From Seiridium cupressi (taxonomy: Eukaryota > Ascomycota > Sordariomycetes > Amphisphaeriales > Sporocadaceae), in assembly GCA_036674765.1 (NCBI GenBank), contig JARVKI010000007.1, positions 248,001 through 312,000 on the forward strand: a DNA stretch of 64,000 nt. The letters are read 5' to 3'. Of this stretch, positions 1-64,000 are shown one piece after another. Position numbers and translations under genes: made by a program. Each line of letters starts with the position of its first letter. Position 1 is the first letter of the stretch. The notes beneath the pieces are model-generated. The model worked only from the letters and a program-made list of their open reading frames with translations. It was not told the DNA's origin and did no database searches.

Positions 1-1373
1 TCGGGCAACGCCATCGGCCCCTTCGCCCTGTCTCTTTACATGCTGTCTTTTGGTGCTGCACAGTTCAAGCCCAACATTTCGCCTACTCTCATGGATCAAT
101 CTCCCCACAAGGTTGCTCATGTCATCACTAACAAGAGCGGCGAAAAGGTTATCGTTGACCCTGAAGAGTCTATCAACAGTGTCATGTTGTGGTTCTACCT
201 TCTCATCAACATTGGCGCTTGCTTTGGGATTGCGACAACTTACCTGGCCAAGATTGTTGGCTACTGGGCCGCCTACTTGATTCCTACCATCTTGTACCTT
301 TTACTTCCTCCTCTACTATGGTACCTGAATCCGCGACTGGTCAAACAGCCCCCAGGTGGCTCCGATCTGGGAAATGTCTTCAAGGTGCTCGGAGACATCT
401 TCGCCCATGGTGGTCTGAGTCGCATCGGCCGCAAGGGCTTCTGGGACCTCGGCAAGCCCAGCGTTCGTCGGGCTGCTGGTTCCACTAAGGACTACGGCTA
501 CGATGACGAGTTCGTCAAAGATGTCCACCGTACCTTCCAAGCCTGCGGTATCTTCATCTTCCAGCCTATCTTCCAGATCAACGATGGTGGTCTCGGTGCC
601 GCAGCCAACGCCTTGACAGCTGGCATGGATACCAACGGTGTCCCCAACGATCTTTTGGACAACCTGAACTCAGTCTCTATCGTCATCAGTAAGTTTCTTG
701 TTCCTCGATAGTTTTCTAAATTTGCAATCGACATGCTAACCAAACACTCGCAGTGGTCCCTGTCATGAACCACCTCCTCTACCCTCTCCTCCGTAGATGG
801 GGCATCAAGTGGGGCGCGATCTCCCGTATGACCTTCGGCTTCGCCATTTGCACCATTGGTTCGATTGGATTCTCCATCCTCCAGTACTATGTCTACCAGA
901 CCTCGCCTTGTGGCTGGAATGCCACTACTTGCGCCACGATCGTCCCCGAGGGCGAGAACTCGCTCTCTACCGTATCCTACGGACTCTACTCCATTCCCAT
1001 CATCATCACCGCCATTTCCGAGATTTTCATCAATGTTACGGCCTACGGCATCGCCTACTCTCGGTCTCCCAAGAACATGAAGGGTCTCGTCGCCTCGATC
1101 AACCTATTCATGACCGCTATCTCTGCTGCCATTGGTCTAGCTACGGCTCCCGCCATCCAAGATCCCTACTTGATCTGGGCTTTCGCAGGTCCCACCATTG
1201 CCGGTGCTGTCCTGACCGTCATCTTCTGGTTCACTTTCAAGCACATGGACAAGGATGAATTCGTCATTAACACCGACTTTGGTGACATGAAGCGAGACTC
1301 TGATGCGGAGAGCGATGTCGAGCGCAATCACGGTGCTGTCATTTCCGACGAGAAGACCTCCGTCAAGGCATAA
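1..1373 (+). CDS. ptr2: POT-family di/tripeptide transporter, 3' part
   Basis: Proton-coupled oligopeptide transporter of the plasma membrane (PTR2/POT branch of the MFS), importing di- and tripeptides. The frame is open from base 1, so the 5' end lies outside the window. Exons are 1-688 and 754-1373. The intron at 689-753 has a GTAAGT donor, a GCTAAC branch point and a CAG acceptor, and joining it restores an Ile-Met-Val-Pro-Val-Met-Asn run inside a transmembrane stretch. Several hydrophobic helices alternate with short loops, including a long central cytoplasmic loop with basic residues and the late helices near 960-1240. The protein ends in an acidic hydrophilic tail (Asp/Glu-rich, last about 35 residues), usual for fungal PTR2. 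Recognition rests on overall family resemblance of the C-terminal half; the ExxER motif of the N-terminal half is not in view. Confidence 0.85.
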
Positions 1374-2413
1374 GACTAAGCATAACAACTCACGGAGAAT
1401 GGGGATGCAAATCCAACGGCTGTTTGTTAATGTTACCCGCACCCCTTGTTCACTTGAATCGGGGATGTCCTGTAGCTAGTGAATGAAGTATGTCCAAGAT
1501 AGAACTGCTGGACTCTAATATATAGTTTATGGACTATCTTGAACAACTTGATATCAATCTTTCCTGGACACATCCATAACCATATTATGTCAATTACCGT
1601 TTGGGATTAAGATTGGCCGACTAGCTCAATCGTCGGACAGGCGCTATCGCTACCTACTATCAATAATAGTACTATAAAATACCAGTGTCCATATCCTTTT
1701 GCTTCTCTGGCGACCTGAATATCGTATTAACCAATAAACCAATAGATAAAGCCTCTCAATGCTGCCCATTCTTTTGAAGACAATTCACATTATAGGAATC
1801 TCAGCTGTTAGGGGTCTGGCCTCGGTATCATAAACAGACGTATTAATCTTATAGTTCCACTAGACTGTAAGAGCAGAGACGGTTTGGGTGATGAACACCC
1901 CAGTAAAAACGGAAGTTTGTTCAAGGCATTTCAACAATATCGAAACTAATAATTAATTCAGCATCCAGTCCAGTGCCAAGATCGTCCATCGTATCCGACA
2001 CAATGGAGGGGGGCGGGTGCACAGGTGCTGTCTACACCAGGCCCGAAGTTGAAATAAGCTCAAACCCTCAGCTCTCCACAGCCCTCGTAACGCTTATTCT
2101 GCGACTAGCATCGCCATGGCTTCCTTGCCGCGCAACCCTCTGGTCGATCGTGGCACCTGTCGATGTGAACTAGTAACGGGGTTCAGCTGAACGACTACGC
2201 TCCGATGTGGAAAAGTCAAAGCTGGCGCGCCAAGACGGGTGGTTCGTATTATTGCCGAGAGTTTTCGTTTCATGTCAAAAGTATCCCGGATTCCTACCGC
2301 CGTGCTGGGAAGTGCGGTACTGAGATCGGGTGGATGGCGAGGTGTTTGCAAAGCGTCGGTCAGATGGGATAAGTCTAGGGTCGTACTGGTCACACAGGTG
2401 AGACATTGGTCTG
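1374..2413. other. intergenic region
   Basis: 3' flank of the peptide transporter, followed by the upstream region of the secreted protein gene. Open frames here (for example 2094-2477 on the minus strand) are short, without recognisable domains or splice logic. I see no RNA gene or mobile element. Confidence 0.5.
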
Positions 2414-2421
2414 TATTTAAA
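2414..2421 (+). promoter_or_regulatory. TATA-like element of the secreted Cys-rich protein gene
   Basis: TATTTAAA about 105 bases before the ATG at 2526, a plausible core-promoter distance in fungi. Sequence match only. Confidence 0.3.
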
Positions 2422-2525
2422 GGATCTATGGCCGCTCTCAGATGGGTGAGGAAAATAGAAGAAGACGTCAAGATCATGCTGACGAGAAGTTAAAGTAAAA
2501 ACCCTAGCAATCGATTTTCTTCTTC

Positions 2526-3043
2526 ATGGATCTTGCATTCCCCCTCATGGCCCTTGGTCTCATTGCGACCTCTATCGCCCAGCCTTTAGAAGCCCGAGAC
2601 CAATTTCAAACAGTGCACCTCACCTTCCACGGCGGTCCAGCTTCGTATTCCATGGCCATCCTGGCCAACGGGTTAGCGCATCCTACCAGTGGGTTCCCAT
2701 ATGCCTTTTCCACCTCCTGTAATGCCACAGTTCAAAACCTGACATGCCCCATCTCCTAGATAACAACATCTCTGTGAGCATCATTGATGCGCCAGATTAT
2801 AATGCCATCTCCCAATGTACCTTTTACACCACGGACGAGAAGACATTGGTCAGCGCTATTACGGATAAAGGGCTGCAGCAGGTCATCGTGGGTCCACCTG
2901 AACCCATCACGGCGGTGAGCTGCTACGGCATGTGTGTTAGTACTTACGGAGACTGCTATGATATCCATGAGCAATTTGTCGGGCCCTGCTGTAATGGGTT
3001 CTGTGCTGCTGATAAGTGCAGACCCTGGATCAGCCCGTCCTAA
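2526..3043 (+). CDS. small secreted cysteine-rich protein (spliced, 148 aa)
   Basis: Two frames join across an intron at 2689-2759 (GTGGGT donor, CTCCTAG acceptor): exon 1 is 2526-2688 and exon 2 is 2760-3043, with matching phase. The join gives the smooth run His-Pro-Thr-Asn-Asn-Asn-Ile-Ser-Val. The first 18-20 residues form a signal peptide (hydrophobic MALGLIATSIA core, then Gln-Pro-Leu-Glu-Ala-Arg). The C-terminal 60 residues hold seven of the eight cysteines outside the leader (after an isolated QC), with pattern SC-x3-C-x6-C, then CC-x3-C-x4-C, a knottin-like spacing. The body carries an Asp-Ala-Pro-Asp-Tyr motif. It belongs to the loosely defined small secreted Cys-rich proteins of ascomycetes; function unknown, possibly effector-like or surface-active. 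Without splicing, exon 1 runs into a stop at 2759, so a gene caller could split it in two. Confidence 0.75.
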
Positions 3044-3546
3044 ATCGCGAAGGTGTGGATGTTTGAGGGATTGGCTTGAACACTGGTAAACGAGTGAAGT
3101 TGAAGAGTATTGAATTGGATCTCGCACTGGTTTTTCTGACGACGTATTGCCCCATTCACCATCTCTTTGATCAAGATAATACAAATAGCGAACAATAATA
3201 ATGAAAATCACTTGACCACAACAATTTCATCCCTTTCTGGCACCCATTTCCCCTGGAAGAAATACGTCTCGGGACTCTGTGGCAAACAGTTGACTCCTTA
3301 TCTGCAAGCATTTTGCCGTTTTGAAAACCAATTCCTTAACACTAGACGGGGGCCCACTGCAAGGTCCATCGTCAGCAATAGATTCTATGGGTATACATGG
3401 CGAGTTATTAAGAAACCCGCAGTTCAGGATTTGAAACACCCGACGAAGAAACGTCGCGCTACCAGAAATGGCCACAGAGAGGGGAGAGAAACAACACCAG
3501 AACTTGCTTACACCATTCTTTCACGGGCTTCGCTGGCTAGTGTCCT
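3044..3546. other. intergenic region
   Basis: Lies between the 3' ends of the secreted protein gene and the rhodopsin-domain relic. The plus-strand frame at 3167-3853 is antisense to that relic and shows no domain. Nothing else seen. Confidence 0.45.
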
Positions 3547-4794
3547 CTACAAATTCTTGAATCTGCGAAAGATGCTCGATCTTCGGCTTATCTTGATACC
3601 TTCTCTTCTTGGCAGGTGGCTGAAGCTCATGCTATCAAGGTCTGGGAGATCAGGTACTGGAGGTGGGCTCCCCGGCACGCTGGTAGCATCGGAAATTCGC
3701 TGTCGGGTCCAATGGCCTGTCTCATCAAGTGCTAGGAATGGGCCAGCTCTTCGGAGTTTGTCCCATGCTGCTATTATAGTGACAGAAATTTCAGCTGTGG
3801 CGAGAATCACGAGTTGCACTGCGTTGACTAGGAGCTATCAGTGGGCCGCGTAGTCTAGGGCAATGAGGAAGAACCACCTATGTCGCTTTTACCACTGTCC
3901 TGGATGGCGTAGATTTTGGCGAAAGAAGTTATCCCAGCGCTGGAGTACTATGTCAGTGCTAGATCGTGTACTTCGATGCCAGGACAGCAACTTACAATAC
4001 CCCCATGCTCATCGCCGCCAGAGCGCTGAGCTTCTCCTTCCTGTCAATACTCAGGCCCCAGAGAATGTTCCAAGTAGAGCCAGTGTGACGTCCATCAGCC
4101 CAGAGTAAGCTATGGTTGGGTAAGCAGTGATAGATCAAATGTGCAGTCTGCTCACATACCGGCTGTGAAGATGTTGTAATGGACATTTATCGAGTAAGAC
4201 CAGCACGTGCCGGTAAGGCTCATCACCCATGTCTTCTCAAGTGGCCAGCATCGGGTCCACGTAGTCACACCACTCACACCGCGAACTGCATTCACGGATA
4301 TTATGATGAACCAAATAAAGATTTTCTGCCGTCCAGATGATATCCTGAGCAGGATCACGGCGAATGCAGTCTTGCTCCAAGCAGCGCCAATGATCATGAA
4401 GGTTCCCGCAAAGTTAGACACGAGACGCATGGGGGAGAATTTGTGAGGTTCGATATCGTATGAGTGTTTCCCGAAGCCGAACGTTACGGCGAACGTTATT
4501 GAGATGTTGCCTCCGAGTAGCATCAGCTAAGTTATCGTCAGCCTGCGCTGTGATTGTCAGAAGTAATGCAGCTTGCTCACTCACCCAAGATGCTATCAGG
4601 ATGTAGTCGTCCCACCAGAGCCTCTTCTGACGAAGAAACTTGTAATATACCCGCAGAATCAACCACGCTGCCGCCATGGAGCTGAGGACCCAAACACATA
4701 CATTCACTTGTGGGCCAAAGTTGTCGTGCGGTAACGATGGGTTGACCACCTGGCCCGACGAGATCATGGGAGCCAGAGCTCCTGCACCGGACAT
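3547..4794 (-). pseudogene. decayed fungal rhodopsin-domain integral membrane protein
   Basis: Reads on the minus strand as the fungal seven-helix rhodopsin-domain family found near PTH11-like receptors. Exon 1 is 4794-4585, intron 4527-4584, exon 2 is 4526-4160, intron 4110-4159, exon 3 is 4109-3996, intron 3940-3995, exon 4 from 3939; all introns are GT-AG and phases match. Family hallmarks are present: LWWDDYILIASW, then NIFTA joined to AYSGLMDVTLALL, then WNILWGLSIDRKEKL, MSMGVFAGITSFAKIYAIQD and TAEISVTIIAA. The reading frame is broken: between LALL and WNILW (about 4068-4076) bases are missing compared with the usual LLPW, shifting the frame, and before the last conserved block the frame meets consecutive TGA and TAG codons (about 3840). 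The C-terminal Ser/Pro/Arg tail ends at 3547. I infer an inactivated gene; sequencing error could explain the shift but not the two stops as well. Confidence 0.65.
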
Positions 4795-5928
4795 GATGGC
4801 CGACTCGGAGTTCTCTTGTGCAGTTTTGCGACGAAGTATAACAGCGACAACACACAGAACTACGGTTCACATCATCCACCTTAAAATAGAGTAATGTGGC
4901 AGGAAGATTGGATGACCCAAGTCGTGAGAAACATCATATTATCGATCTTGACATAGCAAGTCCGGGACAGCAGCATCCTGTTATAAAATTCTAGAATGAT
5001 GCGCAGGGAGCACATCGCATGAACCCTGAGACCGTACCCAGGGGAGTGTGATGAAGACGACAGGAAATCTTGCCGATCAAGCGGGAAGGCTTCGCGTGTG
5101 CTGACAGGATGGATAATTGACTATAGCCAGGAACTGATGTCCTTTGCATTGGATGAATAAGGGCTGATCAGGCGAAATGGTCTTTTACCCCAGATGTGAC
5201 ACTGCAGGAGGACTGATCAATTCTGTACGGGAGCCAGGGTTGGGGTCTGGCTTCCCGAAATCCGGGGGACGTCAAGTGTAGAGTACAGGGGTTAGCTCAG
5301 CTGTATCTGACATGTTTTCCCCGAGGATGCATTTGGCAGAGGCTGGGACACGCGGTAGATACATTTAGATTGTAGTATTCAGCGACCTTGGTCTGGCGGC
5401 CCACCAACAGCCCACCCCAACGCATTGAATCGCACGACGATCAACCACTAACGGAAATCAGGGTTTCAGATGCACCCCGAGTTCAGCTCTCCTTCCCTTG
5501 GCGCAAGATCCCAACCATGGTATTCAATAGGAATAAAATATTATCCGTCGTCATATTACTCGTCTACCTACTTCGTATTCAGACACTTCTACCGTGATTC
5601 TTTGTTCATAGCGATGTTCTGTGTCTGCTCCCCCCGCAATATGCTTGGCGATCAATCAGATGCGACCCGGGAAATTATATCCTTCGTCCCAGAGGACAAG
5701 CCACAGTATGTTGGTCACGAGCGAGAGGTTGCTGATCGGATGCAATCAACCACCCGAATTCTTTGTGTTGTCTGTCTCTACGAAGATGTCAAGGAATAAG
5801 GGCCGGATTGCGCGTCACGAATTCGACAAAGACTTACCTTTTTGTGCATGGATTCTGAATTAATATTGAATTAAACACTTCTCTACATACCTAGAGCAGT
5901 TAAATTTATCATTTCCGCTCGAAACTAG
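4795..5928. other. intergenic region
   Basis: Upstream side of the rhodopsin-domain relic and downstream side of the Pro/Arg-rich gene. Small frames at 5388-5863 show no domains. Nothing else supported. Confidence 0.45.
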
Positions 5929-6894
5929 TTACTGTGGAACGCACAGATCTGGATTCTGAGTCCTAGTGGACCTTTGTTTCGATTTGTGACGACTTGGCTT
6001 GTCTGACACTTTGCGCGGGCTGTCTTTTATACTATTTGACTGGTGCTCACGGTCGCGTCTGGAGTCATGGCTTTGATGTTTCCTTCCGCGATCTGTTTCT
6101 TCTGCTGTACTCGTAGCGGTTGCTCTTCGGGGGCTTGGCTCTGCAAGCTGGTTGACCGACTGCGTGCCGGTGTTTATGTATATGTGAACGGGAGGTTCTC
6201 GTGGTAGAGTATCATGCTCTCTGGTCTGCGGACACGCAGGCGCATCTCTGGACGCTGACATTTCCCGGGCAGAAGCAGGGTAACTTCCAAACTCAGGTGT
6301 AAGACCAAGCTCCTCTCTGCTAGAAACTGCTCGTGTGTTTTTTAATTGCGTCTGGAGAAGCCGTGACGGTCTGACTGATGGGAGCTCCCGAGACGGCCGA
6401 GCCAAGTGGTGGAATGATGGTGGCGGATACTCACGAAAACTTTCTCGCCGTTTGACTGGCAAAGGAGGAGCACGGGATGACTGGTGTCTATCCACCTCGA
6501 CTCGCGGTCGTTGGTATACGAATGGTTCGGGGATAGTGTTACGTATCGGGCCACCAGGGCAGTCTCTAGAATCTCTCAAGCCTTCTCCGGTGGGTGGCGC
6601 ATACATGCCTCGCCTATGATGGGACTCGTAGATATGATCAGTGACTGGCGTCGTACTCGAGTGGTCCGCGGTGGAGTTGTAATAACCAGTACCATACGCC
6701 TCTTCTCGTGGCAGCTTCTCGTAAGGAGGTGGAGGAGGAGGAGGAGGAATGTGAGAGTATCGGCGTTTCATGGGGTTCTCGGGAATATGAACCCTCTCAA
6801 AATCGAGGGCAGTGGCGTTGTGCTGGATGTACTCGCGCGGCTGTGCGTCGTTACGGTTGTTAATACGAGGGTCTGGCTGGCTGGAGCGATACAT
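5929..6894 (-). CDS. hypothetical disordered Pro/Arg/Ser-rich protein
   Basis: A single uninterrupted frame of 321 residues. It has no recognisable enzymatic domain, signal peptide or membrane helix. Composition is strongly biased to Arg, Pro, Ser and His, with an eight-proline run near residue 50 (from a GGA/GGT-rich tract at about 6726-6752) followed by PYEKLPREEAYGTGYY, and a basic Arg/Lys/Ser-rich C-terminal 70 residues rich in Asp-Arg and Arg-Lys pairs. This resembles low-complexity adaptor or RNA-associated proteins of fungi, but no family can be named. The start at 6894 is the first ATG of the frame; an upstream exon cannot be excluded. Its length against random expectation is the main support for it being coding. 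Confidence 0.55.
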   Translation of the reverse strand: MYRSSQPDPRINNRNDAQPREYIQHNATALDFERVHIPENPMKRRYSHIPPPPPPPPYEKLPREEAYGTGYYNSTADHSSTTPVTDHIYESHHRRGMYAPPTGEGLRDSRDCPGGPIRNTIPEPFVYQRPRVEVDRHQSSRAPPLPVKRRESFREYPPPSFHHLARPSRELPSVRPSRLLQTQLKNTRAVSSREELGLTPEFGSYPASAREMSASRDAPACPQTREHDTLPREPPVHIYINTGTQSVNQLAEPSPRRATATSTAEETDRGRKHQSHDSRRDREHQSNSIKDSPRKVSDKPSRHKSKQRSTRTQNPDLCVPQ

Positions 6895-8793
6895 GATCTC
6901 GAGCAGGGGAGGGCTATGCAGATTTGTCCAGTGTACAACTTCTACTAAGTTGAATTGAGTAAGTGATTGGGTTGACCTTTTGGATACCTCGATTGGAGGA
7001 TGGTGGCGTACTGCCTCCTATTAATAGTTGCCGCTACAAATCTGAACAACCAACATGAATGTTTATGTGCGACATTGCCTTCATATCGCAACAATGCCTA
7101 GACAATATATATTTGTAAAGTCTTTCCCACTGATTTTCTGGTTCATGCCTGAGTTTCTAGAGACATACGGCAAGTCCTGCCTTTGTTTCATGTAGCACGA
7201 CATGTTGCTAGCCAAGTAAGTTGATACTTGTCACGGGTTTCATGTAGACAAAGGACTAGGTTCATATTCAATAAGAACAGGCTAAAAATAGTTGTAACAC
7301 TTCGTGCTACAACTGTTCTTTATCCCTTATCCCACCATACACCACGTGACAATACTCTTTTCCATACAATCTACTCTTTTGTTATCAAGACACCACCGCT
7401 TCAGAGACATGCTAGTGATAAAGATGGCCTGCTTTCATTCTACTAAGAATTATGAAATGGATGTGGCGCTAAGCTGTTCAATTTCATCAATATCGAGTGA
7501 AAGCGCATGTCTACCAATACATGACTTATTCATAGTCAGCCTACAATTGGAAAATCAATAATTTAACGTTAGCATAAACATACACCCTCAAAAATATCAG
7601 CGGTGGCACAATCGATTTGTTCCGCGAAAGTTCTTTGGTTCCTTTTCCGTGGTGCTTTGTCCACCCCCTCGAGTCTGAATAGGGCGAATCATCGATCTGA
7701 CTAACCGGCGAGCGATAATCGCCAAGTTTATCTCCTCTGACTTATTGCATGGGCTAAAGAAAAAAACAAAGACATTAATCGTTGCCTATGTAACGGTCGA
7801 GTCCACCACCTACACACTGCAAATCATATCATGTATTGATTTGCCTCTTAAAATTAATTTCCTTTTCCTTTTCAGAGACTCCGCGCATCTATAACTGGCC
7901 CGTTTTTGTGGGTGCTTTCACGAGGCATGTTTGCCTCGTACCATAATTGAGACTGTATCGTTCTTTGGTGAATAGATTTCTAGCCGCGAAATCATCATAA
8001 TCAATAACTATGAGATGCCAGAGAGCGTGTAAGATGGTATTTTATGTCCTGTTCGGAGTCAATTGCACAATATTTTCAATTGAATAAGGCAGAAGTTGGC
8101 CGAGCCAGTACCACCAGAAGTACAAAGCTGGGCGATTTCATTAGGGAATAAGATTCCCCTTGCATTGATTCTGTAAGTTTCGTGCCCAACATGGAAACGC
8201 CACTTAACCGGCAGATGAAATGGTATACAAGTGCTCAGACGGGTGGCAAGTCAAATTCCTAGCCGGCGGGGTCGAAAAACTCCCATCACATGTCGCTACT
8301 CATGGAATTAACGCTAGGCATAGCTGTTGTTCAGTGTAACAAGATTTTCAGGAGCTTGAGGCAAGCTGCCCACCGCGAACCACTGTGCAAATTGGTTCGT
8401 CCTTCGTGCCTCCATCACGCTGTATGAGCATTGCCTGCTCTATTCTGTAGTCGTGAATCTGGTTGCTTGTGCATTAACCCATATGCTTGTACCTTTGCAT
8501 ACTATGGGTCCTCGTAAACTTGACTCCCTGCCCACAGAAACGACTTGTGATACCAATACAGGTGTCATGTGCTTTATTGACGCAGAAGAGGCATAGATCC
8601 TTCGTGAGATGTAGTTGAAGTCCAAACTCGTGCTACCTATTAGAACAATGTCCGAAAGGGTGACTAATGATAGAGCCACATAATCTCGGACAGCACTAGA
8701 CATTTTCACACTTATAAACGACCCAGAATATCAGCTTAATTTGCTTGTAACATTCCCTCAGCTAAATATCTAAATGTCATAATCCAGACTGAA
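6895..8793. other. AT-rich intergenic region
   Basis: About 1.9 kb, AT-rich, with only short frames (7228-7561 plus, 8440-8709 minus) lacking domain or splice support. I find no tRNA, inverted-repeat element or other feature. Confidence 0.45.
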
Positions 8794-9308
8794 CTAAATG
8801 GCACTCCAACCCAACCAAACCCAAGGCTTGGGATCGGTGGTTCTATATGTACGAATGGGAACCGAGGAGTCGGAGACCTCAGAGATGTTCGACGAACTAG
8901 AGTACGTAATCTGCTCGCTGTGAGCCAGAACATCATAATTATCGAGCAAGCCAGTCCAAGCCTTTGTTCAGTGTTAGTATGATGTTCTAAGCTGAGATTG
9001 CAATTAACAAGGCTGCGTACCCAAAATTGTAAGGTAGTGAGGTCTGTTCCACATGTGAATTTGGAGTCATCGATGGTGCAGGGCCCATCGAGAGATGTGA
9101 GGGTGGTGTAAACCGAGCCGGATCGAGTTCCAGTGAAGGTACCGCAGAGACTGTCCTCTGTGGTCCAGTTGCCCGCATTGGTCAGACAGCCAAGATCCGT
9201 ACCTCTGTCGGCGGTCAATGAGGAGAGCGTCCGTAGCTGACCAGTGCCATTGAAGGTGGTGGCGGAGGCAACACCGGCGAGGGCGGCGAGGGTAATGTTG
9301 CGGAGCAT
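8794..9308 (-). CDS. small secreted protein (spliced, 151 aa)
   Basis: Exon 1 is 9308-9021 (96 codons) and exon 2 is 8961-8794. The intron at 8962-9020 has a GTACGC donor, an ACTAAC branch point and an AAAG acceptor, phase 0, and the join yields LQFW followed by AWTGLLDNYDVLAHSEQ. Residues 1-17 are a signal peptide ending Ala-Ser-Ala. Four cysteines lie in exon 1 (GCL, LCG, PCT, TCG), enough for two disulfides, and the sequence is rich in Thr, Ser and Gly, as in small beta-rich secreted proteins of ascomycetes. The spliced end, PWVWLGWSAI, is aromatic. Reading through the intron would give a 190-residue protein whose tail looks unrelated, so I prefer the spliced model. Function not recognised. 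Confidence 0.65.
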
Positions 9309-12300
9309 GTTTGGTTATTGAAGGAACGTTGTAATAAGGAATGTCTGGTAGATACTCTTGTTGTACGGTGATGGTGATTTTACGAGTCCACTTTGGATAA
9401 TACAAATGATCCTCTGGACCCTCGAGGTGATCGGCGGCCACATGGAGATATTATGCTAAAGTACTTAGATACTTGTACATCGGCGGGCCAAGGGTCTGTG
9501 GACGTCACCCATCCGGCTGGTTCTGCCTCAAGCTGCTGTTGGTTCGCCCCCCTCCAAATGTTTGATTGCGTACCAGTGTCCCTGCAAATTAAGTGCGGAG
9601 CCGGATGTTGTTTAGTCGAGCGGGAACAGGGTGGCAGGTTGATGCTACGCTTCGGCCCAACGTCATCAAACTAACAGATCAGGCTGCCTTCATCACTCCA
9701 TTTTTTTTTTCTTTTTTTCTGTGCATCACTCATCTTCCGGGTCTGCTTGGTCATTGATTAGTAGTGAGTTGCTCGTAGCCGTCAGCGGCCACATCCGGGC
9801 AACGGAAACTACATTAGCACTCCTAGATCATGCTATTGTGGACCACACGCGATTCCCAGACGTTGAAACCTCACCAGTGCTCACTCTGCTATGGACCGTG
9901 AGTCGAAGCGGCCAGCCGGCTTGCCTCGTCACCGCCAAGACAGAGAAAGCCATGCTCCCGTTGAAGATTTTCCATACCATGATGATATGTTCGACCAGCA
10001 TCCGCAGATTTGAGGAGCAGATTGGTCTTCCTTCGCTAGACCTGCAGAGGCAAGGGATGCAGCTTAGACCGCTAATGCAACCACTGTTATCCTGGAATGG
10101 TTTCACTGGAAGGTTGCTGAGACCTTGCTGTCAATCACGTAGGGTCCGTGGTCATTGGTTCCGACACATCGGAAGCTCCATCGGGGCCCTTGTGACGAGA
10201 CCCTCAGTTGTTGAAGCCCCTGGTGCTTTGCTGCCGGCATGTTATCTGCTGGAATCTGCTAGAACGGAGCATTGGGCTGCGGAATGCAACCAATGCCACT
10301 GCGCCCTGGACTTGCACCCCTGTGAGTGGATAAAAGTCTCCTCGGCACATTACGTGGATAGCGACGCCAGCGCCCGAACAAGGCCCTCGATTGGCCTGTA
10401 CGGCGGGCGCGACCGTACTGGCAGAACTTCCCCACAATGCAATTGGGGCCGCGAAATACTAATCGTGGTTCTAGCCCATCCGTTTCACTAATCCTGGGTG
10501 GCGCCGCACGAAGATCATGACCCCTTTCAGCTGATATTCGAGTTTGACGGCTGATGCTGGACTACCGACTATCGATAAACACGCCCGGTTTCGCGCATGC
10601 TCGTTCCATCACGAGGCTAAGATCGTCAGCGATAGTTAGACAGATGCGGGAGAGACTGATGTAATGTCGTCCTCCGACGTTCCTTCACAGAATGATGGCT
10701 TGAGCATCACTGGAGCTTTGGGCATCTTGGATTATAGGTGCGGCCTCAGTTAGCCAGCCATATTACAGAAGTCCTCATATGTGACATTTGATTTCTCGGC
10801 GTTCGAAAGCTGCCGAGGATAGTCTCTGCTACGCGAGTTATAATGCCATGTCTGTATCCGGTGAGCCTTGCTGCATTGACGCGTCGAATCTATACCAGCC
10901 GTACCGCGTCTCCACTGCCTCGGCCTGTAGCGCCCACATCCCGTTCGATGTTCTTCAAGAAAATTCCACTTATCAACTATTCTGTCACCCGCTTATCATA
11001 GCTCGTCACACTACCACGTTACCCATAAGTTACTCTGTGGACTCAGATCCGACCTATCCGTGGACAAACGCCGTTGAAAGCATGATTCAAAGTTCTTAGT
11101 TTACTCTAGCAGGGCGTGAAACGGGAGACTATTCGTGATATCCCTGGCTTCCACACATGTGTGGAGGACACTGCGGACGGCCGACTACGCCACTGGTCCC
11201 GGAATATGTACCAAGATATTTGCGGATTATGGGGGCCAACGCGACCCCCAGTAGTCGACCAAGCTTTCGGCTATCGCCTCGGGAGGGAATACATAATCAC
11301 TTCAATGTGACCATGGTTAGCCTTGCTTGGCAGGAGGGACCGGCAAACATATTTTCACTATCACTATTGACAAGCATTGCGTGGTAATGGTCTCCACGAA
11401 TCAGCCCCTAAGGGCAGGAACAAGATCAACAATGCGACGTTTTGGGTGACGGCTTTGCCGTCAGGCAGAGCAGGGCTCAATCTGCTCCTGATCCCCGGGG
11501 GCATCGAGGCTTACTTGATCTCGCCCACAGCTTCGAGAGATGATGATTGTGCCCTCCTCCCAACGAAGGAATTCGAACGAATGCTTACAGCTCCATGGTA
11601 CTGTGGCTATTTCTACGATCGGTCTCAATGAGTTCGTTATGTTGACTGAACTGTACTTTCTTTGTATGTCCGTCCGCGACTGTTGATATGAGTCGTAATA
11701 ATGATATGTAGCCCGGCGGCGTTGCCACAGCGAAAGAGTAATTACAGCATTTGGCTTGGACTTGAAAAAGTGAACTAACACAGCCCGGGACGATAGACTG
11801 CTGTTCGAGCGGTTTGCTGTTGAGATTCGTAATTAATTCGAATCACATGTGGACGCCTAGTCTACGTGTGCTTTCAATTCCATTCAGTAGCTTGCGTATT
11901 GATTGATTAATTGATTGATCGCTAATCGGTTACGGCAACATTCTGCCCCATAAAGTTGCACGTGGCATGAACAAAAACTCCACAATAAAAGTCCCTGCAG
12001 AAGTTATTGACTACATGTATTGAAGGCACTGCATCATATGCAAAGGCCTAGAGTGCGATGGATGATACACATGCGCTAATACCACGTGTTGGTTTTATTT
12101 ACTATGCAATGGACAGTCAAACAAGGAGTCAAATGGATTAGGTTGCAGAAACACCTACAGTGTTTCACATGTGCATTGCATTTTACGAACATCAGTGCAA
12201 CTCAACTGTGTATGACTGATTGATCGGCATTGTACAATCGCAAGCCTCGAATGTACTGGCAGTCTTCTTAAAGAATATTGTTCTATCCGGAAGAATGAAT

Positions 12301-12484
12301 ATAATCTGTTGCCCTGTACAGACCCTAAATGCGCAGCCTCATCTCCCTTGTTACCAGACAAACTTGAAGCACCATCGTTTACGCCTGTAACCTAATCATT
12401 CCTCGCCCAAATCTCACGTCGAAACTCCTCGCAAAAATACTTCAACCCAAGAAAAGAAATCGAAAGAAACCACACTCTCGGAGC
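9309..12484. other. 3.2 kb region without a supported gene
   Basis: Contains a poly-T tract, a 256-codon plus-strand frame at 9721-10491 and several shorter frames. None shows a domain, signal peptide or convincing splice structure, and the 256-codon frame is compositionally odd (many isolated Cys, His and Trp). It may include decayed sequence. I call no gene here. Confidence 0.4.
9700..9719. repeat. poly-T tract
   Basis: Ten T, one C, seven T, then CT: a simple homopolymer tract in noncoding DNA. Confidence 0.8.
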
Positions 12485-13121
12485 TTAGGCCTTCAACCAA
12501 CCGGGAATAGCCTCACACTCGGCAACACACTCGGCCTCGGCCGTTGGATTGCCTGGGAATTGGCACCCAACGGTGGTGCACTATCTAGGTGATCAGCCAG
12601 AAAGATAGTTGAAATTCTTTAAACCAGGGGAGAACTTACGAATTCCTCGCTCAACGGCGCAGGGCTTCGCTTCAACCAGCCAGGGATGGCAATGCACTGT
12701 TGGACGCACTGGGCCTCCGCAGTCGGGTCGCCAGGAAATTGGCAGCCAACAGTGGTGCACTACACATTCAGTCAGCGTCGCGATTCCTATGAGGGGATGG
12801 TACAACCAGAGCGGGCACTCACGAACTCCTCGCTTAGAGGTTCAGGCGCACGCTTCAGCGAGCCCGGGATAGCCTCGCATTGAGCAACACACTGCGCCTG
12901 GGCAGCGGCGTCTCCTGGGAAATAGCATCCAACTGTCTCACACTTTCGACCTCGTTAGTGAACATCCTGATGTGGACGCATTGGGCGAAGCAACCACGTA
13001 CGAATTCCTTGGAAAGTGGCTCTGGGCTTCGTTTCAGATTGCCTGGAATGCTTTCACAGACTTTGACACATTGTGCCTGAGCTGCAGCATCGCCAGGAAA
13101 ACTGCAACTGACAGTGTTGCA
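12485..13121 (-). repeat. four tandem exon-plus-intron repeats
   Basis: Each unit consists of a 120-nt exon (96 nt in the last) plus a 59-63 nt intron, giving a period near 180 nt. The exons are strongly similar to one another, the introns much less so. All boundaries fall at the same codon, between PLSxEF and the first Cys, which is the signature of whole-exon duplication. Confidence 0.8.
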
Positions 13122-13249
13122 CTACATACATGTAAGTAGTGAGAACATCACAAAAAGTACTTTGATCTTACGAATTTGGCGCTCAAAGGCATAGGATTGG
13201 CGAGAGCCGTAGCTGCGAAGATGGCAGCGGAGAAGGCGAGTACCTGCAT
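12485..13249 (-). CDS. secreted four-repeat precursor with Lys-Arg sites (177 aa, one repeat per exon)
   Basis: Five exons, all phase 0: 13249-13172, 13121-13002, 12942-12823, 12759-12640 and 12580-12485, with GT-AG introns of 50, 59, 63 and 59 nt. Exon 1 (26 codons) is a signal peptide plus a half-unit ending PMPLSAKF. Exons 2, 3 and 4 are each exactly 40 codons and exon 5 is 31 codons plus stop; each encodes C-x4-C-x11-C-x3-C, for example CTTVGCQFPGDPTAEAQC, followed by AIPGWLKR or similar. Each full unit then reads SPEPLSKEF, APEPLSEEF or SPAPLSEEF up to the next splice site. Lys-Arg pairs at residues 56-57, 96-97 and 136-137 fit cleavage by the Golgi protease Kex2, which would release near-identical 40-residue four-Cys peptides. 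No member of this family is known to me; function unknown. It resembles the broad class of Kex2-processed repeat precursors (KEPs), some of which feed RiPP pathways, but no UstY-like (DUF3328) gene is nearby. Confidence 0.85.
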
Positions 13250-14138
13250 TTTGGCCTGATATGAGCGATCTGAGGAAGAAGAAGAAGCTACAAAGTTCAA
13301 CTATCGTCAAAGAGTTGCAATGATAAATTTTCGGCTTTGCTCCGTCAGTGACAACTCGCGTGTGAATGGCAGTCCTTAGACGAGGTAGCGAAGATCCGAT
13401 CACGCAAAGATACCGGGGGAGTCTAATGAACGTCCCAGAAGGCCGAGGGTTCGAAATATATACTCATGGCCTCGAGGCCCTCGTTGACTTGACGGTAGCA
13501 CCGGACAACTTCTTTTCTCGACGGGTGCTTGACTTGAATCGTGCACTGTAGGATGCGCAGTAAGCAGCAGTTTTACACAATCGCAGCGTTACAGTGTCTT
13601 ACGTCCGTTTCTGTAGCGGCAAAAGGATCACCGACAACCGATGGCGCCGACTGAGACATCGGTGCACAACGCCCCCAGATCAGACATTGTGCAGTAAGCT
13701 GATTGAGGATCGGCAGAGCGATGGCAGTGTTGGTGATGGTGTTTCGCAAGGAGCTCGGTGGTTTCCGCGGTGGTCTAGTGCTAGCGGCCTTCCTAAAGCC
13801 GGGGCCGCCGCTCGAACACAGCCAATCCTGGGTGGCCGCAATTGTCTTACTACGACAACAAACCTCATCCATTTCCGCACATCTCATCCTCATACTACTT
13901 TCTTCACTGCTCCAATAGCCCAACAAGAATAACTTCGTGTGTATCATTATTTGACTGGCCTATCGGGCAACGCAAGGGAGCCGAACCCCTGAATCTCGAG
14001 GCCCACATCATTCGAATAGGCAGCAGCGCACCCAGTTGTCCAAAGTCCCATCGCTTATTGCGCGGCTCTGGTCACTTCTAGTGACTTAAGTTTGTCAGAG
14101 TTTTCTCATGAGCCAGCTCCTCACCATTCCTCACCAAG
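13250..14138. other. intergenic region between divergent genes
   Basis: Shared upstream region of the repeat-precursor gene (minus) and the F-box gene (plus). Just before the precursor ATG the sense strand is pyrimidine-rich (CTTCTTCTTC), typical of fungal 5' leaders. Frames at 13573-13947 overlap on both strands without domains. Nothing else supported. Confidence 0.45.
13457..13462 (-). promoter_or_regulatory. TATA-like element of the repeat-precursor gene
   Basis: TATATA about 210 bases upstream of the ATG at 13249. Sequence match only. Confidence 0.25.
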
Positions 14139-15680
14139 ATGAATATACTCGATCTTCCTCCGGAGCTGCTCGGCCGCGTCATCGAGTTCTCAATGCCCCT
14201 AGACTTCGAGCATCTCATGATGACATGCCGGGCTGTGTACGCATGCGGTAGATCTAGGATTGCTCTACACAATGCACGTAAGAGAGAATGGGCCAAAATA
14301 GACATCGACATTGACGAGAATGCGTCGGCAGTACTGGAGTGTCTCCACAAGATGATGAAGGATCCCATCGTAGCTGGGTATGTCGAAGATGCAGACTTCC
14401 GGGGTAACCGTATTGGGTTTTCGCCGTCCGCTGAGGAGTCCCTCCAAACGGAAACAGCCCCCTTCCGTGTGGAAACAGCTTCCATCGAGGACATGGAAGG
14501 CTTCCTCGACCAACGGCTATATTCGCACGACACTGGCCTACCCGCGTCTCTCTGGAATGCCGGGTTCATCAAAGAGTGCCTCCAGCAGGCGGATAATGAA
14601 CTATTGCCGGTTTGGTCATTCATGTTCTTACTGTCACAGCTGAAAAATATCAAGAGCCTGACACTTCCACGTTCATGGGATAATGCTTTCGTGCCTGACT
14701 ATCGCCATGAAGAATCGGCCCAGCGGCGCTTCCTTGAGTCAATCATGCGACTAAGCAATCAGACCAGACCTCATTCGCCTTGGGCACGGCTCAAAACACT
14801 TCGACTACTTGGTTTGGTCGACTATGATACACGCATCGGGCTCTCTACGTTAGCACCATTCCTAGCTATGAAGGGGCTGCAGGAACTTTACGCGACTAGC
14901 CTCGTGGCAGTCGATGACGGTTACACCGGAATCCCTTTCACATGGCTGTACCCCGATCTAAAGTCGTCCCTCCAAAGAGTAGAATTAGTGAGCTGCTGCA
15001 TGGACGCACAGTCAGTATCGAGCCTCGTAGCTAACACTCCTCTATTACGGGTTTTCAGATACAGCCAGCAGACGAAATGGCATGGGTGCGAACACGACTG
15101 GAACCCAGCAAATTTCGTCGCTGCACTAGGCAGACATTGCGGCCATCATCTTACCGACCTTGCCATCACCATTGATGAAGTATATGGTGATATCATTAAC
15201 GGCGTTACCTCGCTGAGGGAGTTCACTTGCCTTGAGCGCGTAGAGCTAGAGTTGGCCATCTTCGCAGGTCCTTCCCTCGAGTCCGGCGAACGGAAAGGCA
15301 TGGAAGAAAACCCGCCTGCTACTGGTTACAAGTTATGGGAAACTCGGGATGTGCCAAAATTGGTCGAAATGCTGCCGGCGTCACTAAGGAGCCTCCGACT
15401 CTTTAACAACTGCATAGACAGAGACGAGTATATTGATGTCGCGCTTGCCTTGTTAAAAGACTTCTCGGCTGGTCGAGATTGGCTTCTGTCGAATCTCGAA
15501 GAAATCTCATACCGGCAAAGGCTCGTTTCCGGACCAGAGCCTGTAGAGCTCGAAGGCCTGCACACTGTCAAGAAGCATGCCGAGGCTATTGGGGCAGAAT
15601 ATCTGGCCGGCGATTACATACAGCCCGTTTGGAAAAAAGCATTTGGCAACAAGCACGGTGTCCTCGCCAGCCCAGACTAA
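14139..15680 (+). CDS. F-box domain protein
   Basis: Single-exon protein of 513 residues. The N-terminus is an F-box: residues 2-40 read ILDLPPELLGRVIEF, then a hydrophobic and Cys-containing stretch (HLMMTCRAVYACG), the fold that binds Skp1 in SCF ubiquitin ligases. The remainder is long and Leu-rich, with repeated short motifs such as LKTLRLLGLVDY, LQRVELVSCCM and LRSLRLFNNCI. This pattern suits an irregular leucine-rich-repeat-like substrate-binding region, as in many fungal F-box proteins. The substrate cannot be inferred. The start is the first ATG, with CAAG just before it, and the F-box follows at once, so the N-terminus looks complete. Confidence 0.8.
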   Translation: MNILDLPPELLGRVIEFSMPLDFEHLMMTCRAVYACGRSRIALHNARKREWAKIDIDIDENASAVLECLHKMMKDPIVAGYVEDADFRGNRIGFSPSAEESLQTETAPFRVETASIEDMEGFLDQRLYSHDTGLPASLWNAGFIKECLQQADNELLPVWSFMFLLSQLKNIKSLTLPRSWDNAFVPDYRHEESAQRRFLESIMRLSNQTRPHSPWARLKTLRLLGLVDYDTRIGLSTLAPFLAMKGLQELYATSLVAVDDGYTGIPFTWLYPDLKSSLQRVELVSCCMDAQSVSSLVANTPLLRVFRYSQQTKWHGCEHDWNPANFVAALGRHCGHHLTDLAITIDEVYGDIINGVTSLREFTCLERVELELAIFAGPSLESGERKGMEENPPATGYKLWETRDVPKLVEMLPASLRSLRLFNNCIDRDEYIDVALALLKDFSAGRDWLLSNLEEISYRQRLVSGPEPVELEGLHTVKKHAEAIGAEYLAGDYIQPVWKKAFGNKHGVLASPD

Positions 15681-16141
15681 AATGTTGAATATATTCTCCT
15701 GAAGCTCGGAGAGATATACTTATTAGTAACAGACAAACTATCACAAAGTCACTTCAATTGAACGAAAAGCAGCGTCCGTGCGACAAGCCACACCACGCAA
15801 CTATGAATATGATGTCCATATTTTCAGGGCTGTAATTTCGATATCTGTATGCTTTGTTTATACCAAATATCTCTTTAAGTGTTTGCAGGCAAGCTAATCT
15901 TTTCTTTTGTTCGGCGGCGCAAAAGAGGGGCACCCTTCTTTATACGTCTACAGCAAAGGCTTTAGGTTGGTTAGCACGTAGGCTTATCCCCTCCTCATCC
16001 TCAAGGTCTATGGGACCTGACTGTCCCGAGTGTATACCTAGGACGTGTGGGTTCTCCTTTCCACTGAACTCGACTTCGTCACCTTCCATTGTCGACTACA
16101 TCCATAGATTTCCGCTGGTATCGTCTAATCAACCATTGAAG
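15681..16141. other. intergenic region
   Basis: Between the F-box gene and the Kre9-like gene, both on the plus strand. A frame begins at 15854 but reads through the start of the next gene without any domain; I regard it as chance. Confidence 0.45.
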
Positions 16142-16895
16142 ATGCCATCACTGGCAGCAGCCGTACTCGTACTGGGATATGTGTCCTGTAAGTACGAGAA
16201 GCCTTCTGGATTACAATTGTCTTCCCACTTTCTAAACACCAAAGGTCTGGAGTCTCGCTCTGGGTGGGTTAACCACTGGGTTTGAAATCGACTAGATTCC
16301 AGCCAGCAAGAATATTCTGTTCGTTTATGGCAAGAGCAAGAAGCTGACAGATCCCTTGTCAGCAGCTGTATTTGCTCAGACTCCGGGGTTTGACCCCATG
16401 AGCCAGCCCACCAACTGGCAGGATGTGCCGGCGGGAGAAATCTTCCAGATTACCTGGGACCCTACAAATTACAAAGGGACAGTGACACTCGAGCTTTTAG
16501 GCGGTGGAAGCCCGGCGACACTCCAAATACTGGGGAACATTGCACAGGGTGTTGATAATCAAAAGGGCCAGTATAATTGGCCTGTGCCTATAAGATCCGA
16601 TCAACTGGACACGTACGGCATTCGAATACTTCTCGAAGCGAACCCTTCGATCTTTCAATACTCATTCCCATTCCATATCCGTCCGTATACATCCCAGACG
16701 ACAAATCAAGCAACCATAAGTTCGGCGTCCCAAGTTGTATCTCAGACCACACCCACAACGACATCGCTGTCTGTCACCCAATCCGCAATACAGTCTAGCA
16801 CCCAGCCAGTGGCTCAGACAACAACGAAGCTTCCCGACAGGTGCAAAGTTCGCAGAAGATGGGCTCCGCCTGAGTTCGGGTATCCTACGTCCTAA
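16142..16895 (+). CDS. Kre9/Knh1-like secreted cell-wall protein (spliced, about 192 aa)
   Basis: Residues after the signal peptide match the fungal Kre9/Knh1 N-terminal Ig-like domain: the run around Trp-Gln-Asp-Val-Pro-Ala-Gly-Glu, then FQITWDPTNYKGTVTLELL, ANIA-like NIAQGVDN and YNWPVP, all conserved positions of that family of Ser/Thr-rich wall proteins. Behind it is a Ser/Thr/Gln-rich linker (about residues 120-175) suited to O-mannosylation. The likely start is 16142, giving a hydrophobic leader (PSLAAAVLVLGYVS), with exon 1 at 16142-16187, an intron at 16188-16362 (GTAAGT donor) and exon 2 at 16363-16895. The 175-nt intron is longer than its neighbours, so one more small exon is possible. 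No GPI-attachment tail is seen; the protein ends with a basic segment. Confidence 0.65.
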
Positions 16896-18622
16896 CTTCA
16901 TGCGGAAATCTGTTCTCTTAATGCTAGATGATGACAAGTGGAAGACGTTTTGCCTACTCGAAGGGGAATCAATGGACTAGTACCACATACTATGGACACT
17001 GAAGGGAGTTGTAGATGACGTCAGATATCGTAGCCTGGTCAGTCTTGCTGAAGTACCAGAGGTGGTGGAGGATTATCTTTTCAAATAGAGAGAAGAAGGA
17101 AAATCGCGACAGGAGAGGAAACAATCACATAATTTTATCGCTTACGATATTGTAGCAATGTCAACTTGGCTTTTCAATGCATGCTATGGTAAAGCGATCA
17201 CAAAGAAAGGGCCACGGCAGCATGGTGCAATAGGCTGCGGCTGTACTGTGACTAAATTAAAAGAAATGTATCCATAAACTTTTTGTCACACAATATTGCT
17301 CGGGTGGTCCTTATATTGCTGCATGTGCGACTACGTAGATCTTTGCCACATAAGTCAAGTCCATCCCTAGTTGCGACGACTTTAGGCATCCTCTCGAAGT
17401 TAAGCATGGCTTATTACAGATTTGTATCACAAGCAATACGTCCCACGGGACAAACCAGGCTCTCCGATCAAGCATGAAGTAGTTGGGTTGCAGATGTGTT
17501 GCCGGGGTTCAAGCGATAGGTGACATGACCTGTCACATCCGATCGAGATGCAAGATGTGTCATATATGATATTGCCGTTTGGTATGTGCGCGGCAGATAT
17601 TGAACAATGCCTGAACGGCGTGCTGGAAGATGAGGAGAAAAAAGAGAAACAAATTGATTGGTAGATCACAAGTCGAGTAATGGGGTGGACGTGGAACGTG
17701 CAATTCTACCCCGAGTATCCTTGACAGGGGCCGGATCGACGCAAGACACATATATTCTCTAAAAGACTCATTGCTGGCTGCAAACTTCCCCCATCGTATA
17801 CAAATACTTGATCTACCTCGATACAGAACTAGCTATCATCAAGTAGCTATCTCTGAACAGGGTCCAAACTTTGACTCAAATTCTATTCATGAACACCCTT
17901 CGAGTCGGCATGTCGCATCCTCCCAGGGAAGTGAATGCACATGGGGACTCTCGAGAGTAAGACCACCATCAAAAAGCCGGTACCACCCCATTACTTCGTG
18001 TTTTTGACCTGTGACCCATTCTAGGTTGCTTCGGACAGTCAAAGATGAGATTTCAAGTACGCGGGCCTACCGTTCGTCGCCGCCGCCACCGCCACAACGA
18101 ATGGTTACCTTCCACGAAGAATTGAATACGCTGGAATTGAAGAATAACAAGTCTGGGGAAGGAATAAGCAGGAACAATACTGGCGCCCGAGATCTTGTAG
18201 GAATTGGTTCTCAATTCGAAGGCATATAGTTCTCACTACTGCATAGTTTACTGGAGCCAAATTGACTCACATCGACGTTGTCAACAGAGCCTAAGAGAGA
18301 TTCGAAAGGGACGCAAGGAATCTGGTATGGATTCCGGGCGCAGGTATCCTAAACATGAGCGCATGATGGGTGCTCCACTACTCAAGCTCTATACTTGGAC
18401 ACTTAGAAAAATTACTTGGTGGTGATCGGAAAATGATCGAATTCTCTATGGTTATTTTCCAGATTCTTGTTGAAGATAGATTGAGCCTTTATCTCTGCCA
18501 CGCATATGCAAAATGGTATATCTTAAACGTCATAAATCGTCGGGCTTGTATGAGACTGGCTGCTTCATCATGGAGTGTAAATGTTATACTGTTCACAACA
18601 TCTTCTTTCTCTTTTCCAGTGG
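16896..18622. other. 1.7 kb region without a supported gene
   Basis: Short frames only, on both strands, with no domain, signal peptide or splice logic I can defend. A proline run is encoded near 18087 in a frame without other support. Confidence 0.4.
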
Positions 18623-19639
18623 CTACAGCACCAAGCATTCCGCCCAGCCCTGTTTGTCACCAGCAATCACTGCCCAACTCTTCGTGCTCAGGAGAAAGGG
18701 GATCTGAGCAGGTAAAGCAAGGTCTGACTGCTCCGTGCCAGCTTGACTCGCAGTGTCCTGCGCCGAGCCACCGTATTGCGACGAGCTACCAAGCACTATC
18801 TCAGCCCCTAAGATGTTGCTTGCCACATGAGTGGCATGGATTCCAGGAATGACAGAACCTGCTGCTTCTCCCGCATTCAGGGGAATCCGCCGACCTTTGT
18901 TCGGGCCCGGCTAATATCTTCGAAGCACTCGGGCTGAGATTTGGTGATAGCCCGCTGCTGGTCGCGCGCCTGCTGATGCAGCTGAAAAATCGACGACGCC
19001 ATGCGGTCAACCGTGCTGTCAGTCAAATTTGTGTCACGAGGAGTGCTCGGTATCCCAGATCTAATAGGGGTAGATGGATTTATAGATTGTGGGAGCCGAG
19101 ATACAGACGTTCGAGTGCGCAGGGTTAATTGATCAAGGACTCTGAAGACTTCCGCCTGTCCGATGAGGCTGGCTGACGTGGTGCCTTCGGCGATGTAGAA
19201 CTGGTGCGTAAATGGACTGCATTGACCACCGGGACTGCTGGTTTGCTATAATGCAGATTCGGCGATCTGGGATGCGGACGTATGTTCTCCATATATAGGC
19301 CACCGCTAATGTTGCGCTCGTGCGATGGCATGCCAGGTCGATGGCGGCGATTCTGCTGAAGCTGCGCCTCTGACTGCTTATTCACTTGTTTTGCATTTTC
19401 CAACTGCTTCGTGAGATGGGCCCAGTCCTTAGCATTCTTCCCTTGATGACTCTGCAGACGAATTTTACATGTTTTCTTTACCGCGTCAAGCGTCTGAAAG
19501 CGTTTGCTGATCCGCTCGTTGACCTCCGCCAGACGATCCCTTTCATTGCAATTTTGGCGTAGTCACTGTCCAGGAGTTGGGTTAAAGCTCGAGCTGTGGG
19601 CAAGCAGACTGTATGCCAGCCATTTGCTGACTCGGCCAT
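18623..19639 (-). pseudogene. frameshifted relic of a coiled-coil protein gene
   Basis: Read on the minus strand from an ATG at 19639 (MAESANGWHTVC), a coherent protein can be followed only by changing frame. Segment 1 ends in LLDSDYAKIA near 19545. Segment 2 begins NERDRLAEVNERISKRF and continues as a long Lys/Gln/Glu-rich coiled coil, then a Ser/Pro/Arg-rich part ending SSESLIN at 19125. Segment 3 runs from RTRTSVSRLPQ to FQLHQQARDQQRAITKSQP and KVGGF near 18885. Segment 4 continues PLNAGEAAGSVIPG to a stop at 18623. Three frame changes in about 1 kb suggest an inactivated gene; the second could instead be an intron with a poor donor (GTCCTT, about 19055-19127). The family is not recognised; the coiled coil is the only structural hint. 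Not a mobile-element protein that I know. Confidence 0.45.
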
Positions 19640-21618
19640 GGCTGCTTCAATACGAGCATTCGGTGCATATTACTGGCCAGTCGATACCTTGAATTTCGTC
19701 ATGTTCGAGCAACCCGATCCACGGGTTTAACTGAGGTGACCCTACCCGTTAGAGATGCGTAGTCGACGTGATATTATTCCTCCGAGGTGGCTCATTGTGC
19801 GGATACCTACACGCTCAAGAATCAGCGCCGGTGAAATTCATCCCCACATCTACCCACTGGTGCACCCCTTAGAGCGATCGGCATAAGACGTCGGCGGGGC
19901 CCAGTCTACGTCTTCCCCGAAACTACATAGTCTAGCGAGTAAACCATTAATACTGCGGGTCTCGGCATGTCAAATTTGTCTTTCTATTCTTTTAATGTGA
20001 TCTTTCCACAGCAAAAGGGATAATGCGAACCTGCTTCGAAATACGAATTGCTTATTTCGTATTTCTCAAGCTTCGTTGCGCATCGATACCGGGGATAATA
20101 GATAAGCTTTAATTAAGATAATAAGCTAATACATACCAATACCCCTGTACTGTACCGACTTATGGTTGACGCTCGACTTATTACAGTCTGTAGTGCTCTC
20201 TGCACAATAATTTCGAGAGGGAAGGTCGGGATGGCATCGGACAAAAATTACATTGCCGCAGTTTATTCGTAGAGTAACCAGGTATAAGTCAGAATTGATA
20301 TTTATTTTCGCGCAAACTTATTAAAGTACTGTTCATCATTGGTGCCAGCCTTTCAAGTATTCAAGTATCCTGATTTTCAAGTGGGTTTAAAACGAAATGC
20401 CTGTCTCCTTTAATTGGCCGGTTCGAAAAGTTGACTGCGACTTGACTCAGAATACGACGGACACCTAAAGCTAAAGGCAGGCCCTTGACTAGAGCGAACC
20501 ATGACATCATGTAAAACCGCGACCACAAGGTCATTCCTACATGTAGTCAGGTGCAGACACTTATATCAAAATATGTCAGAGCATTATACTGAAATAATTA
20601 AACACAATAAGCCATTACCGGTTGCAACGCTTGCTAACAGGGGGGCTGGATTTCCTGAAACCAACGTTTCGCCTTGCAGACTTTTTTGTTAGGAAAAACA
20701 GAAGTGGACAGTCATAGTCGGTCCTCGCGTATCTAAAAAGTGGTTTTCCATGTTCTGCTTCTACTAGTGTGTCTCGTCAAGGGTCATCATCCTAGAGTCT
20801 ATGACATTATTACAAATTGAATGAATACATGGCGGGTTCAGCTTAGGTATCGAAGCTGGGGTCTTTTTCCTTCAGCTCTCGACCCAAGACTTCCAACTAT
20901 ACGAGTTTCAATATGATAATGTACTCGCCATCTTCATCCCATTTGCAATTTACGAAGAGCATCGAAATTGATGATAGTAACGTTCCTCCCTAACCGACTC
21001 CAGCCTGGACTGATGAGACTTAACACTTTTTGACATAGCTATAATTTTATACTAAGCAATCTATAATCCAGTATATTTCATGTACTGTGTAATGTTCGTA
21101 ATATCGGAGAAAATAATTCTCTTTGCATACTGCATACTACCCCGCCCTGCTAATCACTCAACTACACTGCCCTGAACGATGAATTAGCCGTAATAGAGAG
21201 AGTAAACAGGTCAACGATAGCCACAACGACAGCGAAAGCCAGTGCGTTAACATTTCACATGGGTACATGCACCATCGAGGCCGCGAAATCGAATCGCTGA
21301 ACAGCCCCGAAGCACTGAAGCATTTCGTGATGGTAAGGAGTTATGACCTCTGAAACTCGAAAGATTATCTCATGGATCTTGACGCAATGTATCGAGAACA
21401 GAGAGGGAAATCCTCGACTTCAGGCGTCCAATCGGTGGGTTCTGTGACAGCCCACGTGCCAGTGTGGCACTTAGCTGAGAAGGCCTTTACTAAAGGCCGA
21501 GTACAAGGCTGGGTGAACTTGCACGAACAATGCGATGGAATTAACCACCTATGGCCTGCTGTGATCACGACTATTTGCCTAGGCCATTCCAGCATCACTC
21601 CGAGACCGCACGTGGAGC

Positions 21619-21658
21619 CGGTGTGGTGTGGTGTGGTGCGGTGTGGTGCGGTGTGGTA
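21619..21658. repeat. GTGTG/GTGCG microsatellite
   Basis: Imperfect tandem units of GGTGTGGTGTGGTGCG type over about 40 bases in noncoding DNA. Confidence 0.8.
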
Positions 21659-21777
21659 CACAGACACGAACAACGTAATTAAAAAAAAGTCTATCCGTAC
21701 ATGTAGATAGCACGGATCTAAGCGGACCAACCAGCCACACGCAAGGAGAAGCGCATCAACAACCCAAAAGCTGGCTC

Positions 21778-21799
21778 AGAGAGAGAGAGAGAGAGAGAG
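21778..21799. repeat. GA dinucleotide repeat
   Basis: About eleven AG units in a row in noncoding DNA. Confidence 0.9.
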
Positions 21800-22785
21800 T
21801 AGATCAAATATGTTCGAACAACGACAGACACATAGATCGTAGTTAGGAAGTTTTCGTCCGCTCGTTTGTGTGCCAAGCGCGGTGCGTAGATTCGAGTCAA
21901 GCAAACCCGTGCCAAGATGTTAAAGGGTGGCGTCGGATAGTAGTGGTAATGCTGTGGGGGACGCAGCGTGGCCACTATTTGCTTTTGACGACATGGGGCG
22001 TCTCGGACTTGGAGGCCTGCCTGGTAACCTGGCAATTGTTCCGGAGCTTTGACAGTGAATTATTCACGTGTGCTCTGATCGCCAGCCCGAAAACTACAAT
22101 TTTGAGAGCTGGCTTGTCACTATACCGACGGAGATCATGTTCTTCGAAGGGACACGCACCACGTAAGAGGTCACGGATTCACGGCGTGGTCAGCCTTCCT
22201 TGCTCGGTACCTGAAGAGGCAGCAGGGACTCGGCTTCTTAGTGACGGCAGCTGAGCAGAACGGGGGTAGGCGACCTGCCCCATCCTGGTCTAGGCCTCGC
22301 CGCTAACGAGCGTCTCTGTGCTGGCGCTGGCATTAGCACTGACGCTATCCGATGCAGTTCTCCCATGCTGGTCTGCAACGGTCATTAATAAGCTGCCGCG
22401 GACACGCTGACGCCCTTCCGCCGCGACTCAATGACAAAAGCCATTGCCTCTCCTGACCCCATACTAGCCGGCCGGTATTTGCTCTGACCATTGATGTTTT
22501 CCGAGATCGAAGCCGATTTCTTGTCCCGCAGAGCCAGCTCTTTGGTCTTGGAACAATTGCTGCCCCGTCGCCAGGCCAAAACTCACTTTGTCTCCGCTGC
22601 GATCCACGCACGGGAGGCCCGGGGCCCGGAGCTCTGTCCCTGATCACGGAGCGGAGAAGCTCCATCCTATCGGGGCCATATCGCCTTCGGAAGGAGAGAT
22701 ACTCGTCACTCAGGCCCTTGTTCGCGGATAGCTTGCTCGGCACATCAATACTACCCATTTCCTGGCGACGTATGCCAAAGCCTCA

Positions 22786-24983
22786 ATGCGTGTCATGCAG
22801 TCCGATCTGGCCATCCTCAATGCTGCCCAGTATGATGTAGAGCCTCAATATCGGCGCGACCGCGCCAAAGCACGCCCACTGAAGGCTCCCCCCTCCGTAA
22901 GTAATGAGCCTCGACCTAAGAAGAGGTTGAGACCCGTGCTTGCGGATGAGCCTGCGCAGCCTGAGCCGGAGGAGGAGAGAAAAAGGGCTCGAGGTCGTCC
23001 GAGACTCGACCCTACGGATCAAACTCCACAGGATGTGAGTTACCCTCTACTCAAGTTGTCAGGCTCCTTTGCCTCCTCGTCAGAGATCAAGGTTGCGGTG
23101 TAGCCGGGCCAGGACCGAGTGCTCCACGTGATCACGCACGATTAACACTTCAACACAATCATCTAACCTACTTACCAGAGGAGACGAACGCAAATCCGTC
23201 TAGCCCAAAGGGCTTATCGTAACCGAAAGGAAAGTGCCATAAGCACGCTAGAAAAGGAAGTTGATGATCTCAAAGAAGTCAATGAGCAGATGGGCGAGGC
23301 TTATCGCAAACTGTTCGACTATGCAACGCGGAATGGTCTTCTCGAGCAAGCCCCCGAGTTCGGCCAACACCTCATGAACTTGGAGGCACTTGCCAGACGG
23401 TCAGTCGAGCATGTTTCCAAGAACGAGGAAGAGGTCGATTCTTCAGATAGCGCCGCTGGAGTGGCAGTGACCCGACGGAACCCCAGTGTCTCGCCATCCA
23501 CTCTGTCAGCCCCTCCCACACACCAACAGCAGCAACAGCAGCCTCAACAACCCCAACAGCTTTGGCCCGGCATCGTTCTTAGTCACGAAGCATCTGCCGC
23601 CCCGAGTCAACACGTTCACCCGAACGTCCCGAACACATCAATCCCTCACCATACAGCACACTCAGGTTACGAGATCATCGCGCAGCCGACTTCACAAAAT
23701 GCCAGTTTCCCGCAGCCGCTGGCTTACGATCAACCCGATATTTACAGTCAGAACCCATGGGTGTCAACTCCGTCTCCTTGGAACTCCCTGCCGAATCCCC
23801 ATAGCTATGCTTTCCAGGAATGGACTTTTGGTAAACGATTACAGCGTACGGCCTTGCAATGTGCCGCGAAACTGATAACTCAGGAGAACCCGCCTCCCAA
23901 CAAGATGATACGAGTGTTTGGTTTGTCGCGCCTTTTCGAGTCTCACGAACAGCTGAGGGAGCGCACGCTAGCCTGTCTTGGGCGCACTGCGAGTGAAGAT
24001 CTATCGCATTGGAGATTTCCGTTTCAAACCGTTGGAGGCGCCGGTACTCACTTTCCAGACATGCACTCCCGTGCGCCTGAGCTCAGGACGAATGGACAAG
24101 GACCGGCAAGCCCTAAATCGGGAAAACCCAAAGACCTAGCTCCATTCTCTACTGGGCCGTTTGACCTGCGTACGAACAAGTTACGCGAAACGCTTATTGG
24201 GCTTGGAGGTCAGCTGAACCTTCCCGGTTTCGATGGTGTCTTTTGGGACCCGGACGAGGTGGACTACTATCTCCTCCAGAACGGCGTTAACATTCCTGCC
24301 CTGGCTGATCACTGGGTTGTTGAGATTGAGGATGGAGCATTTGCCGGCTCCAGTGCGAACGCGGCAGATCTGCCACAGCCGCGCACCCACGACATGTCTT
24401 CAAGTGGAGCGTCTTCTGCCTCAAGCCTCGGGGCACAATCAGCACCATCGACGGCACACACCAGCTCGACGACCGCTACATCCGCCAGCATATCGAGCCC
24501 AGAAATCCACGGCGACAATGCCACCATGTCCGCGACAAACCCAACCCGTGAGATATGGCAATCGCAGTCGTCCGTTCCGGTCGCGCAGCAATTTTCCCAC
24601 GGTTACACGGAGGCCGCTACCACTTCAAATATGACGAGTTTCGGCGGTAGTATGACAGGAGCCTTTTCAGACGCCTCTCTTCTCGCGCTTGCGCCAAGTA
24701 TGGCACCACAGCCGGAGATTGGTATACCTGACACACAATTCCAAGGCGTTCATAATACCGCGCAGTCTTTGGTACCCAGGAAGAAAACATGGAGGATTGA
24801 TGTTGAAAAGTTTATACATCGTAAGGACAGTCCCCAATCTTGCGACTCCCATGTTCTTGAATACTAATTTACCCCCCAGACCTTATTTCGAAAACCACTT
24901 GCCTTGGTAGAACCCCTGCCGTCCGGCCTAAAGACGTTGATTTGGCCTTTTGGGCCAGCATCGTCGACCCTAATGCATTTTGA
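22786..24983 (+). CDS. bZIP transcription factor (spliced, about 664 aa)
   Basis: Exons 22786-23034, 23179-24820 and 24880-24983; introns of 144 and 59 nt with GT-AG ends and matching phases. Exon 1 ends with a basic patch containing an AT-hook-like KRARGRPRLD. Exon 2 opens with the basic region RRRTQIRLAQRAYRNRKE followed by a leucine-zipper-like heptad stretch (TLEKEVDDLKEVNEQMGEAY). The usual invariant Asn of the bZIP basic region is Ile here, as I recall for one fungal subgroup. A long middle part is rich in Gln (a QQQQQQPQQPQQ run), Ser, Thr and Pro. The C-terminus, reached only by splicing to exon 3, reads WRIDVEKFIHHLISKTTCLG and then VRPKDVDLAFWASIV, the conserved tail of this subgroup. 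A nuclear regulator; targets unknown. It is not HapX: the CGFC-type Cys motifs are absent. The start could also be the Met four codons on. Confidence 0.85.
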
Positions 24984-25717
24984 CTTGGGCTATGAAAATT
25001 TGAATCAAACGAAATGGCGTTGTGATATATATCCAAATGGTTGGCATTCGGAGTGAGGCGCTTCAGTGAGTACCGCAGAGCACAAGCAATCGATGGTAAG
25101 GGCGGTGCCTCCAAGGGTGAAGGATCGACCTTACTACGCCTCGATCTTCTTTGGGATTCTCTTAAACAGTCGAGGCAAATAACTTAATGTACAAAGTGCA
25201 GTCCTTTGGGGCTAGTATAGCCAATGAGGCTGGAACTATTTGGGAGTTTGCAATGGGCGGTACTCATGTACGGTAGAAGATATTGATGTCTATTTATGGC
25301 CAATTCACAGACACTTTCTCCCTCGCATCTCGGGCTTGATCCTAAATACTATAAAACCATGCCCTCGATCTTTTCTACCACGTCAAACCTTAAGCACCAC
25401 TAGGAATAGCTTGTTTCTTTCGTCTGATGAGGTAGGCAAAGGGTTCATTGTGCATGAGTGTAAACTCGATAGCCTCCATACATGGCCTAAGCGCATACAT
25501 GTATACATTTACTCGTTGGAATGTATGGGCTAAGCGAAAGCTTGAGCTCGAGCTCCACCAAAAAGTCCCGAAGCTCCCCAGTCCGGCAGCGCCAGCTTGG
25601 GTAAGTTGATCCCGACAAACGTCACCAATCTGGTGTATCCTCTGGTTAGCGACCCTCCCAGTCAGATCTCTCCTGCGCGGCGACATCTCTAAGCCTCCGA
25701 GCACCATCGCCTCCAAG
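24984..25717. other. intergenic region
   Basis: Between the bZIP gene and the stomatin-like gene, both on the plus strand. Short frames only; nothing else seen. Confidence 0.5.
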
Positions 25718-27109
25718 ATGTCGCTGCTACACCGAGCCGAGAAGTCGCTTCTCGCGCCCGCCTTACGACGCGGCGTCGCGACACCCACCACCTCACAGAC
25801 GCCTCGCCTCGCCGCAACGCAAACCCTCCGGACATTCCAGACCTCGTCGCGCGCCCTGCTGCCCGCCGGGCCTGGTGGTTCCTCGATTGGTGGCCTCGGT
25901 GCCGCGCCGCCCTCCTACTTCCAGCGGCCCTCGCTGCCGGCGAACACCATCGTACGATTCGTACCACAGCAGACGGCATGGATCGTGGAACGCATGGGCA
26001 AGTTCAATCGGATCCTGCCGCCCGGTCTCACCGTCCTGATGCCCTTTATCGATCGCATCGCCTACGTGAAGAGCTTGAAAGAGCAGGCATTCGAGATCCC
26101 CAGTCAGAGCGCCATCACGGCGGACAATGTCACGTTAGAGCTGGACGGTGTGCTGTACACAAGGGTGTTCGATGCTTACAAGGCTAGGTGAGTTCTGCGC
26201 TGTATTTATGCCTCTGTTTCCGAGGTGTCTATACCGGCAGTGGGCTACTCGAATGGCTTTCCTATTTGGATGCCCGTCTATTCATGTTTGGGTTTTCTTG
26301 CGAATCCTCTGGCTCCGGTACAATATGCTAATATACCATTCTCGTCCAGCTACGGCGTAGAAGATGCCGAATATGCCATTTCACAGTTGGCCCAAACGAC
26401 AATGCGCTCGGAAATCGGCCAGCTGTCCCTCGACCACGTCCTGAAGGAGCGCGCAGCGCTCAACACCAACATCACAGCCGCTATCAACGAGGCCGCCCAA
26501 GCATGGGGTGTAACATGCCTCCGATACGAGATACGGGACATTCACGCGCCTGCCGCCGTGGTCGAGGCCATGCACCGGCAAGTCACAGCCGAGCGCAGCA
26601 AGCGCGCAGAGATTCTCGAGTCGGAAGGTCAGAGACAGAGCGCCATCAACATTGCCGAGGGAAAAAAGCAGAGCGTCATTCTGGCGTCCGAGGCCCTGAA
26701 GGCGGAGCAGATCAACCGCGCGAGTGGTGAGGCTGAAGCCATTCTCATGAAGGCCAAGGCCTCCGCTGCGGGTATCGATGCCATTGCCAACTCCATCCAG
26801 ACGGGCGGCGGCGCCGCGCAGGGTGCGGTCAGTCTGTCCGTTGCTGAGAAGTACGTCGACGCATTTGGGAAGCTGGCTCGGGAGAGCACAGCTGTCGTGG
26901 TGCCAGGCAATGTGGGCGACTTGGGCGGCATGATTGCTACGGGGTTGAGCGTGTATGGCAAGGTAGGGGAAGCACAGTCGAGGACCATGGCTGAGAGGTT
27001 GGTAAAGGGTTCCGATGAAGGAGACGTCACGAAGAGCGAGAGGGAGCAGGAGGGCGGGATCGTGAATGAGGTGGTCAGAGAATTCGACAATACCACGAGA
27101 AAGAAGTAA
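25718..27109 (+). CDS. mitochondrial stomatin-like protein (SPFH family, 409 aa)
   Basis: SPFH/prohibitin-superfamily protein, orthologous in type to stomatin-like protein 2 of the mitochondrial inner membrane, which organises lipid and protein domains. Exons 25718-26187 and 26350-27109; the intron at 26188-26349 has a GTGAGT donor, and the join gives AYKASYGVEDAEYAISQL, a family signature. Residues 1-60 are Arg/Ala/Ser/Thr-rich without acidic residues in the leader core, a mitochondrial presequence. The SPFH domain follows (FVPQQTAWIVERMGKF, PPGLTVLMPFIDRI, DNVTLELDGVLYTRV). Next are the conserved MRSEIGQLSLDHVLKERAAL and an Ala/Glu/Lys-rich coiled coil (AERSKRAEILESEG, GEAEAILMKAKA), then a C-terminal region with SLSVAEKYVDAFGKLA. 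Its gene converges with mon2. Confidence 0.93.
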
Positions 27110-27653
27110 AAGCGTTGCATTCTTGATTATCTGAAGTATCTAGAGAGGGAGCCCGGGAGTCGTTACGACATCGGACACTTCAAGAAACCTTATCTCGTGG
27201 GGAAGACGAGTGTACAATACGACGGAGGGAGTCAGTATGCATCCTCTGGATTCCGGCAGGCGGACATGGTATCTTCAAGCTTCCTAACGTCGAAAAAAAA
27301 AAAAGCAAATGGGCATGGCGTTCGACAGGCGAATTGCATCGTGTGGCATCGCATCTCAATTCTAGAGCATCACGGCCAGGCGTGTATCCATATGTAGATG
27401 AGGCCACAACGAGAAACGATTAAGGTAGCTCAGCTCATCAGAGACTAATCAGCGGCTAATAATATTGGTATTCGCTTGGATCGAGTTCAAAATGGCAACA
27501 ACTAATGGTTCGACCTTTGGTGCCTATCGCACATCTTGGTCCGGATCAACGCGATCAGGCACTGTATTACTTAAGTAGTAAATGGCGTTGCGAACTTGCA
27601 GAGTGGTCATGATGCAGCCACCCAGGTCGGTAATCTCCATAGATTTCTGAGCT
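27110..27653. other. convergent 3' intergenic region
   Basis: Shared 3' flank of the stomatin-like gene (plus) and mon2 (minus). Contains an A-rich stretch near 27291-27308. Nothing else seen. Confidence 0.5.
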
Positions 27654-30600
27654 TTACACTCCAAACTCACCCCCGACAACCTCCATAGCCTTCTCCAGTC
27701 TTATGCCCATTTCCTCATCCCCGCTTCGTCCTGCAACGCCTAAGGCACTTACAATGAGCGGATATAGCCTCATCAGATGCTTCCTATTCTCGCTCTCCAC
27801 ATTTGCACAGTCCGGGATTGCCTCACTCTCGCTTCTTAACTCGACCAATCTCTCTAGGATGTGGCCCAGTTCGCGACGTTGACTTAGGGGCTGCGGCATC
27901 TTCCCACGAAGCGGCTGGTCCGCGATGTATGTACGAAGTGTCAAAGCAGACCTGAGGATGAGGTACGGCGCTGCGGTCCGAGCAAGTCGAGTGTAAAGGG
28001 CATCAGGAGACTCGGTGGGCCCGTCTGACGATCCGGGAGTTCCTGGTGGTGGCGCAAAGCGAGGGGTCGGTGGCTGGATTGTGATGCTCGGGGCCGCCGC
28101 CTCGTCGTGCAAGGACACGAGTGCAAAGATCTCATCGAGGCAGACATACGCCATTTTCTGGCGGAGGCTTGGTAGTGGATCGATAGTGCGGCCGGTGCGA
28201 GCTTTGTAAAGATTTTTGAGGCCGTGGCTTTCGGTGCTCCCGTGAATCAGAGACAAATCAGCCGGGGCTGGGCTGTGGATAATAGATGTCTGGAAAAGCG
28301 ACTCTGCGTAAACTTTACGTGTCTTGTCTGGGACAGCCTCGGACCCTAGATATGGTATTATGAGCTCACGGAGCTTGTTGAATGAATTTATATCAAACAC
28401 TTGGTCATCGACGAGATTGATGCGCTCAGGTGGCGCATCGCAGTCTGCATTAGTTATGCCATTGGCAATAACCACGATTGTTTGCCAGACATCTTGAAGA
28501 GCCGAGCGCGAAATGTCCAGCACTCGGAGATGGTGGAGTGTGGCTTCCAGAATTGCGATCGCTGAGAATGTGGCTTGTTTCCAAGGTTGAGTACCTTTGG
28601 TGATGGTGGAAAATTGATACTTCAAACAGATGGGTCTCGACAAGGCTGTCAGCGCTGCCAGGAAAGCGCCGTCACTATATATGTCCAAATCTGATGCGTG
28701 TGTCACAATCAGATTTTGCAATATGACCATGCTCGCTTTTGACATGGCAACGTAGGTCCGCTTGTCTGATGGGTCCCTGTTCTGGACCTTATCATCAGTA
28801 AAAGCAAGACTGATGAAATCAGAAGTCTGAGCAACTAGGGCAGAGGGTGCTCCGGGGATATCTGCTCTCAACATTTTTAACACATCTAGAATTTGCCCTT
28901 GCAAGGCCGTGACGTAATCGATGTCAAGCACGTATGCGCCAGGAGTGGCCTGCTGCATAGCGTCTCGGAGAAGTGTCAGTATGCGTCGTATACGGTCAAC
29001 AGTGAGATCTGTTTGGATGAGACGATATACGTCGCGAAGTGCTGCCACGTAAGCTAACAAACAATTTTGGTTGTCGCCGGGTTTGTTGTCGTCCTGCTTG
29101 GCAACTGGGATACCACGGGACCACAAGTCCCAAGCCAGATCGATAGTTGTTTTGTTAAAGTTTTGCTTCGACCCGTTTTGGCTTTGAGACAGAATCTGTG
29201 TCAATGCCTTGAAGGTTGCAGTATTAATGTCGAGTACATGGAGATCGAGGAGGGATGCGAAGTGGCCAAGCAATTGTTGCCAATACGTGTTGAAGGTCGG
29301 GTAGGCTGTGAGGACGTCCAAGTAATTGGCAAGTAACCCTGAAATACCATTCAAGACGACAACGGCGGTGTCTTGCCATTCATGTCGAATTTTACTGTTG
29401 GCTTCGGGTCCGTTGACAGCAAGCAGGTGCTCCTGGACAGACGACAGGAGCTTGAAAATGACCGACTTGATGCATACAGACCAGGCCTCTGGGCTTAAAC
29501 GATCCCCATAGGCATCAAAAATGCGCAAGAGCGTGTGGGTGGCACCTATGATGATCAGTACATTCCAAACTTATTTCCAAACGAGGGGTAGTCTACTATT
29601 CCGCAATTCCAGTCGGTCATCGGTGGTGACATTGGTTAATCTTAACAGAAGAAGCATCCACAAGGCGGCATCCGATGATGGGTCTTCTGGATCAGCAGCC
29701 ATCTTCGCAAGATCATCGTCGTGGGCGTCGCCAAGGGAACCATTCGTAATCGGTAGAGACTTGTTCTTTCCAGACAGAAAGTCTGAGAGCACCCAGAAAA
29801 ATGTCACGGTCTAACAATCAGCCAATTTCCCGTTTAGAAGAGTGATAGTGAAACTCACGGTAAGTGCAATATTGAGGTCGTCGTCTTGAGAACAAAACTT
29901 ATACAAAGTATCAACCAGGATGAGGAAGCAGCTGTTGGGCAATGATGAAAGAAAGTCCGAGCTAATGAGCTGCAGAGAGTTGAAGGAGGACCTAATGAGC
30001 TTGCTTGAACGTGTCAAAATCACGGTCGAACGAGTTGAAAAATCTTGCGTGGCGTCGTGGACGAGTTCCTTCTGGATGAAGATGCTTCCGATGATCTCAA
30101 AGGCGACATCCCAACCACTAACCAGAGTCTCCCCACAATTGTCAAGCAGGCTCTTAAGCCCTTCGAGGATAATCTTGTGGATGTCTACGTCGGTCGCGTA
30201 GTGAGCAACAGATGACGGCCGATCCGCTCTCTGAAGAGGCAATAAAGAATCTCGATACGCTTCCAGCAATCGAAGTTGCACTTTGCCTCGGATCTCGTCC
30301 CCGAGGTTTGCAGCTGCAGTAGCAGCCTCCAAGACTACGCGGACTATGATATCTGCTGCACGGGTGCGCACTTGAGATGAAACGGTGGCAGAGCTCAGAG
30401 TCTTGACTAGTTCAGCCGTCAGCCGCGTCCATCCAGATATATCTGGTGGGTACGAGAGCAATCTCTCAATGTTGATAGATGCGATATCTCCAATCTTTGC
30501 CAAAGCGAACTGATCTTCCTGGTTGGGACCTCCCGTAGCAGTTGTCGATATGCTCATCAGACGGCGATGCTGGCCACTCGATGTCCGCAGGCCGTGGGTT

Positions 30601-33173
30601 GGGGGTGTCAACGTCTGAGAGGGTGGTGACTGTGGTCGACTTTCTTGCTCGGAAGTTGCATCGGACTGCCGTTCCAGGAGAGCACAGATAGCTTCAACTA
30701 CTTCCGCAAAAGCTTCATTTGGAAAGTCGACTGTGCTTTCAAAGAGCCGAGATGCAGCGATCTCAACTGCTCGGATCTCCACAGCGAAGTTTGCAAGAAG
30801 TGCTGCGGCTTCGCTATCTGCTCTCTGATCTGCACTCTTACCAGCAACTGGTGTCCTCCCTGCCGCCTTACCTGTGGAAAACAGGACAAAGTCTGCCTGT
30901 TGTAGCGTCTCAAGAACAATCCTCCAGGAAGCAGTAAGTGTAGGGCCCAGAGCAATGCCTAGATTCAACAAAGCTCGGAGGCAGAGGAGATTGCGCGTAT
31001 TCAAAGTCTGTGGTGTGGTATTGGCATCAATGGATGCTTGCCTCTGTCGTTCTCCAGCAGCACCGACGGGTGTTACAAGACTTTCGACGCTGAGGAGTCC
31101 GCGAGCATTACCGAGGATACTGTTTGGCGTTTCGGAAGTTGGAGTTGCTGGAACAGGCTTAGAAGAACCTGTGTTCAAGCACGCTGTGAATACGTTTGGT
31201 GGGACTGCAGCCTTGCCAAGCGTGGTAAGGAAGGCATCCCTAGGAGTGGACAATTGGAGTAATCCGGCGACATGAGCGAACTTCTGGAAAGCTCTTACTA
31301 GCCCATGGTAGTATTCCGAGTCCAGAGCTGCATATAGGAACGTCGAGCAGGTTGCAAGAATCGCTGGCCAGCACTCATCAACTATTTGGGCGCATATCTT
31401 TACATCCGAATGTAGAGGATGGTCTTTCAAAGCCAGGGGATTTACGGGTACAGGATTTCTCTTGAAAGAGGCAGTCCTCTCAAGGGAGTTCGTTGTCCCT
31501 GATCTTTCTAAGACCGTCTTTAGAGTCTCGGTCCCTTCTTCGGGAATGGTAGCTGGCGAATCTCGTCCTGTGTCTGACTGCTTTGTTCCTCTTCTTCGGC
31601 TGCGATTGTCCCCAGGGACGGTCAGTGGCAGAATGAATTTTGCAAGCCCCTCTGACAACGACGTGATGCATGATAGCGTGAGGGCGTAGACGTAGGACTC
31701 GGGGATGGATGGTGGGTCCGTTTTGTCCAATTGGTCTATACAGGGCACACGCATAGTACTCCAATGAGAACTGATTCCAGTATTGCCAACCTCATTTGCA
31801 ACTGATCCACTAATAATGCCCGTCACACCACTAGCCTCAAGCATTGCCTGATCTGTCGAGCTACCAACATTGGCGTAGGGATTGGCGACAGGTATTGTCG
31901 ACTGGTGACCCAGGCCAATGACAACAGGCTTTTCTGTGCTCACTCGGACGAAAGTAGCTGTCAAATTCTTCAGAATGTCTCTTTCACCCTCCTTCGCATC
32001 GTAGAGCATGAATATCCTCCTGAGCAGCCCAGGCTCGGCAAAGATGCCACGGAAGACTTCCATGCAAAGGGACCTCCTCCATAGCGCCGTATCTTGATCC
32101 AGCAGCTGGGTCAAAATCTCGAGCGCCTCCCCACCTTCCGAGAGGAGGATATTGAGGTGGCGTCTCAACAAGGTGTACAAGATGCGAACCAGTCTCACCG
32201 ACGTTGCAAAGTTGAGCTTTCCGGAGAGCGCACTAATCAAAAAAGGCATAACGTTGGTGCGCAGCACATGAGCTTGTTCGGGGTGTGATGAAAAAATGGA
32301 GGCATGGTTCGTCAGGACCGACTCTATCAGTTCAAGTCCGAATGTCTGTGGGAGACCGGTAAATCTGAGATATTCGGGACGCTGATTTTCTGTCATGAGA
32401 CATATGTCCCTGAAGACCCGATGGGCGTCCAGGGCCGCAGAACGCAGCTGGACCTGGCCATCCTGAGTGGGCGCGTCGCCAACATAACCCGTATCCGAAG
32501 TTGTTCTGTCCTCGGCCACCACCTTGTCGAAGACGGAAACAACCAGCTGCTGGAGTGTTGCAGCGGAGGTATTACTCACGATTCCATTCTTGCTCGTCTG
32601 GAGAATGAAACATATATTTAGTGCAGTGACTAGCAGGTCCCCTTTGATGTCAGTGGCATAATTCTGCAACAGAGTGGGCAATGCCTGCAGGATCTTGAGT
32701 TGCACGTCTAGGCCAGCGGCGGTGGCTTCTCTGAGCGCTTCGAGAACTGGGCTGAGCTTGGATCTCGGGAGAGCGCTGCTCATAATAAGCCGTACAAGGC
32801 AAACGATGGCGATTCCCGTAAATTTGGCATTCTTGGTCCCGCATGCAATGATGAAAGGGTTCACAAAGTTGACCCGCTGGGCAAGCTCTGGAGCCAGTTA
32901 GCCTATATACCTGCCACAACGCGTCAGCGCATTGAGGAAGAATTACCGGCTCCTGTCTGGGACTCATTGACACCGCGGAGGGTCTTAAGCTCTTCGAGTG
33001 ACTTTTCTGCAGCCTGACTACGTATGAGTATGATCTACTCCATAGATGCCGCCGCGGGCTGGGGATGTTGCGGCAGGGGTGGGTCGTGGAGGTACCTGTC
33101 TAAGGTCATTGTGCTTGCGCTTGCTCTCCTGGATCAGATTTGTGAGCTCCGAGGCCAAGAGCTGGGTGGTCAT
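27654..33173 (-). CDS. mon2: Mon2-family Golgi/endosome trafficking protein (1759 aa)
   Basis: Large Sec7-related scaffold (without the Sec7 catalytic domain) that works with Dop1 and the Neo1-type flippase in endosome-to-Golgi traffic. Exons 33173-33096, 33013-32947, 32887-29859, 29810-29597 and 29545-27654; introns of 82, 59, 48 and 51 nt, all GT-AG with matching phases. The N-terminus starts MTTQLLASELTNLIQESKRK and LEELKTL, the DCB region of Mon2/BIG proteins, followed by VNPFIIACGTKNAKFTGIAI and LPRSKLSPVLEAL, typical Mon2 sequence. A HUS-like stretch follows (NFATSVRLVRILYTLLRRHL, RSLCMEVFRGIF). Helical-repeat sequence continues to the C-terminal Mon2 domain (LKNLYKARTGR, AYVCLDEIF). 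Ser/Thr/Pro-rich linkers lie near residues 480 and 820. The first ATG directly precedes the conserved DCB start. Confidence 0.9.
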
Positions 33174-33664
33174 CTTCGATGAAAGTGTTCCCTAGAATCC
33201 ATCGGTAGCCCTGGATGCTTCCACGGGTTCAAACTCGCGAATTCCTGATTCAATGTGACAAGAAAACAGATGGCCATTCCACGTGAGCTTGTTGCCAGAT
33301 TGGACGGACTCGCTGCCTCGCGGCCGGTACAAGTGATGACTAAGCTGGAGGCAGAACGACTGACCGCCTGCGGTTTCAGATTCATCCCAGGTTCCAGCAG
33401 TAGCTGCGACCAACCCCACTAACGTACCTCCATTGTATCTTAGGACCTCTAGCCTTGGAACTCAGTGCCCCTCCTTCCACGAGACCCTTCTGGCAGCAAC
33501 TGGGCGCCCGTGCAGATGTTGCCCGTTTCCAACGTAACTTGAAGCATCACACTTGTAGCATCACCCATACTTTGGCCAGTCTCGACGCTTTGCCGGTCTT
33601 GACTACACTCACACCTTCAAGTTCAACATCACCTAGGAAGTCCCACCAAGGATATCATCGCACC
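33174..33664. promoter_or_regulatory. divergent promoter region, mon2 / mms2
   Basis: 491 bases between the start codons of mon2 (minus) and the UEV gene (plus). They hold both 5' leaders and promoters. I see no other gene; the overlapping minus-strand frames at 33170-33419 have no domain. Confidence 0.6.
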
Positions 33665-34224
33665 ATGGGTGCCAAGGTCCCCCGAAACTTCCGTCTGCTC
33701 GAAGAGCTCGAGAAGGGCGAGAAGGGCATGGGTGCTGGTAAGTTGCGCCACCACTTCACGACAACAGATCCCTTGGCTAACCCACGTACTTGCGTTTTAG
33801 AGGCATGTAGCTATGGCCTGGACAATCCAGAGGATCTTCTGATGTCTGACTGGAATGGCACTATCCTTGGACCCCCTCATGTAAGTCGGCGCATCACTCC
33901 TGGGTCCTAATATAAGCCCCCGGCCAGCTATACTGAGTTTTGTTCCAGAGCGTTCACGAGAACCGAATCTACTCTGTAAAAATGCACTGCGGCGACCAGT
34001 ACCCCGACAAGCCACCTACGATCCAGTTCGTCAGCATGGTGAACTTGCCTTGCGTCAACCAGCGCAACGGCGTTGTCGATCCCTCCCAACTGCCATGCCT
34101 TGCCAATTGGAAGCGCGAAAACACCATGGAGACCATTCTCATCGAGTTGCGAAGATACATGGGCAGCAGTCAGTGCAAGAAGCTGCCTCAACCACCCGAG
34201 GGCACCGTTTACCAGAACCAATGA
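33665..34224 (+). CDS. mms2: Mms2-type ubiquitin-conjugating enzyme variant (UEV, 142 aa)
   Basis: Non-catalytic E2 variant that pairs with Ubc13 to build Lys63-linked ubiquitin chains in postreplication DNA repair. Exons 33665-33737, 33801-33880 and 33949-34224, with introns of 63 and 68 nt, GT-AG, phases matching. It begins [21 protein letters not shown], continues through [20 protein letters not shown] and [20 protein letters not shown] to [20 protein letters not shown], and ends with EGTVYQNQ. The E2 HPN tripeptide and the catalytic cysteine context are absent, as expected for a UEV. Length is normal for the family (about 137-145). Confidence 0.95.
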
Positions 34225-35354
34225 GTGCTGGGGGGAGAAGAAACACTCCGCGAAGAGTGCAGCGGGCAACACATTGGCGGCGTTCATTATTATGGTCATG
34301 ATACATAGAAGGATCACGATGGCAGCAGACTTAGGCCAGGTGCTGGCTTCTCTCAATCTGGTTGGACTCGTCAACAAATCATTAGGGATTTCCTCGACCA
34401 GTCGCGCGTCGGCTTGGAGAAGAACGGTGTATATGTGCATATAACGAGAAGACCAATGGTGCCATGAATACCGTCAATTCCGTGCTTGATGCGACGACGA
34501 GAGTATAACAGGACCCCTATGTCTATGAGCTGAGCTTAGCTACTGGGGGGTAAAATGAAAGACCCTTTTGAATGAGATCCACACGTTCCCAGCGTTCGAG
34601 CTGCTATCTGCCAAGGAAAAAGAGAAAACCGGTGTTCTCTAAAGGCTATTGTTTGAGCTATGGGATCTAACAATTCGAAGCTCGATCAAAGACCATTACA
34701 TTGGAATATCTGGGGGACATTTAATTTTCAAGCAAGAACATTCCCAAGCACGACGTAGTTCGCTCTTGAGCGGTCCGAAAGCTATGGCAATGAGCCTCCT
34801 GTCGCCAGAAGAATCGTGAACACTGCCCTCCTTGAATCTTGGTCTCAATGTCGGGGAAATTTAGGGAGTACAAGTGATGTTTTTGAAAACCCTACGTCGT
34901 TCTAAATCATGTAGGTAGCTGGAGAAGCGAAAAATGCAGTCGTGAAAAGACTGCGCTTCTCGTACCTCTTACCACCGTGGGTCACGTATGGAAGACCAAA
35001 TTCTATACAGCATCTACTTCCAAACTTATGTCATTATATAGGCCTATTCATTTAACTCAGTACGCCAACTCGCCTCAACACGGCATAAAATATTGAGGCG
35101 GCGAGAGAAGATTGGTCAGCTTAGTCAAATACTTGCAAAAAGACTAAATGAAAAGAAAACTTGAAGCTTAATCACCTTAATCACAGTAAAAAAAAACGAT
35201 TTGGACGTTGGAAAGGATACAATACCTACTTCACACGTGATAGTCTTGAATGGGGGGCGGAAATGTTCCGCACCATTATAGCTGCGTCAGAGCTCTTCCG
35301 ATATGGAATTTTCGAAATTGGATTGACTTACAACCACCACCACTGTTTCGCTCA
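34225..35354. other. intergenic region
   Basis: 3' flank of the UEV gene and upstream flank of the LYR gene. Minus-strand frames at 33928-34440 are antisense to the UEV gene or short. Nothing else seen. Confidence 0.5.
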
Positions 35355-36673
35355 ATGCCACCCAAATGGAGATCAAGTAGCTTTTTCGTTCCGGCGGAAA
35401 ACTCGCGCCATCGCACAGCATGTAAATGACCCCAGTCTGGAGCTTCCGAGTTTGGAGTGGCACTGCGGCGCAGAGCAAAACTCTCGACCTGATTCTGCTA
35501 ACGCATTACGCAGGCCTTGCACTGTATCGCGCCCTCCTCAATGCCTCTCCCAAGGTACCGCTTCCGGATGACCTTGCTCAAGCATGGGGAGTCAAGCGTC
35601 ACCCAATTGCCAATCTGGTCCGCCGCGCCTTCCTGAAGAACCGCGCCGACACCTCTACGCGTCTCGTGTATCCGGCACTGAAAGCCGGGTACCGTATGCT
35701 TGACACTTTGTCCCAGGCCACGAACCCTGAATCGCCCGAGTATGCCTCCATCCTCCTATTCCTCCGCAAGCGACTAGCGGAGCGCGACCACGTCCTACTA
35801 CAGAAGGACCTCCACCCACCAAATTCCAAGAACCCGCCCAAACTATCTTCGGCGCCGAACCCGAAAACTGTCCCTCTTCTGCTGAACACAACCCCAGCAC
35901 CCACGCCCGAAGACCCCAATCCGAAGCCAACCTATGCACCAGCAGCTCGACCGCGTCCCCTGTCGGAGCTTCCGGCCGGCAAGAAGCGTAGGATTCCCGT
36001 CCTTGACATGGCAAGAGAATTTCCGCTCCTTCGACTCGACAAGCCACAACCGGAACTCTTGAACCGTGTGCTCACACAAAAGAACAAGAAAAGACAAGAC
36101 AGATTGGACATGGTTCGTGAATGGACCAGTGAAGAATCGCAGGTTATCGGGCCCCACGATTGCGAAGAGGAGGACTACTGGGAGGTAAGAGTCGTCGATC
36201 TTCTCGACCGAGAAATAGTGGCTCCAATGTTGAAGGCTGTAAGAAGGCGTCAGAAAAACATGCATTTGGCCCGACCTGAGGGCTGGCAGTTCTTCATGCG
36301 TGCAGTTGACGAGTTGGAGGCCTGGGTAGAGGAGTCAACCCCCAGTGTCGAGGAAGCGACATACAAGCGGACGCTTCAGCTTCATGGCATCAAATCGGTT
36401 ATCGATACGTTGACGAGAGAGCGCGAGGACTCTGTTGCGAGAGCAAATGCTCTGAGACAGATTATTGCGGACGAGAAAGCACTGGCTGCTCTGGAAAAGA
36501 GGCGGGATCATGCAGAGCGCAAGAAGAAGTGGGAAGCCCGGATGTGGCTGGAGCATGGGGAGGACTGGAAGAAACTCGTAGCCAAAGAGAAGAGGGAAAG
36601 AGATGAGAAGCGGGCGGCTAGATTCGACTCAGTCTCCTGGAGGAAATATCCCAAAGTCAGCCCACCACCCTGA
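35355..36673 (+). CDS. LYR-motif (complex 1 LYR family) protein, probably mitochondrial (408 aa)
   Basis: Exon 1 is 35355-35421 and exon 2 is 35514-36673. The 92-nt intron ends with TGCTAAC-GCATTACGCAG, an ideal branch point and acceptor. The join gives MPPKWRSSSFFVPAENSRHR followed by TACLALYRALL, which places the LYR tripeptide where the family has it. Reading through from an ATG at 35426 would give an unrelated, Trp-rich start, so I prefer the spliced model. LYR proteins bind acyl-ACP and help assemble respiratory complexes or Fe-S clusters in mitochondria. Residues about 30-100 form the helical LYR domain (PIANLVRRAFLKN, LVYPALKAGYRMLDTL). The long C-terminal extension is Pro-rich, then highly charged with coiled-coil character (EKRRDHAERKKKWEARMW, AKEKRERDEKRAARF). 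Such long LYR proteins occur in fungi; the specific role is unknown. Confidence 0.8.
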
Positions 36674-36857
36674 GAAATGCAGTAGATAAGGGATAACACA
36701 AGGGAAGGAGTCACATGAGGCGTTATCATGGTACAAAACGGTTAGACCCAAGGGGATGGAAACGAAGGCTCGCCAGACATGAAAATGTGGCGAAAGAAGT
36801 AGGAGCTGAAGATTGGTAGGGATTTGGTATACCGTTTAGTCTTTTGATACCCTTGAT

Positions 36858-36861
<4 letters not shown>

Positions 36862-36888
<27 letters not shown>
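36862..36888. repeat. GA dinucleotide repeat
   Basis: About thirteen AG units in a row in noncoding DNA. Confidence 0.9.
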
Positions 36889-36892
<4 letters not shown>

Positions 36893-37471
36893 GAAAAAAT
36901 TTACACAACTGCGCTTTTCTCGTGATAGATGCCATGCTTAGGTGTATACGTGTGAACTCTAAAATCTGGAAAGAGAATTGACGACAACTTCCAGATAACC
37001 AAGGAAAATGATTCCTTGTACTCAGATAGCATGTGCACACGACCAGCCTTGTTCGATCAGACCCTGAAATTACACGGCAGTTTATTGAATAGGATATGGG
37101 CTCAGCATTACACTTGCTTGATTGTGGAACAAGAAGACAAATTCTGGGACGATCATATTTTGCGGCTTATATTCCACAATCTTCACTTTCACTGAATTAT
37201 AGCAGGGTCTATCAGATCATAACTGATATACCGTACAGCCATTCTAAGTGAAATCAGTGAGCCCGATTCCAACTGCTACTTGTCGCCGTATAGTTATTCT
37301 GTCTTGGGCATATACCGGGCAGAAGATAGACGTGATATGGTCGTCAACGCCTCCGTAACGTGTACACTGAGAATATCCATACATAGGTAGACACTGTGGA
37401 ATTACGTGAAGTTATATAGGCTGGTCAATCTTGGAGAAAGCTATTAGTGGCTTGCTGAGGAAGGGTATGTT

Positions 37472-37495
37472 GGTGCTGGTGCTGGTGCTGGTGCT
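37472..37495. repeat. GGTGCT hexamer repeat, four copies
   Basis: Four perfect GGTGCT units in noncoding DNA. Confidence 0.9.
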
Positions 37496-38111
37496 AGAAG
37501 AGCTTGAGGAAATATGCAAGTTGTATCTCTTCACGCTGGTATTATATGGACGAATCAAAATTGTCTCTACTATACAGTTTCCTAGCTGAATGGTAGGTAG
37601 TATTGGATGAGAACCTCAACGACGACCAAGTAAGATTACTCCAAAAGTTCAAAAATGCCGGGATGTCTCTAGTACAAAATTAAATGTGGGCTGTAGCTAC
37701 CACTACGGAATGTGCCTTGGTGAACAGAAATGGATCTTACTAAAAAAAATTTACCGGTACTCGCTTTAATTTTCCTTAAGACCGTATGGGTTGTGAGACA
37801 TGATTGGGGAAACTGACTCTAGTTGCAGCAGTCTTGAGTGACAGCGTAAAAAGTTCTTACAGCCGATTTTGAGTCTCGATTTGAGTATGCTGATAAGAAG
37901 GGGTCAAGTCTTCTCCGGTGTATGTTATGGCTCAATTGCGATTCTCGAGAGGTTTTTGTATATCTCTCACCAGGTAACTGATTAGTAATATCACTCTCTG
38001 TTTTTTGTAGGGTATTCTGGAATTCGATAAGTTTTAACGTCCATTAAGTGCATCAAAACCTGTAGTCCTTTCCATGTTCAATCATATATCCAGCTAGCTA
38101 TTATCTCGGGT

Positions 38112-39741
38112 TTACAAGTTCCCGTAAAATCTGTGACACTCTTCTTCCACCCACTGAGACTTCTTCCTGATATCTTCCACAGTCCAAGGTCCTTCATCCG
38201 TGATATATTCACTGATCAGAGTGTTCGGTACCCATTCGAAGTAAACATTCTTCACCACAGCTCTTGATTGTTCTGCATCAACGTGCGTTCTTAAAATGTA
38301 TTCTTTAATGACAGGAGCTCCCTCTACTCTCGCTTCCCAGGCCTGCATGAGCTCTGCCGGATCGTTCTCTTCCACAGGATGATCATCGATCGACTCCGGG
38401 ATAGCAATCTTCTCAACCTCGCTAAAAGCAATGACTTTTGCTTGCGGAGATATGTGTCGCGTGCTCAAAATTGCGGGCAACGTCCCAATCTTATTACTTA
38501 CATCTCCAGTAGAGCTAATGCGATCTGCGCCGAACAAAAAAAACCTGACGCCTCGCGCTGCAATGGCGGCCGACGCATCAGAAAAGAGCGTCACGTTGAC
38601 CCTCCTGTTTTGATTGGCTTCTAGGAGGAGCTTGGACGCCAAAGTGACACCCTCGCATAACGGTCTTGATTCCAAAACCCGAAGATCTAGGGTTATATCC
38701 AAAGCTTCGGCTGCTTTGAGCAGAGAGTTCGCGATTGTTGAGCTGTACGATGTTGTCAGGGCCGATAGAGCACCGGAGGGCCTGGTGTGTTCCAATACGT
38801 TTGACTTGACGTAGTTGACGAATGAGTTGCAAATACGGTCGACTGCTGAGTTGCGTTGAGCTAGGAATTCGTCGATTGTCGCTAGAACATGTTGCTTCAG
38901 TGTCTCATCGTTGGACCATGCTTCCTTACAAACAGCCTCGATCCTTTTGAGGACAGCGATGAGCGAACTGACAATAGCAGCGCCCATGCTCTCTCGGCCA
39001 TTGTAGGATAGATGCCAAGCTGCCATACGAACGTTTGACCACCAAGCCTCGCCATCACCCTGAGTTGAGTCCAATTTGGATACGACGTCCCTGAGAATAG
39101 AGATAGCTTGGCTGCCAGCTGTCGTGCTCCGCTTTTATGGTCGCTGCCCAGATCCTCGAGGCCGTCATTGAGAGCACCACCGGCCTCTGCACCAAGGTCA
39201 TACACTGGCCAAACCCTGCGGAGACTATTGACTAGTTTAGGGACGCCCCCAAATTCGTCTGTGTCGTCGACCTTGAGGGGATTATGCCATTCCCACCCGT
39301 CATGTTCCCAGTCGATGGAGATGCCTGCTTCGCCGCTGCCTCCCTCCTTGGTGGATTTCAGCCGGAAAGCGAACGGATAGATAGTCCACTCGTGACCGAT
39401 GTCATTGTCTGCGAACGAGTACGGATTGCCTTTCCGCAACAGCTCGATGGAGGCGAGGTCTAGTGTAGTCTCTTCCTGGATTTCTCTAAGGGCTGTGGCA
39501 AGTGGGTTGGTATCGCCTGCTTCAACACTGCCCGAGATGGGAGCTAGCCGGTGTCTGTGATGAGGATGAACATTGGAAAATTCGAAGACAGTATGGGCAA
39601 AATGTCTACTGACTGATACGTCCGAACGTGACTACTTCTCCTGAAAAGGGCTACTTCGGCCTTCTTAGAAGCGTCGTCGGAAATTCTGAAGAGGAACGTC
39701 GCTGCGACGGTGCGCTTCTTGACGGGATTGTCGGTTGCCAT
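38112..39741 (-). CDS. NUDIX - eIF2B-like fusion protein, with an apparent frameshift
   Basis: N-terminal NUDIX-like region joined to an eIF2B alpha/beta/delta-like (Rossmann) domain, a fusion known in filamentous fungi; biochemical role unsettled. Exon 1 is 39741-39614 and exon 2 starts at 39554; the intron at 39555-39613 ends ATCACAG. The join gives RTYQHRLAPISGSVEAGD and then ATALREIQEETTL, a degenerate NUDIX box. The eIF2B half has LESRPLCEGVTLASKLL, VRFFLFGADRISSTGDVSNK and the terminal WVEEECHRFYGNL. Between the halves the frame changes: DHKSGARQLAAK (ending about 39108) must be followed by AISILRDVVSKLDSTQ in a different frame. One missing base near 39107-39112 explains this. An alternative is an intron at about 39125-39186 with a weak GTGGTG donor, which joins in frame but deletes sequence that looks conserved. 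The eIF2B half could also start at the internal ATG at 39074. Confidence 0.75.
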
Positions 39742-40399
39742 TGCCGCATATAAAACGGAAAGTGGCCAGCCGCATTCAACTTTGAGCAAGTCGGCCAACA
39801 CAGGGATGGAAGATCAGACGGCGAGGCGAAAGGGCTTTTGTGAACGTGCTGCGTGATACTATATGCGGGTATGTGAGTCTCTGCGTGCGGGTCTACGAAA
39901 TTGGGTTAATGTTCCGCGAAACGGCGATGCGATCAACACGCAAAAGCTATATGCAGATACAAGAGATCAGGGCACAAGAGGACGTTGCTGGGGTCATACC
40001 CCACTGACCTCACTGAACCACATAGGTAAGGCAGGGTACAGGATTTTGTAAACACTTCGGCCCAGGGCAGACAAGGTAGTAAATTGGAACAACATCAGGT
40101 CATACAGACGCTGCACCGTGGAACTTAATAAGGAGGAATAGTATAGAGCAATGAATTAGCACTATGGGCCTTGCTCCACTACATTATATCACTAGACTAC
40201 ATTGGCCTGCCCACATACATGTATAAAAAAAAAAGTGCATCAGCGGAGCTCATGGATAGCACCTGCCTGCTGCTACATAGGTACATTGTAAGGCACTATC
40301 ATGCTGCCCCGCCATTTGGCAGCCTCTTGTCCTACGAGCGCAACTGCTGCCACTTGCTGAGACGGAGAAAGGAGCAAAGGTTGTCTGCAAGAAACAATC
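39742..40399. promoter_or_regulatory. divergent upstream region
   Basis: 658 bases between the starts of the NUDIX-eIF2B gene (minus) and the following gene (plus). Contains an A-rich run near 40226-40235. No gene or defined site recognised. Confidence 0.45.
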
Positions 40400-41779
40400 A
40401 TGTGTAACTCAGGAGCTTCTGTTGAGCTGCTCTCATCCCGCATTCACAAAAATCAAGCGATATCGACTCGGCCATTACAAAAAGAAGTCATGGGCGTTTC
40501 TGAAGCACAAGCAATGGTATGGGAGAACGACAGCAACGAGCCGGCCTTCCGTGAGCTCCACCAGCAGCTCCTCCACGCCCGGACGCTGGACTGGAAGACC
40601 CGCCCAGTCGAGTATTATAGGTGGCTGGACCAGCGTTCTCTGGACCAGCTGCGATGCGTCCGCGACGATTTCTCGTGCAGCGCATACCCGCAAGTCTGCG
40701 AAGATGATCCGCTGCTGCTCAGAGACTTCAAGGCCTGGCGGCGCCGCGAGACCATGGCCTCACATCGTGCTAAACGCATCGGCACCGAGTTCCATGGCTT
40801 CATGCATCTTCCTGCCGAGATACGCACTTTGGTCTACGAGCAAGCACTCATCAAGGGCAAGCTCGCCATCCCTCATATACGGTCATGCATCAACACGGGA
40901 GACAGGTTCTTCACGCTCACCAAGGGCGACGTCTACACCTCCCCTTTCAGCCGCCGTGTCCGACCGCGCTACGAGGGGACGTCAACAGAACTTGAAAAGT
41001 ACTTGGACGAATGGCCGCCGCAACTCGGCATCATCGCTGGCGTGTCCAGGCTCGTGCACACAGAGGCCATCAGGGTCTTCCTGCGTGAGAACCAATTCGT
41101 GTTTCCTCGCGGCGTTTATGATCCACTCATCTGGTTCGGCGACACTTACGAGCGAGCAGCTGTGCAAAGCCAGTGGCTGAGGGATGTAAGCTTCGCTTTC
41201 TCGCACGACGATGGACTGTTCCAACCCTGCATCCACGCCGAATACGTGACCCCTTCGCATCGTAGATTGGGTTTAGAATTGCAACTACCAAAGTATGGCG
41301 AGCCCCCGCTCACCAGGCTCGGGTACTTGGAGAAGATCTGGGCGTTGCGCATCGCGGAGATCAAGAAGTTCAGACTGAATCGGCTCCAGCTCAGCTTCGA
41401 TGAATGCTTCTGCCCGGACACGCGGCACAGGAAAGTAGCCTGGGTATTGGGCGAGCTAATGCGCGACTGGCATGATTACCAACCCAAGATTATCGAAATC
41501 AGCGGTTGGGACGACGATGAGGAGAAAGAATTTATCGGTCAGATGCTTGGCACCAAGGGGAATGCTAGCACCATGGTTGTGCGATTCGAGGGTCAATCGA
41601 ACAAAGACTGTTCCGGTAATAATTCCAACCTCATTTGGGACCCTACCACAGACGCTAACTCACCTACGTCAGACAATATTCTCGCTGAATTCGATTTTGA
41701 TGCCTTCCTATTTGGCGGGTCGTACTATGATTTTGGTTTTGGCTCAAGCTTTGCATTAGGCGATGTACCGACGCCCTAA
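40400..41779 (+). CDS. uncharacterised fungal protein, 459 aa (2EXR/F-box-like start motif)
   Basis: Single-exon protein without signal peptide or membrane helix. Around residue 134 it carries FMHLPAEIRTLVYEQAL, the LPxEIRxxIY-type motif of fungal 2EXR and F-box-like proteins, which usually opens a domain of unknown function. Downstream are VSRLVHTEAIRVFLRENQF and a long segment with RLNRLQLSFDECFC, which together resemble that fungus-expanded family. The C-terminus is acidic and rich in Asp, Phe and Gly (SYYDFGFGSSFALGD). The N-terminal 130 residues precede the motif and are not recognised; a start at the Met at 40490 (MGVSEAQAM) is also possible. Confidence 0.7.
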   Translation: MCNSGASVELLSSRIHKNQAISTRPLQKEVMGVSEAQAMVWENDSNEPAFRELHQQLLHARTLDWKTRPVEYYRWLDQRSLDQLRCVRDDFSCSAYPQVCEDDPLLLRDFKAWRRRETMASHRAKRIGTEFHGFMHLPAEIRTLVYEQALIKGKLAIPHIRSCINTGDRFFTLTKGDVYTSPFSRRVRPRYEGTSTELEKYLDEWPPQLGIIAGVSRLVHTEAIRVFLRENQFVFPRGVYDPLIWFGDTYERAAVQSQWLRDVSFAFSHDDGLFQPCIHAEYVTPSHRRLGLELQLPKYGEPPLTRLGYLEKIWALRIAEIKKFRLNRLQLSFDECFCPDTRHRKVAWVLGELMRDWHDYQPKIIEISGWDDDEEKEFIGQMLGTKGNASTMVVRFEGQSNKDCSGNNSNLIWDPTTDANSPTSDNILAEFDFDAFLFGGSYYDFGFGSSFALGDVPTP

Positions 41780-42041
41780 AACAACACTCAAGAGGTGAAG
41801 GACAAGTATGGGCAGAAATATACCGTGGAGAAGACAAATCACTTCGCCAGACCAGCGCAAACGCATTGGCAGAAAGACAGAGCAAGTCAAGCAGTATGGC
41901 GTGGTATTACGTATAGACATATATAAACAAGAAATAAGGCTAGATACAGCAGATCTCTGTTAAGCAAAGTGGCTAATAAGCTATCTCATGCATGACCGAT
42001 CAGAACAAATTGTATACCTCGGAGCTCAGCTTGGTGCTGGT

Positions 42042-44082
42042 TTAGCAGACACCAGTGGGGATGACCTTGCTGGCGACGCGGTTCTTGGAGGCACCATATT
42101 TGGCACCCTGACCAAGACCACGCTTGGCAAAACCAGTCCAGATCTCGCAGGCGTTATCACCACCGGTGAGAGCCTCATCGGCGTCGAGAATAGCATCACG
42201 GGCGGTGACAAAGTTGGGGTTGCAGGGTTGCCTGTCAATCTTGTTAGTTGCCGTCCCTTGCAAGCGCATTAGGCTTTTTGTATCTTCTAAGCGGAGACTT
42301 ACAGAGCCATAGCATCAATGACAAGCTTCATGGTTAGGAACTTGCCATCGGTGGGGACGCCGTTGGCATCGAAGGTCGGGCGAGCACTGTCGTTCTTGCC
42401 GTGCTTGTCGATCAAGTTCCAGAGAACCTCGTAGAGCATGGTCGTCCAGGTCTCACCAATGTCGTGGACCTCGTTCTTGGTGTTGAGGGTTGTGTACGTG
42501 TTGGGGTTCGTGGTCAAGCTGGTCGAGAACAGGACGGAGCGGATACCGGCGGGGTTGTTGTAGACCCAAGCACCCATGGGGTAGTTGGTGTTGCGGGTGT
42601 CGGATGGCTTGAGACGGATGGCAGTGGCCATGAAGTCACCCCAACCCTCACCCATACCACCGGCCTCGAGAGCGTTCAGGCAGTTGGAGTTGGCGGGTCC
42701 ACCAGTCAGACGTGTCGAAAGACCGTGTGAGTACTCGTGGATGATGACACCGGCCTCGAAAGCACAGTCACGGACAGGGGTGGACTGGGTCCAAAGGTAC
42801 ATCCTCATGCGGCCCGGCTGGCCATCAGGGGGGGTGGCAAAGTTGGCGTTGTTGGTACCGGAACCGTCCTGGGAGTTGAGGATGGTGAAGTCGCTGCCGG
42901 AGCCACCCTTGCCCTGGTTGTCAACCTGGAAGTTACCGGCCTCTTCGTTGAAACCAAGGGTGTACAGGAGGTCGTGGTACTCGTTTCCAGTGAAGAAGAG
43001 CTGGGTGACCGAAGCATCACGGTAGGTGGTGGGAGGAGTCATGGTGGCGGTCCATTCGTACTCGAATGCGTCCTGGGCGCTTGTGGGGCGGTAGTTGTTC
43101 AGGTACGTGTTGCCTCCACTGGGGTTTGTCTGGGCGATGGCGTTGTTACCGCGGGTGGTGTGGTAGGTTGTCGTTCCGTCATTGAGCCACGTGAGGGGAG
43201 ACTCGGTGGTGTTCCACGGGTTGGTAAGGGTAGTACGCGAGCACTCGTCGGGGTCGTTGCAGGCCCAGGGGAAGACGGTGTAGGTGGCTTCGGCGACGTA
43301 GTCGACAACACCGTGGACGGCATCGTTGCTCTCGGCATCGACGTACGTGAGTAGCCAGTTGTCCATGATATCAGTCTCGACTCTCCAGGTGAGGGCCAGG
43401 GTACCGTCCTGCTTGACATAGTACATGAGGCGGGCCTCGGGGTCCTTTTGGGCACCGGAGGTACCCTTGAGGACGTAGGCTTCAGTCCCCTCAATGGCCT
43501 CGGCGGAAGCATCACCAGTAACCGGCAGAGAAAGGATGCTGGTGGCGCCAGTGAGAGCACTGGTTGGGTCGACGAAGTCACGCTTGCTCAGGGGGCTGTC
43601 AGCGGGGATCTCTCCGGTGAAGAAATTGTTTCCGTAGGAGAAGACGTGACCATCCTTGCCGATCTGTCCATGCATTAGCAATCGATTTATTTTCTCGCCA
43701 AAAATTCAAAGCTCACGTTGACGTTGAAGTCGGAGTTGTCGATGTCAAGGCCGTGGACGGTCTGCTTGAAGTAGACATGGCCAACACCGTTGGTGCCAAC
43801 GTAGCTGTTGGCCACGCGGAATTCAGCATCGGGGAATGTGCTCTTGACCAGCTCAGTAGCGGTCTCGACGTAGTCGGCGCGCTTCAGGACCTTGAGGGAG
43901 TCATCGGTCTTCACGGTGCTGCTAGCCTTGTAGAGGTTGGTGGTACCGGTACGATACTGGTTGAGGTCGACGGAGCGCTTGTTCAAGCTGTCCTTGTAAG
44001 CAGACCGGTGGTCGACGGCGTGAGGGTGGGCAAGCGTCAAGGACGCGCCAATGACGACGCTGGCCAACAGAGAGTAGCGCAT
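42042..44082 (-). CDS. mep: secreted M36 metalloprotease (fungalysin), 638 aa
   Basis: Extracellular elastinolytic zinc metalloprotease. Exons 44082-43717, 43663-42303 and 42231-42042; introns of 53 and 71 nt, GT-AG, with phases matching (FNVN joins [14 protein letters not shown] joins QPCNPNFV). Residues 1-18 form a signal peptide ([18 protein letters not shown]). A propeptide of the fungalysin/thermolysin type follows ([20 protein letters not shown]). The catalytic domain has the zinc motif HEYSH at residues 431-435, with Glu432 as catalytic base, and the third zinc ligand Glu461 in [10 protein letters not shown], thirty residues on as in the characterised enzymes. The C-terminal [11 protein letters not shown] and [13 protein letters not shown] are conserved. 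Length matches the family (about 634-648). All key residues are present, so it should be active after propeptide removal. Confidence 0.95.
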
Positions 44083-44193
44083 CTTGAAAGAGCCGAAGGG
44101 AATAAGGCGGTCTAAAAGAGAGACTGGGCAACGGGATGGAATTCGAACCGGAAGCTGACCTGTTCCTCTTCATGGTCCACGGCGTTGCAGGTC

Positions 44194-44199
44194 TTTATA
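44194..44199 (-). promoter_or_regulatory. TATA box candidate of the fungalysin gene
   Basis: TATAAA on the minus strand, about 112 bases upstream of the ATG at 44082. Confidence 0.45.
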
Positions 44200-44244
44200 C
44201 CTATATTCTTGTCGGCTCCCCACAACCTTGACTTCCTCTTCCGA

Positions 44245-44250
44245 AGATAA
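44245..44250 (+). promoter_or_regulatory. GATA-factor site candidate (AGATAA) upstream of the fungalysin gene
   Basis: AGATAA matches the HGATAR consensus, about 163 bases upstream of the protease ATG. Fungal secreted proteases are commonly under AreA nitrogen control, so the position is plausible, but a single six-base match is weak. Confidence 0.3.
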
Positions 44251-47033
44251 GCTCATGGTGCAGTCTTGGTAACTCTTGGTTACAGATGAGAGCCTTGCAA
44301 TGGCTTGGCCCTGTCCAGGGTATATTGGGATGGTCGTGACGATGGCTTAGTTCTAGAAGGTCAGCAGAAGCAGTAGCTGTCACACGAGCTGGCTGCTCTT
44401 GGCGTTCTTGGCCTCATAGTCTGACGGGTCCACATGAAGGAATTGGGAAGGTGGCTCCGGGACCCGGGAGGGATCGTGGGTGGCTCTGCGCGATACAGAC
44501 TTGAGATGAAAACGGCTCAGCAGTCCCAAAGGATACATCCAGATCGGCACATGGTACCCCATGGAAATGCGGTCGTCCCCGGCCCGGGAGTCGGGGCAAG
44601 CATGATTCGCATCCCGCCAGAGGACTCTGGGTTCCGCAATTGGTGGTCAGCTCTTTCCGCAAGAAGAATGCCCGTAGAGCTGCCTCATTTCGCAGCATTT
44701 CAGTGCCGTCGTTAGCCATGGTGCTAACCCTTATTGCGGCCGCGCTGTGAATGCAACTGAGCATCCCAGTAATAGACCAGCGGCCGGGTCACAAGACCAA
44801 CGCCGTAAGGGACGACCACCTGCATCTCGACGCTCTGAGATCGGGGGCGATGAGCAATGGGCCCTTGCAAATCCATGTAGGGGATCCGTCAGAAGTACGA
44901 CTCATAGACTCGGTAGCTCGTCCATACCAGTCCAGATAGCCCCCAATCCTCGATACGAGATGTCGAATCGCAGCTACGATCAGGACGTCCACCGGCATTA
45001 TCCACTGGACAGACAAGACAGTGAAAGCGTGAGGCCTGCGGAATGATGGCACATTCTTGTCGAGGCCTAGCTCTGAGCTTGGCAACAAGTCGTGATCAGC
45101 TTGGCAGAACGGCTCTGGATGCTGAAGACAGGAACAGGCAATATATAGGGCTTGGCACGAACACGCAGCAACAAATGGCGCTGGGCTGCCGTGCCGGACG
45201 TCGAGATAAAGAATGCGGCGAAGGGGCTAGTGCATAGTAGTGCGTTAGCTGATGCGACTCCAGATCTCGTTGACTGGAAAACCACAAAAGTCGCGATGGG
45301 GGACCCAGTGGTGGGGTTGGCCCGCCCGTTACCTGCCGTTCTGAGAGTGGCGTGCCGAAATGTGCCACAACGGCTGCACCGGATGCAATGCTACTGTTGG
45401 TATATTATTCGTAGATATTACTACAGAGGTTCGTGTCCTGACAGACTCATATGAGCCAATGTGGCTAATCACACGACGGGCATCTTGCTCGTCGGCTCGT
45501 GCCAATTTTAGAAATCCCACAGGGTTGCGTCCCTTAAGGACCATGCCGCAGTCCGCTGCAACTACCGGGGCCAATATGGTACATTGTGCTAGGTAGGTAG
45601 GTTAAATGGTTAGTTAGAGTCGAGCCACAACCGGAGCCCCCCAGATTACGCTGTGGTAAGCCTTCGTGTTGCAGCCGTACCACTCACTCTGGCTTGTATA
45701 TTGACTGCTGTCCAGCTAACGAGCAATCTTGGACTGGATTCTTGGCAGCTTGGTGAACTTGCGTTAGTTTTGCTTCGACGAGAGCTTGAAAGTATAGTGT
45801 GCATTGGGTGCTATTGTCAAGATCACCAAGCCTATACCACGGCGGACTTGACCAAAATCCCATTGTTCATGGTCATACTTGAACACATTACAATCTTCAA
45901 GCCCGACTTTTTGGAGCAGGGGTTTTCTTCCGGCGAGGACCTTGCGGGACACCTTGAGGACCACGCAAACAGAAGATACATCTAAGCGGCCACCCCGCGG
46001 CTTGCAGCTCAGCGTGATCTTCCTCCGTCTGAGCCTCTCTCGCTCTTGGGCGACTGAGCACCAGGCCGTGTTTACTGGCTCATTTAGGCGCCCTTCTGGC
46101 AGGGCTTCGGCCCCTTCTCCTTCTCCATTGGGTCGACTACTCACGACCCAGGCGGGGAAGCAGGGGAACAGGGGGGTTTTCGATACACAGCACCACTACC
46201 GTAGTAGCGACCGCCTGGCGCAAGCGCTAACTTGCGGGCCCATCACCTGCCGAAACGGGACTGCGCTGTATTTCGACCCTCCTCCTATCAGCAACAGCGC
46301 CATCGACAAAATGTATCGGGCGATGTGACCGAGCGAAATCCTACACCGTATGTTGGAGAGAAAGCCTCGACACCGACGAGGCCGGGCGATGGAATACGAA
46401 CGAACGGCCTGGGCCAGCAGTTACACGGCAATGGGGCGATCATGAGAACAGCGATGTCCGCTCACTGGGTAGCATCGCGAATTCCCCGCGGCCCGCCCAA
46501 TGTGACGTGACGCGATGTGGGACTAGCGACGCAGAAGTTCGGTCAAGACACTATTGATTTAGCAACCGCTTGAAAGCCAAGGTAGCATAAGAAACAGACG
46601 AAGAAGCTGGTAGTTGCCGAAGCACGAAGTCCTAACCATGCATTCACCACAGAGTAGCACTCCTGCCGGCTAGATTCGATAGCTTAACACGAAGCCCTCA
46701 CTTTCGATAGTCATATATCGGTAGTCATTGGACCCTGAGGCCCTCTTCCGTGCCAACATACAGAATATTTTAGAGTTCAAATGTACGATATCAGCGGTCT
46801 CCCACTTTGGTTCATCCCAAGTTTGTTACCATGAAACGCCAAGTTCGGAGTTGGCTGACACGAGGCAATGTAACAGCAGCCACTATTTCCGCTATTAACT
46901 CACCCCACTCTACCGAAAACACCTCAAGCAGTTGCTCGGAATAACACTCGTTCTATTTATCTAGGTAGTATTTGAAATATTTGAACAGTGCACAAGAGTC
47001 TAGCTGTAAAACCGGAACTCCCAGCCTCAAACA

Positions 47034-50000
47034 CTAAACTTTGTCCAGTATTCCGACGATGCGCCCAATCAGATCAGATGCTTGTATCCGCGACAAAAGG
47101 GATGAGGCACCGAAGATACCAATATCCATACTGTTGCCGCGCATGGCTGCCTCGATGTCCACTGCATCCTGTGCATTCCATTAGATTCAGACTGCTATTG
47201 GTCAATTTGTTGGATGGACAGAATTCGACTCACGATATAGACATGTTTGACACGATTGCCTGACAGCCACGGGCTATCAGGTCGTGCTAGATCATCTGCT
47301 GGTATTTGTCCTTTGCTCTCCTGGGGCAGCATTGCTGTCTTCTCCTGGAACCGTATTTCCTCATCCGCATCCTGAACAGAGGTTGTATCAGGAAGAGTTA
47401 GAAAATTGACGAATGAGGCAATCTTGACTCCTGTCCATTCTGCAATCTCCCACAAGCCAGCAGATGCATTCTCATAGGAGCCAATTTCCAAAAGATCGCT
47501 CTGTACTCTCATAGCAATCTCAACTAGCCCATCGTCCCGATGGAACAGAACTCGAAGTGGGACGATGCTCAGGGTTGGGTAAGGCGCATCGCGAAGTGCC
47601 TCGTTGAATGACGTCCTGTTGGCAAGGTAGATGCCAAACACGATATCGTACCCATCTTGGAATTGCACGATTGTGTCGTTTAGGGCAGAGAGATGTTTGG
47701 CGTATGCAGCGAAGAATAAGGCCTGTATACTGATACCACTCTCTGCTGCCTTTGTCCGGATCCTTGTCAGGTCGCTGATCACCGAGGGACGGAATAGCGA
47801 AGTGCGAGAATGGACGTCGGACGCTGCTGTCCTGCTCCGCTCCGAGGTTGCCCCTTGGAGATATCTCTCCCAGAAGCCCTTACTCTGTTCTCGTGAATTT
47901 TCCCTGTGGTGGGCCAGCACGAAGTCGTACCATGATTCCGGGCCGGCTGGGGCTGGTGGTTGTCTGCTACCACACAGCGCGCTGAACCGACTGACGATCA
48001 TTGGTAGGCTTACACCATCATAGAGAGCGTGATGAATCCGCACCCTCAACGTGGCAGTCTCTCCAGCAGCTTTGGTGATTCGCACCACGAAAAGCCGACT
48101 GCCTTGTAGTTGTAGCTCCCACTCACTAGTAGCATCTCCCGAATGTTTTGTCGATGACTGATCTGGGCTGACAACAACCTGAACAAACGGTATTTCAAAT
48201 GCGCCTGTAGCCACGAAACAGGTCCTCAGAATAGGGAGTTCAGCTAACAGAGTGTGCCATGCATCGACTATTCGATTCTGCAGGACATCGCCAAGAATCT
48301 CATAAGAGAACTCGTAGAAATATACTTCTCCTCCCGTGTTATCCCAAACGCTCAACATATGGACTTGCATGGGCAAGGCCGGGAGGATCTTCTCCACGTG
48401 GGATTGATCGAAACCGGCCTGAGCGATAAGGTTGTCGAGGTCAAAGTTCTTCAAGGGATCCCTCCTCTCGGTTGTTGGAGAAAAGATGATTTCCTTTCCG
48501 GGTTGTGTTTCCTTGTCTCTTGGAGCGATATCTCTGATCGATGCTGCACTCACCATATCCCGAACAGACACGATGACACCACGCTTTCGCAGCAAGGAAC
48601 TAGCCTTTATCGCACTGATTGAGTCGAGTCCTAAGTGGTAGATGGACTGACTGGGCAAAATAGATGATCGTTCTACCCCCGATACTTCCGCAAGAACGTC
48701 GACCATTTGAGACTCGGTCTCAGTCCACTTGGTCTCGAAATCTCCGTCTTCATCGACGGTATCGTCTCTGTGGCTGTCATTCTCACTTTCAAGTTTGAAT
48801 GGGGGCAGACCGCATATAGACACCGAGCCGCCACTCGAGCTAAAGTCTACTACTTGGCCGTATTCATTAGTCAGGAAGTATCCAAGCACCTGGTCAAGCT
48901 GACCAAGAATAGTTTGGCCTTGTTCTTTCGAGATGTACTGATCATCACATGCGACCCTCCATACCAACTGGTCATGAATGATCTCCATTTCGACACACAG
49001 TGGGTAATCAATTTCTGATGCCGATTGAATTGACTTCCAGATCGAGACGAACTCATCAGAGGAAGTCTCAGCCCGAGACTGCATTGTGAACAAGGCATTG
49101 AACAGGGGTCCACTGCTGCCGCCAGAAAGTTTCTGGGCTTTTCTGAGTGGGAAGTACTGAAATTCGCGGAGAGCGTTCAGGTTGTCCCATATGTACTGTA
49201 AATATTCCGTGATACTTCCGTGGAGTATTGTTCTCACTGGCACAGTATTCATGGTTGGGAACATCAGGTTCTGTTCTTCCTCCGTCGATCTTCCCGAAAG
49301 AACAACCCCAAATGTAACACTGAGCGACTGGACCAATGTCCCGAGGACTATTGTCCAACAAGCTTGGCCTAATGCTTGAGTCGTAATTCGTTGACGCATA
49401 CAACATGCTTTGATTTGTGAGACTGAGACCTGTGACAGAGCCTCCAGTTTATGAAACAAGCTTGCTTGGAACTGGTCCTGACGAACAGTTTTGGGAAGGA
49501 CGGTCGCGTGGATATCATAGAGGAACTCGGCCCAGAAACTCTCCGCGGCATCTGAAGAGCTGGCAAGAATGTTTGCTAAGGTAGGCTTGTAAGATTGCCT
49601 CGCATGATATGCGCCATCATATGCCGCCTGGATATCCTGATGAAGTAAGTCGAGAGACGTGCCATCATAGAGAGCATGCGCAATTGACAAGATGATGTAA
49701 CGTCGCCCAGACACTGAGACTGGCCTGAACTGAAGCAACTTGGATCGACCCTCGGACCTGGCCGCCGCCATACGAGCGTTTTCCACGATCCGACCCATGT
49801 CCTGCAGGCTATCCAGGGTTACTTCTTCCTCGAATGGGTCAAGCGCCGTAGCAACAACTTGACAGTAAGCATGGCTGAATTTGGGATCATCCAGCAGAAC
49901 AAAAGACGTTTTCAATATGGGTGAATTTTCAATGACAGCCTCTATAGCAAACTTGAGTGTATCCAGCTTGACACCACTCGAGATCTCAAGGATGTCGTGG

Positions 50001-53000
50001 TTGAAATAACGCTGAAATCCTGACGCTACCATCTCTGCCACCATTGAGTCCTGCAGTGGTGTGGGCGGTAAAGTAGTATTGATATGGTTCACGTCGAAGT
50101 CAGTGCCTTCCAAATAGTGTCGCAAGCGCACTTCCTGAGTCTCCAGAGCTTGCGATGGTAAGGATTCGCCATCCGTTGTCTCTCGATTGGAAGTATCAAA
50201 GGACAGGATGTCTCGAATTGTAGGATGCTTCATGAGTTCGCTTGTCATCAGACCAATGCCAAAACGCCTCAACCTAGTAACAAGCTTAACCGCATCAATA
50301 CTGTCGAGGCCTAGCTCAAAGATTGTTGTATCTTCCAGGACCTGATCGCTTGAGGCACCGGCCAATGCTGCGATCTCCCCCTGAATATGGAGGGCTTGAT
50401 CCGTCCATACGAAGTCGCCATCGACCCTTTGATTACGTGCTGAAGAGCCATTTGAATGGTTCAGTCTATCAGGGTTTGAGTCGGACGTAATTTCCGCGGA
50501 GCAGTGAACAGGGAACCCTTCGTCTGATACGATGCCACTGATTGCCTGTTGAACGCCGTCAAGCAACAGCCTGAGCGCAGACTTATCAGCAATATGAGAC
50601 TGTGAGACTAGTACGACCTTTAGCTGGTTGTTTGATGTGATGGTGCCTTCAAAGGCGAGAGGATAATCTGCAGTTGATTCCGAGCTGATGTCTCCCCAGA
50701 CAGTAGAGTGTCCGTTAGAGCTGGAAATATCTTCACGGTTGAAAGTGAAGAGGTTATCAAATAGTGGTTGACCATTTGAACACCACTTCTGTACTTGGTG
50801 CAACGGGACATGTGCAAACGAGAGAACGGAGGCGTTGAAGCGATGCGTTTCCTGGATGAGCATCGACCAGCTGGCGATAGCTGAATTTTTGACCCGAAAC
50901 GCTAGTGTGTTGAACAAGGGACCGATTGTGTTCTCTATACCATCGAGTAGCAGCGAACGACCGGAAAGAACGATACCAATGGAGGGCCAGGATTTGAAGA
51001 AGTGGGCTAGAACGGAAATCCAAGCGACCTGGACCATGGTTTGTTGGGTCACTCCCTCCTGGACCCTCCTTGCCTCCAGGCAGCCAACGTCAAAGGATCT
51101 CGATACAGTGGCATCCTGTTTTGAGATATTCGAAATGAGGCTTCGAGTGGGTTCGTAACTAAAACCAGAGAACAAATCTTGCCAAAACGACTTGGATGAG
51201 CTGTGATCGCATAGTGGGCCATGCGGTAGAGTATCAATGAATACCGGACCCTTGGCCAAACTTTCTTGATTATAAAGTGCTTCGGCTTTCTGGAGGATTA
51301 AATCAAAACTACGCGCGTCGTAGATGCCGTGAAAAATGCGGACGAGCAATACATGACGATTGCCCATCTGCATGCACTCGAGCTCGAGCGGTTTTCTCAC
51401 GCCCTCTTCGTTTCCCTGGATCCAAGCCGTGAATTGCTGTTCCAGATGCTTCTTGACTTCGCCTTCTTCAAGCTCGACATTGTGCCAGTTGAAGGGTGGT
51501 TTCTTGAAAGCAACTTGCACATAGCCGTCGACGGTTTGCATGAAGCTCGTCCGGAGAATGGCGTTTTCATCTACTAGGCGCTCCCAGGCTGCCTTGAGAC
51601 GGCTTATCGAGATCCTGGGCACAAGTTCAATTTGAAAAGAATTGAAATAGGTTGCACGGCCTTCTGAGGTCGATGAACGGCTCAACATTCCCTCCTGGAG
51701 ACCTGTACAAGGCGCCACATACTCAATGTCGGCTTGCTTGACTCTGAATCTGCGACATGCTGCAGGAAGATGCCTATGGTAACAAGCAGAGATAGTCTGC
51801 CTGGTCCTAAGAACCTGGTTGTTCTCGGAGGCAGAAGACTTTCCCTTTAAAGCCTTGGCTAACGCACTGAGCCGTGAGTTCTGGAGAATGGCAGACGGAG
51901 CGACGCCGAAGAATCCAGCTGCGCGCAGGCGTCTGGCGAGCTCAATAACAGATATAGAGTCAATACCTAAGTCGAATATAGTAGTTGAAGAGAGAATCTC
52001 ATCTGTATTGACTTTTGCGACTGTTGCGATGATGCGCGTAAGCTCTGGCTCCAACGCGCTGAGTTTCGCGCTTCCATTAGTGGAACCAGCTGAGAGGTTC
52101 CTCAGTTCGCTGGGCGAAGTGCTGTTGAAAAGCTGTTTCAAAATGCTTGTTTGTGCTTTATTGTTCGCCGAAAGTGGAATGTGTGGTACACAGAGAACGT
52201 AGGTAGGAACCATGTAGCCTGGCAATTTGGCGCGACAAGCATCCTGAGCCTGCACCCCCAGGCTCAAGCTCATGTTGTCTGAAAGGATAGCTAGCGTGCG
52301 CTTGGAGTCATTGCTGGCCTTTGTCACGATGAAAGATACCATGATATCCCTATCTGACTCTTGATGCTTGGTCACCAGAGTCGCGACATCGGCTACTTCA
52401 CAGAGGCCAGCTTTAATGGCGTGGTTGATTTCACCAATCTCGAGACGCTGGCCCCGAAGCTTGACTTGATCGTCTGCTCGGCCAAGGAAGTCAAAACAAC
52501 CGTCATGAAGAACTCGTACAAGGTCGCCTGTTCTGTAGACTCGTTCGTCAAATCGATCGAGCACTGGGAAACGTTCTGCCGTGAGGTCCGCGCGGTTGAG
52601 ATAGCCTCTACCAACGAGTTTACCTGACACACATAACTCGCCAATGCCACCTTTGATAACGGGCACATCTGATCCAGGACGAAGGACATAAGATCCAACG
52701 TTAGGGAACTGCTTGCCAATATTGCTTGACCGGCCATTTTGCGGCACCCTACAGTACATCGTAACGCCTATAGTAGCCTCGGTCGGCCCGTAGGCATTGT
52801 AGATAACACCTTTTGAGCCCCAAACATCCAGTATGTCCTGCCGGAGCTGCTCTCCACCAGTGATGAAAACTCCTTTGCACAAGCTGGGCACTTCATCTGG
52901 ATGAACAAGACGAGCTAAACTCGGTGTGAGGTCGATGTGGGTAATTTCAAGTCTCGATATTGTAGAAAGCAAGTCGCTTAGGATGAGGTCTCGTGATGCC

Positions 53001-56000
53001 GATATTACTCGAATTCCAACAGACCATGACCAGTATTGTTCCAGAACTGACACATCAAAGTGGAAGGAGGCAAACTGTAGCCATCTTGACTGGTCATCCC
53101 AGTGCCCTGCGAACAATCGCTGGAAAGCAAGCATTGCCTGCACTGCATTCTCATGGGTGATGAGGCATCCCTTTGGAGTACCTGTTGTCCCGCTCGTGTA
53201 CAGACAATAACAGTTGTCCTGAGGGTCAATGTCGAGTACAGGCGATACTTCAGGATATGGCCCAAGGTTGTCGATGTCAATGTGTAGTACAGGACAAGAC
53301 GGACTGAATTCAAGGTCAGTTGTCCAACCCGTCTTTAGCATAAGTGCTAGCGCTCCGGAGTCCTCCACAATGAACTGCTGTCGGGAGGCAGGCGCGCCAG
53401 GGTCAAGAGCCACGAATGCACAGCCAGCTTTGAGAATACCAAGGATTGTGAAATATGCCTCTGGGCATTTGTCAAAACACACAGCAACAATGCCGCCACG
53501 TTGGATGCCATGGTCTAACAGTAGGTGAGCGATCTTGTTCCCAAGCTCATCCAACTGACGATAGGACCATTGCATGCTTTGAATGTCCTCGCCTAATGCA
53601 TGGACGAACTCGAGAGCCACGTTGTTTGGGGAGCTATTCGCAGTGGCTTCAACAAACTGATGTAGTAGCCCAGTCCCGCAAGGCAGATTACTATATTGTG
53701 GGGGCATAACGGAGTATAGGTCAGGCTGTTTTGGTATCATATCATTTTCTTGGCCGTTTGGCGATTGGAGCAACTCGATCAGGTTGGCATCGAATTGAGA
53801 TAAGAGTAAATCGGCCTGGTCAGGGGGAAGGATGTCGTTGTGAAAGTCTAAGCTGAATCGTAAACTGTCCGATCCAACTTCCTCAATCTCAAGTGAGATG
53901 GGGTAATCCACAGTGGCTTTCTCGTCGGTGATCTGCCATGGCTCGAAGACTCCTTCTGCGAGGCTGCCTCGCTGGTAGACTAGTATCGTGTCAAAGATCG
54001 GTGACTCGGCATGACCTGTCCACCTCTGGATACGGCTTATTGAAGTGTGTTCGTGCCGCCGCAAGGCGGTATTGTAGTCCATCATTGAGTTCAAAAGCCT
54101 GCGGTTGGATTCTGCGTTTTGGGCGACGACCGGAAGCGTCGTGATGCAGGGGAAGACGAAATTTTCCAAGGTATTGGTACGCCCAGATAGGACTACGCCG
54201 AACGTGACACCACAGTCTCCTTGGTATGACGAAAGTACCCGGGTCCATGCTGACTGGAGAGCAGCTTGCATGGTGACTCCAGCGCATGCTGCATTGTTGC
54301 GCATATCGTGGAGTGGAGCGCGTGATGTTCTAGATATTCGTTGTCTCTCTTTGATATCCACTCGAAGAGGGGTCAACGTCGGGAACGAGTTGACCACCAT
54401 GCCAGTAGATTTGTCCTTCCAGAATGCTTCGGTGTCTCGTTCTACTTCGGTCGTTTGCCCAAGAATCGATGCGACTACCACCTCGATAGGATTTGGCGGC
54501 CCAAGCTCTTCGCCGTTGAGGATATTGCGAAGTTCTTGAAGCATTTGTTGCAACGATGCCGCGTCATACAGGGCGTGGTGCATTCCCAAATGCATAGACT
54601 TTGAATCATCCTGATCAAGCAAGACAACCTGCCATGGAGGATAAATCAAATCTTTAAAAGCTTCAGTAGCGCAACCTTGTCGCCACCGTACCAGATCGAA
54701 TTGGTTACCAGAATGACCTTTGAGGTATTTGACCGGTGGAGAGATGTGATTGGGCCTATAAGTTACCATTGCAACTGATGTATCCGTATGATTGATGGAG
54801 ACAAAACCAGAGCGCAATATCTGATGCCGCTTCTGCAAAAACCCCCAAGCATCTCTCAACCGGTCACAGTCAACCGCAAGATTCAAGGACCAGCTGACAA
54901 AGTTATAGTAATTGGCACCCTCCGACAGTATGAACTGCGATATCATCCCTTGCTGCAATGGGGTACAAGGTAGTATGGCCTCTGGTTCAAATGATAAGTT
55001 CGCATCTCCTACTTGCTGGCGAATTGATCTTTGAAACAAAACGAGGTCATATCTCGGCTGTGTCTCTGTACTGTAAGATTGAGTGGTGGGAACCTTTGAT
55101 GCAATGCCGGCGCAAGTAGGATTCTCGAGAATGTCCATCGGCGAAATTTGAAGGCCTTCTTGGCGCAATAGGGAAGCGGCTTGGAGTATGTTGATGCTAT
55201 CAAGACCGAGGCGGTAGATCGAGGTGTGCTTGCCGATCATGTTCGGTGTGACATTGGAAAACTTTGCAATGACCTGGCGGACCTGCTCTTCATGTGTGCT
55301 CCAAGGCTCTTGGGCCTCGAATGATTCTGTTTCATCGTTCATCACGTTCCGATTCGAATACTCTGCAGGCGATATTTGCTTGACTAGGGACTGAAGATGG
55401 GCTGGCAGCTTTTGTTCCAAGTTCAGCTGAGATGACGGGTACGTCAGGCAGAACATCAAGGCTTGATTGAACACGTCTCGCAGTAGCTTCCCGAGAGACG
55501 TTGGGAGAAGATCGCTGAGCCATATTAGATACACGTGTTGAAAACATGGTATTCCACTCACTTGTCTCTGTGAATACTGATATTCAGTTCGTCCGTTTCT
55601 GGATTGGGTGTAACTTCACAAACAATCGGGACCTACTCGTGTTAGAAATAGTCGGAACTTGGGAACTTATGAGCGCTTACATCCATGAAACCGGTATCGA
55701 ATTCGAGAGTCCATATGTCCTGGTCTAAAGGTTTAGCAGGAGGTTGAACCAACAGCAGCGTATCAAACAGGCTAATATTGTCGGCCTCTATCAAAGATCG
55801 TATTCGCCGTAGTGGCGTAAACTGATATTGCAGCATTCTTGCAGTCAACGTCTGACAAGCTTTCATCACACCCCGATTAGATTTCAAATCCCCCAGCTTG
55901 ACTCTAAAGGGGATTGTATTGAAGCACGGTGCCACCAAGTCGTTGATATCATCGAGTGGCATCGAACGTCCGCTGAACACATTTCCAAAGCAAACATCGG

Positions 56001-59000
56001 ATGTCTTGAGGACGGTTGATAGGGTTTCGGCCCACGCCGCTTGACAAAGTGACAAGAGTGAAACACCAGTCTCCCGAACTTTCGCTTGAATTGAAGATAG
56101 CGGTAGGAGGGAATGATCAAGATGTACTAGAAGGGCACCGTTGGTACTGTTGCTTTCATTGACGCCATTGCTCAAAACATGATCTTGGGGTAGATAGCTC
56201 GGATGGAAATCCCTGAATATATCCACCCAGTAACTATCGGTGTCCGTTGGAAGTGTGAGCGCTTCATGCAGGAAAGGTCGGAAAGACGGAGCTGCTCGTA
56301 AGACCTCGCCTCGGGCAAGGCTCTCGATTTCCGAAAGTAGCGTTCCTATTGCCACGCCATCGTATAGTGCATGATGACAAACGAACGATAGGAAGTTTCC
56401 ATCCAATGTAGTCATAATGGCTAGAGCGATCGGAGGCTGGAGCGAGTCCACGGGAACGGGTAAGCACTCTAGGTGCTTCGTAGCGCACCGTTCAATATCA
56501 ACCGCGTGAAACCTGCTCCATGAAAAGTCCTCGTGCTTCAGTACAACCTGTACTATCGGATGATGGGCATCATCCGTTGAGACGAAACAGGTCCGCAAGA
56601 TGTCATGCCGTAGCCGCATCCGGTTCCAATATAGGATGAATTCTTCGGGGCTGTTGTTGATGCGGAAGAGCATCTGATTGCGATACCGCAGATTTTCGTT
56701 GGATGACATTGTAGATGCAAGCATTGCAGTCTGTAGAGGTGTGCATGGAAGCAAAGTTTCGATATATCTGTTTTTCTCTGCAAGCCTTTGGCGCACTATC
56801 TCGATTACCTCTTTCGGTAGTAGATCGATTGAGAACTGGTTCTCCACGGCGTCATTGGTGAGCCGGGGTGTGGTTGACATGATGGAATACGCAAGACGAC
56901 TGATATTGGGGTTCTGGAGGATTTGCGATATTGGAATTTTCCGGCCAAAATTGATCTGTAGTTTCCTTGAGAGTGGTATTGCTGACAAAGAGTCGAGACC
57001 AAGTGCGGCAAAGGAAGTCCACCGGCTGATGGTCTTTCTATTTGCACTTAGCGTGGTAGCTACCGCATCAAGAATGTGTTTTTCCGTCTCGCTCCAATCA
57101 GTCTTTTGATCCTCAAGGCCAGTTGGTAGACTGAACTGGTTCAAGACGTTCAGTGGTAGGCTAGCAGCAGACTGACGCAGGCGGTCGGTGTTGGTCTTCC
57201 CTGAAGAGGTCAAGGGTAAGCACGTTATCGGTAAAATGAAGGACGGGACCATATATCCTGGTAGCGAGTCTTCTAGTGTTTGAAACAGTGCAAAGATCTC
57301 CTGCCTACTTTTATCAACCAGAGGCAGATAATCAAATATATGGTTATCTTCAGAAGTCGGGACATAGAAGAGAAACAGCTGCTGAGACCTTACATACTCA
57401 TTCTCCAGTAGTAAGCACGCGCAAGACCTTGCGATGCCGGAGCTGAGAATAAGAGACTCCATCTCACGCACCTCAATTCGTTGACCTCTGAGCTTGATCT
57501 GCGTGTCAAGTCTGCCCATGATGATGATGGAACCATCGGGCAGCATTCGCCCACGATCCCCGGAACGGTACAGCCTGCCATATTCGGGGTGATCGAAAAA
57601 TTTCTCAGACGTCAGCTCCGGCATATTCAAGTAGCCAGCAGCGACTTGATCACCTCCAAAACATAGCTCTCCTGCGCAGCATATGGGAACAAGGTCATTC
57701 GCGTTTGGGCAGAACACGAATGAGGTTGTGTTGTCCAATGACCAACCAAGGTACTGTGAAGAATCCCCCGGGTACACCTTTCTGACTGTGCAGATATTAG
57801 TGGTTTCGGATGGACCGTACCCTCAGTAGATAAGTTAGCAAACTGGATAAATGGGGCCAGCTGAGTATTTACCTTGATAAAGAAATTTATTCCATTTGTT
57901 GAGTACTTCATCTGTCATCGGCTCGCCAGAGGTGACAAGGAAGCTAACTTGAGGTACATTCTTTGGATTGATCAGAGAAGCCACAGTAACAGTCATACTG
58001 AGATGTGTAACTTGAAGATTTCTGATGGATCGTTCCAGGTCTTCGAATAGAATGTCGTTCGTCGCTGCGCAGAGACACATGCCATTGGCCCAGGCAAAAA
58101 AGATCTCGAACACGGAAACATCGAATGCCTGGGAACAAGCTTGGAGCATCCTAGTAGAACCTTCCAGAGGGTATATGCTAGACAGAGCTGCTATATTGCT
58201 TAACATGTTCTTGGTGGTCACAGAAACACCTTTGGGTGTCCCGGTAGTTCCGCTTGTGAAGATGACGTAGGCCAGTCGTGATTGATCCTGAGCAATGTCT
58301 AGATTCGAAGTCGAATGTTGTTCATATTGACTGATATGTAAATTGGTGAGAGTGCAGGGCAAATGATAATTCTTCCATGAAGACAGGTCTTCAACAATAC
58401 ACAACTGTGGTTTTGCTTGTTCGAGTATCAGTCGGACTCTTTTGGCGGGTGTCGATGGGAGCAGAGGGAGATAGGCACAGCCGGCCTTCAGAATTCCTAG
58501 GATACCACAGTAGAGTAGAGGCGACTTCTCCATTATGATGGCAACCACACCACCTTGAGATGCGCCTGTTATTGTCAAATGCCTAGCAATCTGGTTGGCG
58601 GACTCGTTAAGCTGCTTATATGTGAGACTTTCGGTTTGCGCGGAAGTAGCTGTGATGGAGTGGGCGAAGCAAAGCGCCTCAGCATTTGGCATGGTGATTG
58701 ACCTTTCTTCGACGTGATCTGATAAACTAGAGCATATTTGGAGCGGCTTTGAGGGTGGAGCATATCTCGAGAGGCTTCCGGTTGGGAACGAGGTCGCAAT
58801 TGACCCGACTGGTGAGTGCATTTGCTGGAAGAAGTACGAACATAAATGAGAGAAATGCTCTGCAAAAGACTTGACTTGCAGTAACGAAAATGTATCCGAA
58901 TGATATGTCCATTTGCACGAAAAGTCATCTTCATGAGGCTCAACCTCAAGAAGCAATTTCGACTCAATGTGATCCCTGTGGCCAATCTCACCAATGATAT

Positions 59001-62000
59001 TAGTGCCTCGTTTCCGACTGGAGAGCGACTCTTGATAGACAAAAAGTACGTCAAATAGCTTGCTTCCATGAGGTATTCCGGCGGCCTTCTTTATGTCTGC
59101 CAAACTCATTGGGTTCAAGTGCAGGATCTGTCGATTTGTTGAGTGGACATTCTTGACCAGATCGAGAATTGTGCTAAACTCGCCCAATCTAGCTCTGATG
59201 GGGAATGTGCTGAGACAGGGTCCCATTGCTTGTTCAATCCCGGCGATAGGCAAAGTCCTACCAGAAAACACGGAACCAATTGTGACGTCCTCTGAGCCAA
59301 TAATGGCACCCCATAACCAGAGGAGACTCGCTTCGAAGATTGCCTGAGGAGTAACACCGTTTCCAATCGCTGTCTGTTGAACCGTGTGGGGGTCAATGTG
59401 CAGCGGCCAAGATGCAGATTCAATTGTGGGATGCAGTACCGCAGTCGTCTTGAAGTTCGGAAGTGAAGCACCAGCAATATTCTGAAGGTGCTCCGCCCAG
59501 AATTCGTTGGTATTGCCTTTTGCGCCGGGGCTTCCATCAAGATATCGAGCTATATCCCGGAATGAGGGCCGTTCGGGAAGAGTCTTGCCCTGTGCAAGAG
59601 TGGCCAAGTCATCAAGGAGCAGATCGATCGTCCAACCATCGTACAGCGCATGATGAATGATTATTCTTGCAACCAAGCGCGACCTGTGGATCTCCACCTG
59701 AAATGGATGCTGGAGAAAATCGCCCAGATCATCGAATTTCGCTTCCAAGAACTCGTCAACCACAACGATCTGCGAATCTAACAGGTGTTTCCAGATGACT
59801 TGCACCAGCTCATCATTCGAGTGGAGGAAACCAGTTTGAAGAATGTCATTTCTCCGCGCCACCTCGGAGACCCATGATTTAAATGCTGAAGTCGAGGTGT
59901 TACGAGGCAATCTGATATCGACAGTATTGACATAGAGCTGAGGGTCTCTGAAAGTCTCCGCCAACATTGAGATTTGCAGTGAAGTACACTGAGTAATCGC
60001 TTTGACATCTTCAAGCTTCACGTCAGGGCCCAAGTCTCGGTACATTGAGGTTAATGGGGTAACGCTAATCAAATCTTGGGAGCCGTTAATAGGCAACCGT
60101 AACCTGTCTGGCTCATTCTCACGACTACGCATGAGCTTGTATAAGTCATCCAGCGTCTCGGAATCTAGGATGTCTAATGCGCTGATGGAGAATTCTTGAT
60201 CCCTTAAGCGTGCAGCGAGGTGGATGGCCGAGAGTGAGTCGAGACCTAGAGAGGATAATCTGGTTTTTGCCTGCACAGATGTTTGAAGCACATCTTGCGC
60301 AACTGTATAGAGTGTCCTTTCGAGTTCATCCTCGAAACGCAATTCCCCGTTTACCTGGGGCTCGACAGAATGTGAGCTAAGGTATTCCTCTTTAAGTCGC
60401 ATCCGATCAATCTTCCCCGAGGGGAGCCGAGGAAAGGCCACCGTGACGATGACTTCAGTCGGAACCATGAACGAGGGCAGCCACCTCTTGCAGCTGGCAG
60501 TGACCTTGTCCTGCATTCCCAGAAGGCTTTCAACAGCTGCGAAAGCAACGAGAACATTGGAGATGACACAGACGTAGGCGCTGTGGCAACCTACTGTTCG
60601 TAGAATCACGTGTTCAACCTCGCCCAATTCCATTCGCTGACCGTTGAGCTTGACTTGACCCTCAGACACTCGGCCCATGCATTCAATCGACCCATTAGGC
60701 AACATTCTAGCCTTATCACCGGTCTTGTAGATACGACCATAATTTGTCTTGATGAAAGAGGCAGCTGTTTGTTCCGTTCTGTTGAGATACCCTGTTGCCA
60801 ATTGGTGCCCGCCTATGGCAAGTTCTCCGACCTCACCGGCCGGAACGATGTCAAAGTTTCCCGGATCCTTTTCATCTTCAGAAATTTTGATCACAAACGC
60901 AGAGACAGTATCGAGCGGGATTCCAATACAATTAGGGGAAGTTTCAGTCATGAATGCAGTCTGCATTGTGCTGTGAATGAAGTCAGCCAAACGCCCCATA
61001 AGCACAGTAGGGGATTGAATTGGAAGGGCAAAAGGGACAGGGGGGAGGGAAAAGAAAAGAGGCCTAGGCATACCAATGAATTGCAGCTTCTGTGGGACCA
61101 TACATCCCCCAAAGGATACTTGGAGTTTGCGCATTACCGCCAAATTCACTCACAACTGGTTTCGTCAACATCTCGCCGATGGTGAGAATCAGCTTGAGTT
61201 TCGGTGCAGCAGTCCTGTGCTTCAAGAGACTGCCCGCCACAGACGGTGTTAATTCGCATGCATCCACATCCATTTCCCGAATAACACGGGGAAGGTCCGT
61301 TAGCATGTCTATACGGTTATAGCATATTAATGTGCTTCCCCTGAAAAGGGGGAAGAAAATCTCAAACACGGACACGTCAAATGTTGGGGCCGCGAACTGA
61401 AGAAAGCGATAGAACTCCGGGATATGGCGATTGTGTGCTAGCAGGCTCTGGGTCACTGCAAGATGGGAGATACCTACGCCTTTCGGTGTTCCTGTTGAAC
61501 CCGACGTGTACATCACGTACGCAAGATCATGCGCAGCAGGTATTCGATTCCGGAAGCCATTAGTGACACCACTTTCGACTATCACCATCGAAGTAGTGTC
61601 CTTTTCGTCCACACATATGACATTGGCGTCCGAGTTGGCTGCTTTGATGCGTTGCACCAGCGCCGAAGTTGTTAGGACTAGACCGGCATTGACATCCCCC
61701 AGGATAAATTTGAGCCGGTCAGTAGGAACATCCAAGTTTAACGGGCAAAATGCAGCCCCTGCTTTCAGAACAGCAATGAGTGCAATGTAGAGGTCGGGGC
61801 TCTGGGGTATCATAAGGGGGACAATGAGCTTGTCCGTCGTCTGTCCTGCCGGTTGTGTATGTAGTACTTGTGATATGCGATTCGCGAGGCGGTCCGATAA
61901 AGCGTCGAGTTCAGTATAGGAGGTGGTAAATCGTTTTCCATTTTCACCAAGAAAATCAATGGCAGGAACGTTCTGATTGGCTGGTTTCGTGACGAGGTTA

Positions 62001-62080
62001 TGCAGAAGATCTGGGCCAGGTAACTTTGCAGGAGTCGGGTTAAGGATAGACAGTCCCGTGGTCTCATGGGGTCCTCCCAT
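47034..62080 (-). CDS. sidC: ferrichrome-type siderophore NRPS (SidC/NPS2-like), about 4910 aa
   Basis: Giant nonribosomal peptide synthetase. Exons 62080-61074, 60970-57873, 57821-55681, 55632-55562, 55514-47234 and 47168-47034; introns of 103, 51, 48, 47 and 65 nt, GT-AG, all phases matching. Order, with motif positions: A1 (YTSGSTGTPKG, YGPTEAA), T1 (Ser about 581), C1 (HHALYDG about 776), A2 (FTSGTTGTPKG about 1244, YGPSETT), T2 (about 1645), C2 (HHALYDG about 1853), T3 (about 2211), C3 (HHALYDA about 2420), A3 (YTSGTTGTPKG about 2883), T4 (about 3291), C4 (FHGIYDA about 3501), T5 (about 3843), C5 (AHALYDG about 4053), T6 (about 4403) and C6 (HHALYDG about 4602). Every carrier site is LG[LI]DS. 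There is no thioesterase; a terminal C domain after stand-alone T-C pairs is typical of ferricrocin/ferrichrome synthetases, which link three hydroxyornithine derivatives with small amino acids and cyclise the product. A3 has a worn A10 motif (SANNKAQT). The last exon adds DAVDIEAAMRGNSMD to the final domain. Confidence 0.92.
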
Positions 62081-62233
62081 CTTAGCCGACTTAGTAGCCG
62101 TATAGTCCCGGCCGCATCTAGCTTTGCAATGATGTATCTCCTACGCAGACGTAAGGGCGTATTATAATAGCCGGCGCTTGAAGTCATGAGCAAGTCGCAG
62201 TGGAGGATCCAGACAATTCGTAATGCGCCGATT

Positions 62234-62241
62234 CTGATTGG
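62234..62241 (-). promoter_or_regulatory. CCAAT box candidate in the NRPS promoter
   Basis: CCAATCAG on the minus strand, about 154 bases upstream of the NRPS ATG. It matches the binding site of the HAP/CBC complex, which recruits HapX in iron regulation. Confidence 0.5.
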
Positions 62242-62324
62242 GTAGAGTTAACAAAAACGGAAGGGCATGTACAATGCCCAGTGCGGCTTTGGGGGGCTGA
62301 TGACGAACAAGATGAAGTCCAAGA

Positions 62325-62330
62325 TGATAG
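62325..62330 (+). promoter_or_regulatory. GATA-factor site candidate in the NRPS promoter
   Basis: TGATAG fits HGATAR, the core of sites bound by the iron-responsive GATA repressor SreA; it does not contain the extended ATCWGATAA form. It lies between the two CCAAT boxes. Confidence 0.35.
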
Positions 62331-62360
62331 GAGCAGGGAGCAGTAGCTGTGGTCGGCTGG

Positions 62361-62368
62361 CCAATCAG
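62361..62368 (+). promoter_or_regulatory. second CCAAT box candidate in the NRPS promoter
   Basis: CCAATCAG on the plus strand, about 281 bases upstream of the NRPS ATG, identical over eight bases to the other box but in opposite orientation. Confidence 0.5.
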
Positions 62369-64000
62369 CAGTTGTGAATTCCCCGCCGTTTTCGAGGGGC
62401 TTGTTGTAAGGCTGCCTTAGGGTCCATCAACTCAATGTAGGCCGTTGCATCTGACCTGCAGCATCACGAGCGATGCGTGTTTCTGTCATGCAGCAAGTGC
62501 AAGTACCAGTACGAGCACGTTGACGCCGGACCAGTTGAACAACGGCTGGACTAAAGCTTGAAGACTGTCCGAATCTAACGCTGGCAAGCAGCGGGCCGTG
62601 ACGGGACTGGTCTGTGAGCTGGGGTTACTGGGCTGCCTTGGCCTGTAGGAAGCGGATAGCAGTCGTGTCTCGATACAAGCAAAACGTTGCCTGCTGTGAG
62701 TCTGCGGCGTGGATTAACTGGTGAGTGCACTCGGGAGCTTCATGAGCAAGGCATGCCACCCAACATCATCTATCACATCTTCATCGGGCAGGAGAGCGTT
62801 CATTGGGCCGTAGGCGAAACCTTATTTTTCGATTTACTCGATACCATTATTGACCCAGGAAGTGGCTCGGAGGGGTGACAAGTGGGCAAGCTCTCACGTC
62901 GCGACCACACCAATGCCGACGGACGCGGCCACTACGCGCCCTACGTAAGGCACTGTCGTCTTCCATCCCGACCAACCCACGCGCTTGTCAAAAAGATGGT
63001 GTCCACCTCCCAAGGGCATGAGCCACTGTGTGCTGTGTTTACGTCATTTGATTAGATACCTGGGTTGAAAGTGGATGGACGTAGCGTGGGGAGGGGAGAC
63101 GGGTGCCGACCAAGTTGGATCACTACTGCACCACCATCTGAAGGTAGGCTACCTAGCATAGGTAGTTAGCCTGCGTAATTGTTAGTACATGCGCGCAACT
63201 ATGTACCGCAGCTACAGAACATGGATGATGGTCTGCTTGTTGCATGGCGAACGAGTCGCAACGCAGACGAGCCTCCAAAGACGTCGGGTAGCCGCAGCTT
63301 ATCAGGTTCCCATGGCCCAGTCGCGGATTTGGCAAACCGTCTGCTCCGTCAAACATTCGAACGATTCACTCGCCATGGTCATGGCTGCCCGGAAGAAATG
63401 GCATCATGACCAAGTGTAAAGCGTTTTCCTGCGGTACCACTGTATGCAGAAGGAATAGGCTAATGCAACTATCAGAGCAGGCCCGCATAGTTGGTGTAGC
63501 TAATGTAACAAATTCCCAGCACCTGAGCCTTTGGGCCCAAGTATCAATCAACCCCTCGCATCCAAGAACTTTTAACACCACAAAACACCGAGCCGAACTT
63601 ACATCTCCGAGGCGAGCGGATCGTCTCACCAGCCTCGAAAGAACCAGTCATGACTTACAGAAGCAAGGGCGGACCGATTCTCAGGCTGTTGCTGTAGAAA
63701 AGATGTGCTGCCGTGATCCCATTCGGGTTAGATCGGAGCCACTACTCCCTCTGGGTCTCGTTTGTCAGAGAGATTTGTGAGGATGTTTCCTGGTGGCTGT
63801 CGTCCGAGGACCCATGTGCGCGCAATTCGTGATACCTATGTAGACCGGGGCCGGAAAGAAAAGGAAATCAGTTCATCTCGTCCGTCTTGGCTTGGAGATG
63901 GCGGATACAGCCAACTTAGACCTTCCCGTTTTCACGCTTCCAAGGAACCGTCATGCGGGGCTCCGATCGCCTCCAGCACCCCGGCGTTGATCCTGTTTTC

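Follow-up and report, generated by a model that had tools for sequence, protein, structure and literature searches.

What does a gene built of five very short exons encode: a single secreted protein with internal repeats, or a precursor that is cut into several separate peptides? This question is raised by a locus on the minus strand of the window, i.e., of the whole stretch of 64,000 nucleotides analysed here (contig C7, bases 248001-312000; the assembly comprises 228 contigs and 45.4 Mb). Secreted, Kex2-processed repeat proteins (KEPs) are defined as secreted proteins in which three or more similar units lie between dibasic sites and the repeats make up at least 15% of the protein (PMC6339444). 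According to another survey, that of Umemura 2020, 7878 KEPs occur in 1345 of 1461 strains, and 2560 of them have no homolog at all; they are very diverse and mostly have no assigned function (PMC7329392).

The gene extends from ATG to stop at positions 13249-12485 of the window, minus strand. Its five exons of 26, 40, 40, 40, and 31 codons are all in phase 0 and form a spliced coding sequence of 534 nt, that is, 177 codons and a stop, encoding a precursor of 177 residues. Its parts are the following.

Exon 1, 13172..13249, minus strand: 26 codons; predicted signal peptide and NPMPLSAKF, the N-terminal segment of peptide 1
Intron 1, 13122..13171, minus strand: 50 nt, GT..AG, phase 0
Exon 2, 13002..13121, minus strand: 40 codons; Cys core of peptide 1, Lys-Arg, and SPEPLSKEF, which starts peptide 2
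Lys-Arg codons, predicted Kex2 site 1, 13029..13034, minus strand: residues 56-57
Intron 2, 12943..13001, minus strand: 59 nt, GT..AG, phase 0
Exon 3, 12823..12942, minus strand: 40 codons; Cys core of peptide 2, Lys-Arg, and APEPLSEEF, which starts peptide 3
Lys-Arg codons, predicted Kex2 site 2, 12850..12855, minus strand: residues 96-97
Intron 3, 12760..12822, minus strand: 63 nt, GT..AG, phase 0; its retention would bring in-frame stops
Exon 4, 12640..12759, minus strand: 40 codons; Cys core of peptide 3, Lys-Arg, and SPAPLSEEF, which starts peptide 4
Lys-Arg codons, predicted Kex2 site 3, 12667..12672, minus strand: residues 136-137
Intron 4, 12581..12639, minus strand: 59 nt, GT..AG, phase 0
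Exon 5, 12485..12580, minus strand: 31 codons and TAA; Cys core of peptide 4, end LKA-stop, no Lys-Arg

A branch-like CTNAY box starts 15-16 nt before the exon in all four introns (the motif is degenerate and the count has no control). By eye, a TATA-like TATATATT lies about 210 nt upstream of the ATG, and a CT-rich stretch directly precedes it. Exons 2-5 each contain one copy of the pattern C-x4-C-x11-C-x3-C, and the 64-kb window has no further copy in any of its six frames; 40 first-order Markov simulations gave a mean of 0.025 and a maximum of one per window. Chance open frames were rejected on the basis of this expectation and of the three relatives described below. A first pattern search returned 12 matches (26 in its control), one of which was the precursor gene.

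As the original prediction had suggested, we searched for relatives with a profile of the Cys unit. The profile was built from the four peptide units of this gene only and was compared with 5.77 billion proteins. Three relatives were found among seven word-sharing candidates (E 3.4e-17, 1.5e-10, and 8.3e-8), and no well-studied family appeared. The relatives, denoted P0001, P0002, and P0003, are 57-85 residues long. Each is a single open frame that covers one or two exons and runs past the exon ends.

These overrunning ends are informative about splicing. The residue before the first cysteine is Q in all three relatives, as is compatible with a CAG acceptor, and the residue after the unit or after exon 1 is V at each of the four ends present, as is compatible with a GT donor. 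In P0001 (L-T) and P0002 (L-I) the residues also allow a CTNAC/CTNAT box starting 15 nt before the acceptor. Read in this way from protein letters, not from DNA, the frames imply that the relatives use the same splice sites as the window gene and thus give independent support to the structure with one repeat per exon. Together with the GT-AG introns, they bear out the initial description of five phase-0 exons, three of them exactly 40 codons long.

P0001 is the most instructive of the three. It carries a signal-peptide exon homologous to exon 1 (16 of 26 residues are identical), followed by 17 residues, V first and Q last, and then by the unit. The 17 residues appear to be the in-frame translation of a 51-nt intron that corresponds to intron 1 (50 nt) of the window gene. 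The P0001 unit is closest to exon 2 (34/40 residues identical, against 33/40 for exon 3, 28/40 for exon 4, and 20/31 for exon 5), an order that suits a unit directly following exon 1 without proving it. The first Cys pair is spaced C-x5-C in both P0002 and P0003, and the middle spacing is C-x10-C in P0003; hence the first half of the unit is its variable part. For P0002 as for P0003, the longest listed contig measures 33,619 bases, and the two may therefore be repeats of a single gene.

A second profile pass that included the three relatives recovered the same three among 804 candidates. The whole precursor, compared with 5.8 billion proteins, gave 25 candidates, none of them at E 10. No relative was present among nine pattern stretches from viral contigs or among 185 from contigs of prokaryote genomes. 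Two protein searches of the gene's own genome gave only the four exons among the best candidates scored, i.e., no paralogs.

The peptide register follows from the two kinds of predicted cuts. The N-terminus of exon 1 is hydrophobic over residues 1-17, with Ala at positions -3 and -1 (judged by eye), and we infer a signal peptide of these 17 residues cut between ATALA and NP. This cut and cuts after the three Lys-Arg pairs would give four pieces of exactly 40 residues, which together cover 160 of the 177 residues. Every unit is laid out as X-P-X-P-L-S-x-[EK]-F, C-x4-C-x11-C-x3-C, IPG-x-L, and Lys-Arg, with the exception that peptide 4 ends in LKA. The segment NPMPLSAKF behind the predicted signal cut is the counterpart of SPEPLSKEF, APEPLSEEF, and SPAPLSEEF behind the Lys-Arg pairs. 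The introns interrupt the peptides between this N-terminal segment and the first cysteine, and so each of exons 2-4 comprises one core, the predicted Kex2 site behind it, and the first residues of the peptide that follows.

This register changes several details of the original prediction. It had placed the Cys motif, a Lys-Arg pair, and a PLSxEF tail in each exon. The Cys motif is indeed present in exons 2-5, but exon 5 has neither Lys-Arg nor PLS, and exon 1 reads PLSAKF rather than PLSxEF. Moreover, the PLSxEF segment is not the tail of the preceding unit: it forms the N-terminus of the following peptide. Of the proposed three or four peptides, four are predicted, all of the full length of 40 residues and none short. 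They had been called near-identical but are only similar to each other, with 58-81% protein identity.

By architecture, with cleavage predicted and the signal peptide judged by eye, the gene is a KEP gene: four 40-residue units lie between dibasic sites and account for the coverage given above. It shares with known KEPs a predicted signal peptide, at least three similar Lys-Arg-bounded units, and repeats filling most of the protein. It differs from them in the four conserved cysteines of its unit, the conserved non-pheromone cores written out in the Results of Le Marquer 2019 being free of cysteine (PMC6339444). The main text of that paper uses the string "cystein" for pheromone or pheromone-like peptides and in its list of abbreviations, and nowhere else. 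The arrangement of one repeat per exon is another difference; the words "exon" and "intron" are absent from the main text of both KEP surveys (PMC6339444; PMC7329392). This is probably a new type of KEP with an unusual gene structure.

A rival reading is that the protein is secreted uncut, namely as a four-module cysteine-rich surface or apoplastic protein in which the Lys-Arg pairs serve as linkers. Units of 40 residues are long for KEPs of Dikarya, whose commonest class has 9-24 residues (PMC6339444), and repeat domains encoded one per exon without processing signals do exist, as in nasonin-6 of Nasonia (PMC2853521). Such insect exon-duplicated, defensin-like genes also have a Cys-rich unit in each exon and are also explained by exon duplication; they differ in having phase-1 introns and no processing signals between the units, and as far as known they are unrelated (PMC2853521). 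However, Lys-Arg recurs at an equivalent position in each of the three internal junctions of the gene studied here and in each relative. X-Pro-X-Pro opens an X-Pro-X-Pro-Leu-Ser-type start in all eight visible segments, four in the window and four in the relatives, and a structural linker would not need it. Finally, the predicted removal of the signal peptide would give the first unit an N-terminus like the one that cuts at Lys-Arg would give the others. With these points taken together, we regard an uncut protein as quite improbable. The originally proposed secreted Kex2-type precursor with one repeat per exon is supported computationally, three relatives sharing both the unit and Lys-Arg.

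We thus consider it highly probable, judging from the sequence, that the gene encodes a KEP with trimming of the alpha-pheromone kind and that four peptides are released from it. The precursor would enter the ER by means of its 17-residue signal peptide, and a Golgi Kex2 homolog would cut after the three Lys-Arg pairs to give the four 40-residue pieces. A Kex1-type carboxypeptidase would take off the basic pair; peptide 4 has no dibasic C-terminus. A Ste13-type dipeptidyl peptidase would then take off two X-Pro dipeptides, which would leave peptides of 34, 34, 34, and 36 residues. Their computed net charges are 0, -3, -4, and -5, and by net charge and pI they are neutral to acidic. Two disulfides would probably hold each of them, and cysteines 3 and 4 would lie on a short helix. 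With two disulfides, the computed monoisotopic masses are 3453.58, 3501.54, 3636.60, and 3795.66 for the trimmed peptides and 3892.77, 3911.72, 4030.79, and 4147.83 for forms that retain X-Pro-X-Pro. Candidates for two of the enzymes are encoded in the same genome. The one P-domain protease (locus L013) matches a kexin of the PDB over residues 123-556 (E 1.2e-159). A DPP IV-like protein (locus L014), encoded by an open frame of 862 codons, matches DPP IV with E 9.9e-104 and has, by eye, a hydrophobic stretch near its N-terminus; there is also a second, weaker locus of the DPP IV type.

The Ste13 signature, i.e., XA, XP, or the repeats XAXA, XPXP, or XAXP, precedes alpha-factor repeats (PMC10569646; PMC6339444). 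In Ascomycota it is as a rule reserved for alpha pheromones, but Basidiomycota and Rhizophagus also have it in other KEPs (PMC6339444). When a mushroom KEP was expressed in Pichia, the Ste13 motif was removed, and some mushroom peptides likely result from Ste13-type processing (PMC9769878). The gene might then be a strongly diverged precursor of the species' own alpha-type sex pheromone. Like alpha-pheromone precursors of Ascomycota, it has a predicted signal peptide, tandem units, and Kex2 sites followed by X-Pro-X-Pro, and this signature is the one whose dedication to pheromones is reported (PMC6339444). Pattern searches of the genome also gave no other KEP-like pheromone gene: searches for canonical alpha-pheromone and Kex2/Ste13-repeat patterns returned 2, 2, 16, and 7 matches, and none of the 27, all of which were read, is a KEP-like precursor. 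The reversed-pattern controls gave 4, 4, 6, and 4 matches (18 in total); the four patterns are degenerate and weak, as they comprise few codon forms and ignore introns. The patterns may have been too narrow, or else the pheromone of this species belongs to an unlisted type. One short frame on the minus strand near base 1501 of locus L038 has two Lys-Arg pairs followed by SASP and SP; it has no repeated unit and is probably due to chance.

The gene displays the signature of the alpha pheromones, but its length and core disagree with theirs. The mature unit of 34-36 residues compares with 9-14 (PMC10569646) or 9-24 residues (PMC6339444), it has four cysteines, not two, and neither GQ nor PYG occurs anywhere in the precursor. 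Thus, where alpha-pheromone precursors have peptides of 9-14 residues with GQ or PYGxPxG cores, this gene has a longer four-Cys peptide and an exon for each unit. A diverged alpha pheromone is in our view very improbable, and the reading as a non-pheromone KEP is retained.

A signal peptide and Kex2-flanked repeats are also the design of ustiloxin precursors, so the gene could be suspected of encoding the precursor of a cyclic RiPP of the ustiloxin type (a dikaritin). UstYa/DUF3328 genes occur near 22% of KEP genes and, where present, are on average 3.09 genes away (PMC7329392). The genome has at least 42 matches to UstYa (PF11807). Several of them are grouped on the same contigs (e.g., C14, C56, and C67), and the genome seems rich in ustiloxin-type RiPP loci. 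A 5.8S rRNA search of the assembly gave no match; UstYa, Kre9/KNH, fungalysin, and the genome size suggest that the source is a filamentous ascomycete. The window has 72 frames with 130 residues or more, and 30 of these, picked by hand, were compared with Pfam, with the following results.

RNase T2-like C-terminal domain, 8739-9314, left of the gene: Pfam match
F-box-like frame, 14112-15677, right of the gene: Pfam match below threshold
Kre9/KNH protein, 16296-16892, right of the gene: Pfam match
Band 7 protein, 25610-27106, plus strand: Pfam match
Mon2-like (Sec7-related HUS/DCB) trafficking protein, 27657-32897, minus strand: Pfam match; an ordinary housekeeping neighbour
Fungalysin-type M36 metallopeptidase with propeptide, in two adjacent frames, 42302-44169, minus strand: Pfam match; near the synthetase
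Multi-module nonribosomal peptide synthetase, 47198-62140, minus strand: adenylation, carrier, and condensation domains, with extra C-terminal carrier-condensation pairs

The synthetase lies 34 kb from the precursor gene, and no link between them is evident; its layout presumably recalls that of ferrichrome-type siderophore synthetases. None of the 30 frames has a RiPP-type modifying domain, and none of the at least 42 PF11807 matches is listed on contig C7. Furthermore, the four conserved cysteines suggest disulfides and not side-chain cyclisation. The precursor resembles ustiloxin-type precursors in its putatively secreted, Kex2-cut repeats and departs from them in having no UstYa match listed on its contig and no core of the EDYXI type. 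We give this origin hardly any probability.

The original prediction could not name a family, and neither could we. No Pfam model reached its cut-off for the precursor (there were two sub-threshold rows), the relatives had no Pfam match at E 1, NCBIfam gave nothing at E 1, and a sequence search of the PDB gave nothing at E 10. A full-text search with five fragments of the unit found no paper, although supplementary tables on KEPs may list the unit. The peptide family looks undescribed. An AlphaFold2 model of the exon-4 unit, based on seven sequences, is weak (mean pLDDT 66.1, pTM 0.37). Its only helix of at least four residues spans residues 12-24 of the unit and bears cysteines 3 and 4; the same helix was obtained in a single-sequence run (pLDDT 64.5). 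A Foldseek search with this weak model gave no PDB match at E 10. In such a fold, two disulfides could plausibly tie the short helix to the N-terminal C-x4-C segment.

Another rival concerns the role of the peptides and not their release: they could be secreted helical-hairpin antimicrobials similar to plant alpha-hairpinins, cut from modular precursors. The sub-threshold match to PF14861 points in this direction. It covers the C-x3-C half (E 1.2e-4; window 12485-13121) and scores 22.2 bits, below the cut-off of 27. Plant alpha-hairpinins are likewise short four-Cys peptides with a helical C-x3-C and come from multi-module secreted precursors (PMC11591084). Their signature, however, is C-x3-C-x4-20-C-x3-C (PMC11591084), and the first Cys pair is separated by four residues here and by five in P0002 and P0003, not by three. 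Only a single helix is present in the weak model, the relatives lack a Pfam match even at E 1, and the organisms belong to different kingdoms. Membrane-active peptides are cationic, whereas the charges predicted here are neutral to acidic. The match to PF14861 is probably a convergence of helix and Cys spacing, and a hairpinin-like antimicrobial role seems unlikely for the peptides of this KEP.

How did the repeats arise? Exons 2-4 are symmetric (phase 0-0), and repeats could be gained, lost, or skipped without loss of the frame. The exon pairs have DNA identity of 57-71%, this value and the protein identity being computed over 31 or 40 codons. In most pairs the differences fall mainly at third codon positions; for four of the six pairs, one-sided binomial tests of this excess gave P from 9e-6 to 0.04. 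Estimates of dN are 0.16-0.37; a single pair yields a computable dS, 1.92, and the other five are saturated. The third-position bias and the dN and dS values indicate that the duplications are old and that the protein is under constraint. No similarity between introns beyond that of shuffled sequences was found in any of the six pairs, though a recent exon duplication would have left it. The proposed growth by whole-exon duplication agrees with the symmetric, homologous exons and is their simplest reading, but the introns have lost any resemblance to each other, and the duplication is therefore an inference.

As to the role of the peptides, extracellular signal or effector peptides have in our estimate an even chance against all other roles combined, a clearly lower confidence than that in the cleaved multi-peptide precursor. 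An extracellular, non-sexual signal or interaction peptide is the most likely function, ahead of an antimicrobial that breaks membranes and of a cyclised RiPP. A bolder idea is that the Kex2/Ste13/Kex1 line has been reused in a filamentous ascomycete to make a non-sexual, disulfide-bonded peptide hormone or effector from frame-neutral exon cassettes; we put it forward tentatively, as rather doubtful. If it is true, the gain or skipping of exons would set the number and the mixture of the released peptides with the frame kept, i.e., the gene would be a spliceable multi-peptide precursor.

The apparent novelty lies in the joint occurrence of a unit with four cysteines, a long peptide that carries a Ste13 signature, and repeats that each have their own exon. 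KEP surveys begin with annotated proteins (PMC6339444; PMC7329392). Gene callers may overlook a gene whose five exons measure 78-120 nt, or may join the exons wrongly. If exon-per-repeat precursors recur, annotation-based surveys would undercount disulfide-rich fungal peptides. The unit profile combined with the splice rule (boundaries between Q and C and between F and V) offers a direct way to find such genes. That a long unit with four cysteines carries the Ste13 signature is also relevant to a possible non-sexual use of pheromone-type processing in Ascomycota.
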